A stretch of DNA of 64,000 nt from Candidatus Amoebophilus asiaticus 5a2 (GTDB taxonomy: Bacteria; Bacteroidota; Bacteroidia; Cytophagales; Amoebophilaceae), in assembly GCF_000020565.1 (NCBI RefSeq), contig NC_010830.1, positions 662,001 to 726,000 of the forward strand, written 5' to 3'. How positions within the stretch are numbered: the stretch's first letter is position 1; every line of letters starts with the position of its first letter. This document shows positions 1-64,000 of this stretch, one piece after another. The notes under the pieces are model-generated. The model was not told the origin of the DNA and did not search any database. It saw nothing but the letters and a program-made list of their open reading frames with translations. The position numbers were made by a program, and so were the translations under genes.

Positions 1-219
1 TTTCCTATTGGCTTATACTTTAGTGGAGCTATATCAGTCCCATTAGAAAAAGTGACCACTTCTGCTGCTGAAGACGAAAAGCCATTGAATCAACAAACGT
101 TGAATGGGGAGTACATCAATCAACATACCAAGGTTTCATTAGATGATTTATTTTCAGTTACCATTGGGTTAGACATGATTAGCTTGTATAAGTACATTCA
201 CAAGGACGATTTTATTTAA
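1..219 (+). CDS. C-terminal end of an unrecognised protein (partial)
   Basis: An open frame enters from the left edge and ends with TAA at 217-219, giving 72 visible residues that finish in a mixed hydrophobic/charged tail (LYKYIHKDDFI). I do not recognise a family and no motif stands out. The next gene starts 25 bases later on the same strand, so the two may be co-transcribed. The continuous frame and close spacing are the only support. Confidence 0.55.
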   Translation, partial: FPIGLYFSGAISVPLEKVTTSAAEDEKPLNQQTLNGEYINQHTKVSLDDLFSVTIGLDMISLYKYIHKDDFI

Positions 220-244
220 TAATATCTATCTAAACAAGTAATTT

Positions 245-2104
245 ATGAACACATTAACTAGATTATTTACTCAGCTATTTTTTGTAAATCTTATCATGTT
301 TGTGCCTACACAGGCTTCTACTTTGCAGAATATATCTCCTACTACTGATGAAACTATATCATCAGATAAACCTAAAGAGCCCCGCACTGTTGTCTTGCAG
401 GTCCCATTGGACAAGCATGGGGTTGTGACAGTTCACCTTACCCCTACGGAGAAAGAAAAACTCAAGGATTATTTAGATACTACTTCTATGGATAAATTCT
501 TAGCAACACTCCTGGAAGCCATTAGGGATAAAGAATTAACCATCAGGAATGCGGCTAGAGATGCCATGTCTCATCTATTTGTAACAGAACCTAGCTTAGC
601 AAATACTAAAACCCTCCAACTAATAGGAAAACACTTCTTGCAAGGAGATGCCGATCTATGGTTGTGCCAAGGCTTAGATGTACTCACAAGCTTTGCAGAA
701 AGGAATCATAAATTAGCTCCTGCCGGGGTTAAACTGGGGTTTAAGATTATTGAAAAGCAAATGATTGCCAAACGACCTGTCGGCTTGAACAATGAAATGG
801 CACTTCTTTTTTTTATTTCAAAAGCAATAACCTTTAACCCTAATTGCGTTTCTACACTCATACAAATAGCTGAAAAAGATATGAAAGTTTCCCAAGAGGA
901 TAGAAACGGATATTATCGGTACTTAATCTTATTCATGTTGGGTGCTGTTGAGCCTCTCAAAGTCATCGAAAAGAATCCAGCATATATTCAAGCTCTTTTT
1001 AAGATATCCTTTACATACTACCCAGATCATAGTAATAACGTCAACTTTACAATCAAGGATTTATTTAGTAAAGTTGAAAAAATGAATCCTGCATACAGCA
1101 AAGATATATTTGAAACCTTACTGCATAAGACAAGAACACAGATCAAACGAAAAGAATTCAACGAGATTATTCTAACCATTAACAAGTTGAGTTTAATGGT
1201 ATCTGTAAACGCCGCTTATGCCCCTGAAGTACTACCAGTAGCTCTCCAATTGCTGCAAAGCAACGTACTAATGAGTACAAGGTCTTTTCCTATTCTAGCT
1301 AGTATTGTTGACATCAAGTATGATACCTACGATCAACAGGTATTTCATGCCTTGTTAAAAGAGATAGCAGTGAAAGAGAAACAGGATGACTTAACAATGC
1401 CTACCATGCTACTCATATTGCGGACGCTGATAGAGCGTCATCCAGCCTTAGCCAAAGAGGCAATAATTCCTGTCAGTCAACTCGTTACGATTCTTGATTA
1501 TGACTATAAGCATTCACCCAAGCTAAAAACTTTAGCATCTATTATAAAGACTGATCCAACCACTTTACCTCAAGCTTTGAAAGTAGCCAACCAAAAACTA
1601 GCAAGCACAGATGATCTAGTTTGCTCAAATGGCTTAGCACTGCTGACCTTCCTTGCCGGTAAGGATCCTGCTCATTATGAGCCTATCTTCCAGCTAGCTG
1701 CTGATTTGGTAACAAATAAAAATTGGAGAGTTCGTTTTCATGCTTTGCGTGTTGTTGAAGTCTTAGTAGGACTATATCCTGCTTGTGAACAAAGAACAGT
1801 TAGCATAGCTAGCCAAGCTTTTCAAGATAAGGAAATAATAGCACGAAAACGTGTCCTGTTTATCCTGCAAGCCTTAGTAAAGGCAAATACAACTTATATA
1901 CCGCAGGTATGTGAGATTGCTAGACAAGCTGTACAAGATAGAAATGAGGAAATAAGAAGGTTGAATATCAGTTTGTTAGCAGCCATCTTGCAAGCTGAGC
2001 CTAGTTATGCACAAGAGCCAAGTTTTAAGTCTATCCTAGAGCAGGCTCAACTTGATAAAAACAAAGACATACGTAAGTTAGCGGACAATTTATCATCTAC
2101 CTAA
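245..2104 (+). CDS. Secreted HEAT-like helical repeat protein
   Basis: A 619-residue protein. Residues 1-25 form a hydrophobic signal peptide ending near TQAS, without a lipobox cysteine, so export to the periplasm or beyond is likely. The rest is built of paired helices with recurring alanine/leucine spacing and phrases such as 'RNAARDAMSHL', 'RFHALRVVEVLVG' and 'IRRLNISLLAAIL', typical of HEAT/ARM-like solenoids. A short beta-like stretch after the signal peptide (TVVLQVPLDKHGVVTVHL) precedes the solenoid. No catalytic residues are visible. A protein-binding scaffold role is inferred from the fold type. It follows closely on the partial gene at the window edge. Confidence 0.7.
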   Translation: MNTLTRLFTQLFFVNLIMFVPTQASTLQNISPTTDETISSDKPKEPRTVVLQVPLDKHGVVTVHLTPTEKEKLKDYLDTTSMDKFLATLLEAIRDKELTIRNAARDAMSHLFVTEPSLANTKTLQLIGKHFLQGDADLWLCQGLDVLTSFAERNHKLAPAGVKLGFKIIEKQMIAKRPVGLNNEMALLFFISKAITFNPNCVSTLIQIAEKDMKVSQEDRNGYYRYLILFMLGAVEPLKVIEKNPAYIQALFKISFTYYPDHSNNVNFTIKDLFSKVEKMNPAYSKDIFETLLHKTRTQIKRKEFNEIILTINKLSLMVSVNAAYAPEVLPVALQLLQSNVLMSTRSFPILASIVDIKYDTYDQQVFHALLKEIAVKEKQDDLTMPTMLLILRTLIERHPALAKEAIIPVSQLVTILDYDYKHSPKLKTLASIIKTDPTTLPQALKVANQKLASTDDLVCSNGLALLTFLAGKDPAHYEPIFQLAADLVTNKNWRVRFHALRVVEVLVGLYPACEQRTVSIASQAFQDKEIIARKRVLFILQALVKANTTYIPQVCEIARQAVQDRNEEIRRLNISLLAAILQAEPSYAQEPSFKSILEQAQLDKNKDIRKLADNLSST

Positions 2105-2338
2105 TCTATAGCAAGCAGGCGAATGATACCTGCATAACCTACCTCAGAAGGTAACTCATGCGCCAGGCTAGGCAGAAGTAGTGGTGGTGTCAGGGCTTAT
2201 GTACTGACACAATAATACCTATTTTAGTTTTAGAGACATGGGATTTAGGTGGCGCAATGCAGATGTGTTGATACTCGGTGGAAATGCGATGTCTAAAACA
2301 GCAGATCGGTTGTTAGCAGCGTAGAAGTGGCTCGATCT

Positions 2339-3412
2339 TTAAGCTTGATAAGCTTTTGCCTTGATGCTAGCAGACTTTAACTGGCCACAAGCTGCCATGA
2401 TATCTTCTCCTCTAGGAGTCCTAACAGGTGCTATATATCCTGCTTTTTCTATAATAGCAGCAAATTGCTTGATATTTGACTCTGTTGAGCACTCAAGCTC
2501 GGTTCCTGGCCATGGATTAAATGGGATCAAGTTGATCTTGGCAGGTATGCCTTTGATCAAGTCTACTAATTTTTTAGCATCAGCTGGACTGTCATTGACG
2601 CCCTTGAGCATTACGTATTCAAATGTAATTTTTCTACATCCTGTTATTGATGCATAGTCTCTACAGGCTTGGAGTAATTCGTTAATAGGATATTTTTTAT
2701 TGATGGGTACTAGGTGATTACGCAATTCGTCTGTTACAGCATGTAGAGATATAGCTAGGTTAACACCTAATTCTTCGGCACAACGTTTAATCTGAGGAAC
2801 TATACCTGAAGTAGACAAGGTAATCTTTTTCCGAGAGATATCAAGCCCTTGCGGGTGCATCATAATCTGGATAGCTTTAGCTACTTGCTCATAGTTAAGG
2901 AGCGGTTCACCCATTCCCATCATCACGATATTATTAATTTTTCTGGTAGGAGCATGAGAGGGCCAATCTTGGAGTACATCTTTTGCATGAAGCAGCTGGG
3001 CTACTATTTCGCCTGCCCTGAGGTTACGTACCAATGGTTGTGTACCTGTGTGGCAAAACTTACAGTTTAATGTACACCCTACTTGAGAAGAGATACACAG
3101 GGTACTGCGGGTTTGCTCGGGTATCCACACCGTTTCTACCTCATTGGCATCGCTGAAGGCAAGTAACCACTTTATTGTCTTATCTTTTGAAATAAGCACT
3201 TGATGTTCTTGGGTACGTTCCAAACTATAATGTAGGCCTAGGGTCTCTCTGAATAACAAGGGTACATTATTCATGGTTGAAAAGGATTGTGCGCCTAGCT
3301 GATATACCCATCTCCATACCTGGTCTGCACGAAAAGCAGGTTCTTTTAATAGCTCCATGGCTGTGTGTAATTCTTCTATGGTTAAATCAAAGAAATTTTT
3401 TGTAGTACCCAA
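2339..3412 (-). CDS. rlmN: Dual-specificity 23S rRNA/tRNA adenine-C2 methyltransferase RlmN
   Basis: A 357-residue radical-SAM methyltransferase of normal family length. The family methylates A2503 in the 23S peptidyl-transferase centre and A37 of some tRNAs. The CxxxCxxC iron-sulphur motif is visible (CTLNCKFCHTG, about residue 112), followed by the SAM-binding GMGEPL motif, the conserved NLAISLHA segment and, near the end, the catalytic cysteine in MAACGQL. The gene stands alone on the minus strand and converges with the HEAT-like gene. A good Bacteroidetes promoter lies about 50 bases upstream of the start (3460-3490). Confidence 0.96.
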   Translation of the reverse strand: MGTTKNFFDLTIEELHTAMELLKEPAFRADQVWRWVYQLGAQSFSTMNNVPLLFRETLGLHYSLERTQEHQVLISKDKTIKWLLAFSDANEVETVWIPEQTRSTLCISSQVGCTLNCKFCHTGTQPLVRNLRAGEIVAQLLHAKDVLQDWPSHAPTRKINNIVMMGMGEPLLNYEQVAKAIQIMMHPQGLDISRKKITLSTSGIVPQIKRCAEELGVNLAISLHAVTDELRNHLVPINKKYPINELLQACRDYASITGCRKITFEYVMLKGVNDSPADAKKLVDLIKGIPAKINLIPFNPWPGTELECSTESNIKQFAAIIEKAGYIAPVRTPRGEDIMAACGQLKSASIKAKAYQA

Positions 3413-3459
3413 CAGTAAAAATGGTTTAAAAGAGTTAAGCTATCCAAGTAGAATAATGG

Positions 3460-3490
3460 CAAAGTTAGCTAAAATGGCCTTAAAAACAAA
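3460..3490 (-). promoter_or_regulatory. Bacteroidetes-type promoter of rlmN
   Basis: On the minus strand a TTTG box (3487-3490) is followed after 19 bases by TAACTTTG (3460-3467). This matches the Bacteroidetes primary sigma consensus TTTG-N19-21-TAnnTTTG and sits about 48 bases before the rlmN start codon. Confidence 0.6.
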
Positions 3491-3976
3491 TGGCCTTTTT
3501 AGAATGGCAACTGCTTTACCAAGCAGTCAGATAACTCTACACTAAGGAACTCTGGGGGGTAGGTAATAGGGTAGGCCTAGATCTATTTGAAACGATATAT
3601 ACTAAAACAAAATGAGAATAAGGATTTAGATAATTTGGAAATTGTCGTTAATCCGGCTTGTCCATAGCCGAAGCTATCCTCTTCCAAGTATCAGTAAAAA
3701 ATTGCATTCATCTAATTACAATAGGTATCTGCATGTCTGTGCAATGTTCTATGAGAAGTGGATTCAACATAGTATGGGTATCTGTATACACTTCATATAA
3801 TCTTATGTGTTAGAATTGGGCTTTTGATACCTTATCAATTTAAAAATAATTTAATACATTCTATCGCAAATTAGATTCTACTCCATAGTTCCACCATCAA
3901 CAAATACGCTCAACTCCTAGCAGTTAAAGAAATTTGACTTTACTTTTACAGAGATTAAATACAGGCGGCCAATATA
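3491..3976. other. Intergenic stretch, no gene seen
   Basis: About 490 AT-rich bases between the divergent rlmN and the gene at 3977. I see stop codons in every frame and no tRNA, repeat or mobile-element remnant. It should contain the promoter of the downstream gene, but I could not pin it down. Confidence 0.5.
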
Positions 3977-5725
3977 ATGTTTAAAAAGCTATTTTATACA
4001 AAATCTGTTTTCCTATTGCTTACCTTATCTGCGTATAGCTACGCAGTTGATGCAGCAACATACCAATTAGAAACCTATAAACACGCGAAAAAATATTACA
4101 AGAAAGGAGATCATCAAGCTTGCCAGAAACTCTTAACCCCTTTATTAGAATCTCCTTTGGAGACTTCTATTATACCTTACGCATACTTTTTCTATGCCTT
4201 ATCAGCCTATCGCCAATCTATGCCTGAAGTAGCTGAGCTAACCTTTAATAAGCTCATACAATACTATTCAAATTGGTCCCAACGAAATGAGGTTTTGTAC
4301 TGGCTTGCACAGCTGCGGTTTGAACAAAAAGATTATATAACAGCTTTTTACTATTTAAAGCAAATTAAAGATAATTCACTAGATACAGCGATCGGCCGAA
4401 TGAAGGACTATTTTCTTGCACAAACGGAAGATGTAAATCTGTTAGACATACTATTAAGGCATTACCCAACTGATATAACTGTAGCAAAAGCATGGTTATA
4501 TAGGCAAAGTCAGCTGCCGTTTATGAAGCAAGATGGTAAGCATATTGAGGAAGTAGCCCAAAGATTGGATCTAACTAACCAGCTTTATGATCCGTTACGT
4601 GAGCTTACTTCAATAAAAAAAGCTAGCTATCATGTAGCTGTTTTACTTCCTTTTTTCATTAATGAAGTAAACTATGAAGAAAAAACTAGTAACCAGTTTG
4701 TCCTAGATTTATATAAAGGAATCCAAGCTGCCACGGAGAAATTGTATCAAGAAGGCATTCATATAATATTGCATGCTTATGATACTCAAAAGAGCGCTAC
4801 TGTAACAGCACATCTGTTAGATCAAGAGGAAATGAAATATATGGATCTAATTATTGGGCCACTTTATGCCAATACTATTCCATTAGTGTCAGAGTTTGCA
4901 AGAAAATATGGTATTAATGTATTCAATCCTCTTTCTGTTAATTCCTATGCTGTAGGAAACAACCCTTTTGTATACTTGCTAAAGCCTAGTTTAGAAACAC
5001 AAGCTAAGCAGGCAGCTTATTTTACACAGCAATATGCAGATCTTTCTCAAGCACAAATAGGTATTATCTATGGTACTGCTCCAGAAGATTTACTTAAAGC
5101 AAGCATTTACAAAGAGTATATGGAGGAATATATAGGGAAAGAAATAGATTTAATATTAGAGTTTCAGCCTCAAACATCACAGCAATTTTTAAGCATGTTT
5201 AGAGGAGCAAGCAATAATGTACAGATAAAAACAGCAGATCAAGCAGTCCAGCTAAATAAATGTGTTTTAGATAACCTTACACACATATATATAGCCTCAC
5301 AAGATGAATTAATTATAGCAAATATCTTAAGTGCTATTCAGATTAGAAAGTTAAAACCCCATATTATAGGCGATGAGGCTTGGCTAAAAAAGTCTTCTGT
5401 TACTTTAGACCAACTACAGCGGCTTAAAATAAGCTTTCTTGCACCAGATTACATCGATTATAACCGAGAAAGTTTACATACTTTTAGACAAGATTATTAT
5501 AATCAATTTGGTGTTTTCCCTAACTATTACGCAGAAGTAGGCTATGATATGATGTCATTTTTAGGAAACATGTTATCGCAGCATGGTATATACTTTCAAA
5601 AGCATTGGGGACTAGAGACTTTCGAAGGGCAAATTTTTTCAGGATTCTCTTATGGTAAACATCATGATAATCAACACATACCTATCATAAAGTTTGAGAA
5701 GTCAAAGTTTATAGTTTGTAATTAA
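3977..5725 (+). CDS. TPR plus periplasmic-binding-fold protein (LpoA-like architecture)
   Basis: A 582-residue exported protein. Residues 1-27 are a signal peptide (hydrophobic core, cleavage near SYAVDA). Residues 30-200 contain tetratricopeptide-like helices (AKKYYKKGDHQACQ, YWLAQLRFEQKDY). From about residue 215 (YHVAVLLPFF) the chain has the type I periplasmic-binding fold seen in branched-chain amino acid receptors, including the DLYKGIQAA and DLIIGPLYA segments. This order, helical repeats then a binding-protein fold, is that of LpoA-type penicillin-binding-protein activators and related Bacteroidetes proteins. No permease or ATPase gene is adjacent, which argues against an ordinary ABC uptake receptor. 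Ligand and partner are unknown. Confidence 0.7.
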   Translation: MFKKLFYTKSVFLLLTLSAYSYAVDAATYQLETYKHAKKYYKKGDHQACQKLLTPLLESPLETSIIPYAYFFYALSAYRQSMPEVAELTFNKLIQYYSNWSQRNEVLYWLAQLRFEQKDYITAFYYLKQIKDNSLDTAIGRMKDYFLAQTEDVNLLDILLRHYPTDITVAKAWLYRQSQLPFMKQDGKHIEEVAQRLDLTNQLYDPLRELTSIKKASYHVAVLLPFFINEVNYEEKTSNQFVLDLYKGIQAATEKLYQEGIHIILHAYDTQKSATVTAHLLDQEEMKYMDLIIGPLYANTIPLVSEFARKYGINVFNPLSVNSYAVGNNPFVYLLKPSLETQAKQAAYFTQQYADLSQAQIGIIYGTAPEDLLKASIYKEYMEEYIGKEIDLILEFQPQTSQQFLSMFRGASNNVQIKTADQAVQLNKCVLDNLTHIYIASQDELIIANILSAIQIRKLKPHIIGDEAWLKKSSVTLDQLQRLKISFLAPDYIDYNRESLHTFRQDYYNQFGVFPNYYAEVGYDMMSFLGNMLSQHGIYFQKHWGLETFEGQIFSGFSYGKHHDNQHIPIIKFEKSKFIVCN

Positions 5726-5861
5726 TGGAGCGTCTCATTTACAAGTATATTTTAATTAGCATAGGCTAACTTTATATTGAGTAAAAGGTTTTAACTTGAT
5801 GCTGCAATTAGATATGTAAACTATATCACACAGCAGACTGTAGGTATAACCATTTAGCCAT

Positions 5862-8360
5862 ATGTCAAGTAATATACATAGAGACAGCCCAGGATATTTT
5901 GCAGAACTTATTCTGCCTTTGCCTATAGCTAAGCTGCTGACTTATGGCATTCCTTTAAATTTAGTTGATATTGTTAAGCAAGGAAGTCGGGTTATTGTAT
6001 CACTTGGCAAAAAAAAGATATTAACAGGTATTGTAAATAAGATACATCAAAGAGCACCTAACCATCCTGCCAAGAATATTATTGATGTGTTAGATGAGGA
6101 GCCTATTGTTAATACCTACCAACTAGCACTATTTCATTGGATAGCACAATATTACATGTGCTCCGTAGGTGACGTGGTTAAAGCCGCACTTCCCAGTGGA
6201 TTTAAATTAAGTAGTCAATCAAAAATTTATTTGCATCCTGCTTTTGAAGAAGATAGTATTCCTCTATTAGAAAATGAGCAGTTGATTGTAGCAACTTTAA
6301 AAAATGGAAAGCCATTATCGTACCAGCAAATAGAGCAGTTAATCGGGCAGAAAGAGGCCTACAAACAACTTAAAAAGCTTATACATAAGGAAATAATTAT
6401 ACTGGTAGAGGAATTACAAGAAAAGTATGCACCCAAAAAAGAAAAACAAATTGCCCTCAATAAAAATTTTGTAGATAATACTGCTGAGCTTCAAGCTCTT
6501 TTTGAAAAATTAGAGAAGAAGCCTAAACAATTAGATGTGTTGCTGCAGTATATGGCACTTGTCTCGACCAATCTGCCAGAACAAACACAAAGCTATTTTA
6601 TAGCCAAGAAGCAACTATTAGAAAAAGATGTATCTAGTGCTGCCTTACAAAAACTGATTCAACAAGATATTCTAATAGAAAAGGCTGTCATCATATCTAG
6701 GCTAGCACAGCTAAAAGCTGTAGCAACACCTCACACAACACTTAGCCCAGCACAAACACAAGCTTTACTATCAATAGAAAACCACTTTAAAACTAAAAAT
6801 ACTGCTTTGTTACATGGCATTACGGGCAGTGGAAAAACAGAAATATATGTTCGCTTGATTCAGTCGGTTCTAGAACAGGATGGGCAAGTTCTTTATCTAT
6901 TACCTGAAATAGGGTTGGCTACACAAATTGTGCAACGGTTAAATAAAATATTTGGTAATAAAATGGGTGTTTACCATTCCAAATATGCTAGCAATGAGAG
7001 AGTAGAAATCTGGAATAACGTATTGCAAAATAATGTTCAATTAGTTATAGGCGCACGTTCTGCTTTATTTTTACCTTTCGATAGGTTGCAGCTTATTATT
7101 GTTGATGAAGAGCACGAAACAGCCTATAAACAGCTAGATGCCATTCCACGGTACCATGCACGTGATGCAGCACTTATGCTAGCCACCTTTCATCAGGCGA
7201 AGGTACTGCTGGGTTCTGCTACGCCAGCCATTGAAACATACTATAATGCACAGCAAGGAAAATATGGCTTAGTAAAGCTTACAGAAAGATTTAATCAGAC
7301 TCCCTTGCCTCGTATTGAGTTAGTTAATTTACGTACCGAACAACAACGAAAAGGGATTCAAGGAGAGTTTACTAGTATTCTACTACAAAAATTAGAATCT
7401 ATACTTCAGCAGCAAGAACAAGCCATTATATTTCAGAATAGGAGAGGTTATGCTTCTTACTTATTATGTCAGACTTGTGCTGAAGTACCAACCTGCCAGC
7501 AGTGTTCTGTAAGCCTTACATACCATCAGTTTAGAGATGCTTTAGTTTGTCACTATTGTGGTTTTCATTGCAAGGTACCACCTTTATGTCCAGTATGTGA
7601 TGCTCCCACTTTAAAAAATGTAGGGTTTGGAACAGAAAAGATAGAAGAAACGCTACAGCACTTTTTTCCTAATAAGCGTGTACAACGTATGGATTTAGAT
7701 ACTACCAGGCGTAAACATAGCTATGAGCAAATTATTGACAATTTAGAAAGTGGTCAAACCGATATATTGGTAGGCACACAAATGATTACAAAAGGGTTAG
7801 ACTTTGGGCAAGTATCTTTAGTAGGTGTATTAGATGTAGATAGGCTACTATATTTTCCAGACTTTAGAGCCAATGAGCGTTGCTTTCAACTAATTACACA
7901 AGTAAGTGGCCGGGCAGGAAGAAGGGGTAAGCAAGGGCAAGTACTTATTCAAACTACAAATCCACAGCTTCCCATCTTACAAGATATTATTAATTATGAT
8001 TATGAGCAGATGTACACCCAAGAACTGGGGGAACGTCAAAAATTTCGTTATCCTCCATATATAAGGTTGATAAAAATAACTTGTCAGCATACCAATGAGC
8101 GTTTGGTAAAAGAATGTGCCCAAGTTCTCGCTGGGTACCTTTGTAAATTAGTGAGTGAGGATAATATCTTAGGGCCACAAGCGCCACTGGTAGCCAAAGT
8201 CAGAAATCAGTATCGTATAGATACTTGGGTAAAGCTTGCAAAATCATCGGAACCTGTACTGCTGGCTATTAAGCAACAGATTCAGCAAGCAACTAAAAGC
8301 TTAACATCCGAGAAGCAATTTAGACAGATCAGAATTATATTTGATGTAGATCCGATATAG
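5862..8360 (+). CDS. priA: Primosomal protein N' (replication restart helicase PriA)
   Basis: An 832-residue superfamily 2 DNA helicase that recognises abandoned replication forks and reloads the replicative helicase. The N-terminal DNA-binding region starts with YFAELILPLPI, Walker A is GITGSGKTEIY (about residue 320) and Walker B is VDEEH. A zinc region of eight cysteines in four CxxC-type pairs lies near residues 550-580. Helicase motifs V and VI are MITKGLDFG and QVSGRAGR. Length and domain order are normal for Bacteroidetes PriA. tRNA-Pro follows 99 bases downstream. Confidence 0.96.
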   Translation: MSSNIHRDSPGYFAELILPLPIAKLLTYGIPLNLVDIVKQGSRVIVSLGKKKILTGIVNKIHQRAPNHPAKNIIDVLDEEPIVNTYQLALFHWIAQYYMCSVGDVVKAALPSGFKLSSQSKIYLHPAFEEDSIPLLENEQLIVATLKNGKPLSYQQIEQLIGQKEAYKQLKKLIHKEIIILVEELQEKYAPKKEKQIALNKNFVDNTAELQALFEKLEKKPKQLDVLLQYMALVSTNLPEQTQSYFIAKKQLLEKDVSSAALQKLIQQDILIEKAVIISRLAQLKAVATPHTTLSPAQTQALLSIENHFKTKNTALLHGITGSGKTEIYVRLIQSVLEQDGQVLYLLPEIGLATQIVQRLNKIFGNKMGVYHSKYASNERVEIWNNVLQNNVQLVIGARSALFLPFDRLQLIIVDEEHETAYKQLDAIPRYHARDAALMLATFHQAKVLLGSATPAIETYYNAQQGKYGLVKLTERFNQTPLPRIELVNLRTEQQRKGIQGEFTSILLQKLESILQQQEQAIIFQNRRGYASYLLCQTCAEVPTCQQCSVSLTYHQFRDALVCHYCGFHCKVPPLCPVCDAPTLKNVGFGTEKIEETLQHFFPNKRVQRMDLDTTRRKHSYEQIIDNLESGQTDILVGTQMITKGLDFGQVSLVGVLDVDRLLYFPDFRANERCFQLITQVSGRAGRRGKQGQVLIQTTNPQLPILQDIINYDYEQMYTQELGERQKFRYPPYIRLIKITCQHTNERLVKECAQVLAGYLCKLVSEDNILGPQAPLVAKVRNQYRIDTWVKLAKSSEPVLLAIKQQIQQATKSLTSEKQFRQIRIIFDVDPI

Positions 8361-8459
8361 TGTTTTAGTATAAAAACCATATTTATCATCAAGGAGCAAC
8401 ATAAAATTGAAAATTTGTATACAGGATTTTCATGTTTTTGTTACCTTTATCGCTGCCTT

Positions 8460-8534
8460 CGGGATGTGGCGCAGTCCGGTTAGCGCACTCGTTTAGGGTA
8501 CGAGAGGCCGTGGGTTCAAATCCCGCCATCCCGA
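8460..8534 (+). tRNA. tRNA-Pro, anticodon AGG
   Basis: A 75-nt cloverleaf. The acceptor CGGGATG (8460-8466) pairs with CATCCCG (8527-8533), and the discriminator is A. The anticodon stem CTCGT/ACGAG encloses the loop TTAGGGT with AGG at 8495-8497. The T arm is GTGGG-TTCAAAT-CCCGC. The CGGGATG acceptor is characteristic of bacterial proline tRNAs. CCA is not encoded. A34 is unusual for a bacterial tRNA-Pro (see findings). Confidence 0.95.
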
Positions 8535-9019
8535 CTACTTATAATACTTGATTTCTTCTGTATAGCGTTTTGTATCTACCCCGCTAATATATGCAGTTTA
8601 TCAACTATCATACTTTTAAGTAAAGCTTAAGGTATGATGAGATTGTTCTATAGCTTTTGTTATCCTTGATAGCAACTATCTCCTAGCTTGATGTTCCTTT
8701 TTGCTAAAGATTTCTCTGTTTTACGGGTTCTAAAATCATGTATTTCCCCTTTATGTGACTTGTAAACTGTTAGTATCCTATCATCCTATAACTATCTCTG
8801 TTTTAATAGTAGACGTGGGTGTTTGGCATCTACCTCATGGAAGGTATATAATCGCTTACAATTAAACATATATTATCAAAGAAAAATTTGAAGTAAGGAG
8901 AGATGGGATATGAAGTCTAAGGAACCGAAAACATGTGATAAGGATTATACGGGATTAAATGTTCTTTTCTTGCATTTAAGTTAAATAAAAATTACTATGT
9001 GTCCTTGCTAAATAAAAAT
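8535..9019. other. Intergenic stretch, no gene seen
   Basis: About 485 AT-rich bases between tRNA-Pro and the F-box/LRR gene. No open frame of note, repeat or mobile-element trace was recognised. Confidence 0.5.
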
Positions 9020-10341
9020 ATGAAAAAACATTACTCTTTGCCTCTGCCAATAATGGTATGCTTTTTATTGATAAGCTTATTCTTACAAAGCTGTGGAGGT
9101 TCAACCAATCTACCTATTCAAGAAGAAGAAAGAGAACAGATAGAGATAGAAAGCCAAGTATCCATAATAGGAGGAGAAGAGGGGCAAGAAGATACTTCTT
9201 TACCAATTCTTATGCCAGAGCTATGGCAATCATCTTCTCATACTTAGACTTTGAAAATGTACTGGCAGCAAGAGTAGTTAACACTGAATGGAACAAGCTC
9301 ATTACAGGCTTTAGTCAAGCAGGTATAGTGGGTGTGGAGAATAAGCCTTGTCATATTATTGACACAAGGGGCTGGGTAATAAGCAAAGAAATAGATTTTA
9401 AAAAGTTAAAGTTAGAAGATTTGACTCCTACAACCATACCTAGTTTTACTTTTTATTGCTTAATGGGATGTGTCAGAAATTTACCCCAAGAGTATTGGCC
9501 TTATTTACAAAAGGCCAGTGTACATACGATTAATTTAAGGGATAATCAAATAGGAGCTCACGGCGCCGTAGAGTTTGCACACGCTTTACAGGGAACGCAC
9601 GTTCATACGGTTAATTTAGGTATAAACGAAATCGGTGCACGAGGGGCTATAGCATTTGCTAAGCATTTACAGGGAACGTGCGTGCATACGGTTCATTTAA
9701 TATATAATCAAATAGGCGACCAAGGGGTAGAAGGATTTGCTAAGCACCTGCAGGGAACTTGCGTGCATACAGTCTATTTAGGCGAGAATGAAATAGGTGC
9801 TCAGGGAATAGAAGCATTTACTAAACATTTGCAGGGGACACAAGTGCATACGGTTGATTTAGATACAAATGAAATAGGTATTCAAGGCGCAGAAGGATTC
9901 GCGAGGCTCTTACAGGGAACAAACGTTCAGAAGATTAATTTAAGTGGGAATCAAATAGGCGCACAAGGCGCAGAAGCACTTGCTAAACAGTTACAGGGGA
10001 CGCGTGTTCATACGGTTGATTTAAGTTGGAATAGAATAGGGGACCAAGGTGCAGAAGCATTGGCTAAGCACCTGCAGGGAACGCGTGTTCATACGGTTAA
10101 TTTAAGCTGGAATCAAATAGGCGGTCAAGGAGCTATAGAATTTGCTAAGCATTTACAGGGAGCACAGGCGCATACGGTTAATTTGAGATCCAATCAAATA
10201 GGCGCTCAAGGCGCAGAAGGATTTGCGAGGCTCTTGCAGGGGACAAACGTTCATACGGTAGAATTAAGCGAGAATCAAATAGGTCCTGATGTACAAAGGC
10301 TACTCGTAGAACAATATCCGCATATTAAGTGGGGATTTTAA
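9020..10341 (+). pseudogene. F-box / leucine-rich-repeat lipoprotein with a frameshift
   Basis: The first frame (from ATG 9020) encodes a lipoprotein signal peptide with lipobox LQSC, then CGGSTNLPI and an acidic linker up to MPELW. It runs into a stop at 9245-9247. The -1 frame continues the F-box exactly from there (AIIFSYLDFENVLAARVVN...), then encodes ten 28-residue ribonuclease-inhibitor-type leucine-rich repeats (consensus VHTVNLxxNQIGAxGA) to TAA at 10339-10341. One missing G in the TGG codon at 9224-9226 explains the break. F-box plus LRR is a eukaryotic ubiquitin-ligase adaptor architecture known from amoeba symbionts. The repeats remain intact and very similar to each other, so the lesion is recent, or is bypassed by recoding, or is a sequencing error. 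The start at 9020 gives the cleanest signal peptide. Confidence 0.8.
9511..10300 (+). repeat. Ten tandem 84-bp units encoding leucine-rich repeats
   Basis: Ten units of about 84 bp follow one another within the F-box/LRR gene, each containing a version of 'gtgcatacggttaatttaag' and 'caaataggcgctcaagg'. Their similarity at DNA level suggests expansion by unequal recombination. Confidence 0.85.
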
Positions 10342-10359
10342 AATACTAACCATTTATAT

Positions 10360-10520
10360 AGCATTTGCTGTATCTACAACCTCATAAGCAGGAGTATCAG
10401 CCTTCAAGATAATACTTTGATATTTTAAATAGCGATAAAAGGTAGGAATAGAAATATTCAGCTGCTCACATATATCAAGCACGTTTAGAGTGCCCTCTTT
10501 ATACAAAGCAGCAGTGGAGG
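10360..10520 (-). pseudogene. Remnant of a serine-resolvase C-terminal helix-turn-helix
   Basis: The minus strand encodes about 45 residues including YKEGTLNVLDICEQLN and ISIPTFYRYLKYQ. This is the typical DNA-binding tail of the resolvase/invertase family (G-x-hxxhxxxhxhsxxTfYryhk). A stop precedes it and no catalytic domain is present. An intact resolvase of another lineage lies at 34181-34741. Confidence 0.6.
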
Positions 10521-10619
10521 TAGCATTTAAAAAAGATCATTTATTTTAAGTCACTTTAGGATTATGAGTATAGAGATGAGGAGATGCAAGAGTATTTTTT
10601 AATTGAAATAGATAGGGTC

Positions 10620-10810
10620 GTGCACTTTTAGAAATCTCCAACTCTACTATGTCACTGCTGTCACTATGTTTTATATTCTTGCAGAAGCCACTAAGGCTAA
10701 TTAAAGAAAACCGCCTGATTCTTCTTCTATACTATACACACGAGAAACCAATTTTTTAGCGGCCTCTTCAAATGCACCTGCTGGTCCAAATAGGAAGAGA
10801 ATAGTTAAAT
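10620..10810 (-). pseudogene. Unidentified decayed coding remnant
   Basis: Minus-strand translation gives peptide-like segments separated by a stop: GPAGAFEEAAKKLVSRVYS and then VELEISKSARPYLFQLKNT. Their regular amphipathic composition suggests former coding sequence, possibly plasmid or phage derived, but I cannot name a family. Confidence 0.3.
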
Positions 10811-10946
10811 ATACCTCACTTTATTTGCAAGCAATGTCTACATTAGCTTATAGACCTTGCAAAAGTTGATAATGCAATCTTACCACTATGCTAGTACAAC
10901 CTACATAAGGCCAGAGCCACCTAATCCTATTTGGCTCTAATCTCAT

Positions 10947-11262
10947 TCAGATGATCAACCTCTTGTACGCTTGTCAGTTATTGTTCCTTGGCAGGGTATA
11001 GAAACCAGTTTTAACCACTCTATGCGTGTGTAGGCTGCCTTAGCCATCCCATCAGAAAGATGGCTGGCTTACTCTTATTGCAACATATCTATAAGCTGAG
11101 TGATGAAAAAGTAGTAGGTATATGTGAACAAAATGTCTACTTCCAATACTTCACCGGAGAAGCAACCTTCCAATGAAACCAGCCTTGTGCAGCCAGTGAC
11201 TTGGTACACTTTAGAAAACGTATAGGAGAAGTAGAGATAAGCTATCTGTCTAGGATTTCTAT
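10947..11262 (+). pseudogene. Remnant of an IS5/IS1182-type transposase N-terminus (DUF772)
   Basis: Two frames together reproduce the N-terminal domain of DUF772-type transposases. QPLVRLSVIVPWQGIETSF appears first. After a shift, HPIRKMAGLLLLQHIYKLS follows, with NVYFQYFTGEATFQ, an in-frame TGA, and ASDLVHFRKRIGE. There are at least two stops and one frameshift, and the catalytic part is absent. It is a dead fragment next to the acquired operon starting at 11323. Confidence 0.7.
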
Positions 11263-11272
11263 CAACAAAAAA

Positions 11273-11321
11273 TTTGCGTAGCTAAATAGCTACATATATA
11301 TTTGCAGTCAAATAGCTACGC
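11273..11321 (+). promoter_or_regulatory. Promoter with palindromic operator before the ArsR-family gene
   Basis: TTTG at 11273-11276 and TATATTTG at 11297-11304 are 20 bases apart, matching the Bacteroidetes promoter consensus. Inverted arms GCGTAGCTA (11276-11284) and TAGCTACGC (11313-11321) flank the TAnnTTTG box and end one base before the ATG at 11323. This is the expected layout of an autorepressor operator that occludes the promoter; repression by the downstream ArsR-type protein is inferred. Confidence 0.65.
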
Positions 11322-11322
11322 A

Positions 11323-11646
11323 ATGAAACTAAGACGAGATGTATTTCAAGCCATAGCAGACCCGACAAGAAGGGCTATCCTTTTATTGGTGGCCTCACAA
11401 TCGATGACAGCAGGTGCGATAGCCGTAAACTTTGACACAGCTAGACCGACCGTTTCAAAACACCTGCAGATACTCACCGAGTGCGCATTGCTTGAACAAG
11501 AACAAAACGGCAGGGAAATTTACTATCACATAAATGCAAAAAAAATAAAAGAAGTAGCCGACTTTATTGAACCATTTCGCAAGATGTGGGAGGATAGGTT
11601 TAATAAATTAGAAACCATAATGAAAAAATACACATCACAAGAATAG
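11323..11646 (+). CDS. ArsR-family winged-helix transcriptional regulator
   Basis: A 107-residue repressor-type protein. It has the standard ArsR N-terminus ([16 protein letters not shown]), a recognition helix region ([19 protein letters not shown]) and a wing ([13 protein letters not shown]). No metal-binding cysteine pair is seen, so it belongs to the metal-independent subgroup that commonly controls an adjacent SRPBCC gene. An in-frame TTG at 11302 could extend it, but ATG 11323 matches the family N-terminus and leaves the operator outside the gene. It is followed 6 bases later by the SRPBCC gene in a probable three-gene operon. Confidence 0.85.
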
Positions 11647-11652
11647 AATAAT

Positions 11653-12123
11653 ATGGAACAAAAAACAAAAATCAATGCCGAAGGCGGCAAACAGGAATTA
11701 GTGATTACAAGGGAATTTAATTTGCCGTTGGAATTACTTTTTAGAGCGTATGTAGAGTCTGACATTGTTGAACAATGGATGACAACGAAAGTGCTGAAAC
11801 TCGAAAGTAAAAAGCATGGCTGTTACCAATTGGAATCAACCGATGCTCAGGGAAATGTGGTATTTCAGGCCAATGGGGTAATCCATGAGTTTCGCCCAAA
11901 CCAGAAAATCACACGGACATTTGAAATGGAGAATACATCTTTTTTTGGCGTTCAGCTTGAGTTATTAGAATTTGAAAAACTTACTGACAACACCAGTAAA
12001 CTAAACATGCACATAATTTATGAATCGGTTGCACAAAGAGATCAGGTGCTGAAAATAGGGATGGTACAGGGCATAAACATGGCACATAACCGATTACAAG
12101 ACATAGCAAACAAATTAAAATAA
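11653..12123 (+). CDS. SRPBCC / AHSA1-like START-fold protein
   Basis: A 156-residue protein of the Activator of Hsp90 ATPase homologue-1-like group. The family pattern is visible: TREFNLPLELLFRAYVES at the first strand/helix, VEQWMTTKVLK, then FRPNQKITRTFEM and a C-terminal helix (MAHNRLQDIANKLK). These proteins have a helix-grip fold enclosing a hydrophobic cavity. Ligand and function are unknown for most members. ArsR-SRPBCC pairs are common in free-living Bacteroidetes, so the operon was probably acquired as a unit. Confidence 0.8.
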   Translation: MEQKTKINAEGGKQELVITREFNLPLELLFRAYVESDIVEQWMTTKVLKLESKKHGCYQLESTDAQGNVVFQANGVIHEFRPNQKITRTFEMENTSFFGVQLELLEFEKLTDNTSKLNMHIIYESVAQRDQVLKIGMVQGINMAHNRLQDIANKLK

Positions 12124-12144
12124 CATACTATAACAAATAATAGA

Positions 12145-12726
12145 ATGAACCCTAAGGTCGATGTATATTTAAGTAAAGCCAAAAAGTGGCAGGAAGAATT
12201 GGAGAAATTGAGAATGATCATTCTTGACTGCCAGCTGACTGAAGAATTGAAGTGGGGTGTTCCTTGTTACACGTTTCAGAAAAGTAACATAGTTTTAATA
12301 CATGTATTTAAAGAATACTGTGCGATTTTGTTTTTCAAAGGTGCCTTGTTAAATGATGACAATCATATCCTAATCAAACCTGGGAAGAATATGCAGGCGG
12401 GGCGCCAGATCCGGTTCACTAATATCCGAGAAATAGTTGAGATGGAAGACATTGTGAAAGCCTATATTTATGAAGCCATTGAAGTGGAAAAATCTGGTTT
12501 GAAAGTGAATTATAAAAAGACTACAGAATTCATAATTCCTGAAGAATTTCAAAATAAATTAGATGAAATCTCTGCCTTGAAAACTGCTTTTAATGCATTG
12601 ACACCAGGACGGCAAAGAGCATACATCCTCTATTTTTCTGCGCCCAAACAATCTAAAACTCGGCAGTCAAGAGTTGAAAAATGTATGCAGCAAATTTTCA
12701 ATGGAAAGGGATTAAATGATCAGTAA
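12145..12726 (+). CDS. DUF1801 / YdeI-like (OmdA) protein
   Basis: A 193-residue protein with an N-terminal DUF1801 domain (LTEELKWGVPCYTF, AILFFKGALL) and a C-terminal YdeI/OmdA segment with the signature LTPGRQRAYILYFSAPKQ and a basic tail (TRQSRVEKCMQQI). Family members are described as bacteriocin-protection or stress proteins, but the biochemical role is not settled. It is 21 bases behind the SRPBCC gene and probably its operon partner. Length and motifs look complete. Confidence 0.8.
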   Translation: MNPKVDVYLSKAKKWQEELEKLRMIILDCQLTEELKWGVPCYTFQKSNIVLIHVFKEYCAILFFKGALLNDDNHILIKPGKNMQAGRQIRFTNIREIVEMEDIVKAYIYEAIEVEKSGLKVNYKKTTEFIIPEEFQNKLDEISALKTAFNALTPGRQRAYILYFSAPKQSKTRQSRVEKCMQQIFNGKGLNDQ

Positions 12727-13041
12727 TTTCGATGAGAAAATAAATTAATCAAATTTTAAGGTATTGTCTCACTTTGCGTTTATTCGAGCTTTTTTTGGGG
12801 TACAGGTAACACTCAATCAAATAATATAAAAATGGGAAAGCCTAAAACATATCAGAAAAGAAAAAAAGAATGGGCTTATGCCGATTTCTTTGTTGCTATG
12901 TCGAGAGCATCATCTTTGTGTATCGCATCGGATGATAGCTCCCTCATTGGTATCTCTGATTCTGATTGTGGTATCGTGGTATTTCAGCCCTGCAGATAGG
13001 TAAATCATTTCAGTTAATCCATGTCCTTCAGCTTTGCATAA
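12727..13041. other. Decayed intergenic stretch with a 55-codon open frame
   Basis: A frame from ATG 12832 to TAG 12999 encodes 55 residues starting MGKPKTYQKRKKEWAYADF. I do not recognise it. Its serine-rich second half looks like random reading, so I do not call it a gene. The stretch sits between the acquired operon and gene fragments. Confidence 0.3.
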
Positions 13042-13323
13042 AAATATCTAAAACCGTTTCCTGTTTTACAAAAAGAGTTTGGCTTGTTTGAAAAATGGTT
13101 AGAATATCATCATCCGAGAACCAAAGAAGAATGGATAAAATTGTTCAAGGAAACGTTTCATTTTACAGGTGGTGAAATCGTTAATGAGTTTTTGATGAGT
13201 ATAGGTTGTTTGTGTGGTGCATATTTCGGAAGCTGTCATATTTACAAAGAAATTTTGAAACAAAAATATTCCTTTGTAAATGGTTACACTAACATAAAGC
13301 TGTTTGAGGCTTTTCATGACTAA
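13042..13323 (+). pseudogene. C-terminal fragment resembling DNA-3-methyladenine glycosylase I
   Basis: The frame opens after a TAA at 13039-13041 and encodes a basic helix (YLKPFPVLQKEFGLFEKWL), then KEEWIKLFKETFHF and TGGEIVNEFLMSIGC with GSCHIYKEILK. I recognise this by eye as the C-terminal third of a Tag-type glycosylase, which removes 3-methyladenine. The start and the catalytic N-terminal two thirds are absent, and the last residues run into the opposite-strand DUF3861 remnant. Identification is tentative. Confidence 0.4.
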
Positions 13324-13572
13324 ACCAAACGCAGGAAAAAACTCCTTAAAAAGCAGATGATTACGGTTTTTGGTCATTACTTCACTAAAACTTTTTAACC
13401 CAATAGCAAACTGTACTGATTGATTTACATTATCAAAAGGATCTGTTTCTTTCATATTGCTCAATAATTCCATCATGCTTATCAAACTAGGTTCTTGAGA
13501 TAGTTCTTTGCCACTAGCTAATTCTAACTGTTCTAAGCTTATCCTATAGTTATTGATCCTTTAATTATTTTA
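13300..13572 (-). pseudogene. DUF3861-family protein lacking a start codon
   Basis: Minus-strand translation from about 13572 reads NNYRISLEQLELASGKEL, then PFDNVNQSVQFAIGLKSF, SEVMTKNRNHLLFKEF and PAFGLVMKSLKQ. This order and spacing match DUF3861, small proteins of about 90 residues and unknown function. A stop precedes the first codon and no ATG, GTG or TTG is at the expected start. The normal C-terminal stop is also missing, so the frame runs on into the opposing glycosylase fragment. Both genes have lost their ends at a tail-to-tail junction near 13300. Confidence 0.55.
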
Positions 13573-13600
13573 TTACTAATTGACTGGTTTTTCTTCCACC

Positions 13601-14173
13601 CTATGATTCTACCCTTCTTAATATCTTTGACACCTGACAGTAGCGTTCTAGTTCAATAAGCATAGCCTGTGCTGATTTAGTTATGTGTTGGTCTGGCACA
13701 AACTCCCCTTGATCATTGAAGAATTTACTAAAAAAGGGAATATTTACAGATTCAGTCAAGATAAGCATATGCATAGCAGCGACAACCTGCTTAAGCATCT
13801 GCATGGAACGCATACCTCCAGAAATACCACCATAACTTACAAAAGATATAGGCTTGTACATCCATTCATTGAATAGAAAATCCATGGCATTTTTAATAGG
13901 TGCAGGAAATCCATTGTTGTATTCTGCAAGTACAATTATAAAGGCATCAGCAGCGTCAATTTTGGTACTCCATCTTTTAGTATGCTCATGTTGATATTGT
14001 TGTTGTCGAGGGTAGTTAGGCTCATCTAGCAATGGAAGGTTAACTTCAGCCAAGTCAATAAGTTCTACATTAAACCTACCTGCTTCTTGTGCTAGTTTAG
14101 TAATCCAGTTAGCAACCAAAATACCTTGTCTTTCAGGCCTTGTTGTGGAGGTAATAATCTTTAAATTATTCAT
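13601..14173 (-). CDS. NAD(P)H-dependent FMN reductase (flavodoxin-like)
   Basis: A 190-residue flavoprotein of the NADPH-dependent FMN reductase family. The flavin-phosphate loop is STTRPERQG near residue 9, LAEYNNGFPAPIKNAMDFL is the conserved flavin-contact helix, and YGGISGGMRSMQMLKQV follows. The family transfers hydride from NAD(P)H to FMN or to quinone/azo substrates; the substrate here is unknown. Full length, with ATG start at 14173. It has no operon partner. Confidence 0.88.
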   Translation of the reverse strand: MNNLKIITSTTRPERQGILVANWITKLAQEAGRFNVELIDLAEVNLPLLDEPNYPRQQQYQHEHTKRWSTKIDAADAFIIVLAEYNNGFPAPIKNAMDFLFNEWMYKPISFVSYGGISGGMRSMQMLKQVVAAMHMLILTESVNIPFFSKFFNDQGEFVPDQHITKSAQAMLIELERYCQVSKILRRVES

Positions 14174-14448
14174 GATAATATGGCTACTCTTTTGTAGTAG
14201 ATGATGATTGATTAGAAAAAGTGAAAATATGCTTTTGGCTTATACTTATAGAATAATATATCTGTAGAATTTATTACATAATACGGTTAAAGCATTACCT
14301 ATACTTTCCATCAGATGGTACCTAATATATTTTATATTATGAACTATTAACGCCTTTAGCTGATCACTTTTTACTGTTTACTTTATGAGCATGGATAAGC
14401 TTGTTAAGTATGCCTCATCGAATCTTTATAAGCACTAAATTAAGTACA

Positions 14449-15717
14449 TTATCCTACCCTTACCTCAGTTAGGCTCTCTAACGCTAAATAAGTATTAGCT
14501 ATCTCCTTAATTCTAGCAGGCGTAATTTGTTGTAACGTATGATAGAAATCTTCATAAAATTCCTGGGATAGTCCATACAAATGTGCTTCTTTGAACCGTT
14601 GCATAATAGAAAAGGGGTCATTGATGCTTGTTAGAAAATTCCCAATCATATAATTTTTAAGTGTTGTGAGCTCTTCTAAATCTACCTCTTCAGTTTGCAA
14701 TATTTTTATTTCGCGATAGATTTCCTCACAAGTTTGTTCTGCAAATTCTTGAATGGCTTCTGTGCTGATAAGGAAGTAGGTGGTTTCTTTTAATGGCAGC
14801 ATAGTAGCGTGTATATTGTATGTATATCCTTTTTCCTCACGGATATTGCGCATAAGTCTTGAACCAAAATAGCCACCCAACAATTCAGTAACAATATACA
14901 TAGCTAAGTAGTCTGGATGTGTTTTTGGAAACAATAACTTTCCTATACAAATAGCACTTTGTAAGCTGCCTTCCTTTTGTACATGTATTCTGGAAGGTGA
15001 CTTTATTGACAAAGGATAGTTAGGCCTGTTCGCTGGCTTGGATGGTATATGAGATAGTAGCTGCTGCACATATTGGATATGTTGCTCCGTAACTTGCCCG
15101 CTTAACAATACCTGACAGTCTGCTAAAAGTTGATTTTTGTAAAAAGATATTAAATGGTCTGTTGTAACAATTGCTATGTCTGCGGCTGTAAGGCTGTATC
15201 CATATGGATGCGCTTTTCCTAATAAAGCTTCTTTAAAGCGTTTATGGGCTACTTGGCTGCTTTTTTCATCTTCCACCTTAAGAGCTTGGACTCTTAGTTT
15301 CTGTAAAAGATTTAATTGCGTTTGAGGAAAAGTTGATGTTGTAAGTAGCTCTGTTAGCAGATCAAGCATTACAACAAAATGCTTAGATAGACATACTAGC
15401 TCAATACTACAATAGTCTACCCTTGTAATAATGCTTAAGTTAGCACCATAATAATCGATATAAGCAGCAATCTCCTGAGCAGTCTTGTTTAAAGTTCCTT
15501 CAGTTAACATTTTAGCTGCAAAATAAGCAATACCATTTTGTGGTTCATACCAACTGCCAGCTTCCGATAGTAAACTTAATTTAATAATAGGCATATCCCC
15601 TTGATTAAGTATAAAAAGAGGTATACCTACATCCGTTTTAACAGTTGTAGGCCATGGAAATGAGATGTTGTCAATAGTTTTAAAAGTAGGTGGTATTTTT
15701 CTGTCTAATAGCGTCAT
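14449..15717 (-). CDS. M16-family peptidase-like protein lacking the zinc motif
   Basis: A 422-residue two-domain M16 (pitrilysin/mitochondrial-processing-peptidase) protein. The N-terminal half keeps the scaffold (PIIKLSLLSEAGSWYEP), but the place of the HxxEH zinc site reads GIAYFAAKMLTEGT, without histidines or the metal-binding pair. The second domain has the substrate-binding R/Y pair region (GSRLMRNIREEKGYTYNI). It therefore resembles the non-catalytic subunit that pairs with an active M16 peptidase, which is not in this window. ATG 15717 is preferred over an upstream TTG at 15750, since the family begins near there. Confidence 0.85.
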   Translation of the reverse strand: MTLLDRKIPPTFKTIDNISFPWPTTVKTDVGIPLFILNQGDMPIIKLSLLSEAGSWYEPQNGIAYFAAKMLTEGTLNKTAQEIAAYIDYYGANLSIITRVDYCSIELVCLSKHFVVMLDLLTELLTTSTFPQTQLNLLQKLRVQALKVEDEKSSQVAHKRFKEALLGKAHPYGYSLTAADIAIVTTDHLISFYKNQLLADCQVLLSGQVTEQHIQYVQQLLSHIPSKPANRPNYPLSIKSPSRIHVQKEGSLQSAICIGKLLFPKTHPDYLAMYIVTELLGGYFGSRLMRNIREEKGYTYNIHATMLPLKETTYFLISTEAIQEFAEQTCEEIYREIKILQTEEVDLEELTTLKNYMIGNFLTSINDPFSIMQRFKEAHLYGLSQEFYEDFYHTLQQITPARIKEIANTYLALESLTEVRVG

Positions 15718-16170
15718 GTAGTTAATAGATATAATTGAGATAAGCTGCAATATAAATAAAAAGCTTGTTGGTTCATGTTACTTTAAAGCATAACCATAGT
15801 CTAAGGCAATAGTATGCTAACGCTATAAATATTTACTCAACTACTCGGCAGTGCATCACCATAAAAACATTTTAATTGTACTTAATAGGTTATTGGTTTT
15901 TTTATGAATTCTCTGTCAGCAATTTTCTATGGATTTCTACCAATAAAATAGCCTATAAATGCTTGATACTAACAAAATACAAATTGTACTTTTCAAAGTT
16001 TTTAAAAAATAACGTTGTTCTTTTAGATGGCTTTACTTAGGTTTGTAAAGTCTGGTAGACCTAGGTATATCACTTAAATAAGCCTGTTTGTACAAATTTT
16101 GTTAATAGCGAGCTTATTTGTTCCCACGCAGTTAGAAATTGTATTTATTAAAGTATTTAAAACCCAATTT
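15718..16170. other. Divergent intergenic region, no gene seen
   Basis: About 450 AT-rich bases between the M16-like gene (leftward) and nrdB (rightward). It must hold both promoters. I see no clear TAnnTTTG box at a convincing distance and no NrdR-box pair I can defend. Confidence 0.45.
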
Positions 16171-17166
16171 ATGCAAACTAAACCAACTTCAACACTAGAA
16201 CCTATTTTACAGGAAAACAAAAATAGATTCGTATTATTCCCAATAGAACATCATGATATTTGGGAATTTTATAAGAAAGCAGAAGCAAGCTTTTGGACAG
16301 CTGAAGAAATTGACTTAGGGCAAGATTTAAAGGATTGGGCAAACTTGAACGATGGAGAAAGACATTTTATTTCTCACGTGCTTGCTTTCTTTGCTGCTAG
16401 CGACGGTATCGTTAACGAAAATTTAGCAGAGAATTTTGTGGCAGAGGTACAATATACAGAAGCTAAGTTTTTTTATGGCTTCCAAATAGCTGTAGAAAAC
16501 ATCCATTCAGAAACTTATTCTCTACTAATTGATACCTATATTAAAGATCCACAAGAAAGAGATAAATTATTCAACGCTATTGATACGCTGGATTGTGTAA
16601 AAAAGAAAGCAGATTGGGCATTGCGTTGGATCGAACAAGCTAGCTTTGCTGAGAGGCTTGTTGCTTTTGCTGCTGTAGAAGGAATATTCTTTTCTGGAAG
16701 CTTTTGCTCTATTTTTTGGCTGAAGAAAAGAGGCTTAATGCCTGGATTGAGTTTTTCTAATGAACTTATTTCTAGAGACGAAGGATTGCATTGTGATTTT
16801 GCTTGTTTGTTATATGCCAATCACCTTCAAAACAAGCTACCTGAAGAAAGAGTAAGAGAAATTATTACAGACGCTGTAGCTATTGAAAAGGAGTTTGTCA
16901 CCGATGCCTTACCAGTAAAACTTATTGGTATGAATGCTGACTTGATGAGTCAATATATAGAATTTGTGGCAGACAGGCTCTTGTTAGAACTAGGCTGTTC
17001 TAAGGTGTACAATGCAACTAATCCTTTTGATTTTATGGAAATGATTTCACTACAAGGAAAAACTAATTTCTTTGAAAAACGAGTAGGAGAGTATCAAAAG
17101 GCAGGTGTTATGAAAAAAGAAGAAGAGAAAACCACAGAGAGATTCTCTTTAGATATAGACTTTTAA
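16171..17166 (+). CDS. nrdB: Ribonucleoside-diphosphate reductase, beta (radical) subunit
   Basis: A 331-residue class I R2 subunit. It holds the metal centre and tyrosyl radical used by NrdA to reduce ribonucleotides. Ligands are visible: Asp in FFAASDGIV, the E-x-x-H pair in ENIHSETY with the radical tyrosine at the end of that motif, Glu in [10 protein letters not shown], and the second E-x-x-H pair in RDEGLHCDF. The C-terminal peptide FSLDIDF is the usual tail that docks on NrdA. ATG 16171 gives the family N-terminus; the frame could be extended 24 codons upstream without homology. nrdA follows 38 bases later. Confidence 0.96.
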
Positions 17167-17204
17167 TAAGCTTTTGTAATTTCGAATAGCTAAAGACTTT
17201 AATT

Positions 17205-19577
17205 ATGTTAGTTGTAAAAAGAGATGGTAGATACGAATCAGTTAAGTTTGATAAGATTACCGCAAGAATTGAAAAGCTTTGTACTGGCTTAAATACAGAT
17301 TATATTAACCCAGTAGATATTGCTATGAAGGTTATTGCTGGTATTTATGACAAAGTAACTACAGTAGAATTAGATAACCTAGCTGCAGAAATAGCAGCTT
17401 CTATGGCTACCAAGCATCCAGATTATACTGTTTTAGCTGCACGTATTGCTGTTTCTAACCTTCATAAAGTTACTAGTGAGTCTTTTTCTAATACAATGAA
17501 GTGGCTTTATACTTATATAGATCCAAAAACAGGAGAAAACGCTTCTCTTATTGCTTCGGATGTTTATAAGGTTATTAGAGAACATGCTGCTTTACTAGAT
17601 AAGACCATTGTATATAAACGTGACTATGATTATGACTACTTTGGTTTTAAGACATTAGAAAGGTCCTACCTACTCAAAATTAATGGTAAGATAGTTGAGC
17701 GGCCACAACATATGCTCATGCGTGTGGCAGTGGGTATTCATAAAGAAGATATAGAAGCAGCCATTCAAACATATCATTTACTATCAGAAAGGTGGTTTAC
17801 ACATGCTACACCTACACTATTTAATGCTGGTACACCCAAACCTCAGCTGTCTTCTTGTTTTCTGTTAACAATGAAAGAAGATAGCATTGAAGGAATCTAT
17901 GATACCCTAAAACAATGTGCACAAATATCACAGTCTGCAGGAGGAATTGGCTTAAGCATACATAATATTCGTGCTACAGGCTCTTATATCAAAGGAACTA
18001 ACGGTATTTCCAATGGTATTGTTCCCATGCTTAGAAACTTTGATATGACTGCTCGTTATGTAGATCAGGGAGGTGGAAGGAGAAAAGGAAGCTTTGCTAT
18101 TTATTTAGAACCTTGGCATTCGGATATTTTTGAATTTTTAGATCTAAGGAAAAACCATGGTAAAGAAGAATTGCGTGCACGTGATCTATTCTATGCACTC
18201 TGGATTCCTGATCTGTTTATGCAGCGTGTAGAAAACAATGAAGAATGGTCGTTGTTTTGCCCGAATGAATCGCCTGGTTTAGCCGATTGTTATGGAGAAG
18301 AATTTGAAAGGCTTTATAAAAAATATGAGCGAGAAGGCAAGGCTAGGAAATCTGTGAAAGCACAAGAGTTATGGTTTGCAATTCTAGAAGCACAAATAGA
18401 AACAGGCATGCCTTTTATGCTATATAAAGATAGTGCTAACAGAAAATCAAACCAGCAGAACTTAGGTACTATCAAATCTAGTAACCTATGCACTGAGATT
18501 ATAGAGTTCACTTCTCCAGAAGAAGTGGCTGTATGTAACTTGGCTTCTATTGCTTTGCCTAAGTTTATCAATCAGGCAGGTAAATTTGACCACCAGAAGC
18601 TTTATGAGATAACATATGTAATTACCAAAAACCTGAATAAGATCATTGATATCAACCATTATCCGGTACCTGAGGCAAGAACTTCTAACTTTAGACATCG
18701 GCCTATTGGTATTGGTGTACAAGGGCTGGCAGATACCTTCCTTCGGTTACGTATGCCGTTTGATTCTCCTGAGGCACGTGGATTAAATAAAGATATATTT
18801 GAAACCATTTATTTTGCAGCTATGACCGCTTCTAAGGACTTAGCTAAACAATACGGTCCTTATGAAACTTTCAAAGGTTCTCCTATTTCAAAAGGTATAT
18901 TCCAATTTGATATGTGGGGCGTTGAACCTAGCTCTGGTAGATGGGATTGGGAAACTTTAAGAAAAGAGGTTCAACTTCATGGTGTACGTAACTCATTACT
19001 ACTAGCACCTATGCCAACTGCATCTACCTCGCAAATACTAGGCAATAATGAATGTTTTGAGCCATATACCTCTAACATTTATACTAGAAGGGTACTTTCA
19101 GGTGAGTTTATTGTTGTCAATAAGCATCTTTTAACCGATCTAATTAACTTAGGATTATGGGATGAGAATATGAAAAACGAGTTAATTGCAGCAAATGGCT
19201 CAGTACAGCGTATAGATCGTATACCGCAACATATTAAGGAATTACATAGAACTGTATGGGAGATTCCACAAAAGGCAATTATTGATATGGCAGCTGATAG
19301 AGGCGCCTTTATCTGTCAAAGCCAAAGCATGAACATACATCTGTTAGATGCTAATTTTGCTAAGCTTACTTCCATGCATTTCTATGCCTGGAAAAAGGGG
19401 CTTAAAACGGGTTTATATTATCTAAGAACCAGGCCAGCTGCTGATGCTATTAAATTTACTTTGCAAAAAGAGCAGGCATTGAATGATATACCTGTACCTC
19501 AGAAAAAGGTTGAGCAGCAAGTCTCTATGGTATGTGATGCAGAAGATTCTGAAGATTGCTTAGTATGTGGAAGCTAA
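17205..19577 (+). CDS. nrdA: Ribonucleoside-diphosphate reductase, alpha (catalytic) subunit
   Basis: A 790-residue class I reductase large subunit. An N-terminal ATP cone ([17 protein letters not shown]) gives allosteric activity control. The catalytic ten-stranded barrel includes the first redox cysteine (PQLSSCFLL), the NLCTEI motif with the catalytic C and E, and the [19 protein letters not shown] loop with the second redox cysteine nearby. The tail ends CLVCGS, the shuttle cysteine pair. Together with nrdB upstream it supplies deoxyribonucleotides. Length and order are typical. Confidence 0.97.
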
Positions 19578-19762
19578 GGAGTAAGCTCTCGAACAATAAT
19601 AGTCTGAATGAGTAACTTGCTTTATCTAATAAATATTAAAGTGCTATTTGATAAGCAGGAAATTAATAGAAACAATAATTCATAAAAGCTTACTTTTATA
19701 ATTTAGCAGAGTTAATAACACATTTTTTATAGATAAGTGTTTAAAACATTCCTAAGTTTATT

Positions 19763-19770
19763 TATATTTG
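19763..19770 (+). promoter_or_regulatory. TAnnTTTG promoter element of tRNA-Val
   Basis: TATATTTG lies 20 bases before the first base of tRNA-Val, a fitting place for the Bacteroidetes -7 element. No clear -33 TTTG box is seen. Confidence 0.45.
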
Positions 19771-19789
19771 CATACTAGTTTTATACAAA

Positions 19790-19864
19790 GGGTTCTTAGC
19801 TCAGTTGGTTCAGAGCATCTGCCTTACAAGCAGAGGGTCGTAGGTTCGAATCCTACAGAGCCCA
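19790..19864 (+). tRNA. tRNA-Val, anticodon TAC
   Basis: A 75-nt cloverleaf. The acceptor GGGTTCT (19790-19796) pairs with AGAGCCC (19857-19863) with one G-U pair; the discriminator is A. The anticodon stem TCTGC/GCAGA encloses CTTACAA with TAC at 19825-19827. The T arm is GTAGG-TTCGAAT-CCTAC. CCA is not encoded. Confidence 0.97.
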
Positions 19865-20186
19865 CTTTACTTCAATAAGTAAAGTATATAGTTTCTACTT
19901 ACCCTGGCGTGATTTTAACTTTTGAGATCGCACTATTTTACCACTAAGTCCTTTTTTACTTATCTTTGATTTCTCAATATTTTTGGTATTTATACAATTC
20001 TAGTGTCACCTATATATAGCATCTTGATCTTATTGTAGTTTAGTAACACAAAAATAACTGTCATACTCTATATGTATAAAATTATGTCTAACGGAGGACC
20101 ACTCTTCTCGTGCTGCATAAGTATATAAGAAAATATAGCTTTCTAGGCATCTCATGCTCTATAGAGTTTTAGGATGGTAAAAATAT
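19865..20186. other. Intergenic stretch, no gene seen
   Basis: About 320 bases between tRNA-Val and the IS5-type element. No open frame or repeat was recognised. Confidence 0.5.
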
Positions 20187-21100
20187 TAGAGTTCTTCCGA
20201 AACTTAACATAAAAGTTCATAGTTATAAATTCCAGCAATAAGATTAAAGCGTAGCCCAAATCTTTTTCTCCTATTTCTGTAACGCTCCGCTAAAATTTTA
20301 AACCGCTTGAGCATACCAATTATATGCTCGCTAAGGACCCTTTGGCTGGCTAATTGCTGATTACTCCTCTTATCGGCTTTGGTCAAAGGATGCTTTTTAC
20401 TGCGTTTTTTAGGCATAAGCGATTTGTCATGTAGCCTCTTTAACCCTTGATAGCCTGTATCTACTATGGCTTGACTATGCTGGCTTATATGTACCTTAGA
20501 TTCCTTAAACAAGCGAAAGTCATGCCGCTTTCCATTTGAAAAACTACTACATATTATGGCTCGCGTTTGCTTATCGACAACTAGTTGCGTCTTTAGTGTA
20601 TGTCGTTTCTTTTTACCTGAGTAGTAATATCGCTGCTTTTTTTAGGCCGCTCAATGGGGCTCTCTGTAGCATCTATTAAGATTACTGCATATTCCATATC
20701 GCTTTTTAACAATGCTTTACGGCCTGGTAAAGTGAATTGACCACTTTTAATTAACGCCTCTTCAATAAAACGGATGGTATAATAGCAATTACTCTCACTT
20801 ATTCCATAACTTTTTGAAATATGGAAGTATGTGCGGTATCCTCTTAAATATTCTAAAGTCATTAAAAACATTTGTTCACAACTCAGTTTATTAGGCCGCC
20901 CTACTTTAGCTTTCTTTGTTTGAATGGCTTTCTGTATGATAGCTAACATTTTGGCAAAGGTCTCAGCCTTTACGCCTGTTAAGCGACGGAATTCTTCTGG
21001 CTTTAAGGTTTTTAGATGACTGTTTTCCATTAATCTTTCTGTTTTTTTTATCCCTAATTTATACATTTATGCTTATTCCTTAGGTTTCAGAAGATCTCTA
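20187..21100 (-). mobile_element. IS5-family element (IS427-like, TA target) with imperfect 19-bp inverted ends
   Basis: The ends GAGTTCTTCCGAAACTTAA (20189-20207) and TTAGGTTTCAGAAGATCTC (21080-21098) are inverted repeats with a few mismatches. Both are flanked by TA (20187-20188 and 21099-21100), consistent with the TA duplication of the IS427 branch of IS5. The single transposase reads leftward. The same end structure (TA then GA...) occurs in the element at 48444-49420 and in the MITEs, although the end sequences differ. Confidence 0.75.
20204..21066 (-). pseudogene. IS5-family transposase split by a frameshift
   Basis: The first part (21066 to 20593) encodes the helical N-terminal domain (FRRLTGVKAETFAKML, LSCEQMFLMTLEYLRGY) and the first catalytic aspartate in AVILIDATESPIERP. 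It then leaves frame in a run of seven A. The other frame continues at once with QRYYYSGKKKRHTLKTQLV, HDFRLFKESK, the second aspartate in AIVDTGYQGLKRLH and the C-terminal ...SEHIIGMLKRFKILAE, ending at 20204. One extra A restores PKKKQRYY. The split could be simple decay or recoding/slippage on the A7 run. Confidence 0.85.
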
Positions 21101-21218
21101 ATGCCGATAAAAGACACTATCCGAATGGAGGACTCATTGAAAATGACATAAATAAAACAATTAATAATGCCTTTACCAAGCCACTAGACATCTAGTATAG
21201 ATAGTTTTTTCCGCTTTG

Positions 21219-22824
21219 TCAGTAAGGAATATAATTCTCTAAAATATACTCTATGGCAGCATTACGATTTTTTTTAAATCCTAATATTCCATATTTAAGC
21301 CCTTGTACTTTTAAATAGCAGGCCCAGCGGTTTCCTTTATATACTTCTTCTTCAAGCCAATCTTGTAATTGAGTGAGATCTTTTATATAACCATATTTAC
21401 CCCAAGTAAGCCCTTCTATTTTTCGCTCAATAGCTTGCTCGTTGCCTTGTATAATTAATGACTCATTGAAATCTACAGCAGCTTGGAGATCCTGCCCATA
21501 GCCATACTCGCCCTGAGTAAGCCCCTCTATTTTCCGCTCAATAGCTTGCTCGTTGTCTTGCTCAACCAGAGCTTCATTAAAAGTAACAGCAGTTTCTGGA
21601 TCTTTCTCATAGCCATACCTACCATAAGCAAGCCCCCCCTATTTTTCGCTTAATAGCTTGCTCGTTGCCTTGTTCAACTAAAGAATCATTTAAAGCAGCA
21701 GTTTCTGAATCCCCCTCATAGTTATACTTACCATCCGTAAACCCCTCTATTTTTCGCTTAACAGCTTGCTCGTTGCCCTTATCAACTAAAGAATCATTAA
21801 AGGTAATAGCAAATTGTAGATTCTTCTTATAGCCATACCTACCATAAACAAGCCCCTCTATTTTCCTCTGGATAGCACTCTCATTACCTTGTGTAACCAA
21901 GAGATCATTCAAAGCAATAAACGTTGAGCGGTTGCGTTTATAATATCGCCATTTACTATAAAGAAGGCTCTTTATTTGTTGTTTAATAGCTTTCTGGTTG
22001 CCTTGTTCTACTAAAGAGTTAATAAATTTAGCGGCAGCTTTCGGACTTTTATCATAGCCATACTCACCCTTAGTAAGGCCATCTATTTTCCATAAAATAG
22101 CTTGCTGGTTGCCTTGTTTTACTAAAGAGTTGATGAAGCTAACGGCAGCTTTTGGTTGCTTCTCATAGATATAATTACCATAAACAAATCCTCTTATTTT
22201 TCTTTGAATAGCTCGCTGATTACCGCGTTCAACTAATAACTCATTAACATTCATAGCAGCTTCTGGATCTTCCTCATAACAACTATACTTCTTACCATAA
22301 GAAAGTTTATGTATTATATTTCCTATACGTTTTTCATTACCCTGAGCTGCATATTCTTCTATTATTCCTGGTTTCCACCAGTCATAACGTTCCATTAATA
22401 ATTCTCGGTAGGTACAAAATGGATGCTGTTCACTGAGTTTATGTTTGTATACTAGTTGATTGATGGTGGTAAGATCAGACAGAGTGTTAATATGCACTCG
22501 CAGTATATGCTTCTTTGCTTGATCTTTGGTAGCCTCACTAACTGGATAGTCTCCATGAATAGATAAGCGTAGAGCTCTCCATAAAGAAGGATCTTCACTT
22601 AATATTTACCAACGTTTGCATACCTGACTTGCTTGTAAAATATCTTTGACAGATAGCTCACTAAAAACTTGTAGCATAACTTCATCAGGTAATTCTATTG
22701 TCTCTTCTATATCCTTACTTGCATCATGTTCAACACTATCTTTCATTGCTGGAGAGTTAAGTTTAGTCCGGCAGGAAGCTAGCACTAAGCTCATGACAAA
22801 AAATATAACTACTGATTTATACAT
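21219..22824 (-). pseudogene. F-box lipoprotein with about ten 37-residue repeats, broken twice
   Basis: The start at 22824 gives a lipoprotein signal peptide (lipobox LASC, then CRTKLNSPAM) and an F-box (LPDEVMLQVFSELSVKDIL...QVCKRW). A TAA at 22606-22608 interrupts the frame. The same frame resumes directly with ILSEDPSLWRALRLS and continues into repeats of about 37 residues (consensus N-x-x-AIxxKIxGLxYGxYxYxKxPxAAxxFNxSLVxQG). At 21633-21639 a run of seven G causes a +1 shift, and three further repeats plus a C-terminal tail follow in the new frame to TGA at 21219-21221. I do not know the repeat family; it recalls Sel1-like solenoids but lacks their signature. Either lesion alone would disable it. 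Confidence 0.7.
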
Positions 22825-23699
22825 AGCTATTATTTAAAATGGGTAGCAATGAACAAAATTGCTAGCTTTTCAAATCAACAAAGCTTTATTAACTAGCAAC
22901 TTTAGCTAATTATTTAAAGAGCAATATTGAATTGGCTAAATTTTACTAGAATATAAATGCGAATCTGAGACTGGTGAAGGGTTAGCTACCCATCGTTAGG
23001 TAATTTATGGTTAAAATCAATGCTTATACAGTACATATTATTAATGATAAATGGAAGAAGAGGAAACGGTATATTTATTCTCCTATACGTGGATTAAGGG
23101 TAAAATCCTTGTCAATTGATGGCAGATATTCAATTTTTTTAGTGTTAAAGTATCCTTTCCAAATTAGCACGGTTCAATTAAAGCTACTGCTGCTTGGCGC
23201 GTTAATCCTATAGTTACCAGTTGATACACTTACCTTTTTAACATTCTAAGCAAATTTTAATATTGAATTTAAAATTACATGGTTGTTTCTTTACACACAA
23301 CTATAAGTAATAAATTGTTATTGGTGTAGTTTATGAGCAATCTAATCTTTAACATGTTCTAGCTTTTATTATGAGCTCTGCTAATTCTCCTTGAGATAAG
23401 TTGGCTAGTTTTATGGATGTCTATATGTACAGAAATGGCTTTTTGGATATTATAGAGGGCCTAAAAATATTACTAATCTTCTATATGATTTTTATGAAGT
23501 TTGCTGATAGGTAATTTAGGCAATTATGTTCTTAACTTATACATAATATTTACTAATTTATGACAAAATTTATGCATAATTAATACTTAAATGTATATAA
23601 AATTCTTGACTAATATGTTGTTTTAGGGGCTTAACTATATTAAATTATATAAAAAGGACCAACCATAATACCTAGTTTTTCATCTAACCCTATCTATCC
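22825..23699. other. Long AT-rich intergenic region, no supported gene
   Basis: About 875 bases. A 68-codon frame at 23007-23213 is basic/hydrophobic without family features and is not called. A few minus-strand peptide-like segments near 23350-23440 (LANLSQGELAELIIKAR) could be a dead gene end, but stops surround them. No RNA gene or repeat was seen. Confidence 0.4.
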
Positions 23700-25376
23700 A
23701 TGTGTAAACTTACCAAAACAACTCAATATATACATTTTAAACCAAAAATTTTAAGTTTTTTTCCCTATCTAAGTATTCTTGTATTGGTGCTAATACTGGC
23801 ATCTTACAAATCTCCACAAAAAAAACAGGTCCTTATTATTGGAGGAGGCCCGTCTGGGTTAGTAGCTGCAAAATCAGCTCTAGAATGTGGCTTAGAACCA
23901 ATAGTATTAGAGAAAGATAATGTTATAGGAGGAGCTTGGAAGCCACACAAAGGACTTATGTGGAATTCTATGACAACAAACAGCTCACGGTATACAACCA
24001 TGTTTTCAGATTTCCCCTGGCAACCAGGCACAGCTGATTTTCCTAATCAGCGCGATGTTCATAATTATTTGGTTGCTTATGCTGACAAATTTGGAATTAC
24101 CAAACATATACACCTAGAGAGTGAAGTTCTCCACGTAAAGCGATCACAAAAAAAGTGGCAAGTTACTTGGAAAGAGGTAGGTAAGAAGAAGCAACAGAAA
24201 TTTGATTTTGTTATTGTAGCTACAGGTATGTTTTCTAAACCTTATATGCCCCATTTAAAAGGCATGGAGGAGTTCAAAGGTAAAATCATTCATAGTAAAG
24301 ATTATAAATCTCCAGAAGCATTTGAACATAAACGAGTTGTTATAGTAGGAGGGGCTTATAGTGGTAGCCAAATTGCTACAGACATTTCTAAAAATGTAAG
24401 TTATGTGCTCAACGTTATCAGTCGTCCTATGTACATACTACAGCGCTATATCAAAGCCCATCCAAATGGCTCTGAAATGCCAGTAGATTTTACTTTTTAT
24501 AATCGAGAAGAAAAGATAAATGAACTAAATCTTACTGTACAAGAAAAAAATAGAAGAGCTCATAAATTCTATAGTGAACTTTGTCATAACCAAGCCAATA
24601 TTTGTAAATTATTAGCCATAGATCCTAATACTGGCTCTTCACCTTATGTAACTATTTCAGACACTTATTTAGAAGATATTCAGGCAGGAAGAGTAGAAGT
24701 TACCCTTAATAAAATTGCTAGATTAGATAAAGAAGGTATTGTATTTAATAATGGTGAACGACAACCTGCTGATGTGATTATATTCTGTACAGGGTATCAA
24801 CTTGACTTGTCTTTTTTAGACCCTGTTATACAAAAAGAATTGACTTTTTCTCCAGAAGACCGTTTACAGCCAGTATTATTACATAAAAATGTTTTACACC
24901 CTAAACTACCTAATATGGCTTTTGTAGGAATCTACCGAGGAACTTATTGGGGTGTTATGGAGTTACAAGCACGCTGGGCCAATATGATATTTGGTGAAAT
25001 GTTGCCGCTTCCTTCTACAAAAACTATGTTAGAAGGCATTAGCCATGAGTTAGTTATTAGAACACAAAAGCCAAGACCACAATTTCCTCACGATACTTAT
25101 GCTGAGTTACTTGAAGATCTAGGTAAAGAAATTGGAGTCCTTCCTAATATGAATGCTTTAAAACTAGAAGATCCTCAACTATATGAAGAAATGATGAAAA
25201 CTCCTATCATACCAGCTCATTATAGATTAACTGGCTTTGGTAAGAATCCTGCTGTAGCTAGACAAATTATTGATGAACTCTACCAGTTTATGCAAAAAGA
25301 TAATGTCCACAAACAAGCAGAAGTTTTCCCAACTGCTGGTAATACAGATAATATAGAAGGTGCTATAAACTTATAA
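23700..25376 (+). CDS. Flavin-containing monooxygenase-like NAD(P)/FAD oxidoreductase
   Basis: A 558-residue protein. Residues 18-38 form one hydrophobic helix (IIe/Leu/Val-rich, ending LILASYK), either a membrane anchor or an uncleaved signal. FAD binds at VLIIGGGPSGLVAAKSA (about residue 43), the FMO fingerprint region is EFKGKIIHSKDYKSPE, and the second Rossmann site for NADPH is RVVIVGGAYSGSQIATDIS. FATGY-like FCTGYQLDLS follows. The family adds oxygen to soft nucleophiles such as amines and sulphides; the substrate here is unknown. No operon partners. FMO proteins are frequent in eukaryotes, and transfer is possible but not shown. Confidence 0.87.
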   Translation: MCKLTKTTQYIHFKPKILSFFPYLSILVLVLILASYKSPQKKQVLIIGGGPSGLVAAKSALECGLEPIVLEKDNVIGGAWKPHKGLMWNSMTTNSSRYTTMFSDFPWQPGTADFPNQRDVHNYLVAYADKFGITKHIHLESEVLHVKRSQKKWQVTWKEVGKKKQQKFDFVIVATGMFSKPYMPHLKGMEEFKGKIIHSKDYKSPEAFEHKRVVIVGGAYSGSQIATDISKNVSYVLNVISRPMYILQRYIKAHPNGSEMPVDFTFYNREEKINELNLTVQEKNRRAHKFYSELCHNQANICKLLAIDPNTGSSPYVTISDTYLEDIQAGRVEVTLNKIARLDKEGIVFNNGERQPADVIIFCTGYQLDLSFLDPVIQKELTFSPEDRLQPVLLHKNVLHPKLPNMAFVGIYRGTYWGVMELQARWANMIFGEMLPLPSTKTMLEGISHELVIRTQKPRPQFPHDTYAELLEDLGKEIGVLPNMNALKLEDPQLYEEMMKTPIIPAHYRLTGFGKNPAVARQIIDELYQFMQKDNVHKQAEVFPTAGNTDNIEGAINL

Positions 25377-25400
25377 TGGGTTGTTTATTAGGTGCTCTAT

Positions 25401-25431
25401 AGGGAAGATATAATACGCTTGTATCTTCCCT
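25401..25431 (+). terminator. Hairpin terminator after the monooxygenase gene
   Basis: AGGGAAGATA (25401-25410) pairs perfectly with TATCTTCCCT (25422-25431) around an 11-base loop, 24 bases after the stop codon. The downstream tract is only moderately T-rich (GTATTATTT). Confidence 0.6.
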
Positions 25432-25762
25432 GTATTATTTAGATAATCTGCTCAATACATATTAATCTAATCCATACAGTTTGTATATAATCCAATTAAA
25501 CGTAGAATTCTATTAAATATCTTAATATTACGGAGACATGATTAACAGGATTATCCAGTACAATTATCAATTTTACCCTCTTTGAGTTTCCTGTTAAGTT
25601 CTAATAGGGAATGCCGTTTGCCAAGATATCTTGTATATCTGTGCCACAGTCCTTAGCAAAACAGCATTCTATACTTAAACTCTTGTATCAATCCCACCCG
25701 TTTACAATTGGATGCTTTCTCTTCAATCTAAATCTTTAATTGAATGGGGAGCTTATATATAA
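25432..25762. other. Intergenic stretch, no gene seen
   Basis: About 330 AT-rich bases between the terminator and the MITE. No open frame or structure was recognised. Confidence 0.45.
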
Positions 25763-25944
25763 TAGAGCCGCTGCGAAACAGAAAATTGATAAAACTATTG
25801 GATTTTTGAGAGATAAATTTACTATCTACAAAAAATCAACCTACCTTTTTTATACTTTAAATGCCTATTTTTATTTTTTGTGTTCTCTAAATTGTGAAAA
25901 ATACTCCTCTGTTTTTTTATAACAGTTGTTTCGCAGCAGGTCTA
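25763..25944. repeat. 182-bp MITE, copy 1
   Basis: A non-coding repeat bounded by inverted ends TAGAGCCGCTGCGAAACA (25763-25780) and TGTTTCGCAGCAGGTCTA (25927-25944). It is exactly as long as, and clearly similar along its whole length to, the copy at 50581-50762. The outer TA plus GA(C/G)CCGCTGCGAAA ends resemble those of the IS5-type element at 48444-49420 (GATCTGCTGCGAAA), so it is probably a non-autonomous derivative mobilised by a related transposase. A 60-codon frame inside is a by-product. Confidence 0.85.
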
Positions 25945-26010
25945 ATGTATAACATGTATTAGTTCCTGGCACATGTGCTTCACATACAATTATTAGAAAC
26001 AGCAAAAAAA

Positions 26011-27957
26011 TTATTTACTTTTCAAGTATTTCTGCAAATAAAATAAGGGAAGATCTCTCTTCTTATACTGCTCAAAAACACGATTAATATCACTTGGGGT
26101 ACACATTATATTTGATACATAAAATGGAACTTCTTGATCATTCATTTTTTCAAAAAAAATAATTAAAGGATCTATTTTCTTTTCATATTCTTTTTTAATT
26201 AAAACAGGCAATTCCCTAGGCGATAGCTCTTTCGGCAGTTTAGTATATATCTCTTCTTCTACAAAGCTAGGGATTGTTAGCTGATCTTCTTCTATACATA
26301 ATAATTTATTTATAATGTCCTGCCACATCTTTCTAGGTCTGGAAAGCCGTAAGTCAGCTTTACTTTTCTTTATATATAAAAGTATGGTATTTGCACAAAG
26401 CGTCTGCAGACTGTAGGGTAGTTTAGAATACATAATATTTTTTGCGGCCAGTAGAGATATGGGACATAATTCCTTCTTTGTAAGCCAAGGATTTTGAGTT
26501 ACACTTATTTTTAAGCTTACATCATTATTTAAAATAGAACTAGGAAGAGTCTGTAAACGATTACTCGAGATATCAAGCTTACGTAAGTGCTTTAGCTTAT
26601 CTATAGAATAAGGTAGAAAGGTAATTCTATTACAACTTAAATCAAGTTCACATAAGTTTGTAAGACGCTCTATGCAAACAGGAAATTCTTCAAATTTATT
26701 GTTAGATAGATTTAATTTTTTTAGCCCTGTAAGTAGTGTGCTAAAATAGGCAGGTAGCCTACTTAAGTTATTAAAGGTTAAGCTAAGTTCCTCTAAACTA
26801 GTACATTGATTAATGTAGGGGGCAAGTCTAATATCTCTTCCTTGTAGATGCAAGGAACGCATAGACAGTTGATGGCAATTTATATAATGAAATATACCTG
26901 CCATTATATTATCAGGTGTCTCTATACTATAAAATCCACTGTACTTTAACATGTCTGAATTAATATCAATTTTACAAGGATTAATCAAAAGCATACGCCA
27001 ATACTCAGAAGCCCCTATATTTACAAATAGTTTCTTCCACGAATCTTGAGAACTATTTATGGTAAGGTTCACTAATAAAGCTAATATATGAAGCTTTTCT
27101 TTAGCTTCTCTATTTCCTTGTTTGCTAGCCCTTCTAAGCCACTTCATTGCTTTCTGGTTGTTTTTGGAAACCCCTTCTCCTTTAAAAAATAAAAGTCCTA
27201 ACTCATATTGTGCTTTGTTGTGCCCTTTTTTAGCAGCTATTGTAAAGCATTCGGCTGCCTTTGCCTCATCTTTTTCTTGGTCATCATAATAAAACTGCAT
27301 GCCTAGTTTATAGTTGTGCTCGGCAATAGCTCTATTTTTTCTGATTTTCTCTTCCTTAAGGGTGTACTTTAACAACCATAGTGATTCTTTTGCATATTTA
27401 TCACCCTGTTCACTAGCTTTCTTAAGATAACCAAGTGCTATTGTTGCATCTTTCTCCACGTATTCTCCATCCATATACATTATTCCAATTTTGTGTTGGG
27501 CTTTTGCATAACCTTGCTCGGCAACCTCTTTGAAGATTTCATATGCTTCTTGGTAATCTTTTGTGTTATAATAGCGAATGCCTGTTATGTACTGTTCATA
27601 CAACTCTTTTTCGGTTATATGTTTTTCTTCCTTTTGTACAGCAGACAAGTTTTGTTTTGGATAGCAATAGTTTGAGGGACTCTGATCACATTCCAAGTGT
27701 ACAGAAGAGGTGTTCGAATATTTATTGTATGCTATTGGAGGGGATGAGTTTATATTATGAAAACTAATTAAAGCGACACTTTCATTTGGAGTAGTGCCAT
27801 CTATAGGTACTATATTCGGTTCAAGGGAAGTCTTATTTTTTTTCTCTTCAGTATTAGGCCTAGGGATATTATTTTCTTTACAGCTCTCTAATAGCAAGAG
27901 GATTAATAATAAATGAATAACTACTTTTGTGTTTTGTCTGAAAGAATTATACATCAT
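26011..27957 (-). CDS. Lipoprotein with Sel1-like and leucine-rich repeats
   Basis: A 648-residue lipoprotein. The signal peptide ends at lipobox LESC, followed by CKENNIPRP (the shared NxP feature). Residues about 120-290 hold four to five Sel1-like repeats (EQGYAKAQHKIGIMYMDGE, KKGHNKAQYELGLLFFKGE). Residues about 365-485 hold leucine-rich repeats (LKKLNLSNNKFEEFP, LCELDLSCNRITFLP, LRKLDISSNRLQTLP). The last 160 residues are helical and unrecognised. Both repeat types mediate protein contacts and are typical of host-directed proteins in intracellular bacteria. No enzymatic motif is seen. The second Met codon could equally be the start. The MITE lies just downstream. Confidence 0.85.
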   Translation of the reverse strand: MMYNSFRQNTKVVIHLLLILLLLESCKENNIPRPNTEEKKNKTSLEPNIVPIDGTTPNESVALISFHNINSSPPIAYNKYSNTSSVHLECDQSPSNYCYPKQNLSAVQKEEKHITEKELYEQYITGIRYYNTKDYQEAYEIFKEVAEQGYAKAQHKIGIMYMDGEYVEKDATIALGYLKKASEQGDKYAKESLWLLKYTLKEEKIRKNRAIAEHNYKLGMQFYYDDQEKDEAKAAECFTIAAKKGHNKAQYELGLLFFKGEGVSKNNQKAMKWLRRASKQGNREAKEKLHILALLVNLTINSSQDSWKKLFVNIGASEYWRMLLINPCKIDINSDMLKYSGFYSIETPDNIMAGIFHYINCHQLSMRSLHLQGRDIRLAPYINQCTSLEELSLTFNNLSRLPAYFSTLLTGLKKLNLSNNKFEEFPVCIERLTNLCELDLSCNRITFLPYSIDKLKHLRKLDISSNRLQTLPSSILNNDVSLKISVTQNPWLTKKELCPISLLAAKNIMYSKLPYSLQTLCANTILLYIKKSKADLRLSRPRKMWQDIINKLLCIEEDQLTIPSFVEEEIYTKLPKELSPRELPVLIKKEYEKKIDPLIIFFEKMNDQEVPFYVSNIMCTPSDINRVFEQYKKRDLPLFYLQKYLKSK

Positions 27958-28132
27958 TATGATTAAATTAAAATGAAGGAATTTAATTTTCTATCTCATA
28001 AATGATATAACTCATATATATGAGTATGGCTTTAAAGTTACAACTAGTTCCTTATATTACAATAAATGATCCTGTTGCAAATAGGAGGTAGCGGGATTAA
28101 CTTAAGTAAATTAAGAAAGACAAATGAATAGA

Positions 28133-28220
28133 TGTTTGATCCCTAATAGTTATGGTTATATTAGTAGTGATATTATTAAGGATAAAAACCAAGCTAAAAA
28201 ATTATGGGACATTACATAAA
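28133..28220 (+). mobile_element. Solo end of an IS481-type element
   Basis: This stretch starts TGTTTGATCCCTAATAGTTA and closely follows the right end of the complete IS481 element, read inward from 50441 on the minus strand (TGTTTGGTCCCCAATAATTA...), including the shared stretch AAGCTAAAAAATTATGGGAC. Similarity fades after about 88 bases. No transposase remains, so it is a deletion relic. Confidence 0.7.
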
Positions 28221-28236
28221 TGATTTAGTACTCATG

Positions 28237-28265
28237 GGGGCTATTTCGTAGAACGAAATAGCCCC
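28237..28265. repeat. Perfect 13-bp hairpin
   Basis: GGGGCTATTTCGT (28237-28249) and ACGAAATAGCCCC (28253-28265) are perfectly complementary around the loop AGA. No T-run follows on either strand side I examined, so a plain intrinsic terminator is uncertain. It lies just beyond the IS481 relic. Confidence 0.6.
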
Positions 28266-28654
28266 AGGAAACCTGCTTGAAGCAAATAATCAAGCTAATT
28301 GTTATTGAGATGAAAGATTTATAGGGTTAATTGTGTGATTCGCATACGTAGTTACCATTTAAATGCCAGGTTAACTTAGAACTAGCTATTTATATTTGGC
28401 TTTATAAAAATTCTTTTAATCTTTACTTTTAACTGTATTTTCAGCCATTTTTTAGTGAGCAAAAACCCTTTTATAGCTAAAAAGTTTTTATTTCATCTTA
28501 CACCCCTGTGGTAATAATGTATGCGAATCATACAGGTTAATTTGAAAAGGCAACTTTAGGCCGGTTTACTGTATGGTTTACTCTAATCGCTACTTTGCTC
28601 TATTTATAGTAAGAAGCTGTTCACCTCGTCGATCACTTCGCTTCCGAACACTTG

Positions 28655-28688
28655 GGAGAATAAACAAAAGTTTATTCTCCTTTATCTT
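28655..28688. terminator. Hairpin terminator downstream of the F-box/LRR lipoprotein
   Basis: GGAGAATAAAC (28655-28665), loop AAAA, GTTTATTCTCC (28670-28680), then a T-rich tract (TTTATCTTTTTT). A perfect 11-bp stem with a following T-tract fits an intrinsic terminator reading rightward; the A-rich flank on the other side is weaker. No rightward gene precedes it within 2 kb, so its role is unclear. Confidence 0.5.
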
Positions 28689-28877
28689 TTTTGATAATTT
28701 ATAGTTTATAAAAGGTTAAAAGTTAAATTTAGGTCCTTGGGTATCTTTATAGTTTCTTAACATGCTATAAATTTTCTCTTATAATTATAAATCCTCACTC
28801 TCTATTCATCTGCCTACCCCGGTTCAGATACTAGGTATTATGCAGGGCTTTCTCTTTGATTAGTTACTATTCTCCTC

Positions 28878-30398
28878 TTAAGAAAATATCCATTTTATAT
28901 GAGGATATTGTTCTCTTAACAGTGCTTGAGTCTCTCTTTTTAAAAGATTAATAGGTTTCAACCCTATCTCTTCTAGTTGAGTGCCCTCTAACTCTTTAGC
29001 AACTTCCAGTATCCCTTCATCTGTTATTCCCTTATTGTGACTTAGATTAATTTTTTGAATGTTTGTACCTTGGCAGCCTTTAATAAGCGCTAATGCACCT
29101 TTATTAGTTATTTTATTACTAACTAAAGAAATTTCTTCTAAAATAGTATTCTTTAGTTTATCAGACATTTCGATAATACCTTTATCTGTTATCTCATTTC
29201 CTCCTAGATAAATCCTTTTTAGTAAACTGCTCTGTATATTTTCTATTATACCTATTATTCCTTTATCTCCTATCCTGTTTCTCTCAAGATTCATTTCGTC
29301 TAACTCTATAAGTTTTATGTTTTTAGCAACTTCTATAGCACCTTCATCTTTTATCTGATTACTTGTTAGATGTATAGTTTTTATTTGTTTTGGCAGATGT
29401 TTGGTTAGAGCTGCTGCACCTGCAGCTTGCAATTGATTGCTGCTTAAATCAATTTTTCTTATAGTTTTATTTACAGCTAAGGATTTTGCAAATGCTTGCG
29501 CTCCTTTTGCTTTTATTAGATTTGACCACAATAGTACAGCACGGACCTTGCTGCTTTGCAAACATTTTCCTAATAGTGCTACCCCTTCACATCCTATTTT
29601 ATTAAGAGAAAGGTTAACTGTATGCACTTGAGTATCTGCTAAATATGGCCAGTATATAGGGGGTAAATTTTTTACTTCTCTTAAAAATTGATAAAAAATA
29701 AAGCTAGGCATACTACTAAGCTTATTTGTATATTTTTTAAAATCTAACTGTTTTATAGAGGACCACTTAGCTTGTGGTATACTTCGGTCTGGTTTATTGT
29801 CTACTCCTACTTTGCCTACTTGCTCATAGCCAGTTATAAGGCTATAAAAATGATGATTAAGCTCTCTTGTAATCATAGCCTCTTTATAAGATAAGTACGA
29901 TACCACTTCTTCTAATAGCTCTGTGGGTAGGTCTAGAAAGTTTAGTTTTCCCTGTCTGGTCTTCTTTTTAAGAGGCCCATCTGTATCTATACTTTCTGAT
30001 GCTGTTATGGAGGTTTCTTCTTCTGTAGCAGTTAAGTCAATTATCTGCTCTCTCTTTCGTTTAGCTGGCTGCATGAGACTTGCTGACGAACGCTCTTTCT
30101 CATCAGGTATTTTAAGTGCATTAACCTCTTCCTTTTTAAGAAATGCAACTTTAGACGTGCTATCATCTTCTATTACTATTACTTTTGTACCATCTTTCGG
30201 CACAAGTGGCATGTTAGTTTTAGCGTTTGAATAATTCCTTTTTGCCTTTCTAATGAAAGTTCTTTTAGCTGCTTGATGAGTAGTTACTTTTTGTTGTGCA
30301 ATCGCAGGAGGTAAATTTTCCAAGTTACAACTCTGCAGAAAGATAGTTATACTACAAATTAGGAATAATACTTTTAGAAAAGATGAATGCTTGCTCAT
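28878..30398 (-). CDS. F-box / leucine-rich-repeat lipoprotein
   Basis: A 506-residue lipoprotein. Lipobox LQSC is followed by CNLENLPPAI (NxP feature) and a charged, disordered linker to about residue 145. The F-box lies at about 150-190 (LDLPTELLEEVVSYLSYKE), a motif that in eukaryotes docks Skp1 of SCF ubiquitin ligases. After a conserved middle (GKVGVDNKPDRS, also in the broken relative at 9020: GIVGVENKPCH) come about nine ribonuclease-inhibitor-type LRRs (KTIHLTSNQIKDEGAIEVA). The C-terminus LLREQYPHIKWIFS matches LLVEQYPHIKWGF of the 9020 gene, so the two are paralogues. Host-directed ubiquitin interference is the usual hypothesis for such proteins; it is inference here. Confidence 0.9.
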   Translation of the reverse strand: MSKHSSFLKVLFLICSITIFLQSCNLENLPPAIAQQKVTTHQAAKRTFIRKAKRNYSNAKTNMPLVPKDGTKVIVIEDDSTSKVAFLKKEEVNALKIPDEKERSSASLMQPAKRKREQIIDLTATEEETSITASESIDTDGPLKKKTRQGKLNFLDLPTELLEEVVSYLSYKEAMITRELNHHFYSLITGYEQVGKVGVDNKPDRSIPQAKWSSIKQLDFKKYTNKLSSMPSFIFYQFLREVKNLPPIYWPYLADTQVHTVNLSLNKIGCEGVALLGKCLQSSKVRAVLLWSNLIKAKGAQAFAKSLAVNKTIRKIDLSSNQLQAAGAAALTKHLPKQIKTIHLTSNQIKDEGAIEVAKNIKLIELDEMNLERNRIGDKGIIGIIENIQSSLLKRIYLGGNEITDKGIIEMSDKLKNTILEEISLVSNKITNKGALALIKGCQGTNIQKINLSHNKGITDEGILEVAKELEGTQLEEIGLKPINLLKRETQALLREQYPHIKWIFS

Positions 30399-30468
30399 AG
30401 CTATAAACTAATAAGCAATATTAGCTTATATACAGCTTACATACAAGCGTATAACCTATTATAACTTA

Positions 30469-33400
30469 TTAACTATCGGCCCGTTCTCTTTTAACAATAT
30501 TCTCTAAGAGCTCAGTTGGTAATACATCATCGGACTCATAATACTCTAATGCTTTAGCTTCATCTTTTTCTACCCCTTTACCAAGTGAGTACATTAAAGC
30601 TAGACGCAGTTTTGCATTTGCATGACCCTGGTCAGCAGCTGTTTCAAACAATTCAATTGCCCTAGTTTCATCCATTTCTCCTAATTTATCACCCAGTAAG
30701 AGGTTGCCTAATTTAAAACAAGCTTCTGCATGACCTTGGCTAGCCACCTTTTCATACCATTCAGATGCCTCAATGTAATCATCCATATTTTCATAAAGTC
30801 TACCTACTTCAAACTGAGCATCTATATGCTCTTGCTCAGCTGCCGCTTTGTACCAGCGAAGTGCTTGTTCTAAGTCCTTTCTTTTTATGCCCCAGGCATT
30901 CTCATACATCTTACCTAGCCTATATTGTGCTTCTTGACTTCCTTGAATAGCAGCTTCTTGATACCATTTAAAAGCTTTTATATAGTTTTGCCCTTCCTGA
31001 TCCTCATAATACATATCGGCTAGTCTGATCTGTGCTTCCAAGTAACCAAATTCAGCTGCGCCTTTATAATATTTTTTAGCTTTTTTATAATCTTGCTCTA
31101 TACCCTTACCCTCATAATACATATTTGCTAAATAAAGCTTAGCTTTCATATTTCCCATATTAGCAGCAGTTGTATAATATTTCATTGCTTTAATAGGGTT
31201 TTTTTCTAATTCTAACAAACCGTTTTGATATATCTTACCTAGTCTATAAGCTGCTTTAGCATGACCTTTGTCCACCGCTATCTCAAACATATTGATTGCA
31301 ATAGAAGCATTAGTTTTATTTTCTCCTTTTCCCTTATGTGCTTTTTGTTTTACTAAGCCTTTTTCATAGAGTCTACCTAATTCATAACGTGCTCCTGCAT
31401 GTCCTTGATCAGCTGCTCTTCTATAGAATTCACTTATTTGCTCTAAAGAGTACTCCTCACTTTTATTCTTTTCTTTTCCTTTTTTTTGCTTTTCTTGCTC
31501 TATTTGTATTTGCTGTTCCTTCCATTTAATTTGATACAGTTGAGCCAAATTAAAGAGAGCCTCTGTATACTTATCTTTTTTCTTTTCAATGTTTTTATTC
31601 CCAGCAATCAGTTCATACAATCCTATTGCTGCCTCAAAATTTTCTGATACTCCTATTCCATCTTTATACCTTCTGGCTAATTCAAATTGTGCATCAATAT
31701 TTCCTTTTCTTGAACGGTCTTTTAGTTTTTTTAAGTCCTCTTTGGTATTATCTAGGTTATCTTTTCTATCTTTCAAATAACGTATAGCATCTGCTACAGC
31801 ATCTACCCGATCATCATGTAAAGGTTTGCGTCCATCAAAATAACTTGTTGAGTGAGCTTTATTTTTTACTATTGACATTAATTGATAAAAGAATTTATAG
31901 TACAGATTATCTTGGGGCTTAGATTCAAAATCATTTTTAAGTGCCTCTCGATTAATAACAATTTGATGATTGATTAACAAAGGACGAAGCGTTTCTAAGA
32001 TTCTTTTTTCTTTGTTTTTTCCTTGATGGACTGAATCAAATTTTATCACCCTGAATTTTACATCCTTAGAAGATTCTAATTCTAGCATCTCTTTCTCTAA
32101 GAGCTTCACAAAAGATTTATCATTGTTATTTTCAACAATTATTCTGCTAACACCATATTCTTGGGCAATTAGTATTAATTTTTTTAAAACCTCTGGACTA
32201 TTTCCTAAGCTGTGCTTGGGGTTTTCTTCATCTTCAGATTCCAAATTCTCCCTAGCATAACTCCCGGCCATTCCTCCAACATCCATAATATAATAGTAAT
32301 CTCCACATCGTTTGGCCACACAATATGCCGTTTCATCAGTACCTTTTCCAGAAGGATCAATAGTCATAATGGCATCCTCATATTTGCGTGTATTCGCATA
32401 CTCAAACAAGGGACCAAAAATCATGTCTGCATTAGCTTCTTTAAATGAATCGTAATTCCCTCCCCATGCCACCTCCCCAGGTGCCTTATTAACATCTAAA
32501 TCCATTACAATTAGATCAGATATCCGCATAGGGCCTTGCCAACTAGGTTCTGATGTTGTTCTTTTCTTCTTTCTTCTTTCTAAGTCTTCTATAGATAGTT
32601 TGAATTCCTTTTTTGCGCTTGCTTGAAATTCTCCAAAATTTAACTCTGTGCCTTGAATAGCACTTTCAACTGCTTGTTGATACCACTCAATTGCGTGTTT
32701 ATCTAAATTGTTAGGCACATATAAACCTAGAGCTCTTAATTTTATAAGAGCCTTTGCCGCTGTTGAGTTTTTAGTTTTGGCAATTTTCTTATAATATATA
32801 GTTGCCCATTCAAGAAGTTCTGAACCTTGTTCTGTAGTCTCTTGATTGCCTAAATATTGTTTATATTGTTCCCATGGGAAACTTAATAAGAACTCCTTAG
32901 CATTATTATATTTAGCCTTATCTTTTTTAGAGTCAAGTTTATCAAGTTGGCTCAGTATGTTTTTTAGCTTATTCTCTAGCTCTTTTCTAGCTTGTTCTTG
33001 CTTATTTTCTTCCTGTCCTTTTTCACCTTCACCAGAAGAGGAAGAAGAGGAAACGGTTATTCTTTTTATTTTTTTTCTACTTCCTCCTAGTAAACCTCCT
33101 ATATATACAACACCTGCTTGGGAAGCGGTCGGAAAAACAACTTGGATAAGCTTTGAAGGGGGTTTGTCGGGTTGGTAGTTATCTATAGTAAGTAATCTGT
33201 TTATATTTTCTATTAATTCTTCATCTTCTCCTAAATTAGCTATTAAGTGAAACTTCGTAGATGCATCATCTGTTACTTCAGCTTTCCATATATTTCTCTC
33301 TTTATAAAATCTAACTATATACCCTCCTTGAACTCCAAAGATCTTATTTATCAGCTGTACCTCTTTTTCTTGCATAGCTTGTTTTTTAGCTTCTCTATGC

Positions 33401-33873
33401 TGATTAGAAAGCAGATCTTTAGCCAAGAAACCTTTATTTTGATTTATAGGGGTTTTAGATACTAACTGTTGATCCTTTTCAAAAGAAGGTTCTACAATAT
33501 TTGAGGTATCATCCTCATTCTCTATAAAGGAATCAGTTGGCGAGTCAAAAAAAGTAACTTTATACTGGTTAGTACTAGTGTTATTCGGATGTAGTTGGCC
33601 TTCTTGTAGTATTTCAGCAGGTAGCTTATTAAAATAAGAATCATACTTTTTGTCTGCTTGTAAATAGGCGCCTTTTGATGCTTCTGTATTATTAGAAGAA
33701 GGCGGTTGGGTAACGGATTTAGACTTGGAATCTTTTGATCTTTTTGAATTAGGAATAATATGGTTATAAGACTCTGAACAGCCTTCTAAAAATCCTATAA
33801 CTAGAAATAGCAAGATTGCTGAAACTAAAATATGGGTGCCTAACCGATTAATTAACGGACGCTCTTGTTTCAT
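30469..33873 (-). CDS. Lipoprotein with shared N-terminal domain, phage terminase nuclease domain and Sel1 repeats
   Basis: A 1134-residue continuous frame. Lipobox LEGC is at Cys32, then CSESYNHIIPN and a polar linker. Residues about 170-265 form the domain shared with the 34932 and 42834 genes, ending VVYIGGLLGGS. A basic, serine- and charge-rich stretch follows. Residues about 435-695 match the nuclease half of T7 gp19-like terminase large subunits: SDLIVMDLDVNKAPGEVAWG, then the RNase H-fold acids in TIDPSGKGTDETAYCV, SRIIVENNNDKSF and LHDDRVDAVADAIRYL. The Walker ATPase half is absent. From about 705 to the end there are ten or more Sel1-like repeats (DQGHAGARYELGRLYEKG). All three catalytic acids are retained, so nuclease activity is plausible. 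The combination is new to me. Confidence 0.85.
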   Translation of the reverse strand: MKQERPLINRLGTHILVSAILLFLVIGFLEGCSESYNHIIPNSKRSKDSKSKSVTQPPSSNNTEASKGAYLQADKKYDSYFNKLPAEILQEGQLHPNNTSTNQYKVTFFDSPTDSFIENEDDTSNIVEPSFEKDQQLVSKTPINQNKGFLAKDLLSNQHREAKKQAMQEKEVQLINKIFGVQGGYIVRFYKERNIWKAEVTDDASTKFHLIANLGEDEELIENINRLLTIDNYQPDKPPSKLIQVVFPTASQAGVVYIGGLLGGSRKKIKRITVSSSSSSGEGEKGQEENKQEQARKELENKLKNILSQLDKLDSKKDKAKYNNAKEFLLSFPWEQYKQYLGNQETTEQGSELLEWATIYYKKIAKTKNSTAAKALIKLRALGLYVPNNLDKHAIEWYQQAVESAIQGTELNFGEFQASAKKEFKLSIEDLERRKKKRTTSEPSWQGPMRISDLIVMDLDVNKAPGEVAWGGNYDSFKEANADMIFGPLFEYANTRKYEDAIMTIDPSGKGTDETAYCVAKRCGDYYYIMDVGGMAGSYARENLESEDEENPKHSLGNSPEVLKKLILIAQEYGVSRIIVENNNDKSFVKLLEKEMLELESSKDVKFRVIKFDSVHQGKNKEKRILETLRPLLINHQIVINREALKNDFESKPQDNLYYKFFYQLMSIVKNKAHSTSYFDGRKPLHDDRVDAVADAIRYLKDRKDNLDNTKEDLKKLKDRSRKGNIDAQFELARRYKDGIGVSENFEAAIGLYELIAGNKNIEKKKDKYTEALFNLAQLYQIKWKEQQIQIEQEKQKKGKEKNKSEEYSLEQISEFYRRAADQGHAGARYELGRLYEKGLVKQKAHKGKGENKTNASIAINMFEIAVDKGHAKAAYRLGKIYQNGLLELEKNPIKAMKYYTTAANMGNMKAKLYLANMYYEGKGIEQDYKKAKKYYKGAAEFGYLEAQIRLADMYYEDQEGQNYIKAFKWYQEAAIQGSQEAQYRLGKMYENAWGIKRKDLEQALRWYKAAAEQEHIDAQFEVGRLYENMDDYIEASEWYEKVASQGHAEACFKLGNLLLGDKLGEMDETRAIELFETAADQGHANAKLRLALMYSLGKGVEKDEAKALEYYESDDVLPTELLENIVKRERADS

Positions 33874-34070
33874 AAGTTTGGAGAAAATGTAAGAGTTCTA
33901 ATTTTTGCAGAAAGATAGTATATATAAGATAAACTATCCAGACTATATACACAAAGCTATATACCTAAGAGTTAAGTACAAGAAGCAAAAAAATAAATTA
34001 GCAATTCCCTACTTAAATTTTTGATAAAAAATTACTATTAACCTAAGAGAGAAGGACGATGTATTTCAGT

Positions 34071-34148
34071 AGTCATTTGCATAAGTCATTTGCATAAGTC
34101 ATTTGCATAAGTCATTTGCATAAGTCATTTGCATAAGTCATTTGCATA
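34071..34148. repeat. Six perfect tandem copies of a 13-bp unit
   Basis: AGTCATTTGCATA is repeated six times without a mismatch. The array lies about 200 bases upstream of the terminase/Sel1 lipoprotein start (leftward gene) and 32 bases beyond the resolvase stop. Such perfect short arrays change length by slippage. It is not a CRISPR, because there are no spacers. Confidence 0.95.
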
Positions 34149-34180
34149 ATTTATCACAATATATTCCATCATTAATTAGT

Positions 34181-34861
<681 letters not shown>

Positions 34862-34931
34862 CTACTCTTGTATCTTTGGCCCTGTTTTATACTTATGAAA
34901 TATGTACCAGCAGGTACATTTGAACAGAAAC

Positions 34932-37900
34932 TTATTCTGAAGCAGGCTCCAGAGGGCGAGATAGCAAGGATTGGATCGTCTTCAACAATTCTTCTTTCCG
35001 GTAAGGCTTGGTATTGTAGGCATCCATACCAGCTTTTTTAGCTGTTTCACCATAGATCTCTTCTGCGTAAGCTGATAAGCCAATAATAGGTATGGAAGGT
35101 ACGCCTAGTTGCTGTTCTTTTTTACGAATCCATCCAGTTGCCTCTATGCCACCCATCACGGGCATTTCCAGATCCATCAAGATTAGATCAAATGCTGCTA
35201 AATTCCATTGTTCGAGAGTTTCAACTTCCTCGATCGCTCCAATGGCTTCGATTGCTTTTTGGCCGTTGTCAGCTACCATACAGGTGTATCCTGCTGCTTC
35301 TAATTGCCTACGTAGAATTTTTTGGTTCACTATATTATCTTCGACTATGAGAATATGCTTTACTGCTATAGGGGGTAAAATGGGCAAAGGAGCAGGTGGT
35401 TTTTGGTAGATCAATTTTTCTCCTATATCAACCATCTCGCACGTTAAATGGATGGTAAAGGTCGAACCTTGTCCTTTTACACTATCCACTTGAATAGTAC
35501 CTCCCATCAAATCGAGTAATTTTTTGCTAATGGCAAGCCCTAACCCGGAACCTTCATATTGGGAAGAGAGCGGGCGTGAAAAACGTTGAAATAAACACGA
35601 TTGTTCCTCAGGGGTCATGCCAATGCCTGTATCTTCCACGCGGATGACTAATTCCACATGGGTCGAATCAACGGCTTGGGTTTGGAAGCTAATTTTGATA
35701 TGTCCTTTTTCAGTAAACTTAATGGCATTGGAAATTAAATTAATTAAAATCATTTTGAAGCGTTCAGGATCCCCCTGAATGGCTATAGCCTGCTTGGGTA
35801 GGTCTATAATTAAGTTAAGCTGCTTGGTCTTTAATTGAGATGTAAACAGGAGAATACTCTCTTCAATGATTGTTTTGGGTTTAAATGGCTTGAGGAGCAA
35901 TTTCTCTTTTCCTGCTTCCAATCTAGACAAATTGAGAACCCCATTAATAACAACTAACTGATGATTAACGCAGTGCTGAATCGTCTGGATGTCCTCTTCC
36001 AGTGTTGGCAAAAGTTCCTTTAATTCTGGCTGAAAAGAACCCGGTAAGCTTTCTTTAAGTTTTTTTAATGAAGTTATCTTTTCCTCCAAAAAAACTACTG
36101 TGTTAGAAATGCCATTCATGGGATTGCGAATTTCATGACAAACGGTATTAATAAACTCTTCTTGCTGTTTGAAGTAACGCTCGGCTTCATCTGCCCGTTG
36201 CTGTTCTTTTTCTTTTGCTTGCTGTAACGCTTCCAGCCGATCTTGTTCTAACTTTTTACGCTCAGTTATGTCTAAGCATACCCCTGTCATTTTTATCGGA
36301 CTACCAGAGGTTGTATCACGATAAACCTGTCCATGAGCTGTGATCATATGCTGGCTACCATCTGGCCATATAACTCGATAATCTATACTATGAGGAGTGC
36401 TTTGTTTAACACAATTATCAATATTTTTTTCAAACTGTTCTTTATCTTCAGGATGCACTCGCTCCCTAACTTCTTCAAATGTTCCCCTAAAGGTATCAGG
36501 TGTTAAACCGAATAAAGCATACATAGTGGCATCCCATACAACTTTATTACTATCAATCCACCAGCTCCAGGTACCTGCTTGGGAAGCTTCTAAGGCTAAT
36601 TTCAAATCATGGGTTACCACATGTAAAGATTCTTCTGCTATTTTTCTACGGGTGGATTGCTCAGCTAACTGTTGCGTTAATGCCAGTTGTTCAGCAACAT
36701 ACCGAGCATTTTCTAAGGAAATAGCGATCTGTGCTGTTAAAATTAACACAGTTTGCATGTGTTCAGGAGTAAAGGCATGGGTCATCAGGTTGTTTTCTAG
36801 ATATAAGATGGCTCGCAGTTCGGTTTGCTTCAGCAGAGGAATACATAAAATAGATTTCGCCTGCGTTCGGTTAATATATGGATCAATTTTAAATTGCTCA
36901 TGGATTGTGGCATTGTCTAATACAACGGATTGATGAAGGCGTTTGACATACTGGATGACTGTATGTGCCCCATGCTCCCAATCAGCCAGGGGTATCTTCT
37001 GCAGTGTAGTGATAGTATTGTCGCTAGCATATTCTGCTTGTACGACAACAGTATCGCCTGCCTCTACAAATAATACTGCGCCTTGCTGGGCACCGGCATT
37101 TTCAATGATAATTTGCATCATATTACGTAAGAGTTTGGGCAACTCAATTTCACTGGAAATAGTTTGTGAAGCTTTTAAGATGCTGGATAAATCTAAATAC
37201 CTTAAGGTATTACTACTTAGAGTGGTTTCTTGATTGACCGTTAAATAACTCAAACTAGGAGGTACAAGGTCTTTTAATAAATATTCATATTGTGTTTTAA
37301 ACTGCATTAGTTTACGTTTAGCCCCCCATTGCTTATAGCCATTAAAGGCTGTATTGAGATACCCTTGTGCTGACAAGGTTTTACCTCTTGTCAGCCAATA
37401 TTTAGCAGCTAATTCAGCTGCCAATGCTTTTTCTTGAATAAACCCATGCCGATCAGCTAACTCGATAGCTTGGTCATAGTAGGCTTCTGCTTGCTGATAA
37501 TTTTCTTGTAGCTTAAAAATTTCGGCTTCAACTAATGCATATTTATGAGCAAAGTTTGCTGGACAACTAGCTTGCCATTTCTGCATCTGTTGTTGATTTT
37601 TAATTACTTGTTGAAGGTAAATTTGCTGGTCTGCAATAGAAGATGTTGGATAAAGGGCTAAACGTACCAAAGAATCATACCAGTTAAATAGTGCTGTGGC
37701 ATATTGACTAAGGATAAGCACTAAATGTTGTTTTACCAAGGCCAACTGGCCAAACGCTTGTTTAAAGTGGCCATAGAGATAAAAGGTCTGGGCTTTGAGA
37801 ATTTGGTAGAGACATAAGGAATAAAAGCTGCTTGCTTGTTGACAACTCTTTTTAAATCTAGCTTCAGTAATAGCATCAGCATCAAAATTCCATTCATCCA

Positions 37901-40900
37901 AGGTATTTCCTATTAAATTTACTACCAGCCTCTGTACTGTTTGAATGGTATTAATGGCCACTTGGTTTTTCGTGTTGTATGTAAATTGTAGCAGTGGCAA
38001 TATCTCTTGTTGCACCTTGGCTAAAGACATACCCTGATAAAATAGCAACTGTGCCTTCATAGATACACAGTGACCGGCATATTCGAGTTCCCCACACGCC
38101 AGTCCCACTTTATAACCATCAGTCAATAAAGCAGGTAACTGTTGAATGGATTTTGACCAGGGGGAAATAAGAGCTAACATAATAAGTAAACTTTTACAGT
38201 GTTGAGCGGGCGCCTGTAGTTTTTTTGCCAGCTGAATAGATAACTGGCCAAATTCATAGCCTAAAGCATGTTCTTCAAACCTATTACAAAGTAATGATCC
38301 ATATACTGTATACCCCAGGCAAGATTCAGGAGCGTGCCCATAGGTTAACGCTAGGTCGATGGACATCAATGTAGCAGCGGTCAATAATTCTGATCCAGCA
38401 AAGTAACATGCGGCCACGAGACTTTCTAATATTTTCAATAGGGCCTTCTTCTCAGGTTCAACGACGAGTGGTGCATTTAATAAAGAGGACAAAGGAATAT
38501 TATGGAGTTTTTGTTTTATATCATCAGTTGCTTTTTGGATAAATTCAGTCAGATTATCTAATGGTAACCAAATACCAAGTAATTGTAGAGTTTTGTGGCC
38601 AAGAGCAATCGCTTCTTGATAGTGACCCTGAAGCGTCTTTTGAATGATAAGTAAATGATAAATATCAACTTTATCCAAATTGGATTGCAAGCGAGGCTGC
38701 ATATCGGCAATGATAGCTTGTGAGGTGTCCATGTAGCCACCTAAATATTCTACTTCGGCTAGTTCTTTATGGAAGGTAAAGGCCAGTGGATAATCGGATT
38801 GCCAGAGTATCTCTGTGTCGATCCATTTTGGGATAGTATGCAGGTAATCTAATGCCACCCCATAGGCGGTGGATTGCTTAGCCTTTTGTCCTGATTTCAG
38901 GTTTAAACGCGCTATGTGCAGGCGTTCTTGGGAATCGGTTACCAGGGAACAGCACCGATTAAATTGGGCAACAATATCCGACAGTAACTTTTCTTCACTG
39001 GTGGGGCTAACGAGTAACCGTCTTCCAATCATTAAATGTGTACGGGTTTTGATAGTTTCTGGTAATAAATGATAGGCCGCCTCTTGCACCCGATCATGAG
39101 CAAAATATATTTCATGGTCAGTCTGTATCAAAATACCACTATTTAAGGCTGGTTGTAAGGACTTTTCTAACTCCTGATGCGAACAAGCCATCGCCGTTTG
39201 TAAGGTACTTAATACCAGACGATGACCTATACAGCTGGCTATACTTAAAGCCTGTTGAGTGGAAACTGGTAGTTGTTGAATTTGGTAAGTCATCAGGGTA
39301 ATCACATTCTCTGTTGCTGGATGTTGACGGATTTTATCGAGATCCCATTGCCAGTGGCTTTGTGGAGCAAAGGTTAACAACTGCTCATCATACAGAGATT
39401 GTAAAAATAATTTGACAAAAAAGGGATTTCCTGCTGTTTTTTGAAAAATTAGTTCAACCAGCGGTTGAGCATCCATGATGGATTTGTGCAAACTATCGGT
39501 GATCCACTGACACAAATTTTTAAGTTGCAGTGGTGCGAGCGTGAGCGTTTGGACGGTGATAGACGCTTCTTGTAAAGCAGTAATGGACTGTAGGGCTGGA
39601 TGAGAAGGGGTGACCTCTGTATCCCTATAAGCACCTATCCATAGTAAATGTTTGATACTAGGCTGTGTCATTAAATAGGTCATTAACTCCAGGCTAGCCT
39701 GATCGGCCCACTGTAAGTCATCTAAGAAAATCACTAAGGGATGGGATGGAGTAGTACAAAACTTAATAAACTCCTGGAAAATCCAGTTGAGTACATTTTT
39801 GGCCTGACTCATGTCTGCAATCGCCGTCTCGGGCTGTTCATCGATTAGTAAGGCTAAGCTAGGAATAACCTTGATCAGCAATGACGCTTGCGTTCCTAAT
39901 GATTCCATCAACCGAATTTTCCATTGCATGATACTAGTTTGGTCTTCAGTCAGCCATTGCTGAACTAAACTATTAAAAGCCTGGGCGAAGGCACTATAGG
40001 CCACGTTTTTATTCAACTGGTCAAATTTGCCCGTTATAAAATAGCCATGCTGCAAGGCAATCGGCTTTTGGATCTCCTGGATCAGCATGGTTTTACCCAC
40101 TCCAGGTTCACCAGCGACCATCAAAGCTTCACATCTTCCTTCGCTAACCCGTTCAAAAGCTTTTTCTAAGGTTTTAATTTCTTTTTCACGGCCGTATAAG
40201 TTTTGGGACAAGGTGAGTTTACTTGAAAAATCCTGTTGGCCTAGTTCAAATTCAGGAATAGCGCCCGTTTCCTTAAAGGCTGACAGGCAGACTATTAAAT
40301 CATGCAGTATGCCTTCACAACTTTGGTATCGGTTCTCCGCTTCTTTCTCCAGTAATTTCATCACCATCCGAGACAGAGATAGCGCAACAGTTGGTTTATG
40401 TTGGTGAGCAGGTATGGGCTGTCTGGCTAAGTGCTGATGAATGAGTCCCAGCGCATCTTTGGCTGTAAAGGGTGGCTCGCCACAGAGCAGCCGATAAAAG
40501 GTAACACCTAAAGAATAAAAATCCGTACGGTAATCCACACTCCGGTTAACTCGCCCTGTTTGCTCGGGTGAGATATAGGTTAAGGTGCCTACCATCATTG
40601 GCATGGTAGGAGGTCTTTCCTGTCGCAAGGTAGAAGAGCGATTAAAATCAATGATTTTGATAAGATTAGTTGTTGGTTGAATGAGGATGTTGTTCAGTTT
40701 GAGATCACTGTGAATGATATTTGCAGCATGGATAGCCTGTAAGCCCTCAACAATTTGAATAGCGATTTCTAAAAATTCCTGGTTGGAAAACCCTGTGGGT
40801 GGAAGGATAGCATTCAACTCCACGGCCTGATCATCTTCCATGACTATGGCCATACCATACGCTGCATCTTGTTTGAGCTCCAGATAGCGAACTACATACG

Positions 40901-41834
40901 GGGAATGGACCTGCTGGCCTAATTCAAATTCTCGCCGAAAGCGTTGTGCCTTTTTCTCAGTCAACACTTTTTGGGTGCTGACTTTAATTACGACTGGGCA
41001 CTCATCTGAAAGACGTACGGCCCGATAGATATTCGAGGAGGTTCCCTCATGTAAACAATGGAGTAATTTATAACCAGGTAGAACTAAATGGTTTTCTCTT
41101 TTTAATTCCATACCACCTACCTGCAAATATCCTGTCTGCTCGCTTTTAGCTAAATTCGCATGGATAAGTTGCTTTTGTTCCTCCTTGATCGAGCTTGTTG
41201 CATGCAGTTCTTTCTCTACAGGTACTGATAAATCATATGTTTTGTTAAATTCTGAAGGGGAATTCCCTTCTCCTTTGGCTTTGAGATGGTTGATTTCTTG
41301 TTTAGAACTAATCAGCTGACCTGCCTGAGCTATAAGTTTTTTCTCTTCTAACGCCTGGTACTGATCATCTTTTAATTTTTCTTTGCCTTTATTTTTGCCT
41401 GTATTACTGCCCCCTTTCAATCCCGCATGGCCAATCCAAATAGAACCAGAGTCTTTCCGCTTCGGTAAATTTATATGGATAAATCTTTTTTGTGCTGCTT
41501 CATTTAATTGGGCTACTTGTGCGATATCCATTCCTTCTTCTATATAAACAGGCAGCATATGGACTTTGCTTAAACCTTCATTTTGTTCTATTACTTCAGC
41601 TTGTAATCTTCCTGTTTTTTCATAAAAAGTAATCAAATGACCCCCTTTTGTGGTAAATTCTATATCTACTATAGATCGAATAGCTATTTGAGGAATTATT
41701 TCTTGTGTATGATCTGTTTGACCTTTTTTTATAGGAATAGGTGAATTAGTGAGGTTAACGCAACTTTGCAAAATTAAACTCGCCAGGAAAACACAGCCCA
41801 TTAATGACTGGCCAAAATGATGGTTGTTCTTCAT
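34932..41834 (-). CDS. Giant lipoprotein: Ser/Thr kinase, AAA-type ATPase, helical repeats, GAF, PAS, histidine kinase and receiver
   Basis: A 2300-residue continuous frame. Lipobox LQSC at Cys25 is followed by CVNLTNSPIP. Residues about 50-142 form the shared N-terminal domain ending SGSIWIGHAGLKGGS. A Ser/Thr kinase follows from about 253, with IIHSDLKLNN as catalytic loop and IIDFN in place of DFG. An orc/AAA-like ATPase with P-loop GEPGVGKTML lies near 573. A long helical region runs to about 1500, then GAF near 1560-1690 and PAS near 1740-1850. The histidine kinase has CHEIRNPMNG near 1897, N box LINLISNAIKF and G boxes DTGIGM and GSGLGLAISK. The receiver has its phospho-acceptor Asp in LILMDLEMP near 2218. 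The kinase-ATPase-GAF-HK core is a known 'trifunctional' type in cyanobacteria and others. A lipoprotein signal with no transmembrane segment is odd for ATP-using domains. Confidence 0.92.
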   Translation of the reverse strand: MKNNHHFGQSLMGCVFLASLILQSCVNLTNSPIPIKKGQTDHTQEIIPQIAIRSIVDIEFTTKGGHLITFYEKTGRLQAEVIEQNEGLSKVHMLPVYIEEGMDIAQVAQLNEAAQKRFIHINLPKRKDSGSIWIGHAGLKGGSNTGKNKGKEKLKDDQYQALEEKKLIAQAGQLISSKQEINHLKAKGEGNSPSEFNKTYDLSVPVEKELHATSSIKEEQKQLIHANLAKSEQTGYLQVGGMELKRENHLVLPGYKLLHCLHEGTSSNIYRAVRLSDECPVVIKVSTQKVLTEKKAQRFRREFELGQQVHSPYVVRYLELKQDAAYGMAIVMEDDQAVELNAILPPTGFSNQEFLEIAIQIVEGLQAIHAANIIHSDLKLNNILIQPTTNLIKIIDFNRSSTLRQERPPTMPMMVGTLTYISPEQTGRVNRSVDYRTDFYSLGVTFYRLLCGEPPFTAKDALGLIHQHLARQPIPAHQHKPTVALSLSRMVMKLLEKEAENRYQSCEGILHDLIVCLSAFKETGAIPEFELGQQDFSSKLTLSQNLYGREKEIKTLEKAFERVSEGRCEALMVAGEPGVGKTMLIQEIQKPIALQHGYFITGKFDQLNKNVAYSAFAQAFNSLVQQWLTEDQTSIMQWKIRLMESLGTQASLLIKVIPSLALLIDEQPETAIADMSQAKNVLNWIFQEFIKFCTTPSHPLVIFLDDLQWADQASLELMTYLMTQPSIKHLLWIGAYRDTEVTPSHPALQSITALQEASITVQTLTLAPLQLKNLCQWITDSLHKSIMDAQPLVELIFQKTAGNPFFVKLFLQSLYDEQLLTFAPQSHWQWDLDKIRQHPATENVITLMTYQIQQLPVSTQQALSIASCIGHRLVLSTLQTAMACSHQELEKSLQPALNSGILIQTDHEIYFAHDRVQEAAYHLLPETIKTRTHLMIGRRLLVSPTSEEKLLSDIVAQFNRCCSLVTDSQERLHIARLNLKSGQKAKQSTAYGVALDYLHTIPKWIDTEILWQSDYPLAFTFHKELAEVEYLGGYMDTSQAIIADMQPRLQSNLDKVDIYHLLIIQKTLQGHYQEAIALGHKTLQLLGIWLPLDNLTEFIQKATDDIKQKLHNIPLSSLLNAPLVVEPEKKALLKILESLVAACYFAGSELLTAATLMSIDLALTYGHAPESCLGYTVYGSLLCNRFEEHALGYEFGQLSIQLAKKLQAPAQHCKSLLIMLALISPWSKSIQQLPALLTDGYKVGLACGELEYAGHCVSMKAQLLFYQGMSLAKVQQEILPLLQFTYNTKNQVAINTIQTVQRLVVNLIGNTLDEWNFDADAITEARFKKSCQQASSFYSLCLYQILKAQTFYLYGHFKQAFGQLALVKQHLVLILSQYATALFNWYDSLVRLALYPTSSIADQQIYLQQVIKNQQQMQKWQASCPANFAHKYALVEAEIFKLQENYQQAEAYYDQAIELADRHGFIQEKALAAELAAKYWLTRGKTLSAQGYLNTAFNGYKQWGAKRKLMQFKTQYEYLLKDLVPPSLSYLTVNQETTLSSNTLRYLDLSSILKASQTISSEIELPKLLRNMMQIIIENAGAQQGAVLFVEAGDTVVVQAEYASDNTITTLQKIPLADWEHGAHTVIQYVKRLHQSVVLDNATIHEQFKIDPYINRTQAKSILCIPLLKQTELRAILYLENNLMTHAFTPEHMQTVLILTAQIAISLENARYVAEQLALTQQLAEQSTRRKIAEESLHVVTHDLKLALEASQAGTWSWWIDSNKVVWDATMYALFGLTPDTFRGTFEEVRERVHPEDKEQFEKNIDNCVKQSTPHSIDYRVIWPDGSQHMITAHGQVYRDTTSGSPIKMTGVCLDITERKKLEQDRLEALQQAKEKEQQRADEAERYFKQQEEFINTVCHEIRNPMNGISNTVVFLEEKITSLKKLKESLPGSFQPELKELLPTLEEDIQTIQHCVNHQLVVINGVLNLSRLEAGKEKLLLKPFKPKTIIEESILLFTSQLKTKQLNLIIDLPKQAIAIQGDPERFKMILINLISNAIKFTEKGHIKISFQTQAVDSTHVELVIRVEDTGIGMTPEEQSCLFQRFSRPLSSQYEGSGLGLAISKKLLDLMGGTIQVDSVKGQGSTFTIHLTCEMVDIGEKLIYQKPPAPLPILPPIAVKHILIVEDNIVNQKILRRQLEAAGYTCMVADNGQKAIEAIGAIEEVETLEQWNLAAFDLILMDLEMPVMGGIEATGWIRKKEQQLGVPSIPIIGLSAYAEEIYGETAKKAGMDAYNTKPYRKEELLKTIQSLLSRPLEPASE

Positions 41835-41950
41835 GGCTAGCTAAGTTTAAAAGCCAATGATCAAACAATAGTAGTTTGTAAATATCTTATGTGCAAGCGA
41901 ACAAGTATATATATATTATCAAAAAATGCCCTAGAATCTCTTTCTTCAGG
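41835..41950. other. Upstream region of the giant kinase lipoprotein
   Basis: AT-rich leader of about 115 bases, presumably with the leftward promoter. No unambiguous TAnnTTTG box is seen. Confidence 0.35.
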
Positions 41951-42424
41951 GAGCGGAAATGGAAATAAGGTATTCACTCGTCGCGCGCTTTGTTTTAAAA
42001 ACCATATATGCAAAGGACGGCCTTGGGGCCTCTAAAGCCCTTGCATATACCGCTTACTTGCCTTCGTTCGCTCCTGTTGGTGCTCCTTCGGCAAGCTCTC
42101 TTGTTTTGTTACACACGCTTTACTCCATGTTCATCTGCGGGCTCCACGTCTCCCCAAACCCCATTAAGGTATTCGCTTGCACTCATTGATTTCTTGTTGG
42201 GGAGAACTCACGCCCTCGGTGTTCGACTCGCCTGCTGGCTCACTCGCCACAGGCTTTTTTGCCCACGCAAGCGCTTTTCCCTCACAAAGCTCGGCAAAAC
42301 ACCGCGACTGCTACATTTCATTTATACACCTAGGCAAAAAAGCCTTCGACGCCCAGGTCTCCGTTTGCACGGCTCTTTCCTGGGCGGGCTCGATCGCGCT
42401 CGCAATCGGCTCGCCTTAAAATAA
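41951..42424. other. GC-rich island with strong hairpin potential, no recognisable protein
   Basis: About 470 bases are conspicuously richer in G+C than the surroundings. Overlapping open frames in two or three phases give unfamiliar, low-quality peptides. Strong pairings are visible: ATATGCAA-GG (42006-42016) with CCTTGCATAT (42039-42048), enclosing GGCC-TTGG-GGCC, and CTCCCCAA with TTGGGGAG about 50 bases apart (42149-42205). In an AT-rich genome a structured GC island can mark a non-coding RNA or a foreign repeat. Identity unknown. Confidence 0.4.
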
Positions 42425-42564
42425 AAAAGCTCCTCAAATTAAGCTTTCAAAGCACACATTGCCATTCAAAAGTCTTGTCAATGATTTCACTATGCCTAGC
42501 TTCTTAAAAAATCTCCACCTTTACTATGTGCAGGTAGTATTTTTTAATACCTTAAATCCTTGAC

Positions 42565-42831
42565 ATGGCTCCTTTTGAAAGCTTTCAAACCAGTCTCTTT
42601 TTTCTTTTTCTTTTTGCCAGTTTTTCTGGTTTTTCTTTTTGTTTTTTCTCTGAAATAGAGCTTAATACTTACTTAGAAATAGGTTGTTTAAAGGAAAGTA
42701 TAAATAGAATTAAATCACGACTTAGTTTTACACTTTTTATAATTATTTGTTGCATATTTGCCTGGATATATTTATCTAAATATTACTCAAAACTAATCAT
42801 TCTTTTTTCAAACTTTACCTATCAAAAATAG
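42565..42831 (+). CDS. Small hydrophobic protein, uncertain
   Basis: An 88-codon frame from ATG 42565 ends two bases before the large toxin-like gene. The N-terminal 30 residues are dominated by Phe/Leu/Ser, and a second hydrophobic stretch (LFIIICCIFAWIYLS) is flanked by basic residues, so a two-helix membrane protein is possible. The region is T-rich, which alone can produce such frames. The tight coupling to the next start is the main argument for a real gene. Confidence 0.35.
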   Translation: MAPFESFQTSLFFLFLFASFSGFSFCFFSEIELNTYLEIGCLKESINRIKSRLSFTLFIIICCIFAWIYLSKYYSKLIILFSNFTYQK

Positions 42832-42833
42832 CC

Positions 42834-45800
42834 ATGTATAGCACTTCTAAAAGAATCATAGCTTTTATTTTACTGAGTAGTCAGCTACTAACACTAACCA
42901 GTTGTGGTGATAATTTCAATATTCCTATAGAGCAGCAAATAGCTCATGGACATAAGAAGGCAGATAAGGAACCGAGCAAAGTGGGTGCCTTAGTTCCCTT
43001 GGTAAATGGATTAGAAAGATACGTTGCCGAGACAAAGGATAAAAGAGAATCCACTTTAAGCCAATCTTTAACCAATCAGTTGCCCTTAGTTGAAAGTAAT
43101 AGTGCTTCTGCCACAGAAGGTAAAGCTCTCTTTGTAGGACGCTCTAAAACTTTAAAGAAGAATAAAGAGCAGAAGTCGGTATCGAGTCAAGCAAAAACTT
43201 TTACAACGCCGGTTTATATAGATAGACCCACAGGTTACAGTAGAAAGCTTACTCACGATAAAGCTATAGGGGACAAGCATTTTACTACCTTAAATAAGAG
43301 TAAGGATTTAGATTCTTATAGAGAGCAAGCTCGAGCCAGCCAGAAACAAGTTAGTGAGCTTAGCGATATAGCATTAAATGTTACTGTTGCTGAGCTTCTT
43401 ACAATAGACCAAGGTTTAATAGCAAAAGGAGGCCATCAAGTATATCTAACCGTTGTAGAAGGCAAGTGGATGGCAATTGTTAAAGAGAATGCTCCTATAG
43501 GTTTTAGTAGAACGCAGTATTTGGATTTATATCTAGCACCTGGTTTTACAACCAACCAGTTAAGTAAACATAGCCCTGAATGGCAAGAGGCACATATAGG
43601 AGTAGTATTTCCTGAAAAAAGTTCAACTGGCAAAGGGTATGTATATATAGGTGACGGGGGGCTGCTCGGTGGTGGGAATAGTGGTTCCAAAGGAGGCGGT
43701 GGAAATGATAGCGATAGGACATCTAGCAGAAGTGAATCTAGTGAGAGGAGTACATCTGGCTCTAGCCACAGTTCAAGTAGTAGCAGTGGTAGAGCAAGTC
43801 ATAATATTGGAAGCTCACATAGTAGTTTCAGTATGCCAAAAACTTCATCTTCCAGTTCCCATCATCGAGATAGCTTTAAGGATTTTTGTAATAAGAGTTC
43901 AGCTAATGTTTCAGCTTCGTTATCTTCTGCAGGTATAAAGCATGATACCCATAGCACTTCCCATACTAGTGATAGTTTTAAGGATTTTTGTGATAAGAGT
44001 TCAGCTAATGTCTCAGCTATGTTATCTTCTGCAGGTATAAAGCATGATACCCATAGCACTTCCCATTCTAGCTTCTCCAGCCATACTAGTTCATATTCTA
44101 GCAGCAGGGCATCTAACCAAGCTGCTAGTAGCAGTAATAGTGAAAGTAAGCCTGCTGCTTCTAAGGAGTCATCCTCTTCAAGCAAAGAATCTAAAGCCCC
44201 CCATCTTACCCTAGAGAATGCAGCTACGGAGGTGAGAAAGCACATACAAGAGGCTAAAAATGATGGTCCTAAAGCTACGAGTGTATCAGCCAGCCAGCAA
44301 CAACAAGCAAAAGGGGAGCAACTACTTAAACAGCTACGTGAAATCAAGCAACAACAGGAACGGTCGTATAGCCAAACACAGACCGCTTACATTACACCAG
44401 GTAATTCTGAAATAGGGAATAAGCTGTTGTTAGACCAGCTAACCAAAAAAGGTCAAGAATTGTCTACTTTAAAAGAATTAGAGTCAGAGCTAACACAAAG
44501 CTTAGAGCGCGAGCGTCCAACTAGCCATTATGAGGAAACAAGAAAAGAATCAATACTAGCTAGTGCTACAACTACACCAAAAGAGATTAAGGTAAAAGAT
44601 AAAGGAAAAGAAAAGGATACAAGCTTGACACCTGGTACTACCCAAGCAACAAATAACCTTCATAGTACAACCCTATCTTCGTCTGGGGACATTTCTACTG
44701 CTACAAGTACTACTGAACCACTACTCAGCACACCCACTAAAGGTCCAGCAGTTAAAGTTGAGAGTGGTACACGTAAGACAAAAATACCCTACAATGATAG
44801 AGCGGACAGTTTTAGCTATGACCACTACTCTTCAAGCACTAGCACAAATACACCTGCTGTATCAGCTACAGAGCCTACTAACCCGGCTACATCTAGTACT
44901 ACTTCCACTAGTACTACTGATAAAAGTGAAGCAGAAATTCATAACCAGTGGAGTGATTTGTTAAAGGAAATACAAGTCCAATTGGGACATTCCAAAATAC
45001 AAGGTTTAGCAGACGCTCTATATCTACAAAAACAGGCTAGATTCTATATAGAAAAATTAAAGTCGTATGAAAAATATAAATGCATTAGCAGATCTTCGCT
45101 CGAGCAAGCACTCAATGAGCTGGAAAAGCTATCTGTACAGGTTGAAGCTGCCCTGGATAAGGAGAGGTATAATGCAGTCGTAGGTGAAATCAAGCAAGTG
45201 TTGGATGCAAGAATAGAAACTATTAACAGGCTACAAGAGGAAGAAGCAGACTCAGCTATTATCATAGCAACGGCACAAGAGATAAGACCTCATGTAGAAG
45301 CAGCTATAAAACGATTGGAAGATTTCCCAACTAAACAATATAAGACACCTAGTATAGAGAACTTGAAAGAAGCTAAAAGACAACTTGAAGGGGTGATTAG
45401 AGATTATACTCACAGGAAAGTTTTATGGGATAAGTACAAGTCAGCTTTTAGCTATGCAGCCAAGCATGTTTCAAAAAGGATAGAGCAAGAGCAAGAAGAA
45501 TTAGCTAAGAGCATAGGAAAGTCAGTCGAAAAGCCTGAAATAACTATAACCAATAAGTCAGGTATAACCATAGCGCAACTAGAGGAAATTTTTCCAGAAG
45601 ACTCCAGCAATAACTTCAATTTGCAAAAACTGATAGATACTTTAGATATAACTGTTAATTTCCCAGCAGCAGAAGAGAATGCTAACAGTAGCGAGGAGGA
45701 TGAAGAAGAAGAAAGGCAAGGTGTAGAGGAGCATTTAGAAAGAGAAGCTAAGTACGAGAAAACAGTAAGCCAAAAGGAAGAACAAGAAAGGGCTAGTAGC

Positions 45801-47180
45801 CAAGCAGGTATAAATGAGAAAGAGAAAGAATCAGCAGCAAAAAGGCAAGCCAGAAAAGAACAAAGAAGAGCTAACCAAAAAGCCAGAAGAAAAGAAGCAT
45901 CTCCCAAAAAAGCCCATGAAAAAGAGCTGATAAAAATAGGACAAGCTAAAGAGCAACTTAAAAGCTTGGTTAAAGATCAAGTGAAATCTTGTGTAGAGGA
46001 TGCTGAATTTACTAATTGTAGAGTAGTATTATTGATGATCGATGAGAAGCTCAAAAAAGAACCCAATAATAAGTCTTTACAAGCGTTAAGGGTAAAACAG
46101 CTAGAGAAATTCCAAAGCCACCCGCTTTATCAGCAAGCTGTAGAGTTAGGCATAGAAGCAGCTGCATTGAGAAGAGAAGCGGAGGAAAGCGGCACAGATG
46201 AATTGATAGAAAGTGCAGAATTAGACTATAAAATATTAGCCGGTATAGGCAAGTCACGTGAATTTCGGAAAGAAGCAGAAGAGATTAGAGATAATATCAT
46301 TAACCCTTTACGGGATCTACTAGGCTGCCCACATACATCAAAAGGATTAAGAAGGGCAGCAGAAGGTTTAAAAGGTTTTGGGGAAAGCTTTTATGATACT
46401 GGAAAAGCGTTTACAGTAGATATGCCTATACTGTTGGGTAAATTGGGGGTGAGGGGAGTAGAATCATTGGTGAAGTGGGAAGATAAGTTAGGAGTCAAAG
46501 AAGGCTGGGCTAACCTAGGAAAAGCTTGTAAATGCATATTTGATCAGACAAAGCAAGACTGGGAAGATCCAGCAGCTTATAAAGCTCGTATGCAGGCTGT
46601 CCAAGAAGTAAAAAGTAGGCACGACTTTTTCTGCCGAGCATTTGATGCAGAGAATTATCATTTAGGCCAAGATAAGGCATTGGGATATATGACAGCAGAG
46701 ATAGTGCAAGCACTCTTTGGTGGAGAGATTATCAAAGGAACCACTAAAGGTGCTACCAAGGGTGTTGAGTTTATTAAGAAAATCCAGCAAGGCGCTAAAG
46801 TAGAGAAGGCGGTAGTAGAAGGGGTGAAAGGAGCAGTTAATATTGATTTAATGAATAAAGGGAAACAATTTAAAACAGCACATGAGATTGCTAGAGAAGG
46901 AGGTAAGCATGCTGGTATGTATAGAAGCAGTATACAATTGCCTGACAAGCAGCTAGAAAAAGCCCTTAAGTCTCTTGAAAAGAGTATAGAAAAGCATAAA
47001 AACTTAATAAAAGACCCAGCAAGATATCTAAAAGAATATGGAAAAGACTTAGAAGGGCCTTGGGATATGTTAAGAGCTGAAAGAAGGCAAGCTTTGATAG
47101 AAAAAATTTGGCCGAAAGAGATAAAGAACTTCAAAGAGCAAAGGGAAATTATTAAAGGCATTTTAAATAGTAGGAAATGA
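42834..47180 (+). CDS. Large lipoprotein with shared N-terminal domain and toxin-like C-terminus
   Basis: A 1448-residue protein. Lipobox LTSC at Cys24 is followed by CGDNFNIPI. A polar linker leads to the shared domain at about 180-278, ending GYVYIGDGGLLGGG. A serine/glycine-rich low-complexity part includes two nearly identical 34-residue repeats (DSFKDFC...). Long charged helical regions with coiled-coil character follow to about 1130. The C-terminal 300 residues contain a glycine/alanine hydrophobic stretch (IIKGTTKGATKGVEFIKKI) and a compact basic terminal module with EIAREGGKHAGMYRSS. This order (export anchor, variable stalk, short C-terminal module, then small genes) is that of polymorphic toxins. 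The toxin activity is not identified. Confidence 0.75.
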   Translation: MYSTSKRIIAFILLSSQLLTLTSCGDNFNIPIEQQIAHGHKKADKEPSKVGALVPLVNGLERYVAETKDKRESTLSQSLTNQLPLVESNSASATEGKALFVGRSKTLKKNKEQKSVSSQAKTFTTPVYIDRPTGYSRKLTHDKAIGDKHFTTLNKSKDLDSYREQARASQKQVSELSDIALNVTVAELLTIDQGLIAKGGHQVYLTVVEGKWMAIVKENAPIGFSRTQYLDLYLAPGFTTNQLSKHSPEWQEAHIGVVFPEKSSTGKGYVYIGDGGLLGGGNSGSKGGGGNDSDRTSSRSESSERSTSGSSHSSSSSSGRASHNIGSSHSSFSMPKTSSSSSHHRDSFKDFCNKSSANVSASLSSAGIKHDTHSTSHTSDSFKDFCDKSSANVSAMLSSAGIKHDTHSTSHSSFSSHTSSYSSSRASNQAASSSNSESKPAASKESSSSSKESKAPHLTLENAATEVRKHIQEAKNDGPKATSVSASQQQQAKGEQLLKQLREIKQQQERSYSQTQTAYITPGNSEIGNKLLLDQLTKKGQELSTLKELESELTQSLERERPTSHYEETRKESILASATTTPKEIKVKDKGKEKDTSLTPGTTQATNNLHSTTLSSSGDISTATSTTEPLLSTPTKGPAVKVESGTRKTKIPYNDRADSFSYDHYSSSTSTNTPAVSATEPTNPATSSTTSTSTTDKSEAEIHNQWSDLLKEIQVQLGHSKIQGLADALYLQKQARFYIEKLKSYEKYKCISRSSLEQALNELEKLSVQVEAALDKERYNAVVGEIKQVLDARIETINRLQEEEADSAIIIATAQEIRPHVEAAIKRLEDFPTKQYKTPSIENLKEAKRQLEGVIRDYTHRKVLWDKYKSAFSYAAKHVSKRIEQEQEELAKSIGKSVEKPEITITNKSGITIAQLEEIFPEDSSNNFNLQKLIDTLDITVNFPAAEENANSSEEDEEEERQGVEEHLEREAKYEKTVSQKEEQERASSQAGINEKEKESAAKRQARKEQRRANQKARRKEASPKKAHEKELIKIGQAKEQLKSLVKDQVKSCVEDAEFTNCRVVLLMIDEKLKKEPNNKSLQALRVKQLEKFQSHPLYQQAVELGIEAAALRREAEESGTDELIESAELDYKILAGIGKSREFRKEAEEIRDNIINPLRDLLGCPHTSKGLRRAAEGLKGFGESFYDTGKAFTVDMPILLGKLGVRGVESLVKWEDKLGVKEGWANLGKACKCIFDQTKQDWEDPAAYKARMQAVQEVKSRHDFFCRAFDAENYHLGQDKALGYMTAEIVQALFGGEIIKGTTKGATKGVEFIKKIQQGAKVEKAVVEGVKGAVNIDLMNKGKQFKTAHEIAREGGKHAGMYRSSIQLPDKQLEKALKSLEKSIEKHKNLIKDPARYLKEYGKDLEGPWDMLRAERRQALIEKIWPKEIKNFKEQREIIKGILNSRK
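43869..44072 (+). repeat. Two tandem 102-bp repeats inside the toxin-like gene
   Basis: Units starting GATAGCTTTAAGGATTTTTG (43869) and GATAGTTTTAAGGATTTTTG (43971) are nearly identical over 102 bases, each encoding 34 residues. The duplication is in frame and looks recent. Confidence 0.9.
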
Positions 47181-47440
47181 TAGATATAAAAAAATCAGAG
47201 AAAACAGCGGATAGATATAAATGGTATATATATGAAGTTATAGAGCAATTAAAGGAGGCTTATGAGGAAACTAATGAATATCTAAAAAGTTCTTCTTTTG
47301 AAAATGATAATGAGAAAATGTTTATAAGCGGTATAGGAATGGGGTATTATCATGCTTTAGAAAAATTTAGGAATCAGGCAGAAATATTCTCAATTCACCT
47401 AAAGGAAATAGGTTTAGAAGAGGAAATTAAAATAAGTTAA
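47177..47440 (+). CDS. Small acidic helical protein, candidate immunity protein
   Basis: An 87-residue protein whose ATG overlaps the stop codon of the toxin-like gene (ATGA), a strong sign of translational coupling. It is helical and rich in Glu/Lys (AADRYKWYIYEVIEQLKEAYEE-type composition), with no signal peptide, so it would stay in the cytoplasm. Size, position and overlap fit an immunity protein neutralising the C-terminal module of the preceding gene. No family was recognised, and the function is inferred from context only. Confidence 0.65.
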   Translation: MIDIKKSEKTADRYKWYIYEVIEQLKEAYEETNEYLKSSSFENDNEKMFISGIGMGYYHALEKFRNQAEIFSIHLKEIGLEEEIKIS

Positions 47441-47453
47441 TTCAATTTTAGAA

Positions 47454-47711
47454 TTGAAGGAAATAAATTATTCTTTTAAAGGTGCATGCCCTGATCAGTT
47501 TAAAGAATTCCTTCAACAAAAAGGGTGGAAAATTGAAAAGCTTAAAAAGGATAAGCCAGGATTTAAAGCAATAAATCCTACTAATACATCTGATATAATT
47601 AAAATTATAGAAGTTGATCCATCAAAACTAAAAGATGGCACTGATATTATTAGTGTAAAAAAAGTACATATCTTAAAAGAAGCTATCAAGAATGGGAGCG
47701 AATTCCTTTAA
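47454..47711 (+). CDS. Small protein of unknown function in the toxin locus
   Basis: An 85-residue frame starting at TTG 47454, 13 bases after the previous gene. It is lysine-rich with an alternating beta-type pattern (FKEFLQQKGWKIEKL, IIKIIEVDPSKLKDG, IISVKKVHILKEAI). No in-frame ATG occurs near the beginning, so the start is uncertain; ATA or ATT codons close behind AAGGA might also serve. A second immunity-like or module-exchange remnant gene is possible. Confidence 0.5.
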   Translation: MKEINYSFKGACPDQFKEFLQQKGWKIEKLKKDKPGFKAINPTNTSDIIKIIEVDPSKLKDGTDIISVKKVHILKEAIKNGSEFL

Positions 47712-47736
47712 AAGATAACCCAACATTAAGATAACT

Positions 47737-48129
47737 ATGCTGACTAATTTTCAAAAACATGTTTTTGAAGAAATAGAAGAAACAGGTGAATACACATTTA
47801 TATTGTTAATACCATACTTTTTAGAAATAGAAAAAGGAAATAAGCTTTTAGCAAACGGAAATGGTATCGGTGCATATCCGCAGAATTATTATATTAATGA
47901 TTCTGATTTTATAATATTAAAAAATCAAGTTACTAAATTGTTTTCTAATTATAATTTAGGTATATATAGATACATAGGATTTGAAATAGCAGGCCGAGAA
48001 AGTAGTGAGTGGGAAGATTCACACGTTTTGTTAAGTAAAGATGAAACGAATAGGATTTTAAATAATAAAGAGAAATGGATATACAAGCAAGGTGCACCAA
48101 GTTACCTTCTAGCAGAAAAGGTTGAATAA
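47737..48129 (+). CDS. Protein of unknown function in the toxin locus
   Basis: A 130-residue cytoplasmic-type protein with ATG at 47737. It contains helical N-terminal residues (FQKHVFEEIEETGEY), an IIe/Leu-rich strand and a tryptophan/serine-containing middle (GRESSEWEDSHVLLS). No known family was recognised. Third in a row of small genes behind the toxin-like gene, it may be another immunity protein. IS debris begins 50 bases downstream. Confidence 0.55.
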   Translation: MLTNFQKHVFEEIEETGEYTFILLIPYFLEIEKGNKLLANGNGIGAYPQNYYINDSDFIILKNQVTKLFSNYNLGIYRYIGFEIAGRESSEWEDSHVLLSKDETNRILNNKEKWIYKQGAPSYLLAEKVE

Positions 48130-48182
48130 ACCAATAAGGGCTTAATAATTTGTACAAGTCAAGATTTAAACTGACAGACAGA

Positions 48183-48443
48183 TTACAACAGGGGATGCAA
48201 ATTGTCAGCATACTCTAGCCTGTCTGGTGTGCTAGAAAGATACAACAACTCGTTGTTCTTTTCCAAGGCTAAGTGCTTACTGTCTTTAAAAGTTTGCATA
48301 GGCGTTTTCCCATAACAATACTTTCCACTATGACTTCGCTCATTGTTGTAGTAATATAACCACTCATCCAAATCACGCTGCAATTCTTCTAAGCTGGTAT
48401 ATATCTTTTTTCTCATAGCTGTGTCATAAAACTCAGTCTTCAT
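48183..48443 (-). pseudogene. C-terminal fragment of an IS481/IS3-type transposase
   Basis: About 86 residues from MKTEFYDTAMRKKIYTSLEE to the stop at 48183 match the end of the integrase (rve) domain: YYYNNERSHSGKYCYGKTP is the classic C-terminal signature around and after the last catalytic Glu. The 5' part of the gene is cut off exactly at the left end of the IS5-type element. The missing part is not found on the other side of that element, so a deletion also occurred. Confidence 0.8.
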
Positions 48444-49420
48444 TAGATCTGCTGCGAAAAAGGTTGACAAAGAAGATAAAAAGGGTTAAGATGTAATTCT
48501 TATTATATAAAAGGAATAAGTATGCATTTAACCTACACCAGGATAAGCAAATATCCCTATAACTTTAGAAGAATAACTGGCTTGAGACTAGAAACCTTTG
48601 AGCAATTAGTTTTAAAAGTAAGGCCTCTCTTTGAAGAGCTAGAATCGAGCAAGCTGCGCCAAGGTAGGATGAGTCATTTACCTACCATGGAAGATAAATT
48701 GCTCTGTGTACTCATGTATTATCGCACTTATATTAGCCATGTGTTTTTAGGCTATTTGTTTAACTTACACAACTCTAACATATGCCGCTTGTTAAGAAAA
48801 ATGGAGCCATTACTAGCTAAGAAGATTAGCATTAAAAAAGATTGCAGCTTAACCTCAGATAAGGTATTGCGCATATTAGCAGATGTGAGCGAGCAGCCTA
48901 CGCAAAGGCCTACTAAGAAGCAAAAGAAATCATATTCAGGCAAGAAGAAGAGACATACTATAAAAACAGAGATAGTGATGGGAGAAGATGGAAAGATACT
49001 CTCTGTATCCAAATCTCATAAAGGAAAAGAGCATGACTTTAAAATCCGTAAAGGAGAAAAACTCTTACCTAAAGAAAGCTTAAAGCTAGCAGATAGTGGC
49101 TATCAAGGCTGGCAAAAGATACAGAGCAATGTCATGATTCCCTATAAAAAGAGCCGTAAGCGGCCATTAACCAAGGAGCAGAGAGAACATAACAGAAAGC
49201 TATCCTCCATACGCATGAAGGTAGAGCATAAGATAAGAGAGATCAAGGTGTTTAAGATTATTTACCGTAACTTTGAGAACAAATATAACCTGCGCTTTAA
49301 TATTATAGCGGGTATGATAAACTTCAAGCATGCTTTTTAACAAATAGCATCGCTACTGGCAAGATCCTCTCTGTTTTATTCAAATTCCTACTCTATTTTA
49401 TCTCTTTCGCAGCAGATCTA
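48444..49420 (+). mobile_element. Complete IS5-family element (IS427-like) with TA target duplication
   Basis: The inverted ends GATCTGCTGCGAAA (48446-48459) and TTTCGCAGCAGATC (49405-49418) are perfect and flanked by TA on both sides. One intact transposase gene lies inside. The ends resemble those of the MITE pair, which start GA(C/G)CCGCTGCGAAA. Confidence 0.85.
48522..49340 (+). CDS. IS5-family DDE transposase
   Basis: A 272-residue intact transposase of the HARBI1/IS427-like group. An N-terminal helical domain (FRRITGLRLETFEQLV) and a short DNA-binding region (RTYISHVFLGYLFNLHNSN) precede the catalytic core. The first Asp lies in RILADVSEQPTQRP, then SYSGKKKRHTIKTE, the second Asp in LADSGYQGWQKI and the Glu in KVEHKIREIKVFKI. 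It is the functional counterpart of the frameshifted copy at 20204-21066, with clear similarity in the core, and is a candidate source of transposase for the MITEs. Confidence 0.93.
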   Translation: MHLTYTRISKYPYNFRRITGLRLETFEQLVLKVRPLFEELESSKLRQGRMSHLPTMEDKLLCVLMYYRTYISHVFLGYLFNLHNSNICRLLRKMEPLLAKKISIKKDCSLTSDKVLRILADVSEQPTQRPTKKQKKSYSGKKKRHTIKTEIVMGEDGKILSVSKSHKGKEHDFKIRKGEKLLPKESLKLADSGYQGWQKIQSNVMIPYKKSRKRPLTKEQREHNRKLSSIRMKVEHKIREIKVFKIIYRNFENKYNLRFNIIAGMINFKHAF

Positions 49421-49422
49421 AT

Positions 49423-50441
49423 TGTTTAGTCCCTTAGTGAAGGTATTAATATTTTTATGAAAAAGGTGAGGTTTTTTTGCCATTGTTCCTCTATCAATTG
49501 CCAAGGAGTTTTGCCCTTGAGTGCCTTAAGTGTACGAGCAAAATTATAAGCTAACAAGAAGTCATTTAAGTGCCGCTCTAACTGCTGATGGCTACTATAA
49601 TAATAGCTTTGCACAGTAGCCTCTTTGATTGTTCTGTTCATGCGCTCTACCTGGCCATTGGTCCATGGATGTGCCAGCTGCGTTCTTCTGTGAACGATGC
49701 CTTCTTGCTCACAAATGCGGTCAAACATATGCTCGAGCCCTAATTCTCCTTCTTTCCTGTTTGTAAACTGTACACCATTATCAGTAAGTATTTTATCTAT
49801 ATTATAAGGAACAAAAGCTATCAAGTCTTGTAAAAAGCCTACGGCTGCTGATTTAGAAGCAAAGGGATAGAGTCTAGCATAACAAAATTTACTGGTTCTA
49901 TCTATTGCCACAAACAAATAGAGTTTACCCTGGGCGGTCTGCACTTGTGCTATATCTATATGGAAGTAGCCAATAGGATACGCTTTAAAATGCTTCTTAG
50001 CCACTTTCTCCTTAGTCTGTACTTTCTCTAGTTTAGGGCAGCCATGGCGCTGAAAACAACGATGCAAAGTAGAACGCGATAAGTGAGGTATGGTTTCTTG
50101 TAAAGTATACAGACAATCATCTAAGGGCAATTGAGTCAGCTTTCTAAAAGCAATAATAACCCCTTCCTCTTGCTGGGTTAATACCTTAGAACGCCTGACT
50201 TTAGGCCCCATAGCTGCATCCTGGCATGTAGTTCTGTTTTTCCATTTAGCTACTGTTTTACGGTTAACTCCATATCCTCTAGCTAAAGTGGCTATGCTTT
50301 CTTTAGATAGCTGTATTTCTCTACGAGTTTTCTCTGTTGTCCTGGCGCATTTATGCAATAGTTGTCCCATAATTTTTTAGCTTGATTTTGATCACTTATA
50401 GTAGCTACTCTAATATAACCATAATTATTGGGGACCAAACA
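49423..50441 (-). mobile_element. Complete IS481-family element with 6-bp target duplication
   Basis: The ends are TGTTTAGTCCC (from 49423) and GGGACCAAACA (to 50441), inverted with one mismatch. The flanks TCTAAT (49417-49422) and TCTAAT (50442-50447) are identical 6-bp direct repeats. The left duplication overlaps the last bases of the IS5-type element, so this IS481 inserted into its outer edge after the IS5 element arrived. Confidence 0.88.
49426..50370 (-). CDS. IS481-family transposase
   Basis: A 314-residue intact transposase. An N-terminal helix-turn-helix (IATLARGYGVNRKTVAKWK) is followed by a linker and an rve-type catalytic core with Asp in GYFHIDIAQVQ, Asp in DKILTDNGVQFT and Glu in TNGQVERMNRTIKEA. 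The C-terminus has LKGKTPWQLIEEQW. The start codon lies about 70 bases inside the right end of the element and the stop is 3 bases from the left end, a compact layout normal for IS481. Confidence 0.93.
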   Translation of the reverse strand: MGQLLHKCARTTEKTRREIQLSKESIATLARGYGVNRKTVAKWKNRTTCQDAAMGPKVRRSKVLTQQEEGVIIAFRKLTQLPLDDCLYTLQETIPHLSRSTLHRCFQRHGCPKLEKVQTKEKVAKKHFKAYPIGYFHIDIAQVQTAQGKLYLFVAIDRTSKFCYARLYPFASKSAAVGFLQDLIAFVPYNIDKILTDNGVQFTNRKEGELGLEHMFDRICEQEGIVHRRTQLAHPWTNGQVERMNRTIKEATVQSYYYSSHQQLERHLNDFLLAYNFARTLKALKGKTPWQLIEEQWQKNLTFFIKILIPSLRD

Positions 50442-50447
50442 TCTAAT

Positions 50448-50580
50448 AGAGAAGGGAATAGCAGCACAGCTACAAGCAGCAAGCATGCGGGAGTTAGAAG
50501 AAGAGTTTACAAAATTTTTAGCATAACTTAACTAGTATGTAAGCAAAGCAGCTTCTTCATAATTCAGATGCAAACAAGAA
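50448..50580 (+). other. Short remnant of an unknown gene end
   Basis: Plus-strand reading gives GIAAQLQAASMRELEEEF, TKFLA and a stop at 50524-50526. It looks like a genuine protein C-terminus cut off by IS insertion, but no family is recognised. Confidence 0.3.
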
Positions 50581-50762
50581 TAGACCCGCTGCGAAACAGA
50601 AGATCGATAAAAACATTAGATTTTTGAGAGTTAAATTTATTATTTATAAAAATTCAACCTGCGTTTTTTATACTTTAAACGTCTATTCTTATTTTTTATA
50701 TTTTCTGAATTGTGCAAAATGCTCCTCTGTTTTTTTACGGCAGTTGTTTCGCAGCGGGTCTA
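50581..50762. repeat. 182-bp MITE, copy 2
   Basis: Inverted ends TAGACCCGCTGCGAAACA (50581-50598) and TGTTTCGCAGCGGGTCTA (50745-50762) are perfect. The whole 182 bases align with copy 1 at 25763-25944 without gaps in length. No coding capacity. This copy has the better preserved ends. Confidence 0.9.
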
Positions 50763-50998
50763 ATGAGCAATTCATGGCAATGACAAGCAGAGGTAATAAA
50801 GAGTTAAGGAAACATGCAGATCAAATTGATATTATTGTTTCCATATATCACAAGTTATCTGTCATAAAAGTGTCCTGAAAATAAAGGCAAAAGCATGCAA
50901 ATAACTTGTGCTATAATATAGGTAAGCTTTATTAATGCTGGCTTTAATTTAAAAGGGTTCTATTAGAGCCAATACATGTTTGTAGCTATCCATAACAA
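50763..50998. other. Intergenic with a short gene remnant
   Basis: Directly after the MITE the plus strand reads EQFMAMTSRGNKELRKHADQ and then IDIIVSIYHKLSVIKVS before TGA at 50876-50878. This looks like a genuine protein end separated from its gene by the MITE or an earlier event. No family recognised. Confidence 0.35.
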
Positions 50999-51166
50999 CT
51001 AACCCTTGCCATTCTTACCTTCAGCAGTGTTTTGTGATAGCTGTGCATTAGATTGTGCATGTATTTTCCCTAGTAATTCATACACTTCTTTAAAAGGACG
51101 ATCTGATAATGCTTTAATAATAACATTTACTTCATTAATATCTAAACGTAATTCTATGGTAGCCAT
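50999..51166 (-). CDS. Small protein upstream-lying in the injection-system gene group
   Basis: A 55-residue frame starting ATG 51166 (MATIELRLDINEVNVIIKAL...) and ending TAG at 50999-51001. The first 40 residues show a regular strand-helix pattern (LSDRPFKEVYELLGKIHAQ), and the tail is polar. Similar short proteins occur in Bacteroidetes next to phage-tail-like genes, from memory. It follows the fibre-like gene on the same strand by about 60 bases. Real coding is likely but function is unknown. Confidence 0.55.
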   Translation of the reverse strand: MATIELRLDINEVNVIIKALSDRPFKEVYELLGKIHAQSNAQLSQNTAEGKNGKG

Positions 51167-51228
51167 GCTATATATGCTTTCTGTTTTTATAGTAGATTTT
51201 TAAATTAATATGTAAACTAAATTCTGTT

Positions 51229-51972
51229 TTACTTACTTTCTTTCACACTCTCTTCACCTTCTTCCCACCAAAGATTAGTAATATAGTAAGAAATCATATT
51301 GCCTGCTCCATAATTGCGCTTGGTTTTTATTTGCAATGCATAATTAAAATTAGTTCCTGCCCATCGTATGTCTATTTTATCCCTAAAGCTATTATAGTAG
51401 GCATGTGTCTTTGTAATTGGGCTTTTAGAACCTTTAAATGTGCTTAAGGCAAATGCATGTAACATAGCATGTAGACCTCTACCTGCCTTACTTACTTTAG
51501 CAATAATTTCAAAAGCATGGCATTGGCTAAGTTTAGGAGTAATAGTATACCAGCTTCCGTCACCTGGTACTTGTCCAGACATATAAGTGCCACGACGACC
51601 ATGCATACTCATGTTGCCATTTACCTCTAATTTGTTAGTAGGATTTAAAGTTCCAATACCCACATTTCCATCATAACGAATAAATAGCTTGCTTTCTCCT
51701 TGCTGATCTACTAAGTTAAGACCGAACTCTGAGCTGTTTTTAGGGTATTGCTCAATTGCCCAAGAAGGTTTAAATCCATTCAGATTATCAAAGAATGTAA
51801 GTAGTCTTCTATCACTCCCTTTAGGAGAAAGCCTTAAACCTTCGTCTTCTGAAATTAATCCATCTTCCTGTTTATGAATCATTGAGTCTATTAGGTTGCT
51901 AAAATCTTGTTCTGTAGGAATAGCACCTTTTTCAAAAGCTTTTTTGAGCTGTACTCTGCTAGCTATGGACAT
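51229..51972 (-). CDS. Tail-fibre-like protein of a contractile injection system
   Basis: A 247-residue protein. The first 45 residues (RVQLKKAFEKGAIPTEQDF, SNLIDSMIHKQEDGL) match the N-terminal segment found in Bacteroidetes fibre or tip proteins of phage-tail-like particles, from memory. A short repeat-type segment VGIGTLNPTNKLEVNGNMS is the well-known fibre/intramolecular-chaperone-type 'GIGT-P-KLEV-G' motif. The C-terminal 130 residues are beta-rich and unrecognised, probably the receptor-contact part. Its start is 4 bases after the stop of the baseplate J-like gene, so the two are co-transcribed. Confidence 0.7.
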   Translation of the reverse strand: MSIASRVQLKKAFEKGAIPTEQDFSNLIDSMIHKQEDGLISEDEGLRLSPKGSDRRLLTFFDNLNGFKPSWAIEQYPKNSSEFGLNLVDQQGESKLFIRYDGNVGIGTLNPTNKLEVNGNMSMHGRRGTYMSGQVPGDGSWYTITPKLSQCHAFEIIAKVSKAGRGLHAMLHAFALSTFKGSKSPITKTHAYYNSFRDKIDIRWAGTNFNYALQIKTKRNYGAGNMISYYITNLWWEEGEESVKESK

Positions 51973-51976
51973 AAAT

Positions 51977-54900
51977 TTAATGCTTAATGTATTTCTTGGT
52001 TATTAAATAATATTCTTCTAGACTTTCTTGTATTTCTTCTTCCTGCACCTCCTCTATCCATTTCTGTTCTGAATTGGATTTCCAAGGGCCTATGATAAAA
52101 TCATCTTCAACACTCATATCGTCTACACCACCGTAACGTAGATTGGAATTAGGGTCAATGTTATCTACTACTGTTATTCTATGGTTATCAGAAGAAAACA
52201 TAACAGACCAAGAATAAGTAGACATGAGTTGGTTGTCATAATCTGTAATCTTTGTAATGTTTGACCCTGTATATTTTAATATAGAGAAATTTCCGATAGC
52301 TTCCACATAATATCGCTTACTAATAAAATCCATAATTTTTGAAGAAGGAATAATCACTCCCAAGCGGATATCTTCAGATTTGTTAAACAACCAAGGTGAA
52401 AGAAAGCTTTTGATAGCTCTTTGTAACTCATTAGAATATATGCCTTTTTCATACCCTCTTTTAAATTTTACCTCTAAGTTTACCCTTACTTCTTCATATA
52501 CAGGGTTGATGACTTCAATAGATACAAAAGGAGAAGCTGATTTTTGCAATTCTTGCTTAATGGATTCTAATAGCTGCTTGCTTGCTTGTGGTAAAGAGTT
52601 TTTACCTAAGATAGCTTCTTTAATAGTAGGAATTACTACTAAGGTTACTCTGCCTGGCTGAAGTACAAATGGTTGGTTTTTTCTTGAATGATTGATACAT
52701 TTTACACGAAATATTTCAGGAAATCTCTCTAATACAATTCTTTCATAATCCCAAGCGGAAATGGCTCTATCTTTGTGCCTTAAACGTTCACTAATTCTTG
52801 TATACAATTTAGTTTGTGTCTCGGCTGGTTTTCCACCAAATGATGGGAAAGGTTGCACCACAGACTCTATAGCTATAGAGCTACCTAGAATGCCTTGTAT
52901 AGTGTAGGCAGGTAATCTAGTAGGTTGCTCGCTGTTTTTAGAAGTGTCAATCTTTCTAGTGGCTGATACAGCTTGGGTATACATACCTAATATTTTGGGT
53001 AGAGAAGATGAGTTAGGTGGAAAATTACCTCTAATCCATATAAGCCCTGTGCTCATCAATGTATTGCTATCGTTAGCAGCAGTAGGTATTATAAAAACAA
53101 TAATACCAGATTTAGTAAGCCCCATGGTTTCATCTGCAATAATTTCATTTTCCTTAAAATTAACCCAGTTGTTGTCTGATAAATAGCTCCAAGTAGGCTT
53201 AGTAAATTCACTATCAGGATTAATGCCACCCTCGTCCACTTGAATATGTAAGCGCATGATAGAAGCATTCAGGTTTTGGATACCTAGCGTAAAAAAGCAT
53301 TCCCCTGTATCTGCATTAATGGTATGTGCAAAATCCTTGGTCGCTTTAGGAAACTCAGCTTTATATCCAAAAGGCATCAATTTTATGTATCGCTTAAGGG
53401 AGTTTTGATTGGCTGGTTCATGTGCCTTTTTAAGATAAATTTGGTCTTGCGCACTATAGTCTACACTTAATGACTTGATAACTGGTGTATATGGTTCATT
53501 AAGTATGGGAACATCGACTTGTTTTTTATGCTTATTTTTATCATTCAGTATGGTGGTCTGGGCTAATACGGTAGGGTAGATAGTATGCCCAAATGCCATA
53601 TCAGGTCCATCAAGTTCTAACTTAAGAAATCCTGTTAGTGTCTTAGCTGTCCATACGGGAGGATTAAGAGCATATATTTGTCTGAGTAAGCCAAGCTTAT
53701 CGAAATCTATTTCGCCAATTGTCCGTTTCTCTTTTAAGTTTTCTACGGTATTAGCAAGTTTCTTCTCAACTTCAAATAAGGCAATTTTTTGTCTATTTTC
53801 TGGGTAGAATGGATTCCATTGCCTATGTTTTAGATAAGAGACATTTATTTGGAAGTCTTGGTTGGTTATTTTTCCTGGGTAGGCTTCATAATACTTTTTA
53901 AATCCATTATCCATAGTAGGTAGTCCTACCCAAGTAATATTAATTTTAAAATTTGTTAGATCTTTATAGAATATCTCATCGCTTCCTATATAAAAATTAG
54001 AGTGGAGTTTAGGAAAAGGTCCAAAAGGTTGAAAAGGTTGACTAGTATCAATCAATCCTAGATCGTTTTGTAAGACAAGACCCCTGTAATCTGTTACATC
54101 AACGTTGATAGTTAGCCTTTCAAGAGCTACTTCTTTAAATAAGAAAATATAAGCTAATGGCGATTCTGGATGCAATAAAATACGAAGGCTAGGAGCCTCA
54201 ATTCTATCTAATTCTCCATGTAACTCACTGCTAAACTTTACAATAGGAAGTATATCTGGCATTAGCATGAGGGTAATCTCTAAGTAACTCTTTTCACTTT
54301 TTACAGTAGTGCTAACGGAATTTTGAGGTATGCTAGTCCATCCTTCTTCAGTGGTTGCCTGTACAGTAATGGTTTCATTAAATCTACTAGCCAGTTTATC
54401 ATAAACTTCATTAGAAGCAACAGTATCTCCTTCCTTTACTGATTGTACTAAGGCCTCGAAAGTCTTTTTTTCAAACTTGAACCCTAGGGTTATTTTTCTT
54501 TTTCCTTCTTTGAGGTATAAAATAGGAGAAGCAATCAAAAAGCCTATGGGCCCTAATGTTGTTATTTGTGCAGATGTATCGTTTGAGAAAAGATTTAAAT
54601 ATTTTTTCTGTTGATAAATAGCTTCTGGTTCATAAGTAGCTACATCAAGATCTATTTTAGGAAAGCTTTCATCTGAGTCATGTGTTTGGGTTAATAAGTT
54701 AAAGGTATGAATGCGGCTAATTTTAGCTTGGCTGACAACTAATGATTTATCTGTTTCGAAAATAATATCTTGCCCTGCCTCGTCTTTACCGGCAGTCAGC
54801 TGTAATCCTTTTGCTAGAAGAAAATTCTTTTTATTCTCTTTTAGGAGGAAATGTACATATACTTTGTCAGGCTTTACCGGCTCTTCACTAAATTTTAAGA

Positions 54901-55753
54901 CTTCTCTATAGTAATAGTCTAAATGGCGTTGTGGAATATGATTCATATGCACTATGGCATATTCTAATAGCCTTAAAAAGGCTATAATTAGTGCAGCTTG
55001 GGGTCTATGTTGCTGGCTTATTAATGTAGAAGTATAATTTTCTCCAGCCAATTTTTGTAAATTGGCCATACCATTAAAAATACTGTCAAACAGATCGTTT
55101 AGCGTATTTTGTACTTGTTGATGCATTGTCACAGCATCTAAGCCTTCATCTAAACCCGTTAGGTTCCTCTCCCAAATTTCATGTTTATCCCATAGGCTTT
55201 CTATAAATTTAAAAAAGGGTATAGGAGGATTGGTTAGGCCCCTATTGGATTCTTGTTTTAATAAGTTGTATAAGAAAGTAATATCCCCATTTAGTTCATA
55301 CCGTATTAGGTTATAGATCTCCAATTTAACTACACTTTCTTCAGATAGGTTTTCATGCCAATAGTTAAATAATAATAGAATTTCCTCTAGTGTAGACAGT
55401 AACCCTTTTAGATGTTTGTTATCTAATTCTATGGACTTAATACGTTTTAGTGCCAAGAAATAATTGCTAATAGGTTCTTTAAGCTTATTGAGCTGCGTAT
55501 GAAGAATAAGCGAATGGATAGTTGTATCGTCAAATTCTATAAAACTCCTCCATGCATTATAGTTGACAGATTCATTTTGGTTCTCATAGAATTTAAGCAG
55601 ATCGCTATATAGATAAGTAAATACAATATATTCATCTAAACCTTTGCTGTCTATTAACCTATCATTGTTAAGTAAACCTTGTAATAATCTTTCCTCTTGG
55701 CAAGTCCCACCTCGTTTAAAAAGTAAACTCTGTTTTTTATCCTCTATATTCAT
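51977..55753 (-). CDS. Baseplate J-like protein of a contractile injection system (Afp12-type)
   Basis: A 1258-residue cytoplasmic-type protein without signal peptide. The C-terminal third has the baseplate J core: YTRISERLRHKDRAISAWD followed by YERIVLERFPEIFRVKC, then VTLVVIPTIKEA and the VEVINPVYEEVRVNLEVKF segment, as in large J-like wedge proteins of antifeeding-prophage and T6SS-iv type systems. The N-terminal two thirds are helical then beta-rich and less conserved. Such wedges link the central hub to sheath and fibres. Only the fibre-like gene is coupled to it; sheath, tube and ATPase genes are not in this window, so the system must be split or continue elsewhere. Confidence 0.82.
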   Translation of the reverse strand: MNIEDKKQSLLFKRGGTCQEERLLQGLLNNDRLIDSKGLDEYIVFTYLYSDLLKFYENQNESVNYNAWRSFIEFDDTTIHSLILHTQLNKLKEPISNYFLALKRIKSIELDNKHLKGLLSTLEEILLLFNYWHENLSEESVVKLEIYNLIRYELNGDITFLYNLLKQESNRGLTNPPIPFFKFIESLWDKHEIWERNLTGLDEGLDAVTMHQQVQNTLNDLFDSIFNGMANLQKLAGENYTSTLISQQHRPQAALIIAFLRLLEYAIVHMNHIPQRHLDYYYREVLKFSEEPVKPDKVYVHFLLKENKKNFLLAKGLQLTAGKDEAGQDIIFETDKSLVVSQAKISRIHTFNLLTQTHDSDESFPKIDLDVATYEPEAIYQQKKYLNLFSNDTSAQITTLGPIGFLIASPILYLKEGKRKITLGFKFEKKTFEALVQSVKEGDTVASNEVYDKLASRFNETITVQATTEEGWTSIPQNSVSTTVKSEKSYLEITLMLMPDILPIVKFSSELHGELDRIEAPSLRILLHPESPLAYIFLFKEVALERLTINVDVTDYRGLVLQNDLGLIDTSQPFQPFGPFPKLHSNFYIGSDEIFYKDLTNFKINITWVGLPTMDNGFKKYYEAYPGKITNQDFQINVSYLKHRQWNPFYPENRQKIALFEVEKKLANTVENLKEKRTIGEIDFDKLGLLRQIYALNPPVWTAKTLTGFLKLELDGPDMAFGHTIYPTVLAQTTILNDKNKHKKQVDVPILNEPYTPVIKSLSVDYSAQDQIYLKKAHEPANQNSLKRYIKLMPFGYKAEFPKATKDFAHTINADTGECFFTLGIQNLNASIMRLHIQVDEGGINPDSEFTKPTWSYLSDNNWVNFKENEIIADETMGLTKSGIIVFIIPTAANDSNTLMSTGLIWIRGNFPPNSSSLPKILGMYTQAVSATRKIDTSKNSEQPTRLPAYTIQGILGSSIAIESVVQPFPSFGGKPAETQTKLYTRISERLRHKDRAISAWDYERIVLERFPEIFRVKCINHSRKNQPFVLQPGRVTLVVIPTIKEAILGKNSLPQASKQLLESIKQELQKSASPFVSIEVINPVYEEVRVNLEVKFKRGYEKGIYSNELQRAIKSFLSPWLFNKSEDIRLGVIIPSSKIMDFISKRYYVEAIGNFSILKYTGSNITKITDYDNQLMSTYSWSVMFSSDNHRITVVDNIDPNSNLRYGGVDDMSVEDDFIIGPWKSNSEQKWIEEVQEEEIQESLEEYYLITKKYIKH

Positions 55754-55912
55754 ATAAGTAAGCTTTCTTTAATAAGAGATCTTAAAGCGGCTAATGGTTG
55801 TTAACCTGGTTTTATGAGCTACAATTAATGGCTAATAGATATGCCTTATTATATAATATAAACTAGATTTTTTTAATTATCTTTATAATAAGGCAGCTAA
55901 ATCTAACATATT

Positions 55913-56518
55913 ATGTTTCGTATGAGAAAAACCATTCTTTATATAATTTCTTTATGCTTTATAGGAGCCATAACAGGTTCTAATAATGTCTATGCTCGTA
56001 TTACCCCTACACTATATACATATAATTTATTAGCAGTATTAGATGAATCGGCTGAAAAGGCTGACAAGAACGCAGATGTGACTACGCAAGCTTCAGATCG
56101 AAAAGAAAAAAAACTAAAAACTTTGATTGAGGGGGAAGCTAAGCGGCAAGGGTTGATGACCGGCATTATGAGCGGTATCATATTTTTATATAGTAGTATA
56201 TCAGACCTCTTACTACACCCTGTGCTAACGATTGTGCTCTCTACACTAACACTAGGGCTTATAGCACTAGGTATATTTATAATTGTTGTGCTGAGACGGG
56301 AAGATTTCTCTGCTCTCAGTAAGCTAGTCAGCTTTGGTATTCTTTATTTCCTACTCTACATTGATTTACTTTTTATTATCTATGAACAGCGTAGAATAAC
56401 TATGATGTTTTTCCGTTTGGACAAAGATATTCTGTTGGTTGTATTAGCTACAATAGTCGGTTATTTTGTGGGTAGGTATTCTTCTAGGAAGGTCTTTGAA
56501 GAAAAAGTTTTGCCTTAG
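55913..56518 (+). CDS. Membrane protein with signal peptide and C-terminal helices
   Basis: A 201-residue protein. Residues 1-28 form a signal peptide (IISLCFIGAITGS...VYARI). A charged stretch with Lys/Asp/Glu (SAEKADKNADVTTQASDRKE) follows, and then three to four hydrophobic helices at about 85-105, 108-132, 142-162 and 175-190, ending in a basic tail. No family recognised. It lies alone between the divergent injection-system genes and thrS. Confidence 0.65.
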   Translation: MFRMRKTILYIISLCFIGAITGSNNVYARITPTLYTYNLLAVLDESAEKADKNADVTTQASDRKEKKLKTLIEGEAKRQGLMTGIMSGIIFLYSSISDLLLHPVLTIVLSTLTLGLIALGIFIIVVLRREDFSALSKLVSFGILYFLLYIDLLFIIYEQRRITMMFFRLDKDILLVVLATIVGYFVGRYSSRKVFEEKVLP

Positions 56519-56613
56519 AAGTATATATAACAACATTAGGTAATCAACTTAGTAAAATTTAGTGGCAATTTACGAGCTAAATTCCCATCTTTGCAGATCA
56601 TTAATTCAGCGTT

Positions 56614-58548
56614 ATGCATAACCATACAGTTAATATTGCACTGCCAGATGGTACTATAAAATCTTTTGCTAAAGGGGTAACCAGCTTAGAAATAGCACAA
56701 TCTATTAGTGAACGTCTATCTCAGCAAATTTTAGCAAGTCTAGTTAATGGTGAGGTATGGGATATAACCAGGCCTATTACTGAGGATGCTGCAGTAAAAT
56801 TGCTTACTTGGCAGGATGAAGATGGTAAAAAAGCATTTTGGCATTCTTCAGCTCACCTAATGGCAGAAGCGCTAGAGTCGCTTTACCCTGGTATTAAACT
56901 AGGAATTGGTCCTGCTATTGCTAATGGATTTTATTATGATATAGACTTTGGTGATTATGATTTTGATGCTACCCATCTGCCTCGCATAGAAGAGAAGATG
57001 CTAGAATTAGCTCGCCAAAATAACCTTTATCAAGGAATTGTCGTTAATAAGCCTGCGGCCATTAGCTTCTTTCAGAAAAAAGGTGATCCTTACAAGGTAG
57101 AGTTGTTGGAAGGCTTACAAGACGGAAGTATAACCTTTTATAAGCATGGTAATTTCACCGACCTCTGTAGAGGTCCTCATATTCCCCATACAGGTTTTAT
57201 AAAAGCTGTAAAGCTCTTAAACATATCAGGCGCGTATTGGCGTGGTAATGAGAAGAATAAACAGCTTACAAGAATTTATGGTATTACTTTCCCTCAGCAA
57301 AAAGAACTAAAAGCTTATTTAGAATTATTAGAAGAAGCTCAAAAGAGAAATCATCAGAAGATAGGTAAAGAGTTAAAGTTATTTACTTTTTCCGAAAAGG
57401 TTGGTATTGGTTTGCCTCTCTGGTTGCCTAGAGGTACTGTTTTGCGCGAGCAGCTAGAACAGTTTTTACGTCGGGCCCAGGTAAAAGCAGGCTACCAACC
57501 AGTAGTTACCCCTCACATAGGTCATAAAGAGCTGTATATGACCTCAGGTCATTACGATAAGTATGGGGAAGATTCTTTTCAGCCTATCCGTACCCCTCAT
57601 GAAGGAGAAGAGTTCTTCTTGAAACCTATGAATTGCCCCCACCATTGTGAAATTTATAAGCATGAGCCTAGATCTTATCGGGACTTACCGGTGCGCTTGG
57701 CAGAATTTGGTACTGTGTATCGATATGAGCAGCATGGTGAGTTACATGGGTTAGTACGTACAAGGGGCTTTACACAAGATGATGCGCACATATTTTGTAG
57801 AAATGATCAAGTAAGAGAAGAGTTTGCTAAAGTTATAGACTTGGTAACTTATGTGTTTAGTGCATTAGGTTTTAGCGACTATACAGCTCGGTTGTCATTT
57901 AGAGACCCTGAACAGCTACATAAGTATATAGGGGATCAGGAAGATTGGGATAAGGCAGAAGAAGCTATAGAAGAAGTTGCTAAGTTAAGGAAGCTAAATA
58001 CAACGAAGGCATTAGGTGAAGCGGCTTTTTATGGACCTAAGTTAGATTTTATGGTGAAAGATGCGCTTGGTAGAAATTGGCAGCTTGGCACAGTACAGCT
58101 AGATTATCAATTACCTGTACGGTTCGATCTGTCTTATACTGGTGCTGATAACAAAAAGCACAGGCCTGTAATGATTCATAGAGCACCCTTTGGTTCATTA
58201 GAGCGATTTATTGCTATACTATTGGAGCATACTGCTGGAAAACTTCCATTATGGCTTGCACCAGAGCAAGTAGCTATATTACCTATTTCTGAAAAATTTG
58301 CTGCGTATGCAGAAGAAGTAAATCAGAATCTGCGCAATAAAGATATTAGATGCTTTATAGATCATAGAGACGAGAAAATAGGTAAAAAGATAAGAGAAGC
58401 CGAACTAAGCAAAATTCCTTATATGTTTATTATAGGTGAAAAAGAACAACTTGAAAGGACAGTTTCTGTAAGAAAACAAGGTGCTGGAGATCAAGGGAGC
58501 TTCCCTATCGATAAATTAGTACAAGAAATTGTTGAAGATATTTCATAA
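56614..58548 (+). CDS. thrS: Threonyl-tRNA synthetase
   Basis: A 644-residue class II synthetase of normal length. A TGS domain (VNIALPDGTIKSFAKGVTS) is followed by the editing domain with HSSAHLMAEAL (HxxxH) and a zinc-dependent catalytic core. Zinc ligands are visible: Cys in PMNCPHHCEIY, His in DDAHIF and His in MIHRAPFGS. Motif 2 is EFGTVYRYEQ, and the motif 3 arginine is in GSLERF. The C-terminal anticodon-binding domain has VAILPISEKFAAYAEEV and IDHRDEKIGKKIREAE. It heads the conserved thrS-infC-rpmI-rplT order. Confidence 0.97.
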   Translation: MHNHTVNIALPDGTIKSFAKGVTSLEIAQSISERLSQQILASLVNGEVWDITRPITEDAAVKLLTWQDEDGKKAFWHSSAHLMAEALESLYPGIKLGIGPAIANGFYYDIDFGDYDFDATHLPRIEEKMLELARQNNLYQGIVVNKPAAISFFQKKGDPYKVELLEGLQDGSITFYKHGNFTDLCRGPHIPHTGFIKAVKLLNISGAYWRGNEKNKQLTRIYGITFPQQKELKAYLELLEEAQKRNHQKIGKELKLFTFSEKVGIGLPLWLPRGTVLREQLEQFLRRAQVKAGYQPVVTPHIGHKELYMTSGHYDKYGEDSFQPIRTPHEGEEFFLKPMNCPHHCEIYKHEPRSYRDLPVRLAEFGTVYRYEQHGELHGLVRTRGFTQDDAHIFCRNDQVREEFAKVIDLVTYVFSALGFSDYTARLSFRDPEQLHKYIGDQEDWDKAEEAIEEVAKLRKLNTTKALGEAAFYGPKLDFMVKDALGRNWQLGTVQLDYQLPVRFDLSYTGADNKKHRPVMIHRAPFGSLERFIAILLEHTAGKLPLWLAPEQVAILPISEKFAAYAEEVNQNLRNKDIRCFIDHRDEKIGKKIREAELSKIPYMFIIGEKEQLERTVSVRKQGAGDQGSFPIDKLVQEIVEDIS

Positions 58549-58603
58549 AATGCTTTAATTTCGAGCAATAACTGATGATAGATATAAAATTTATATAATT
58601 ATA

Positions 58604-58638
58604 TTGCTGTATCTATTTTAATAGATGTAATATTTTTG
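58604..58638 (+). promoter_or_regulatory. Probable promoter of infC
   Basis: TATTTTTG (58631-58638) matches TAnnTTTG, and TTG at 58604-58606 lies 24 bases upstream, slightly longer than ideal. Transcription from here would give a leader of roughly 35 bases before the TTG start of infC. Confidence 0.4.
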
Positions 58639-58680
58639 GATATTTGTAATTTCTACAATAAGGAAAAAATTTTAAATTAA

Positions 58681-59241
58681 TTGACTATTAGCGATAGAAA
58701 ATTTCAACCAAGATTCAATAGAAGGGTAGAAGAACCTTATAGAATCAATGAACGAATCACTGCACCTGAAGTGCGGGTAGTAGGTGAAGATTTAGAACCA
58801 GGCGTATATAAACTTGCAGAAGCCTTAAAGATGGCACAAGTAAGGGAACTCGACCTAGTAGAAATATCTCCTAATGCGGAGCCGCCTGTATGTAAGATTA
58901 TTGATTATTCTAAGTTTAAGTATGAGCAGAAAAGGAAGCAAAGAGAGATTAAATCAAAATCGCAGAAGACTACAATTAAAGAAATAAGGCTAGGGCCCAA
59001 TACAGATGAGCACGACCTGAACTTTAAGATTAAACATGCTACCAAGTTCTTGCAAGAAGGAGCTAAAGTTAAAGTTTATGTGCAATTTGTAGGACGTACC
59101 ATTGTATTTAAAGAAAGAGGGGAATTACTCTTGTTGAAGTTTGCACAAGCGCTTGAAGAACACGGGAAAATAGAGCATATGCCCAAGTTAGAAGGTAGAA
59201 AAATGCACTTATCTATTAGTCCAAAGAATTCTAAAGGTTAA
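58681..59241 (+). CDS. infC: Translation initiation factor IF-3, TTG start
   Basis: A 186-residue IF-3, which binds the 30S subunit and checks the start codon-initiator tRNA match. The N-terminal domain has [18 protein letters not shown], the linker is lysine-rich ([19 protein letters not shown]), and the C-terminal domain has [15 protein letters not shown] and [15 protein letters not shown] stands directly before TTG 58681 and no ATG or GTG precedes the conserved region. The start is therefore TTG (or possibly ATT at 58687), a non-canonical codon as expected for autoregulated infC. An AGG lies 17 bases upstream, too far for a strong ribosome site. Confidence 0.95.
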
Positions 59242-59329
59242 AAGTTTAGATTTTTTATAAACTATATAGATTGTATATAGGTCTTCCGTTAAGTAGTTAT
59301 TAAATTTGCAATCATACTAAGCTATAAAA

Positions 59330-59524
59330 ATGCCAAAAGTAAAAACACATTCAGGAGCTAAAAAGAGATTTGCCTTAACAGCAAAAGGAAAAATCAAACG
59401 TAAGCATGCTTTTAAAAATCACATGCTAGATAAAAAGCAAACCAAGCAGAAGAGAAGACTTACTCACACTGCTTTGGTGCATAAGTCAGACAAAAGTAGA
59501 ATAGAAAAACTACTTCGTATCTAA
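59330..59524 (+). CDS. rpmI: 50S ribosomal protein L35
   Basis: A 64-residue basic protein starting [19 protein letters not shown], the L35 signature, with a lysine/arginine-rich middle and the C-terminal SRIEKLLRI. It follows infC by 88 bases and precedes rplT by 44. TAAATTTG at 59301-59308 upstream might be an internal promoter. Confidence 0.97.
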
Positions 59525-59568
59525 TTACGTATAGTTGGAAAAGCTTATATAGATTAAAAAAATAAAAT

Positions 59569-59913
59569 ATGCCCAGATCAGTAAACGCAGTTGCTTCTAG
59601 AGCACGAAGAAAAAGAGTAATAAAATTAGCAAAAGGCTATTGGGGAAGAAGGAAAAATGCATGGACCATAGCAAAGAATGCAGTAGAAAGAGCGCTACAA
59701 TATGCTTATAGAGACAGAAAAGCTAAGAAAAGAGAATTTAGAAGGCTCTGGATTCAGCGTATTAATGCTGCAGCAAAAATGAATGGCTTAAGCTATTCTC
59801 AATTCATGGGGAAACTAGCAGCAAGTGGCATCGAGCTTAATAGAAAAGTATTGGCTGACTTGGCTATGAATAACCCAGAAGCTTTTAAAGAAATTCTCAA
59901 AAAGGTAGCTTAG
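59569..59913 (+). CDS. rplT: 50S ribosomal protein L20
   Basis: A 114-residue L20, an early assembly protein that binds 23S rRNA. It begins [19 protein letters not shown] with the [19 protein letters not shown] segment and continues to [19 protein letters not shown]. Full length. Last gene of the thrS cluster, with a hairpin after it (59925-59951). Confidence 0.97.
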
Positions 59914-59924
59914 TTTTAATATGC

Positions 59925-59951
59925 CTTTACTATAAGCGAGTTATAGTAAAG
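59925..59951 (+). terminator. Hairpin after rplT
   Basis: CTTTACTATAA (59925-59935) pairs perfectly with TTATAGTAAAG (59941-59951) around the loop GCGAG, 11 bases after the stop codon. There is no strong T-run, so termination may be partial. Confidence 0.55.
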
Positions 59952-60105
59952 CTAAAATGTTATCTTGGTTACTTTGCTATATATGAGTAAGCTTTCAGAA
60001 ACTAATACAAACGGCCTTTCTGACTAAATTGGCCAATGAAGTGAAATAGAATTTACTGTAGTTTATTTGAAAATTTATTTATCATATATTACCCCACTAA
60101 CAAAA

Positions 60106-60839
<734 letters not shown>

Positions 60840-63800
60840 ATGGACCTTATGCTAAAAGATTACTTAGATATCATACTATTCACTACATTTTTACTTGTTA
60901 ACTTAATAATAGGCCTGATCGCTGGTCGACGTGTAAGAAGCTTGCGAGATTTCTCCATAGGTAATAAAGATTTTACTACAGCTACGGTAACTTCTACCAT
61001 TGTAGCTACCTGGTTTGGAGGTGGATTTATATTTTATGGATTACAAAATGCTTATACAAGTGGACTGCAATATATTATACCACTTCTGGGATCAAGTTTA
61101 TGTTTGCTATTTACTGGTCAAGTACTTGCTGTACGTATGGGCGAATTTTTAAATAATCTTTCTGTTGCCGAGGCAATGGGAAATCTATTTAGCCGATTGG
61201 TACGTATAATTACTGCTATTAGCGGAATACTTGGTGGAATTGGTTATATAGCCATTCAGTTTCAGGTGATTGCTAAAATGTTAAACTTCCTCTTAGGATT
61301 TGAGGGGCCTTGGGTTACTGTTGCAGCAGCTTCTATCGTCATTATTTATTCAGCTTTCGGTGGTATCCGATCTGTTATTATTACAGATTTATTGCAGTTT
61401 ATTGTCTTTAGTATTTTTATCCCTATTCTTGCCTTGGTGGTTTGGAACCACCTAAAAAAACCTGGACAAGTAGCACATACCTTAGTTACCAATCCGGTAT
61501 TTAACTTCAAGGAAATGCTAGGTTGGAACCCTAAATTTTTATCTGCACTAGGCTTAGTGCTTTATTTTGCTATTCCGGGCATAACTCCTGCTATATTCCA
61601 GCGCGTAACTATATCTAAAGATCTTAGACAAGTTAAAGATTCTTTTACCTATGCAGCTGCAAGTTCGTTACTGATGGTTGCTTCATTAGCTTGGATTGCT
61701 ATTTTATTACTGTCAGATAATCCTAATCTAGAGTCTGGTAGTCTTGTAAACTATATTATTACAACCTATGCTTATCCAGGACTGAAAGGACTTATTGCTA
61801 TTGGTATTACAGCCATGGCTATGTCTACAGCAGACTCTTATCTTAATTCATCTGCTGTGTTAGCAGTTAATGATATTCTGAAACCACTGCAGCTTTATTG
61901 GAAAGATTCTATTAAGATCGTTAGAGTTTTTTCCTTTGTTTTAGGAATTTTTGCATTGTTATTAGCGCTTCGCAGTACAGACTTACTACAATTGATGCTA
62001 CTGTCTGGCAGCTTTTATATGCCTATTGTTACTGTACCACTCTTATTAGCCATTTTTGGTTTTCGAAGTAGTAGCAGATCAGTTCTTATAGGAATGTCAG
62101 CAGGCTGTATAACTGTGATATTATGGAATAAGTTTTTAACTCATACAGGCATGCAAAGTCTTATCCCTGGTATGATCGCTAACTTAGTATTCTATGTAGG
62201 CAGTCATTATATACTTAGGCAACAAGGGGGCTGGATAGGCATACGAGATAGAGAACCCCTTTTGGCAGCTCGGCAAGGCCGTAGAGAGGCATGGCAGAAA
62301 TTTATTTATAAGGTTAGACATCCACAAATCTATACTTACTTACAAAAAAATCTGCCGGCTTATGAAGTTGTTTATACGCTTTTTGCCATTTATGTGATTG
62401 GTGCCACGTATGCTTCTTTTTACACCATACCAGAGTCAACAGTTGCCAATTATCAAAAGCTCTATGATATTGCTGCACATTCTGTTTTAGTTATGACGGC
62501 TGGGTTTCTTACCTATCCTGCTTGGCCCCCTACTTTTAAAGCCAAATGGTTCATCACCTTTGCTTGGCCAGCGGGTATCCTGTATGTACTCTTTATAGTA
62601 GGGACTATCTTAGTACTTATGAGTGGCTTTCATGAAGTACAAGTCATGATTTTTCTAATTAATCTAATCATGACTGCATTTTTACTTTCCTGGCCCCTAA
62701 TGTTATTTGTTTCTTTGGTAGGTATAATTATTGGCTGCCTAGTTTTTTACATGTATTGTGGGGATTTATATGCTTGTACCAGTTCAACTGGTTCAGGGCA
62801 ATTTAAAGTTATTTATGGCATTCTTTTGTTTAGTAGCTTTCTTATTGCTCTATTCAGATTTAAACAAAGCCAAACAAGGCTCGAGAATAAGAATGTTTAT
62901 TTAGAAAATATATATAAACAATTAAAAGATGAACTATCTGAAATTTTAGGCTATAAAGAGACGCTTGTTAAAGAACTAAAAGAAGATGAGTTGGCTTTGT
63001 TTGGAACAACCGCAGCTGCTTACATGCAACAAGCCATTTATCGTATTACCGATTATGTAAGATTAGAAGTAAGCCAGATCAAACTAGAAGATCTTATAGT
63101 AGAAATTAAAGATATACTCAAGTTAAAAGACTTTGATGGACAGTCCCCTCAACTAAGCAGTAAAAAATATACTAAAGAGGAGTCAATCTATGCGGATGCT
63201 GATAAGATCAAACAAGTGCTTGCTGACAGTATCTGTTATATCCATAAACATAATCTATCCAATAAAACTATTGTTATTGCACTTGAAGATGCCATGCTAG
63301 GCCATAGTGTAGAACATATGAAAGATTATACACGAAAACTAAAGGCTATTAAAATTACCATTACAACCCAGGAACTATTATCTAATACCTCTAATCGTGT
63401 ATATATGTTTGATCAAGCACCTTCTATTAGTCGGATGGCTGGGGATGGAGATAGAAAAGCTTTGTTAAATAATGCACGTATTATCGATGCTCATTATGGT
63501 TATGCAGAGCTAGATAAGGAAGATACCCATATATATGTTCTTCCTATCAATGTACGTGAAGTAAGGGGAAAGGTTATGGAGCTTTTAAGGGCGCCTGCAG
63601 TGGCCAGTGAGGAAGAAGTAAAGCATCCTTTAGCCATACAGCTGGAGGAAGAGCTACTTAATAAAACAAAAACTGCTAAACTTGATACAAATGTTATAGA
63701 AAAATCACTTAATACCATTAAGAGGTATCATGCAGGAGTTAAAAGAAAATCAGGAGAACCTTTCTTCACTCACCCAATAGCTGTAGCATTGATCTTGCTA

Positions 63801-64000
63801 GATTATTGCAAAGATCAGGATGCCGTAATAGCAGCACTACTACATGATACAGTGGAAGATACTAGCTTATCTATAACCCATATTAAGGCTATGTTTGGAG
63901 AAAAAGTAGCTTTTATAGTAGGAAAGGTAACCAACCTAGAGGATAAAATAAGAAGGCTAAGCCTTGAGGAACATGAAAATATTAAAAGGTTAATTAACTA
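60840..64000 (+). CDS. Sodium:solute symporter / sensor-kinase-like / RelA-SpoT-type HD fusion (runs off the window)
   Basis: An open frame from ATG 60840 has no stop to the last base (1053 codons visible). Residues 1 to about 560 are a sodium:solute symporter with some 13 helices. GNKDFTTATVTSTIVATWF resembles the first SSF helix, and ITAMAMSTADSYLNSSAVL carries the STADS sodium-site motif. More helices follow to about 680, then a charged coiled-coil. At 715-760 a helical pair resembles a dimerisation domain but lacks the phosphorylatable histidine, and a weak ATPase-like N-box (DKIKQVLADSICYIHKHN) follows. Residues about 950-1050 match the HD hydrolase of RelA/SpoT: GEPFFTHPIAVALILL and LLHDTVEDTS. 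It resembles CbrA-type transporter-sensors with the output replaced by a ppGpp-hydrolase-like domain. ATG 60849 is an alternative start. Confidence 0.85.
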   Translation, partial: MDLMLKDYLDIILFTTFLLVNLIIGLIAGRRVRSLRDFSIGNKDFTTATVTSTIVATWFGGGFIFYGLQNAYTSGLQYIIPLLGSSLCLLFTGQVLAVRMGEFLNNLSVAEAMGNLFSRLVRIITAISGILGGIGYIAIQFQVIAKMLNFLLGFEGPWVTVAAASIVIIYSAFGGIRSVIITDLLQFIVFSIFIPILALVVWNHLKKPGQVAHTLVTNPVFNFKEMLGWNPKFLSALGLVLYFAIPGITPAIFQRVTISKDLRQVKDSFTYAAASSLLMVASLAWIAILLLSDNPNLESGSLVNYIITTYAYPGLKGLIAIGITAMAMSTADSYLNSSAVLAVNDILKPLQLYWKDSIKIVRVFSFVLGIFALLLALRSTDLLQLMLLSGSFYMPIVTVPLLLAIFGFRSSSRSVLIGMSAGCITVILWNKFLTHTGMQSLIPGMIANLVFYVGSHYILRQQGGWIGIRDREPLLAARQGRREAWQKFIYKVRHPQIYTYLQKNLPAYEVVYTLFAIYVIGATYASFYTIPESTVANYQKLYDIAAHSVLVMTAGFLTYPAWPPTFKAKWFITFAWPAGILYVLFIVGTILVLMSGFHEVQVMIFLINLIMTAFLLSWPLMLFVSLVGIIIGCLVFYMYCGDLYACTSSTGSGQFKVIYGILLFSSFLIALFRFKQSQTRLENKNVYLENIYKQLKDELSEILGYKETLVKELKEDELALFGTTAAAYMQQAIYRITDYVRLEVSQIKLEDLIVEIKDILKLKDFDGQSPQLSSKKYTKEESIYADADKIKQVLADSICYIHKHNLSNKTIVIALEDAMLGHSVEHMKDYTRKLKAIKITITTQELLSNTSNRVYMFDQAPSISRMAGDGDRKALLNNARIIDAHYGYAELDKEDTHIYVLPINVREVRGKVMELLRAPAVASEEEVKHPLAIQLEEELLNKTKTAKLDTNVIEKSLNTIKRYHAGVKRKSGEPFFTHPIAVALILLDYCKDQDAVIAALLHDTVEDTSLSITHIKAMFGEKVAFIVGKVTNLEDKIRRLSLEEHENIKRLIN

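What the first reader, a model, noticed from the sequence alone, without database searches (positions are those of the whole stretch)
31790..32570. Phage terminase nuclease domain embedded in a Sel1-repeat lipoprotein
Residues ~435-695 of the 1134-residue lipoprotein follow T7 gp19-type large terminase from the linker (SDLIVMDLDVNKAP) through all three RNase H-fold acids (TIDPSGKGTDE, IIVENN, HDDRVDA). The packaging ATPase half is missing, and the domain sits between the shared N-terminal domain and a Sel1 array. The frame is uninterrupted, so this is a real fusion and not an adjoining prophage gene. A secreted DNase effector derived from a packaging motor would be new to me.
Basis: partly seen in the sequence, partly recalled or inferred. 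Interest (0 to 1): 0.78.

Follow-up and report, generated by a model that had tools for sequence, protein, structure and literature searches.

The report
Viral DNA-cutting domain inside bacterial lipoproteins
A bacterium that lives inside amoebae has taken the DNA-cutting half of a virus's genome-packaging motor, kept its cutting site intact, and built it into at least six predicted membrane-anchored proteins of a kind otherwise used against its host; no report of this was found in the open-access papers searched.

Summary
Residues ~448-700 of a 1134-aa predicted lipoprotein (window 30469-33873, minus) are a T7 gp19-type terminase nuclease domain: PF22530 E=1.1e-26, phiV-1 terminase structure Z=24.5, all catalytic acids aligned. 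The ATPase half is absent. The genome (Amoebophilus; size fits A. asiaticus 5a2) holds eight such genes plus one remnant, and sister species 36-38 holds about seven. No other relative showed it; homologues found elsewhere are terminase-length proteins, most with a detectable ATPase motif. The domains form one clade (100/100), so one capture followed by duplication is likely. The nuclease sits inside a Sel1 array, downstream of a lipobox and the N-terminal domain shared with many Amoebophilus effector-like lipoproteins (patatin, U-box, F-box, toxin payloads); some copies also carry OTU or Ulp1-like protease domains. Ten residues, including every catalytic acid, are invariant across 12 Amoebophilus domains and 54 terminases, and the nuclease is the slowest-evolving part of the protein. 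I infer a metal-dependent nuclease displayed on or released from the cell and acting on nucleic acid on the host side. DNase activity, export and target are untested. New variant of a known kind of effector.

The parts
30469..33873 (-). complete gene, 1134-aa predicted lipoprotein
   Evidence: open frame; Pfam
33778..33873 (-). signal peptide and lipobox (LEGC, Cys32), followed by C-S-E-S
   Evidence: sequence; same pattern in paralogues
33049..33396 (-). N-terminal domain (~160-275) shared with many Amoebophilus lipoproteins; probably one of the APD domains of PMC3482391
   Evidence: own-genome search, alignment A3
32668..32817 (-). Sel1-like unit directly upstream of the nuclease, seen in most of the copies aligned
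   Evidence: alignment
32458..32532 (-). terminase linker segment (PMRISDLIVMDLDVNKAPGEVAWGG)
   Evidence: aligned to T7 gp19 and to phiV-1 terminase from residue 301
31774..32361 (-). terminase-type RNase H-fold nuclease core (residues 505-700)
   Evidence: PF22530, AF2 model pLDDT 86.9, Z 24.5 to 8dgc
32356..32358 (-). catalytic Asp506 (T7 gp19 D364)
   Evidence: invariant in 66 sequences
32131..32133 (-). catalytic Glu581 (T7 gp19 E420)
   Evidence: invariant in 66 sequences
31810..31815 (-). catalytic Asp687/Asp688 of HDDRVDA (T7 gp19 D514/D515)
   Evidence: invariant in 66 sequences
30514..31671 (-). C-terminal Sel1 repeat array (7 significant repeats)
   Evidence: Pfam Sel1 E=2e-50

Best explanation
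An ancestor of these Amoebophilus species captured the nuclease half of a T7-type phage large terminase, without its ATPase, inside a Sel1-repeat lipoprotein gene, and the gene then multiplied. The protein is exported by Sec, lipidated at Cys32 and held at the cell envelope, probably at the surface. The cell lives free in amoeba cytosol, so the two Sel1 stretches would bind host proteins or macromolecules while the RNase H-fold domain hydrolyses nucleic acid by two-metal catalysis. Shown by computation: homology, fold, retained active site, purifying selection, multi-copy family, shared N-terminal chassis. Inferred: export, surface position, DNase activity. Unknown: target (host cytosolic, mitochondrial or viral DNA, or food DNA).
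For: Homology and fold. ATPase absent: PHROG 38 covers only its C-terminal third, and a gp19 ATPase-half search is empty in both Amoebophilus genomes but finds E=1e-74 or better in two control genomes. Active site kept: ten columns invariant over 66 sequences, including D506, D513, E514, E581, K621, D687, D688, R689, D691, while other terminase-conserved positions (GD at 482-483, the FGDGMF loop, L684) have drifted. Selection: dN/dS about 0.29 in the nuclease against 0.46-0.48 in the flanks for orthologues L006/L011, and 0.20 against 0.39 in Sel1 for P0001/L009. Chassis: lipobox in the copies with intact N-termini; similar N-terminal domains lead lipoproteins with patatin, U-box, F-box, Tox-ODYAM1 and kinase payloads. 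One origin: 100/100 clade. PMC8831229 reports expression of all eukaryotic-like repeat genes, and cytosolic life.
Against: No biochemical, localisation or proteomic data. Isolated terminase nuclease domains can be weak (SPP1) or inactive (P22) without the ATPase (PMC5389553). The published surface-export signal needs two acidic residues after the cysteine (PMC5080379); this protein has one, so surface exposure is not established. Two of eight copies in this genome are disrupted and a ninth is a fragment; at least two in the sister species are disrupted, so individual copies are dispensable.
Confidence: 0.6

Rival explanations
1. The lipoprotein nuclease is nutritional: it degrades DNA or RNA at the cell envelope to supply nucleotides to a bacterium that cannot make them.
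For: PMC8831229 states that nucleotide biosynthesis pathways are missing and an ATP/ADP carrier is present; active site retained.
Against: Fusion to OTU and Ulp1-like domains in other copies and the effector-type chassis fit host manipulation better; Sel1 arrays are not needed for feeding.
Confidence: 0.17
2. The domain no longer cuts; it is kept as a nucleic-acid or protein binding module, as in the phi29 packaging ATPase, whose nuclease domain is vestigial.
For: A precedent exists (PMC7672431); isolated terminase nuclease domains can be weak (PMC5389553).
Against: In phi29 the catalytic residues are gone; here every one is invariant in 12 diverged copies (36-59% identity to this one in A2) while neighbouring positions drift.
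Confidence: 0.15
3. A periplasm- or envelope-facing nuclease that destroys incoming phage or plasmid DNA, a defence role.
For: Phage origin; the lipoprotein anchor places it at the envelope.
Against: No defence-gene neighbours among the genes scanned; repeat and deubiquitinase fusions point to the eukaryotic side. The PADLOC library was not searched.
Confidence: 0.06
4. Remnant of a prophage terminase fused by chance, without function.
For: Some copies are broken.
Against: Six long intact copies, two-species distribution, purifying selection concentrated on the nuclease, no gp19-type ATPase half in the genome.
Confidence: 0.02

Closest known systems
T7-type large terminase (gp19 / DNA maturase B), PF22530; best solved relative phiV-1 terminase 8dgc
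   Same: linker, RNase H-fold nuclease and catalytic acids, about 26-32% identity
   Different: no ATPase half, no phage packaging genes beside it among those scanned; sits in a Sec/lipobox Sel1 protein, in many copies
Amoebophilus lipobox effectors with APD1/APD2 N-terminal domains (Zhang et al. 2012, PMC3482391)
   Same: lipobox, then a shared N-terminal domain, then a variable payload
   Different: the main text of that paper lists OTU, lipase, EDA39C-like nuclease, F-box, U-box, Ulp1 and others, but no terminase-type nuclease; its additional file could not be read here
phi29 gp16 C-terminal domain (vestigial terminase nuclease, PMC7672431)
   Same: terminase nuclease fold under altered selection
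   Different: phi29 lost the active site and stays in a packaging motor; here the motor is lost and the active site kept
Tox-REase-8 nuclease effectors of Wolbachia and Amoebophilus (PMC3482391)
   Same: nuclease domain on repeat-bearing proteins of intracellular symbionts, without immunity genes
   Different: restriction-endonuclease fold and ankyrin repeats, not RNase H fold and Sel1

Membership tests
T7-type large terminase | RNase H-fold nuclease with conserved acids | tested here: met
T7-type large terminase | N-terminal packaging ATPase with Walker A | tested here: not met
   no ATPase match in P0001; gp19 ATPase half absent from the genome (controls positive)
T7-type large terminase | phage packaging genes (small subunit, portal, capsid) alongside | tested here: not met
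   the neighbours scanned are F-box/LRR and Sel1/LRR lipoproteins, a resolvase and a kinase lipoprotein; not every ORF in the window was scanned
Amoebophilus APD lipoprotein effectors | signal peptide and lipobox | tested here: met
   sequence
Amoebophilus APD lipoprotein effectors | shared N-terminal domain | tested here: inconclusive
   shared with other lipoproteins of the genome, but not compared with the published APD1/APD2 alignments, which are in an additional file that could not be read
Amoebophilus APD lipoprotein effectors | delivery to the host side | not testable with these tools
   only one acidic residue follows the cysteine; the published C. canimorsus signal has two

The most novel reading that the evidence does not exclude
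A phage DNA-packaging nuclease has been turned into a family of surface-displayed nuclease effectors that act in amoeba cytosol, possibly on mitochondrial DNA or on the DNA of competing cytoplasmic giant viruses.
Probability: 0.2. Interest if true: 0.85.

Novelty: new variant of a known kind. Interest (0 to 1): 0.62.

Why it matters
In the sequences searched, the nuclease half of a viral packaging motor appears to have been taken out of packaging and reused inside exported symbiont proteins. It would be an unexpected source of effector nucleases and would give a simple test of whether a terminase nuclease can work without its ATPase. Joining of nuclease and deubiquitinase-like domains in one polypeptide is also unusual.

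Tried and rejected
Assembly or frame artefact: rejected, since the fusion recurs in long open frames in two species. Adjoining prophage gene: rejected (one open frame; no gp19 ATPase half in the genome). Chance RNase H resemblance (RuvC, Ydc2, Tex): these score Z 8.9-10.1 against 24.5 for phiV-1 terminase. The two plasmid hits are annotated terL. The N-terminal shared domain has no convincing PDB match (best Z 3.4), which is not evidence of a new fold. Literature: no paper found describing this fusion; only open-access papers are held, and supplements could not be read.

Full report
What was checked. The 1134-residue frame at window 30469-33873 (minus) is open throughout. Pfam finds PF22530, the T7 terminase RNase H-like domain, at residues 505-638 with E=1.1e-26, and Sel1 repeats with E=2e-50. 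PHROG 38, the terminase large subunit, matches only its last third. tblastn against phages hits 2268 records, T7 gene 19 among them at 28% over 87% of the query; the top-ranked hits are Roseobacter podophages at 32%. A family profile aligns with the phiV-1 terminase from residue 301 to 530, E=1.5e-34, through all three acid motifs.

Genome context. The window lies at 662001-726000 of a single 1,884,364-base contig; the size fits Amoebophilus asiaticus 5a2 (PMC3196728 gives 1.88 Mbp; the exact strain is from my own knowledge). The genome of the same genus called G001 has contigs whose lengths match those of 'Candidatus Amoebophilus sp. 36-38'.

A gene family. The domain occurs eight times in this genome with a ninth fragment, and about seven times in G001, of which two are disrupted inside the nuclease. 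It was absent from the third genome of the genus and from the other sampled relatives of the family and order in the first search, and from the other genomes sampled in the order and phylum. On a tree of 66 domains the 12 Amoebophilus copies form one side of a branch with 100/100 support; phage sampling was limited and the bootstrap had not fully settled.

Architecture. [quoted passage not shown] Next comes a ~110-residue domain shared, at weaker similarity, with about twenty other places in the genome; those examined are lipoproteins that carry patatin, U-box, F-box, ankyrin, Tox-ODYAM1 or kinase domains. A 2012 survey named two such Amoebophilus N-terminal domains, APD1 and APD2, and predicted host-directed effectors (PMC3482391). 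Some copies then carry an OTU-like segment (one matches Wolbachia wMelOTU, E=3e-7) or a Ulp1-like segment (E=0.0018, below cut-off). Then a Sel1-like unit in most copies, the terminase linker and nuclease, and a Sel1 array.

Is the active site alive? AlphaFold2 on a 66-row alignment gives pLDDT 86.9 and pTM 0.88; phage terminase sequences were part of that alignment, so the fold is not independent of the homology. The best structural match is phiV-1 terminase, Z 24.5 over 231 residues; herpesvirus and other phage terminase nucleases follow at Z of about 12-16 and RuvC-type resolvases at or below about 10. Ten positions are invariant across all 66, among them D506, E581, D687 and D688, which align with T7 gp19 D364, E420, D514 and D515; in G20c terminase the metal ligands D294, D347 and D429 are indispensable (PMC5389553; their correspondence to D506, E581 and D688 is my own reading of the motifs). 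Several positions that phage terminases conserve outside the active site have been lost. In the two pairs compared, the nuclease has the lowest dN and dN/dS of the protein. By contrast, phi29, which needs no nuclease, lost those residues (PMC7672431).

How it probably works. A Sec-exported, lipid-anchored protein displays a metal-dependent nuclease next to Sel1 protein-binding arrays. Amoebophilus lives free in the amoeba cytosol (PMC8831229), so a surface-exposed domain would meet host cytosol. Surface display is a guess: the published export signal needs two acidic residues and only one is present (PMC5080379). The target is unknown; scavenging of nucleotides is the main rival, because the organism lacks nucleotide synthesis.

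Novelty. The chassis and the domain are each known. Their fusion, its spread to eight copies and the lack of a gp19-type ATPase half (controls) were not found in the papers searched, which are open-access only. I rate it a new variant of a known kind.

Noticed in passing
window 34932-41834 (-): 2300-aa predicted lipoprotein with a related N-terminal domain, then Ser/Thr kinase, AAA ATPase, GAF, PAS, histidine kinase and response-regulator domains.
   Followed up: partly
window 51977-55753 (-): 1258-aa protein with a Baseplate_J domain (E=4.6e-9), perhaps part of the contractile injection system known from this genus.
   Followed up: no
window 42834-47180 (+): 1448-aa frame with no Pfam match at E 1e-5.
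   Followed up: no
L139:12267-16179: Paralogue split into two overlapping frames inside an OTU-like segment; the N-terminal part carries the shared lipoprotein domain.
   Followed up: partly
L142:3867-5294 and L141 near 3024-3257 (G000:C1:606023-606256): A 475-aa paralogue lacking its N-terminal part, with a 342-aa frame nearby that resembles a transposase (not scanned), and a short remnant of a ninth nuclease domain.
   Followed up: partly
L009 and L007, upstream of the nuclease: OTU-like deubiquitinase segments in the same polypeptide as the terminase nuclease; the L009 segment matches wMelOTU at E=3e-7, the L007 one was judged by eye.
   Followed up: partly
window 28878-30398 and 26011-27957 (-): F-box plus LRR, and Sel1 plus LRR predicted lipoproteins next to this gene.
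   Followed up: no
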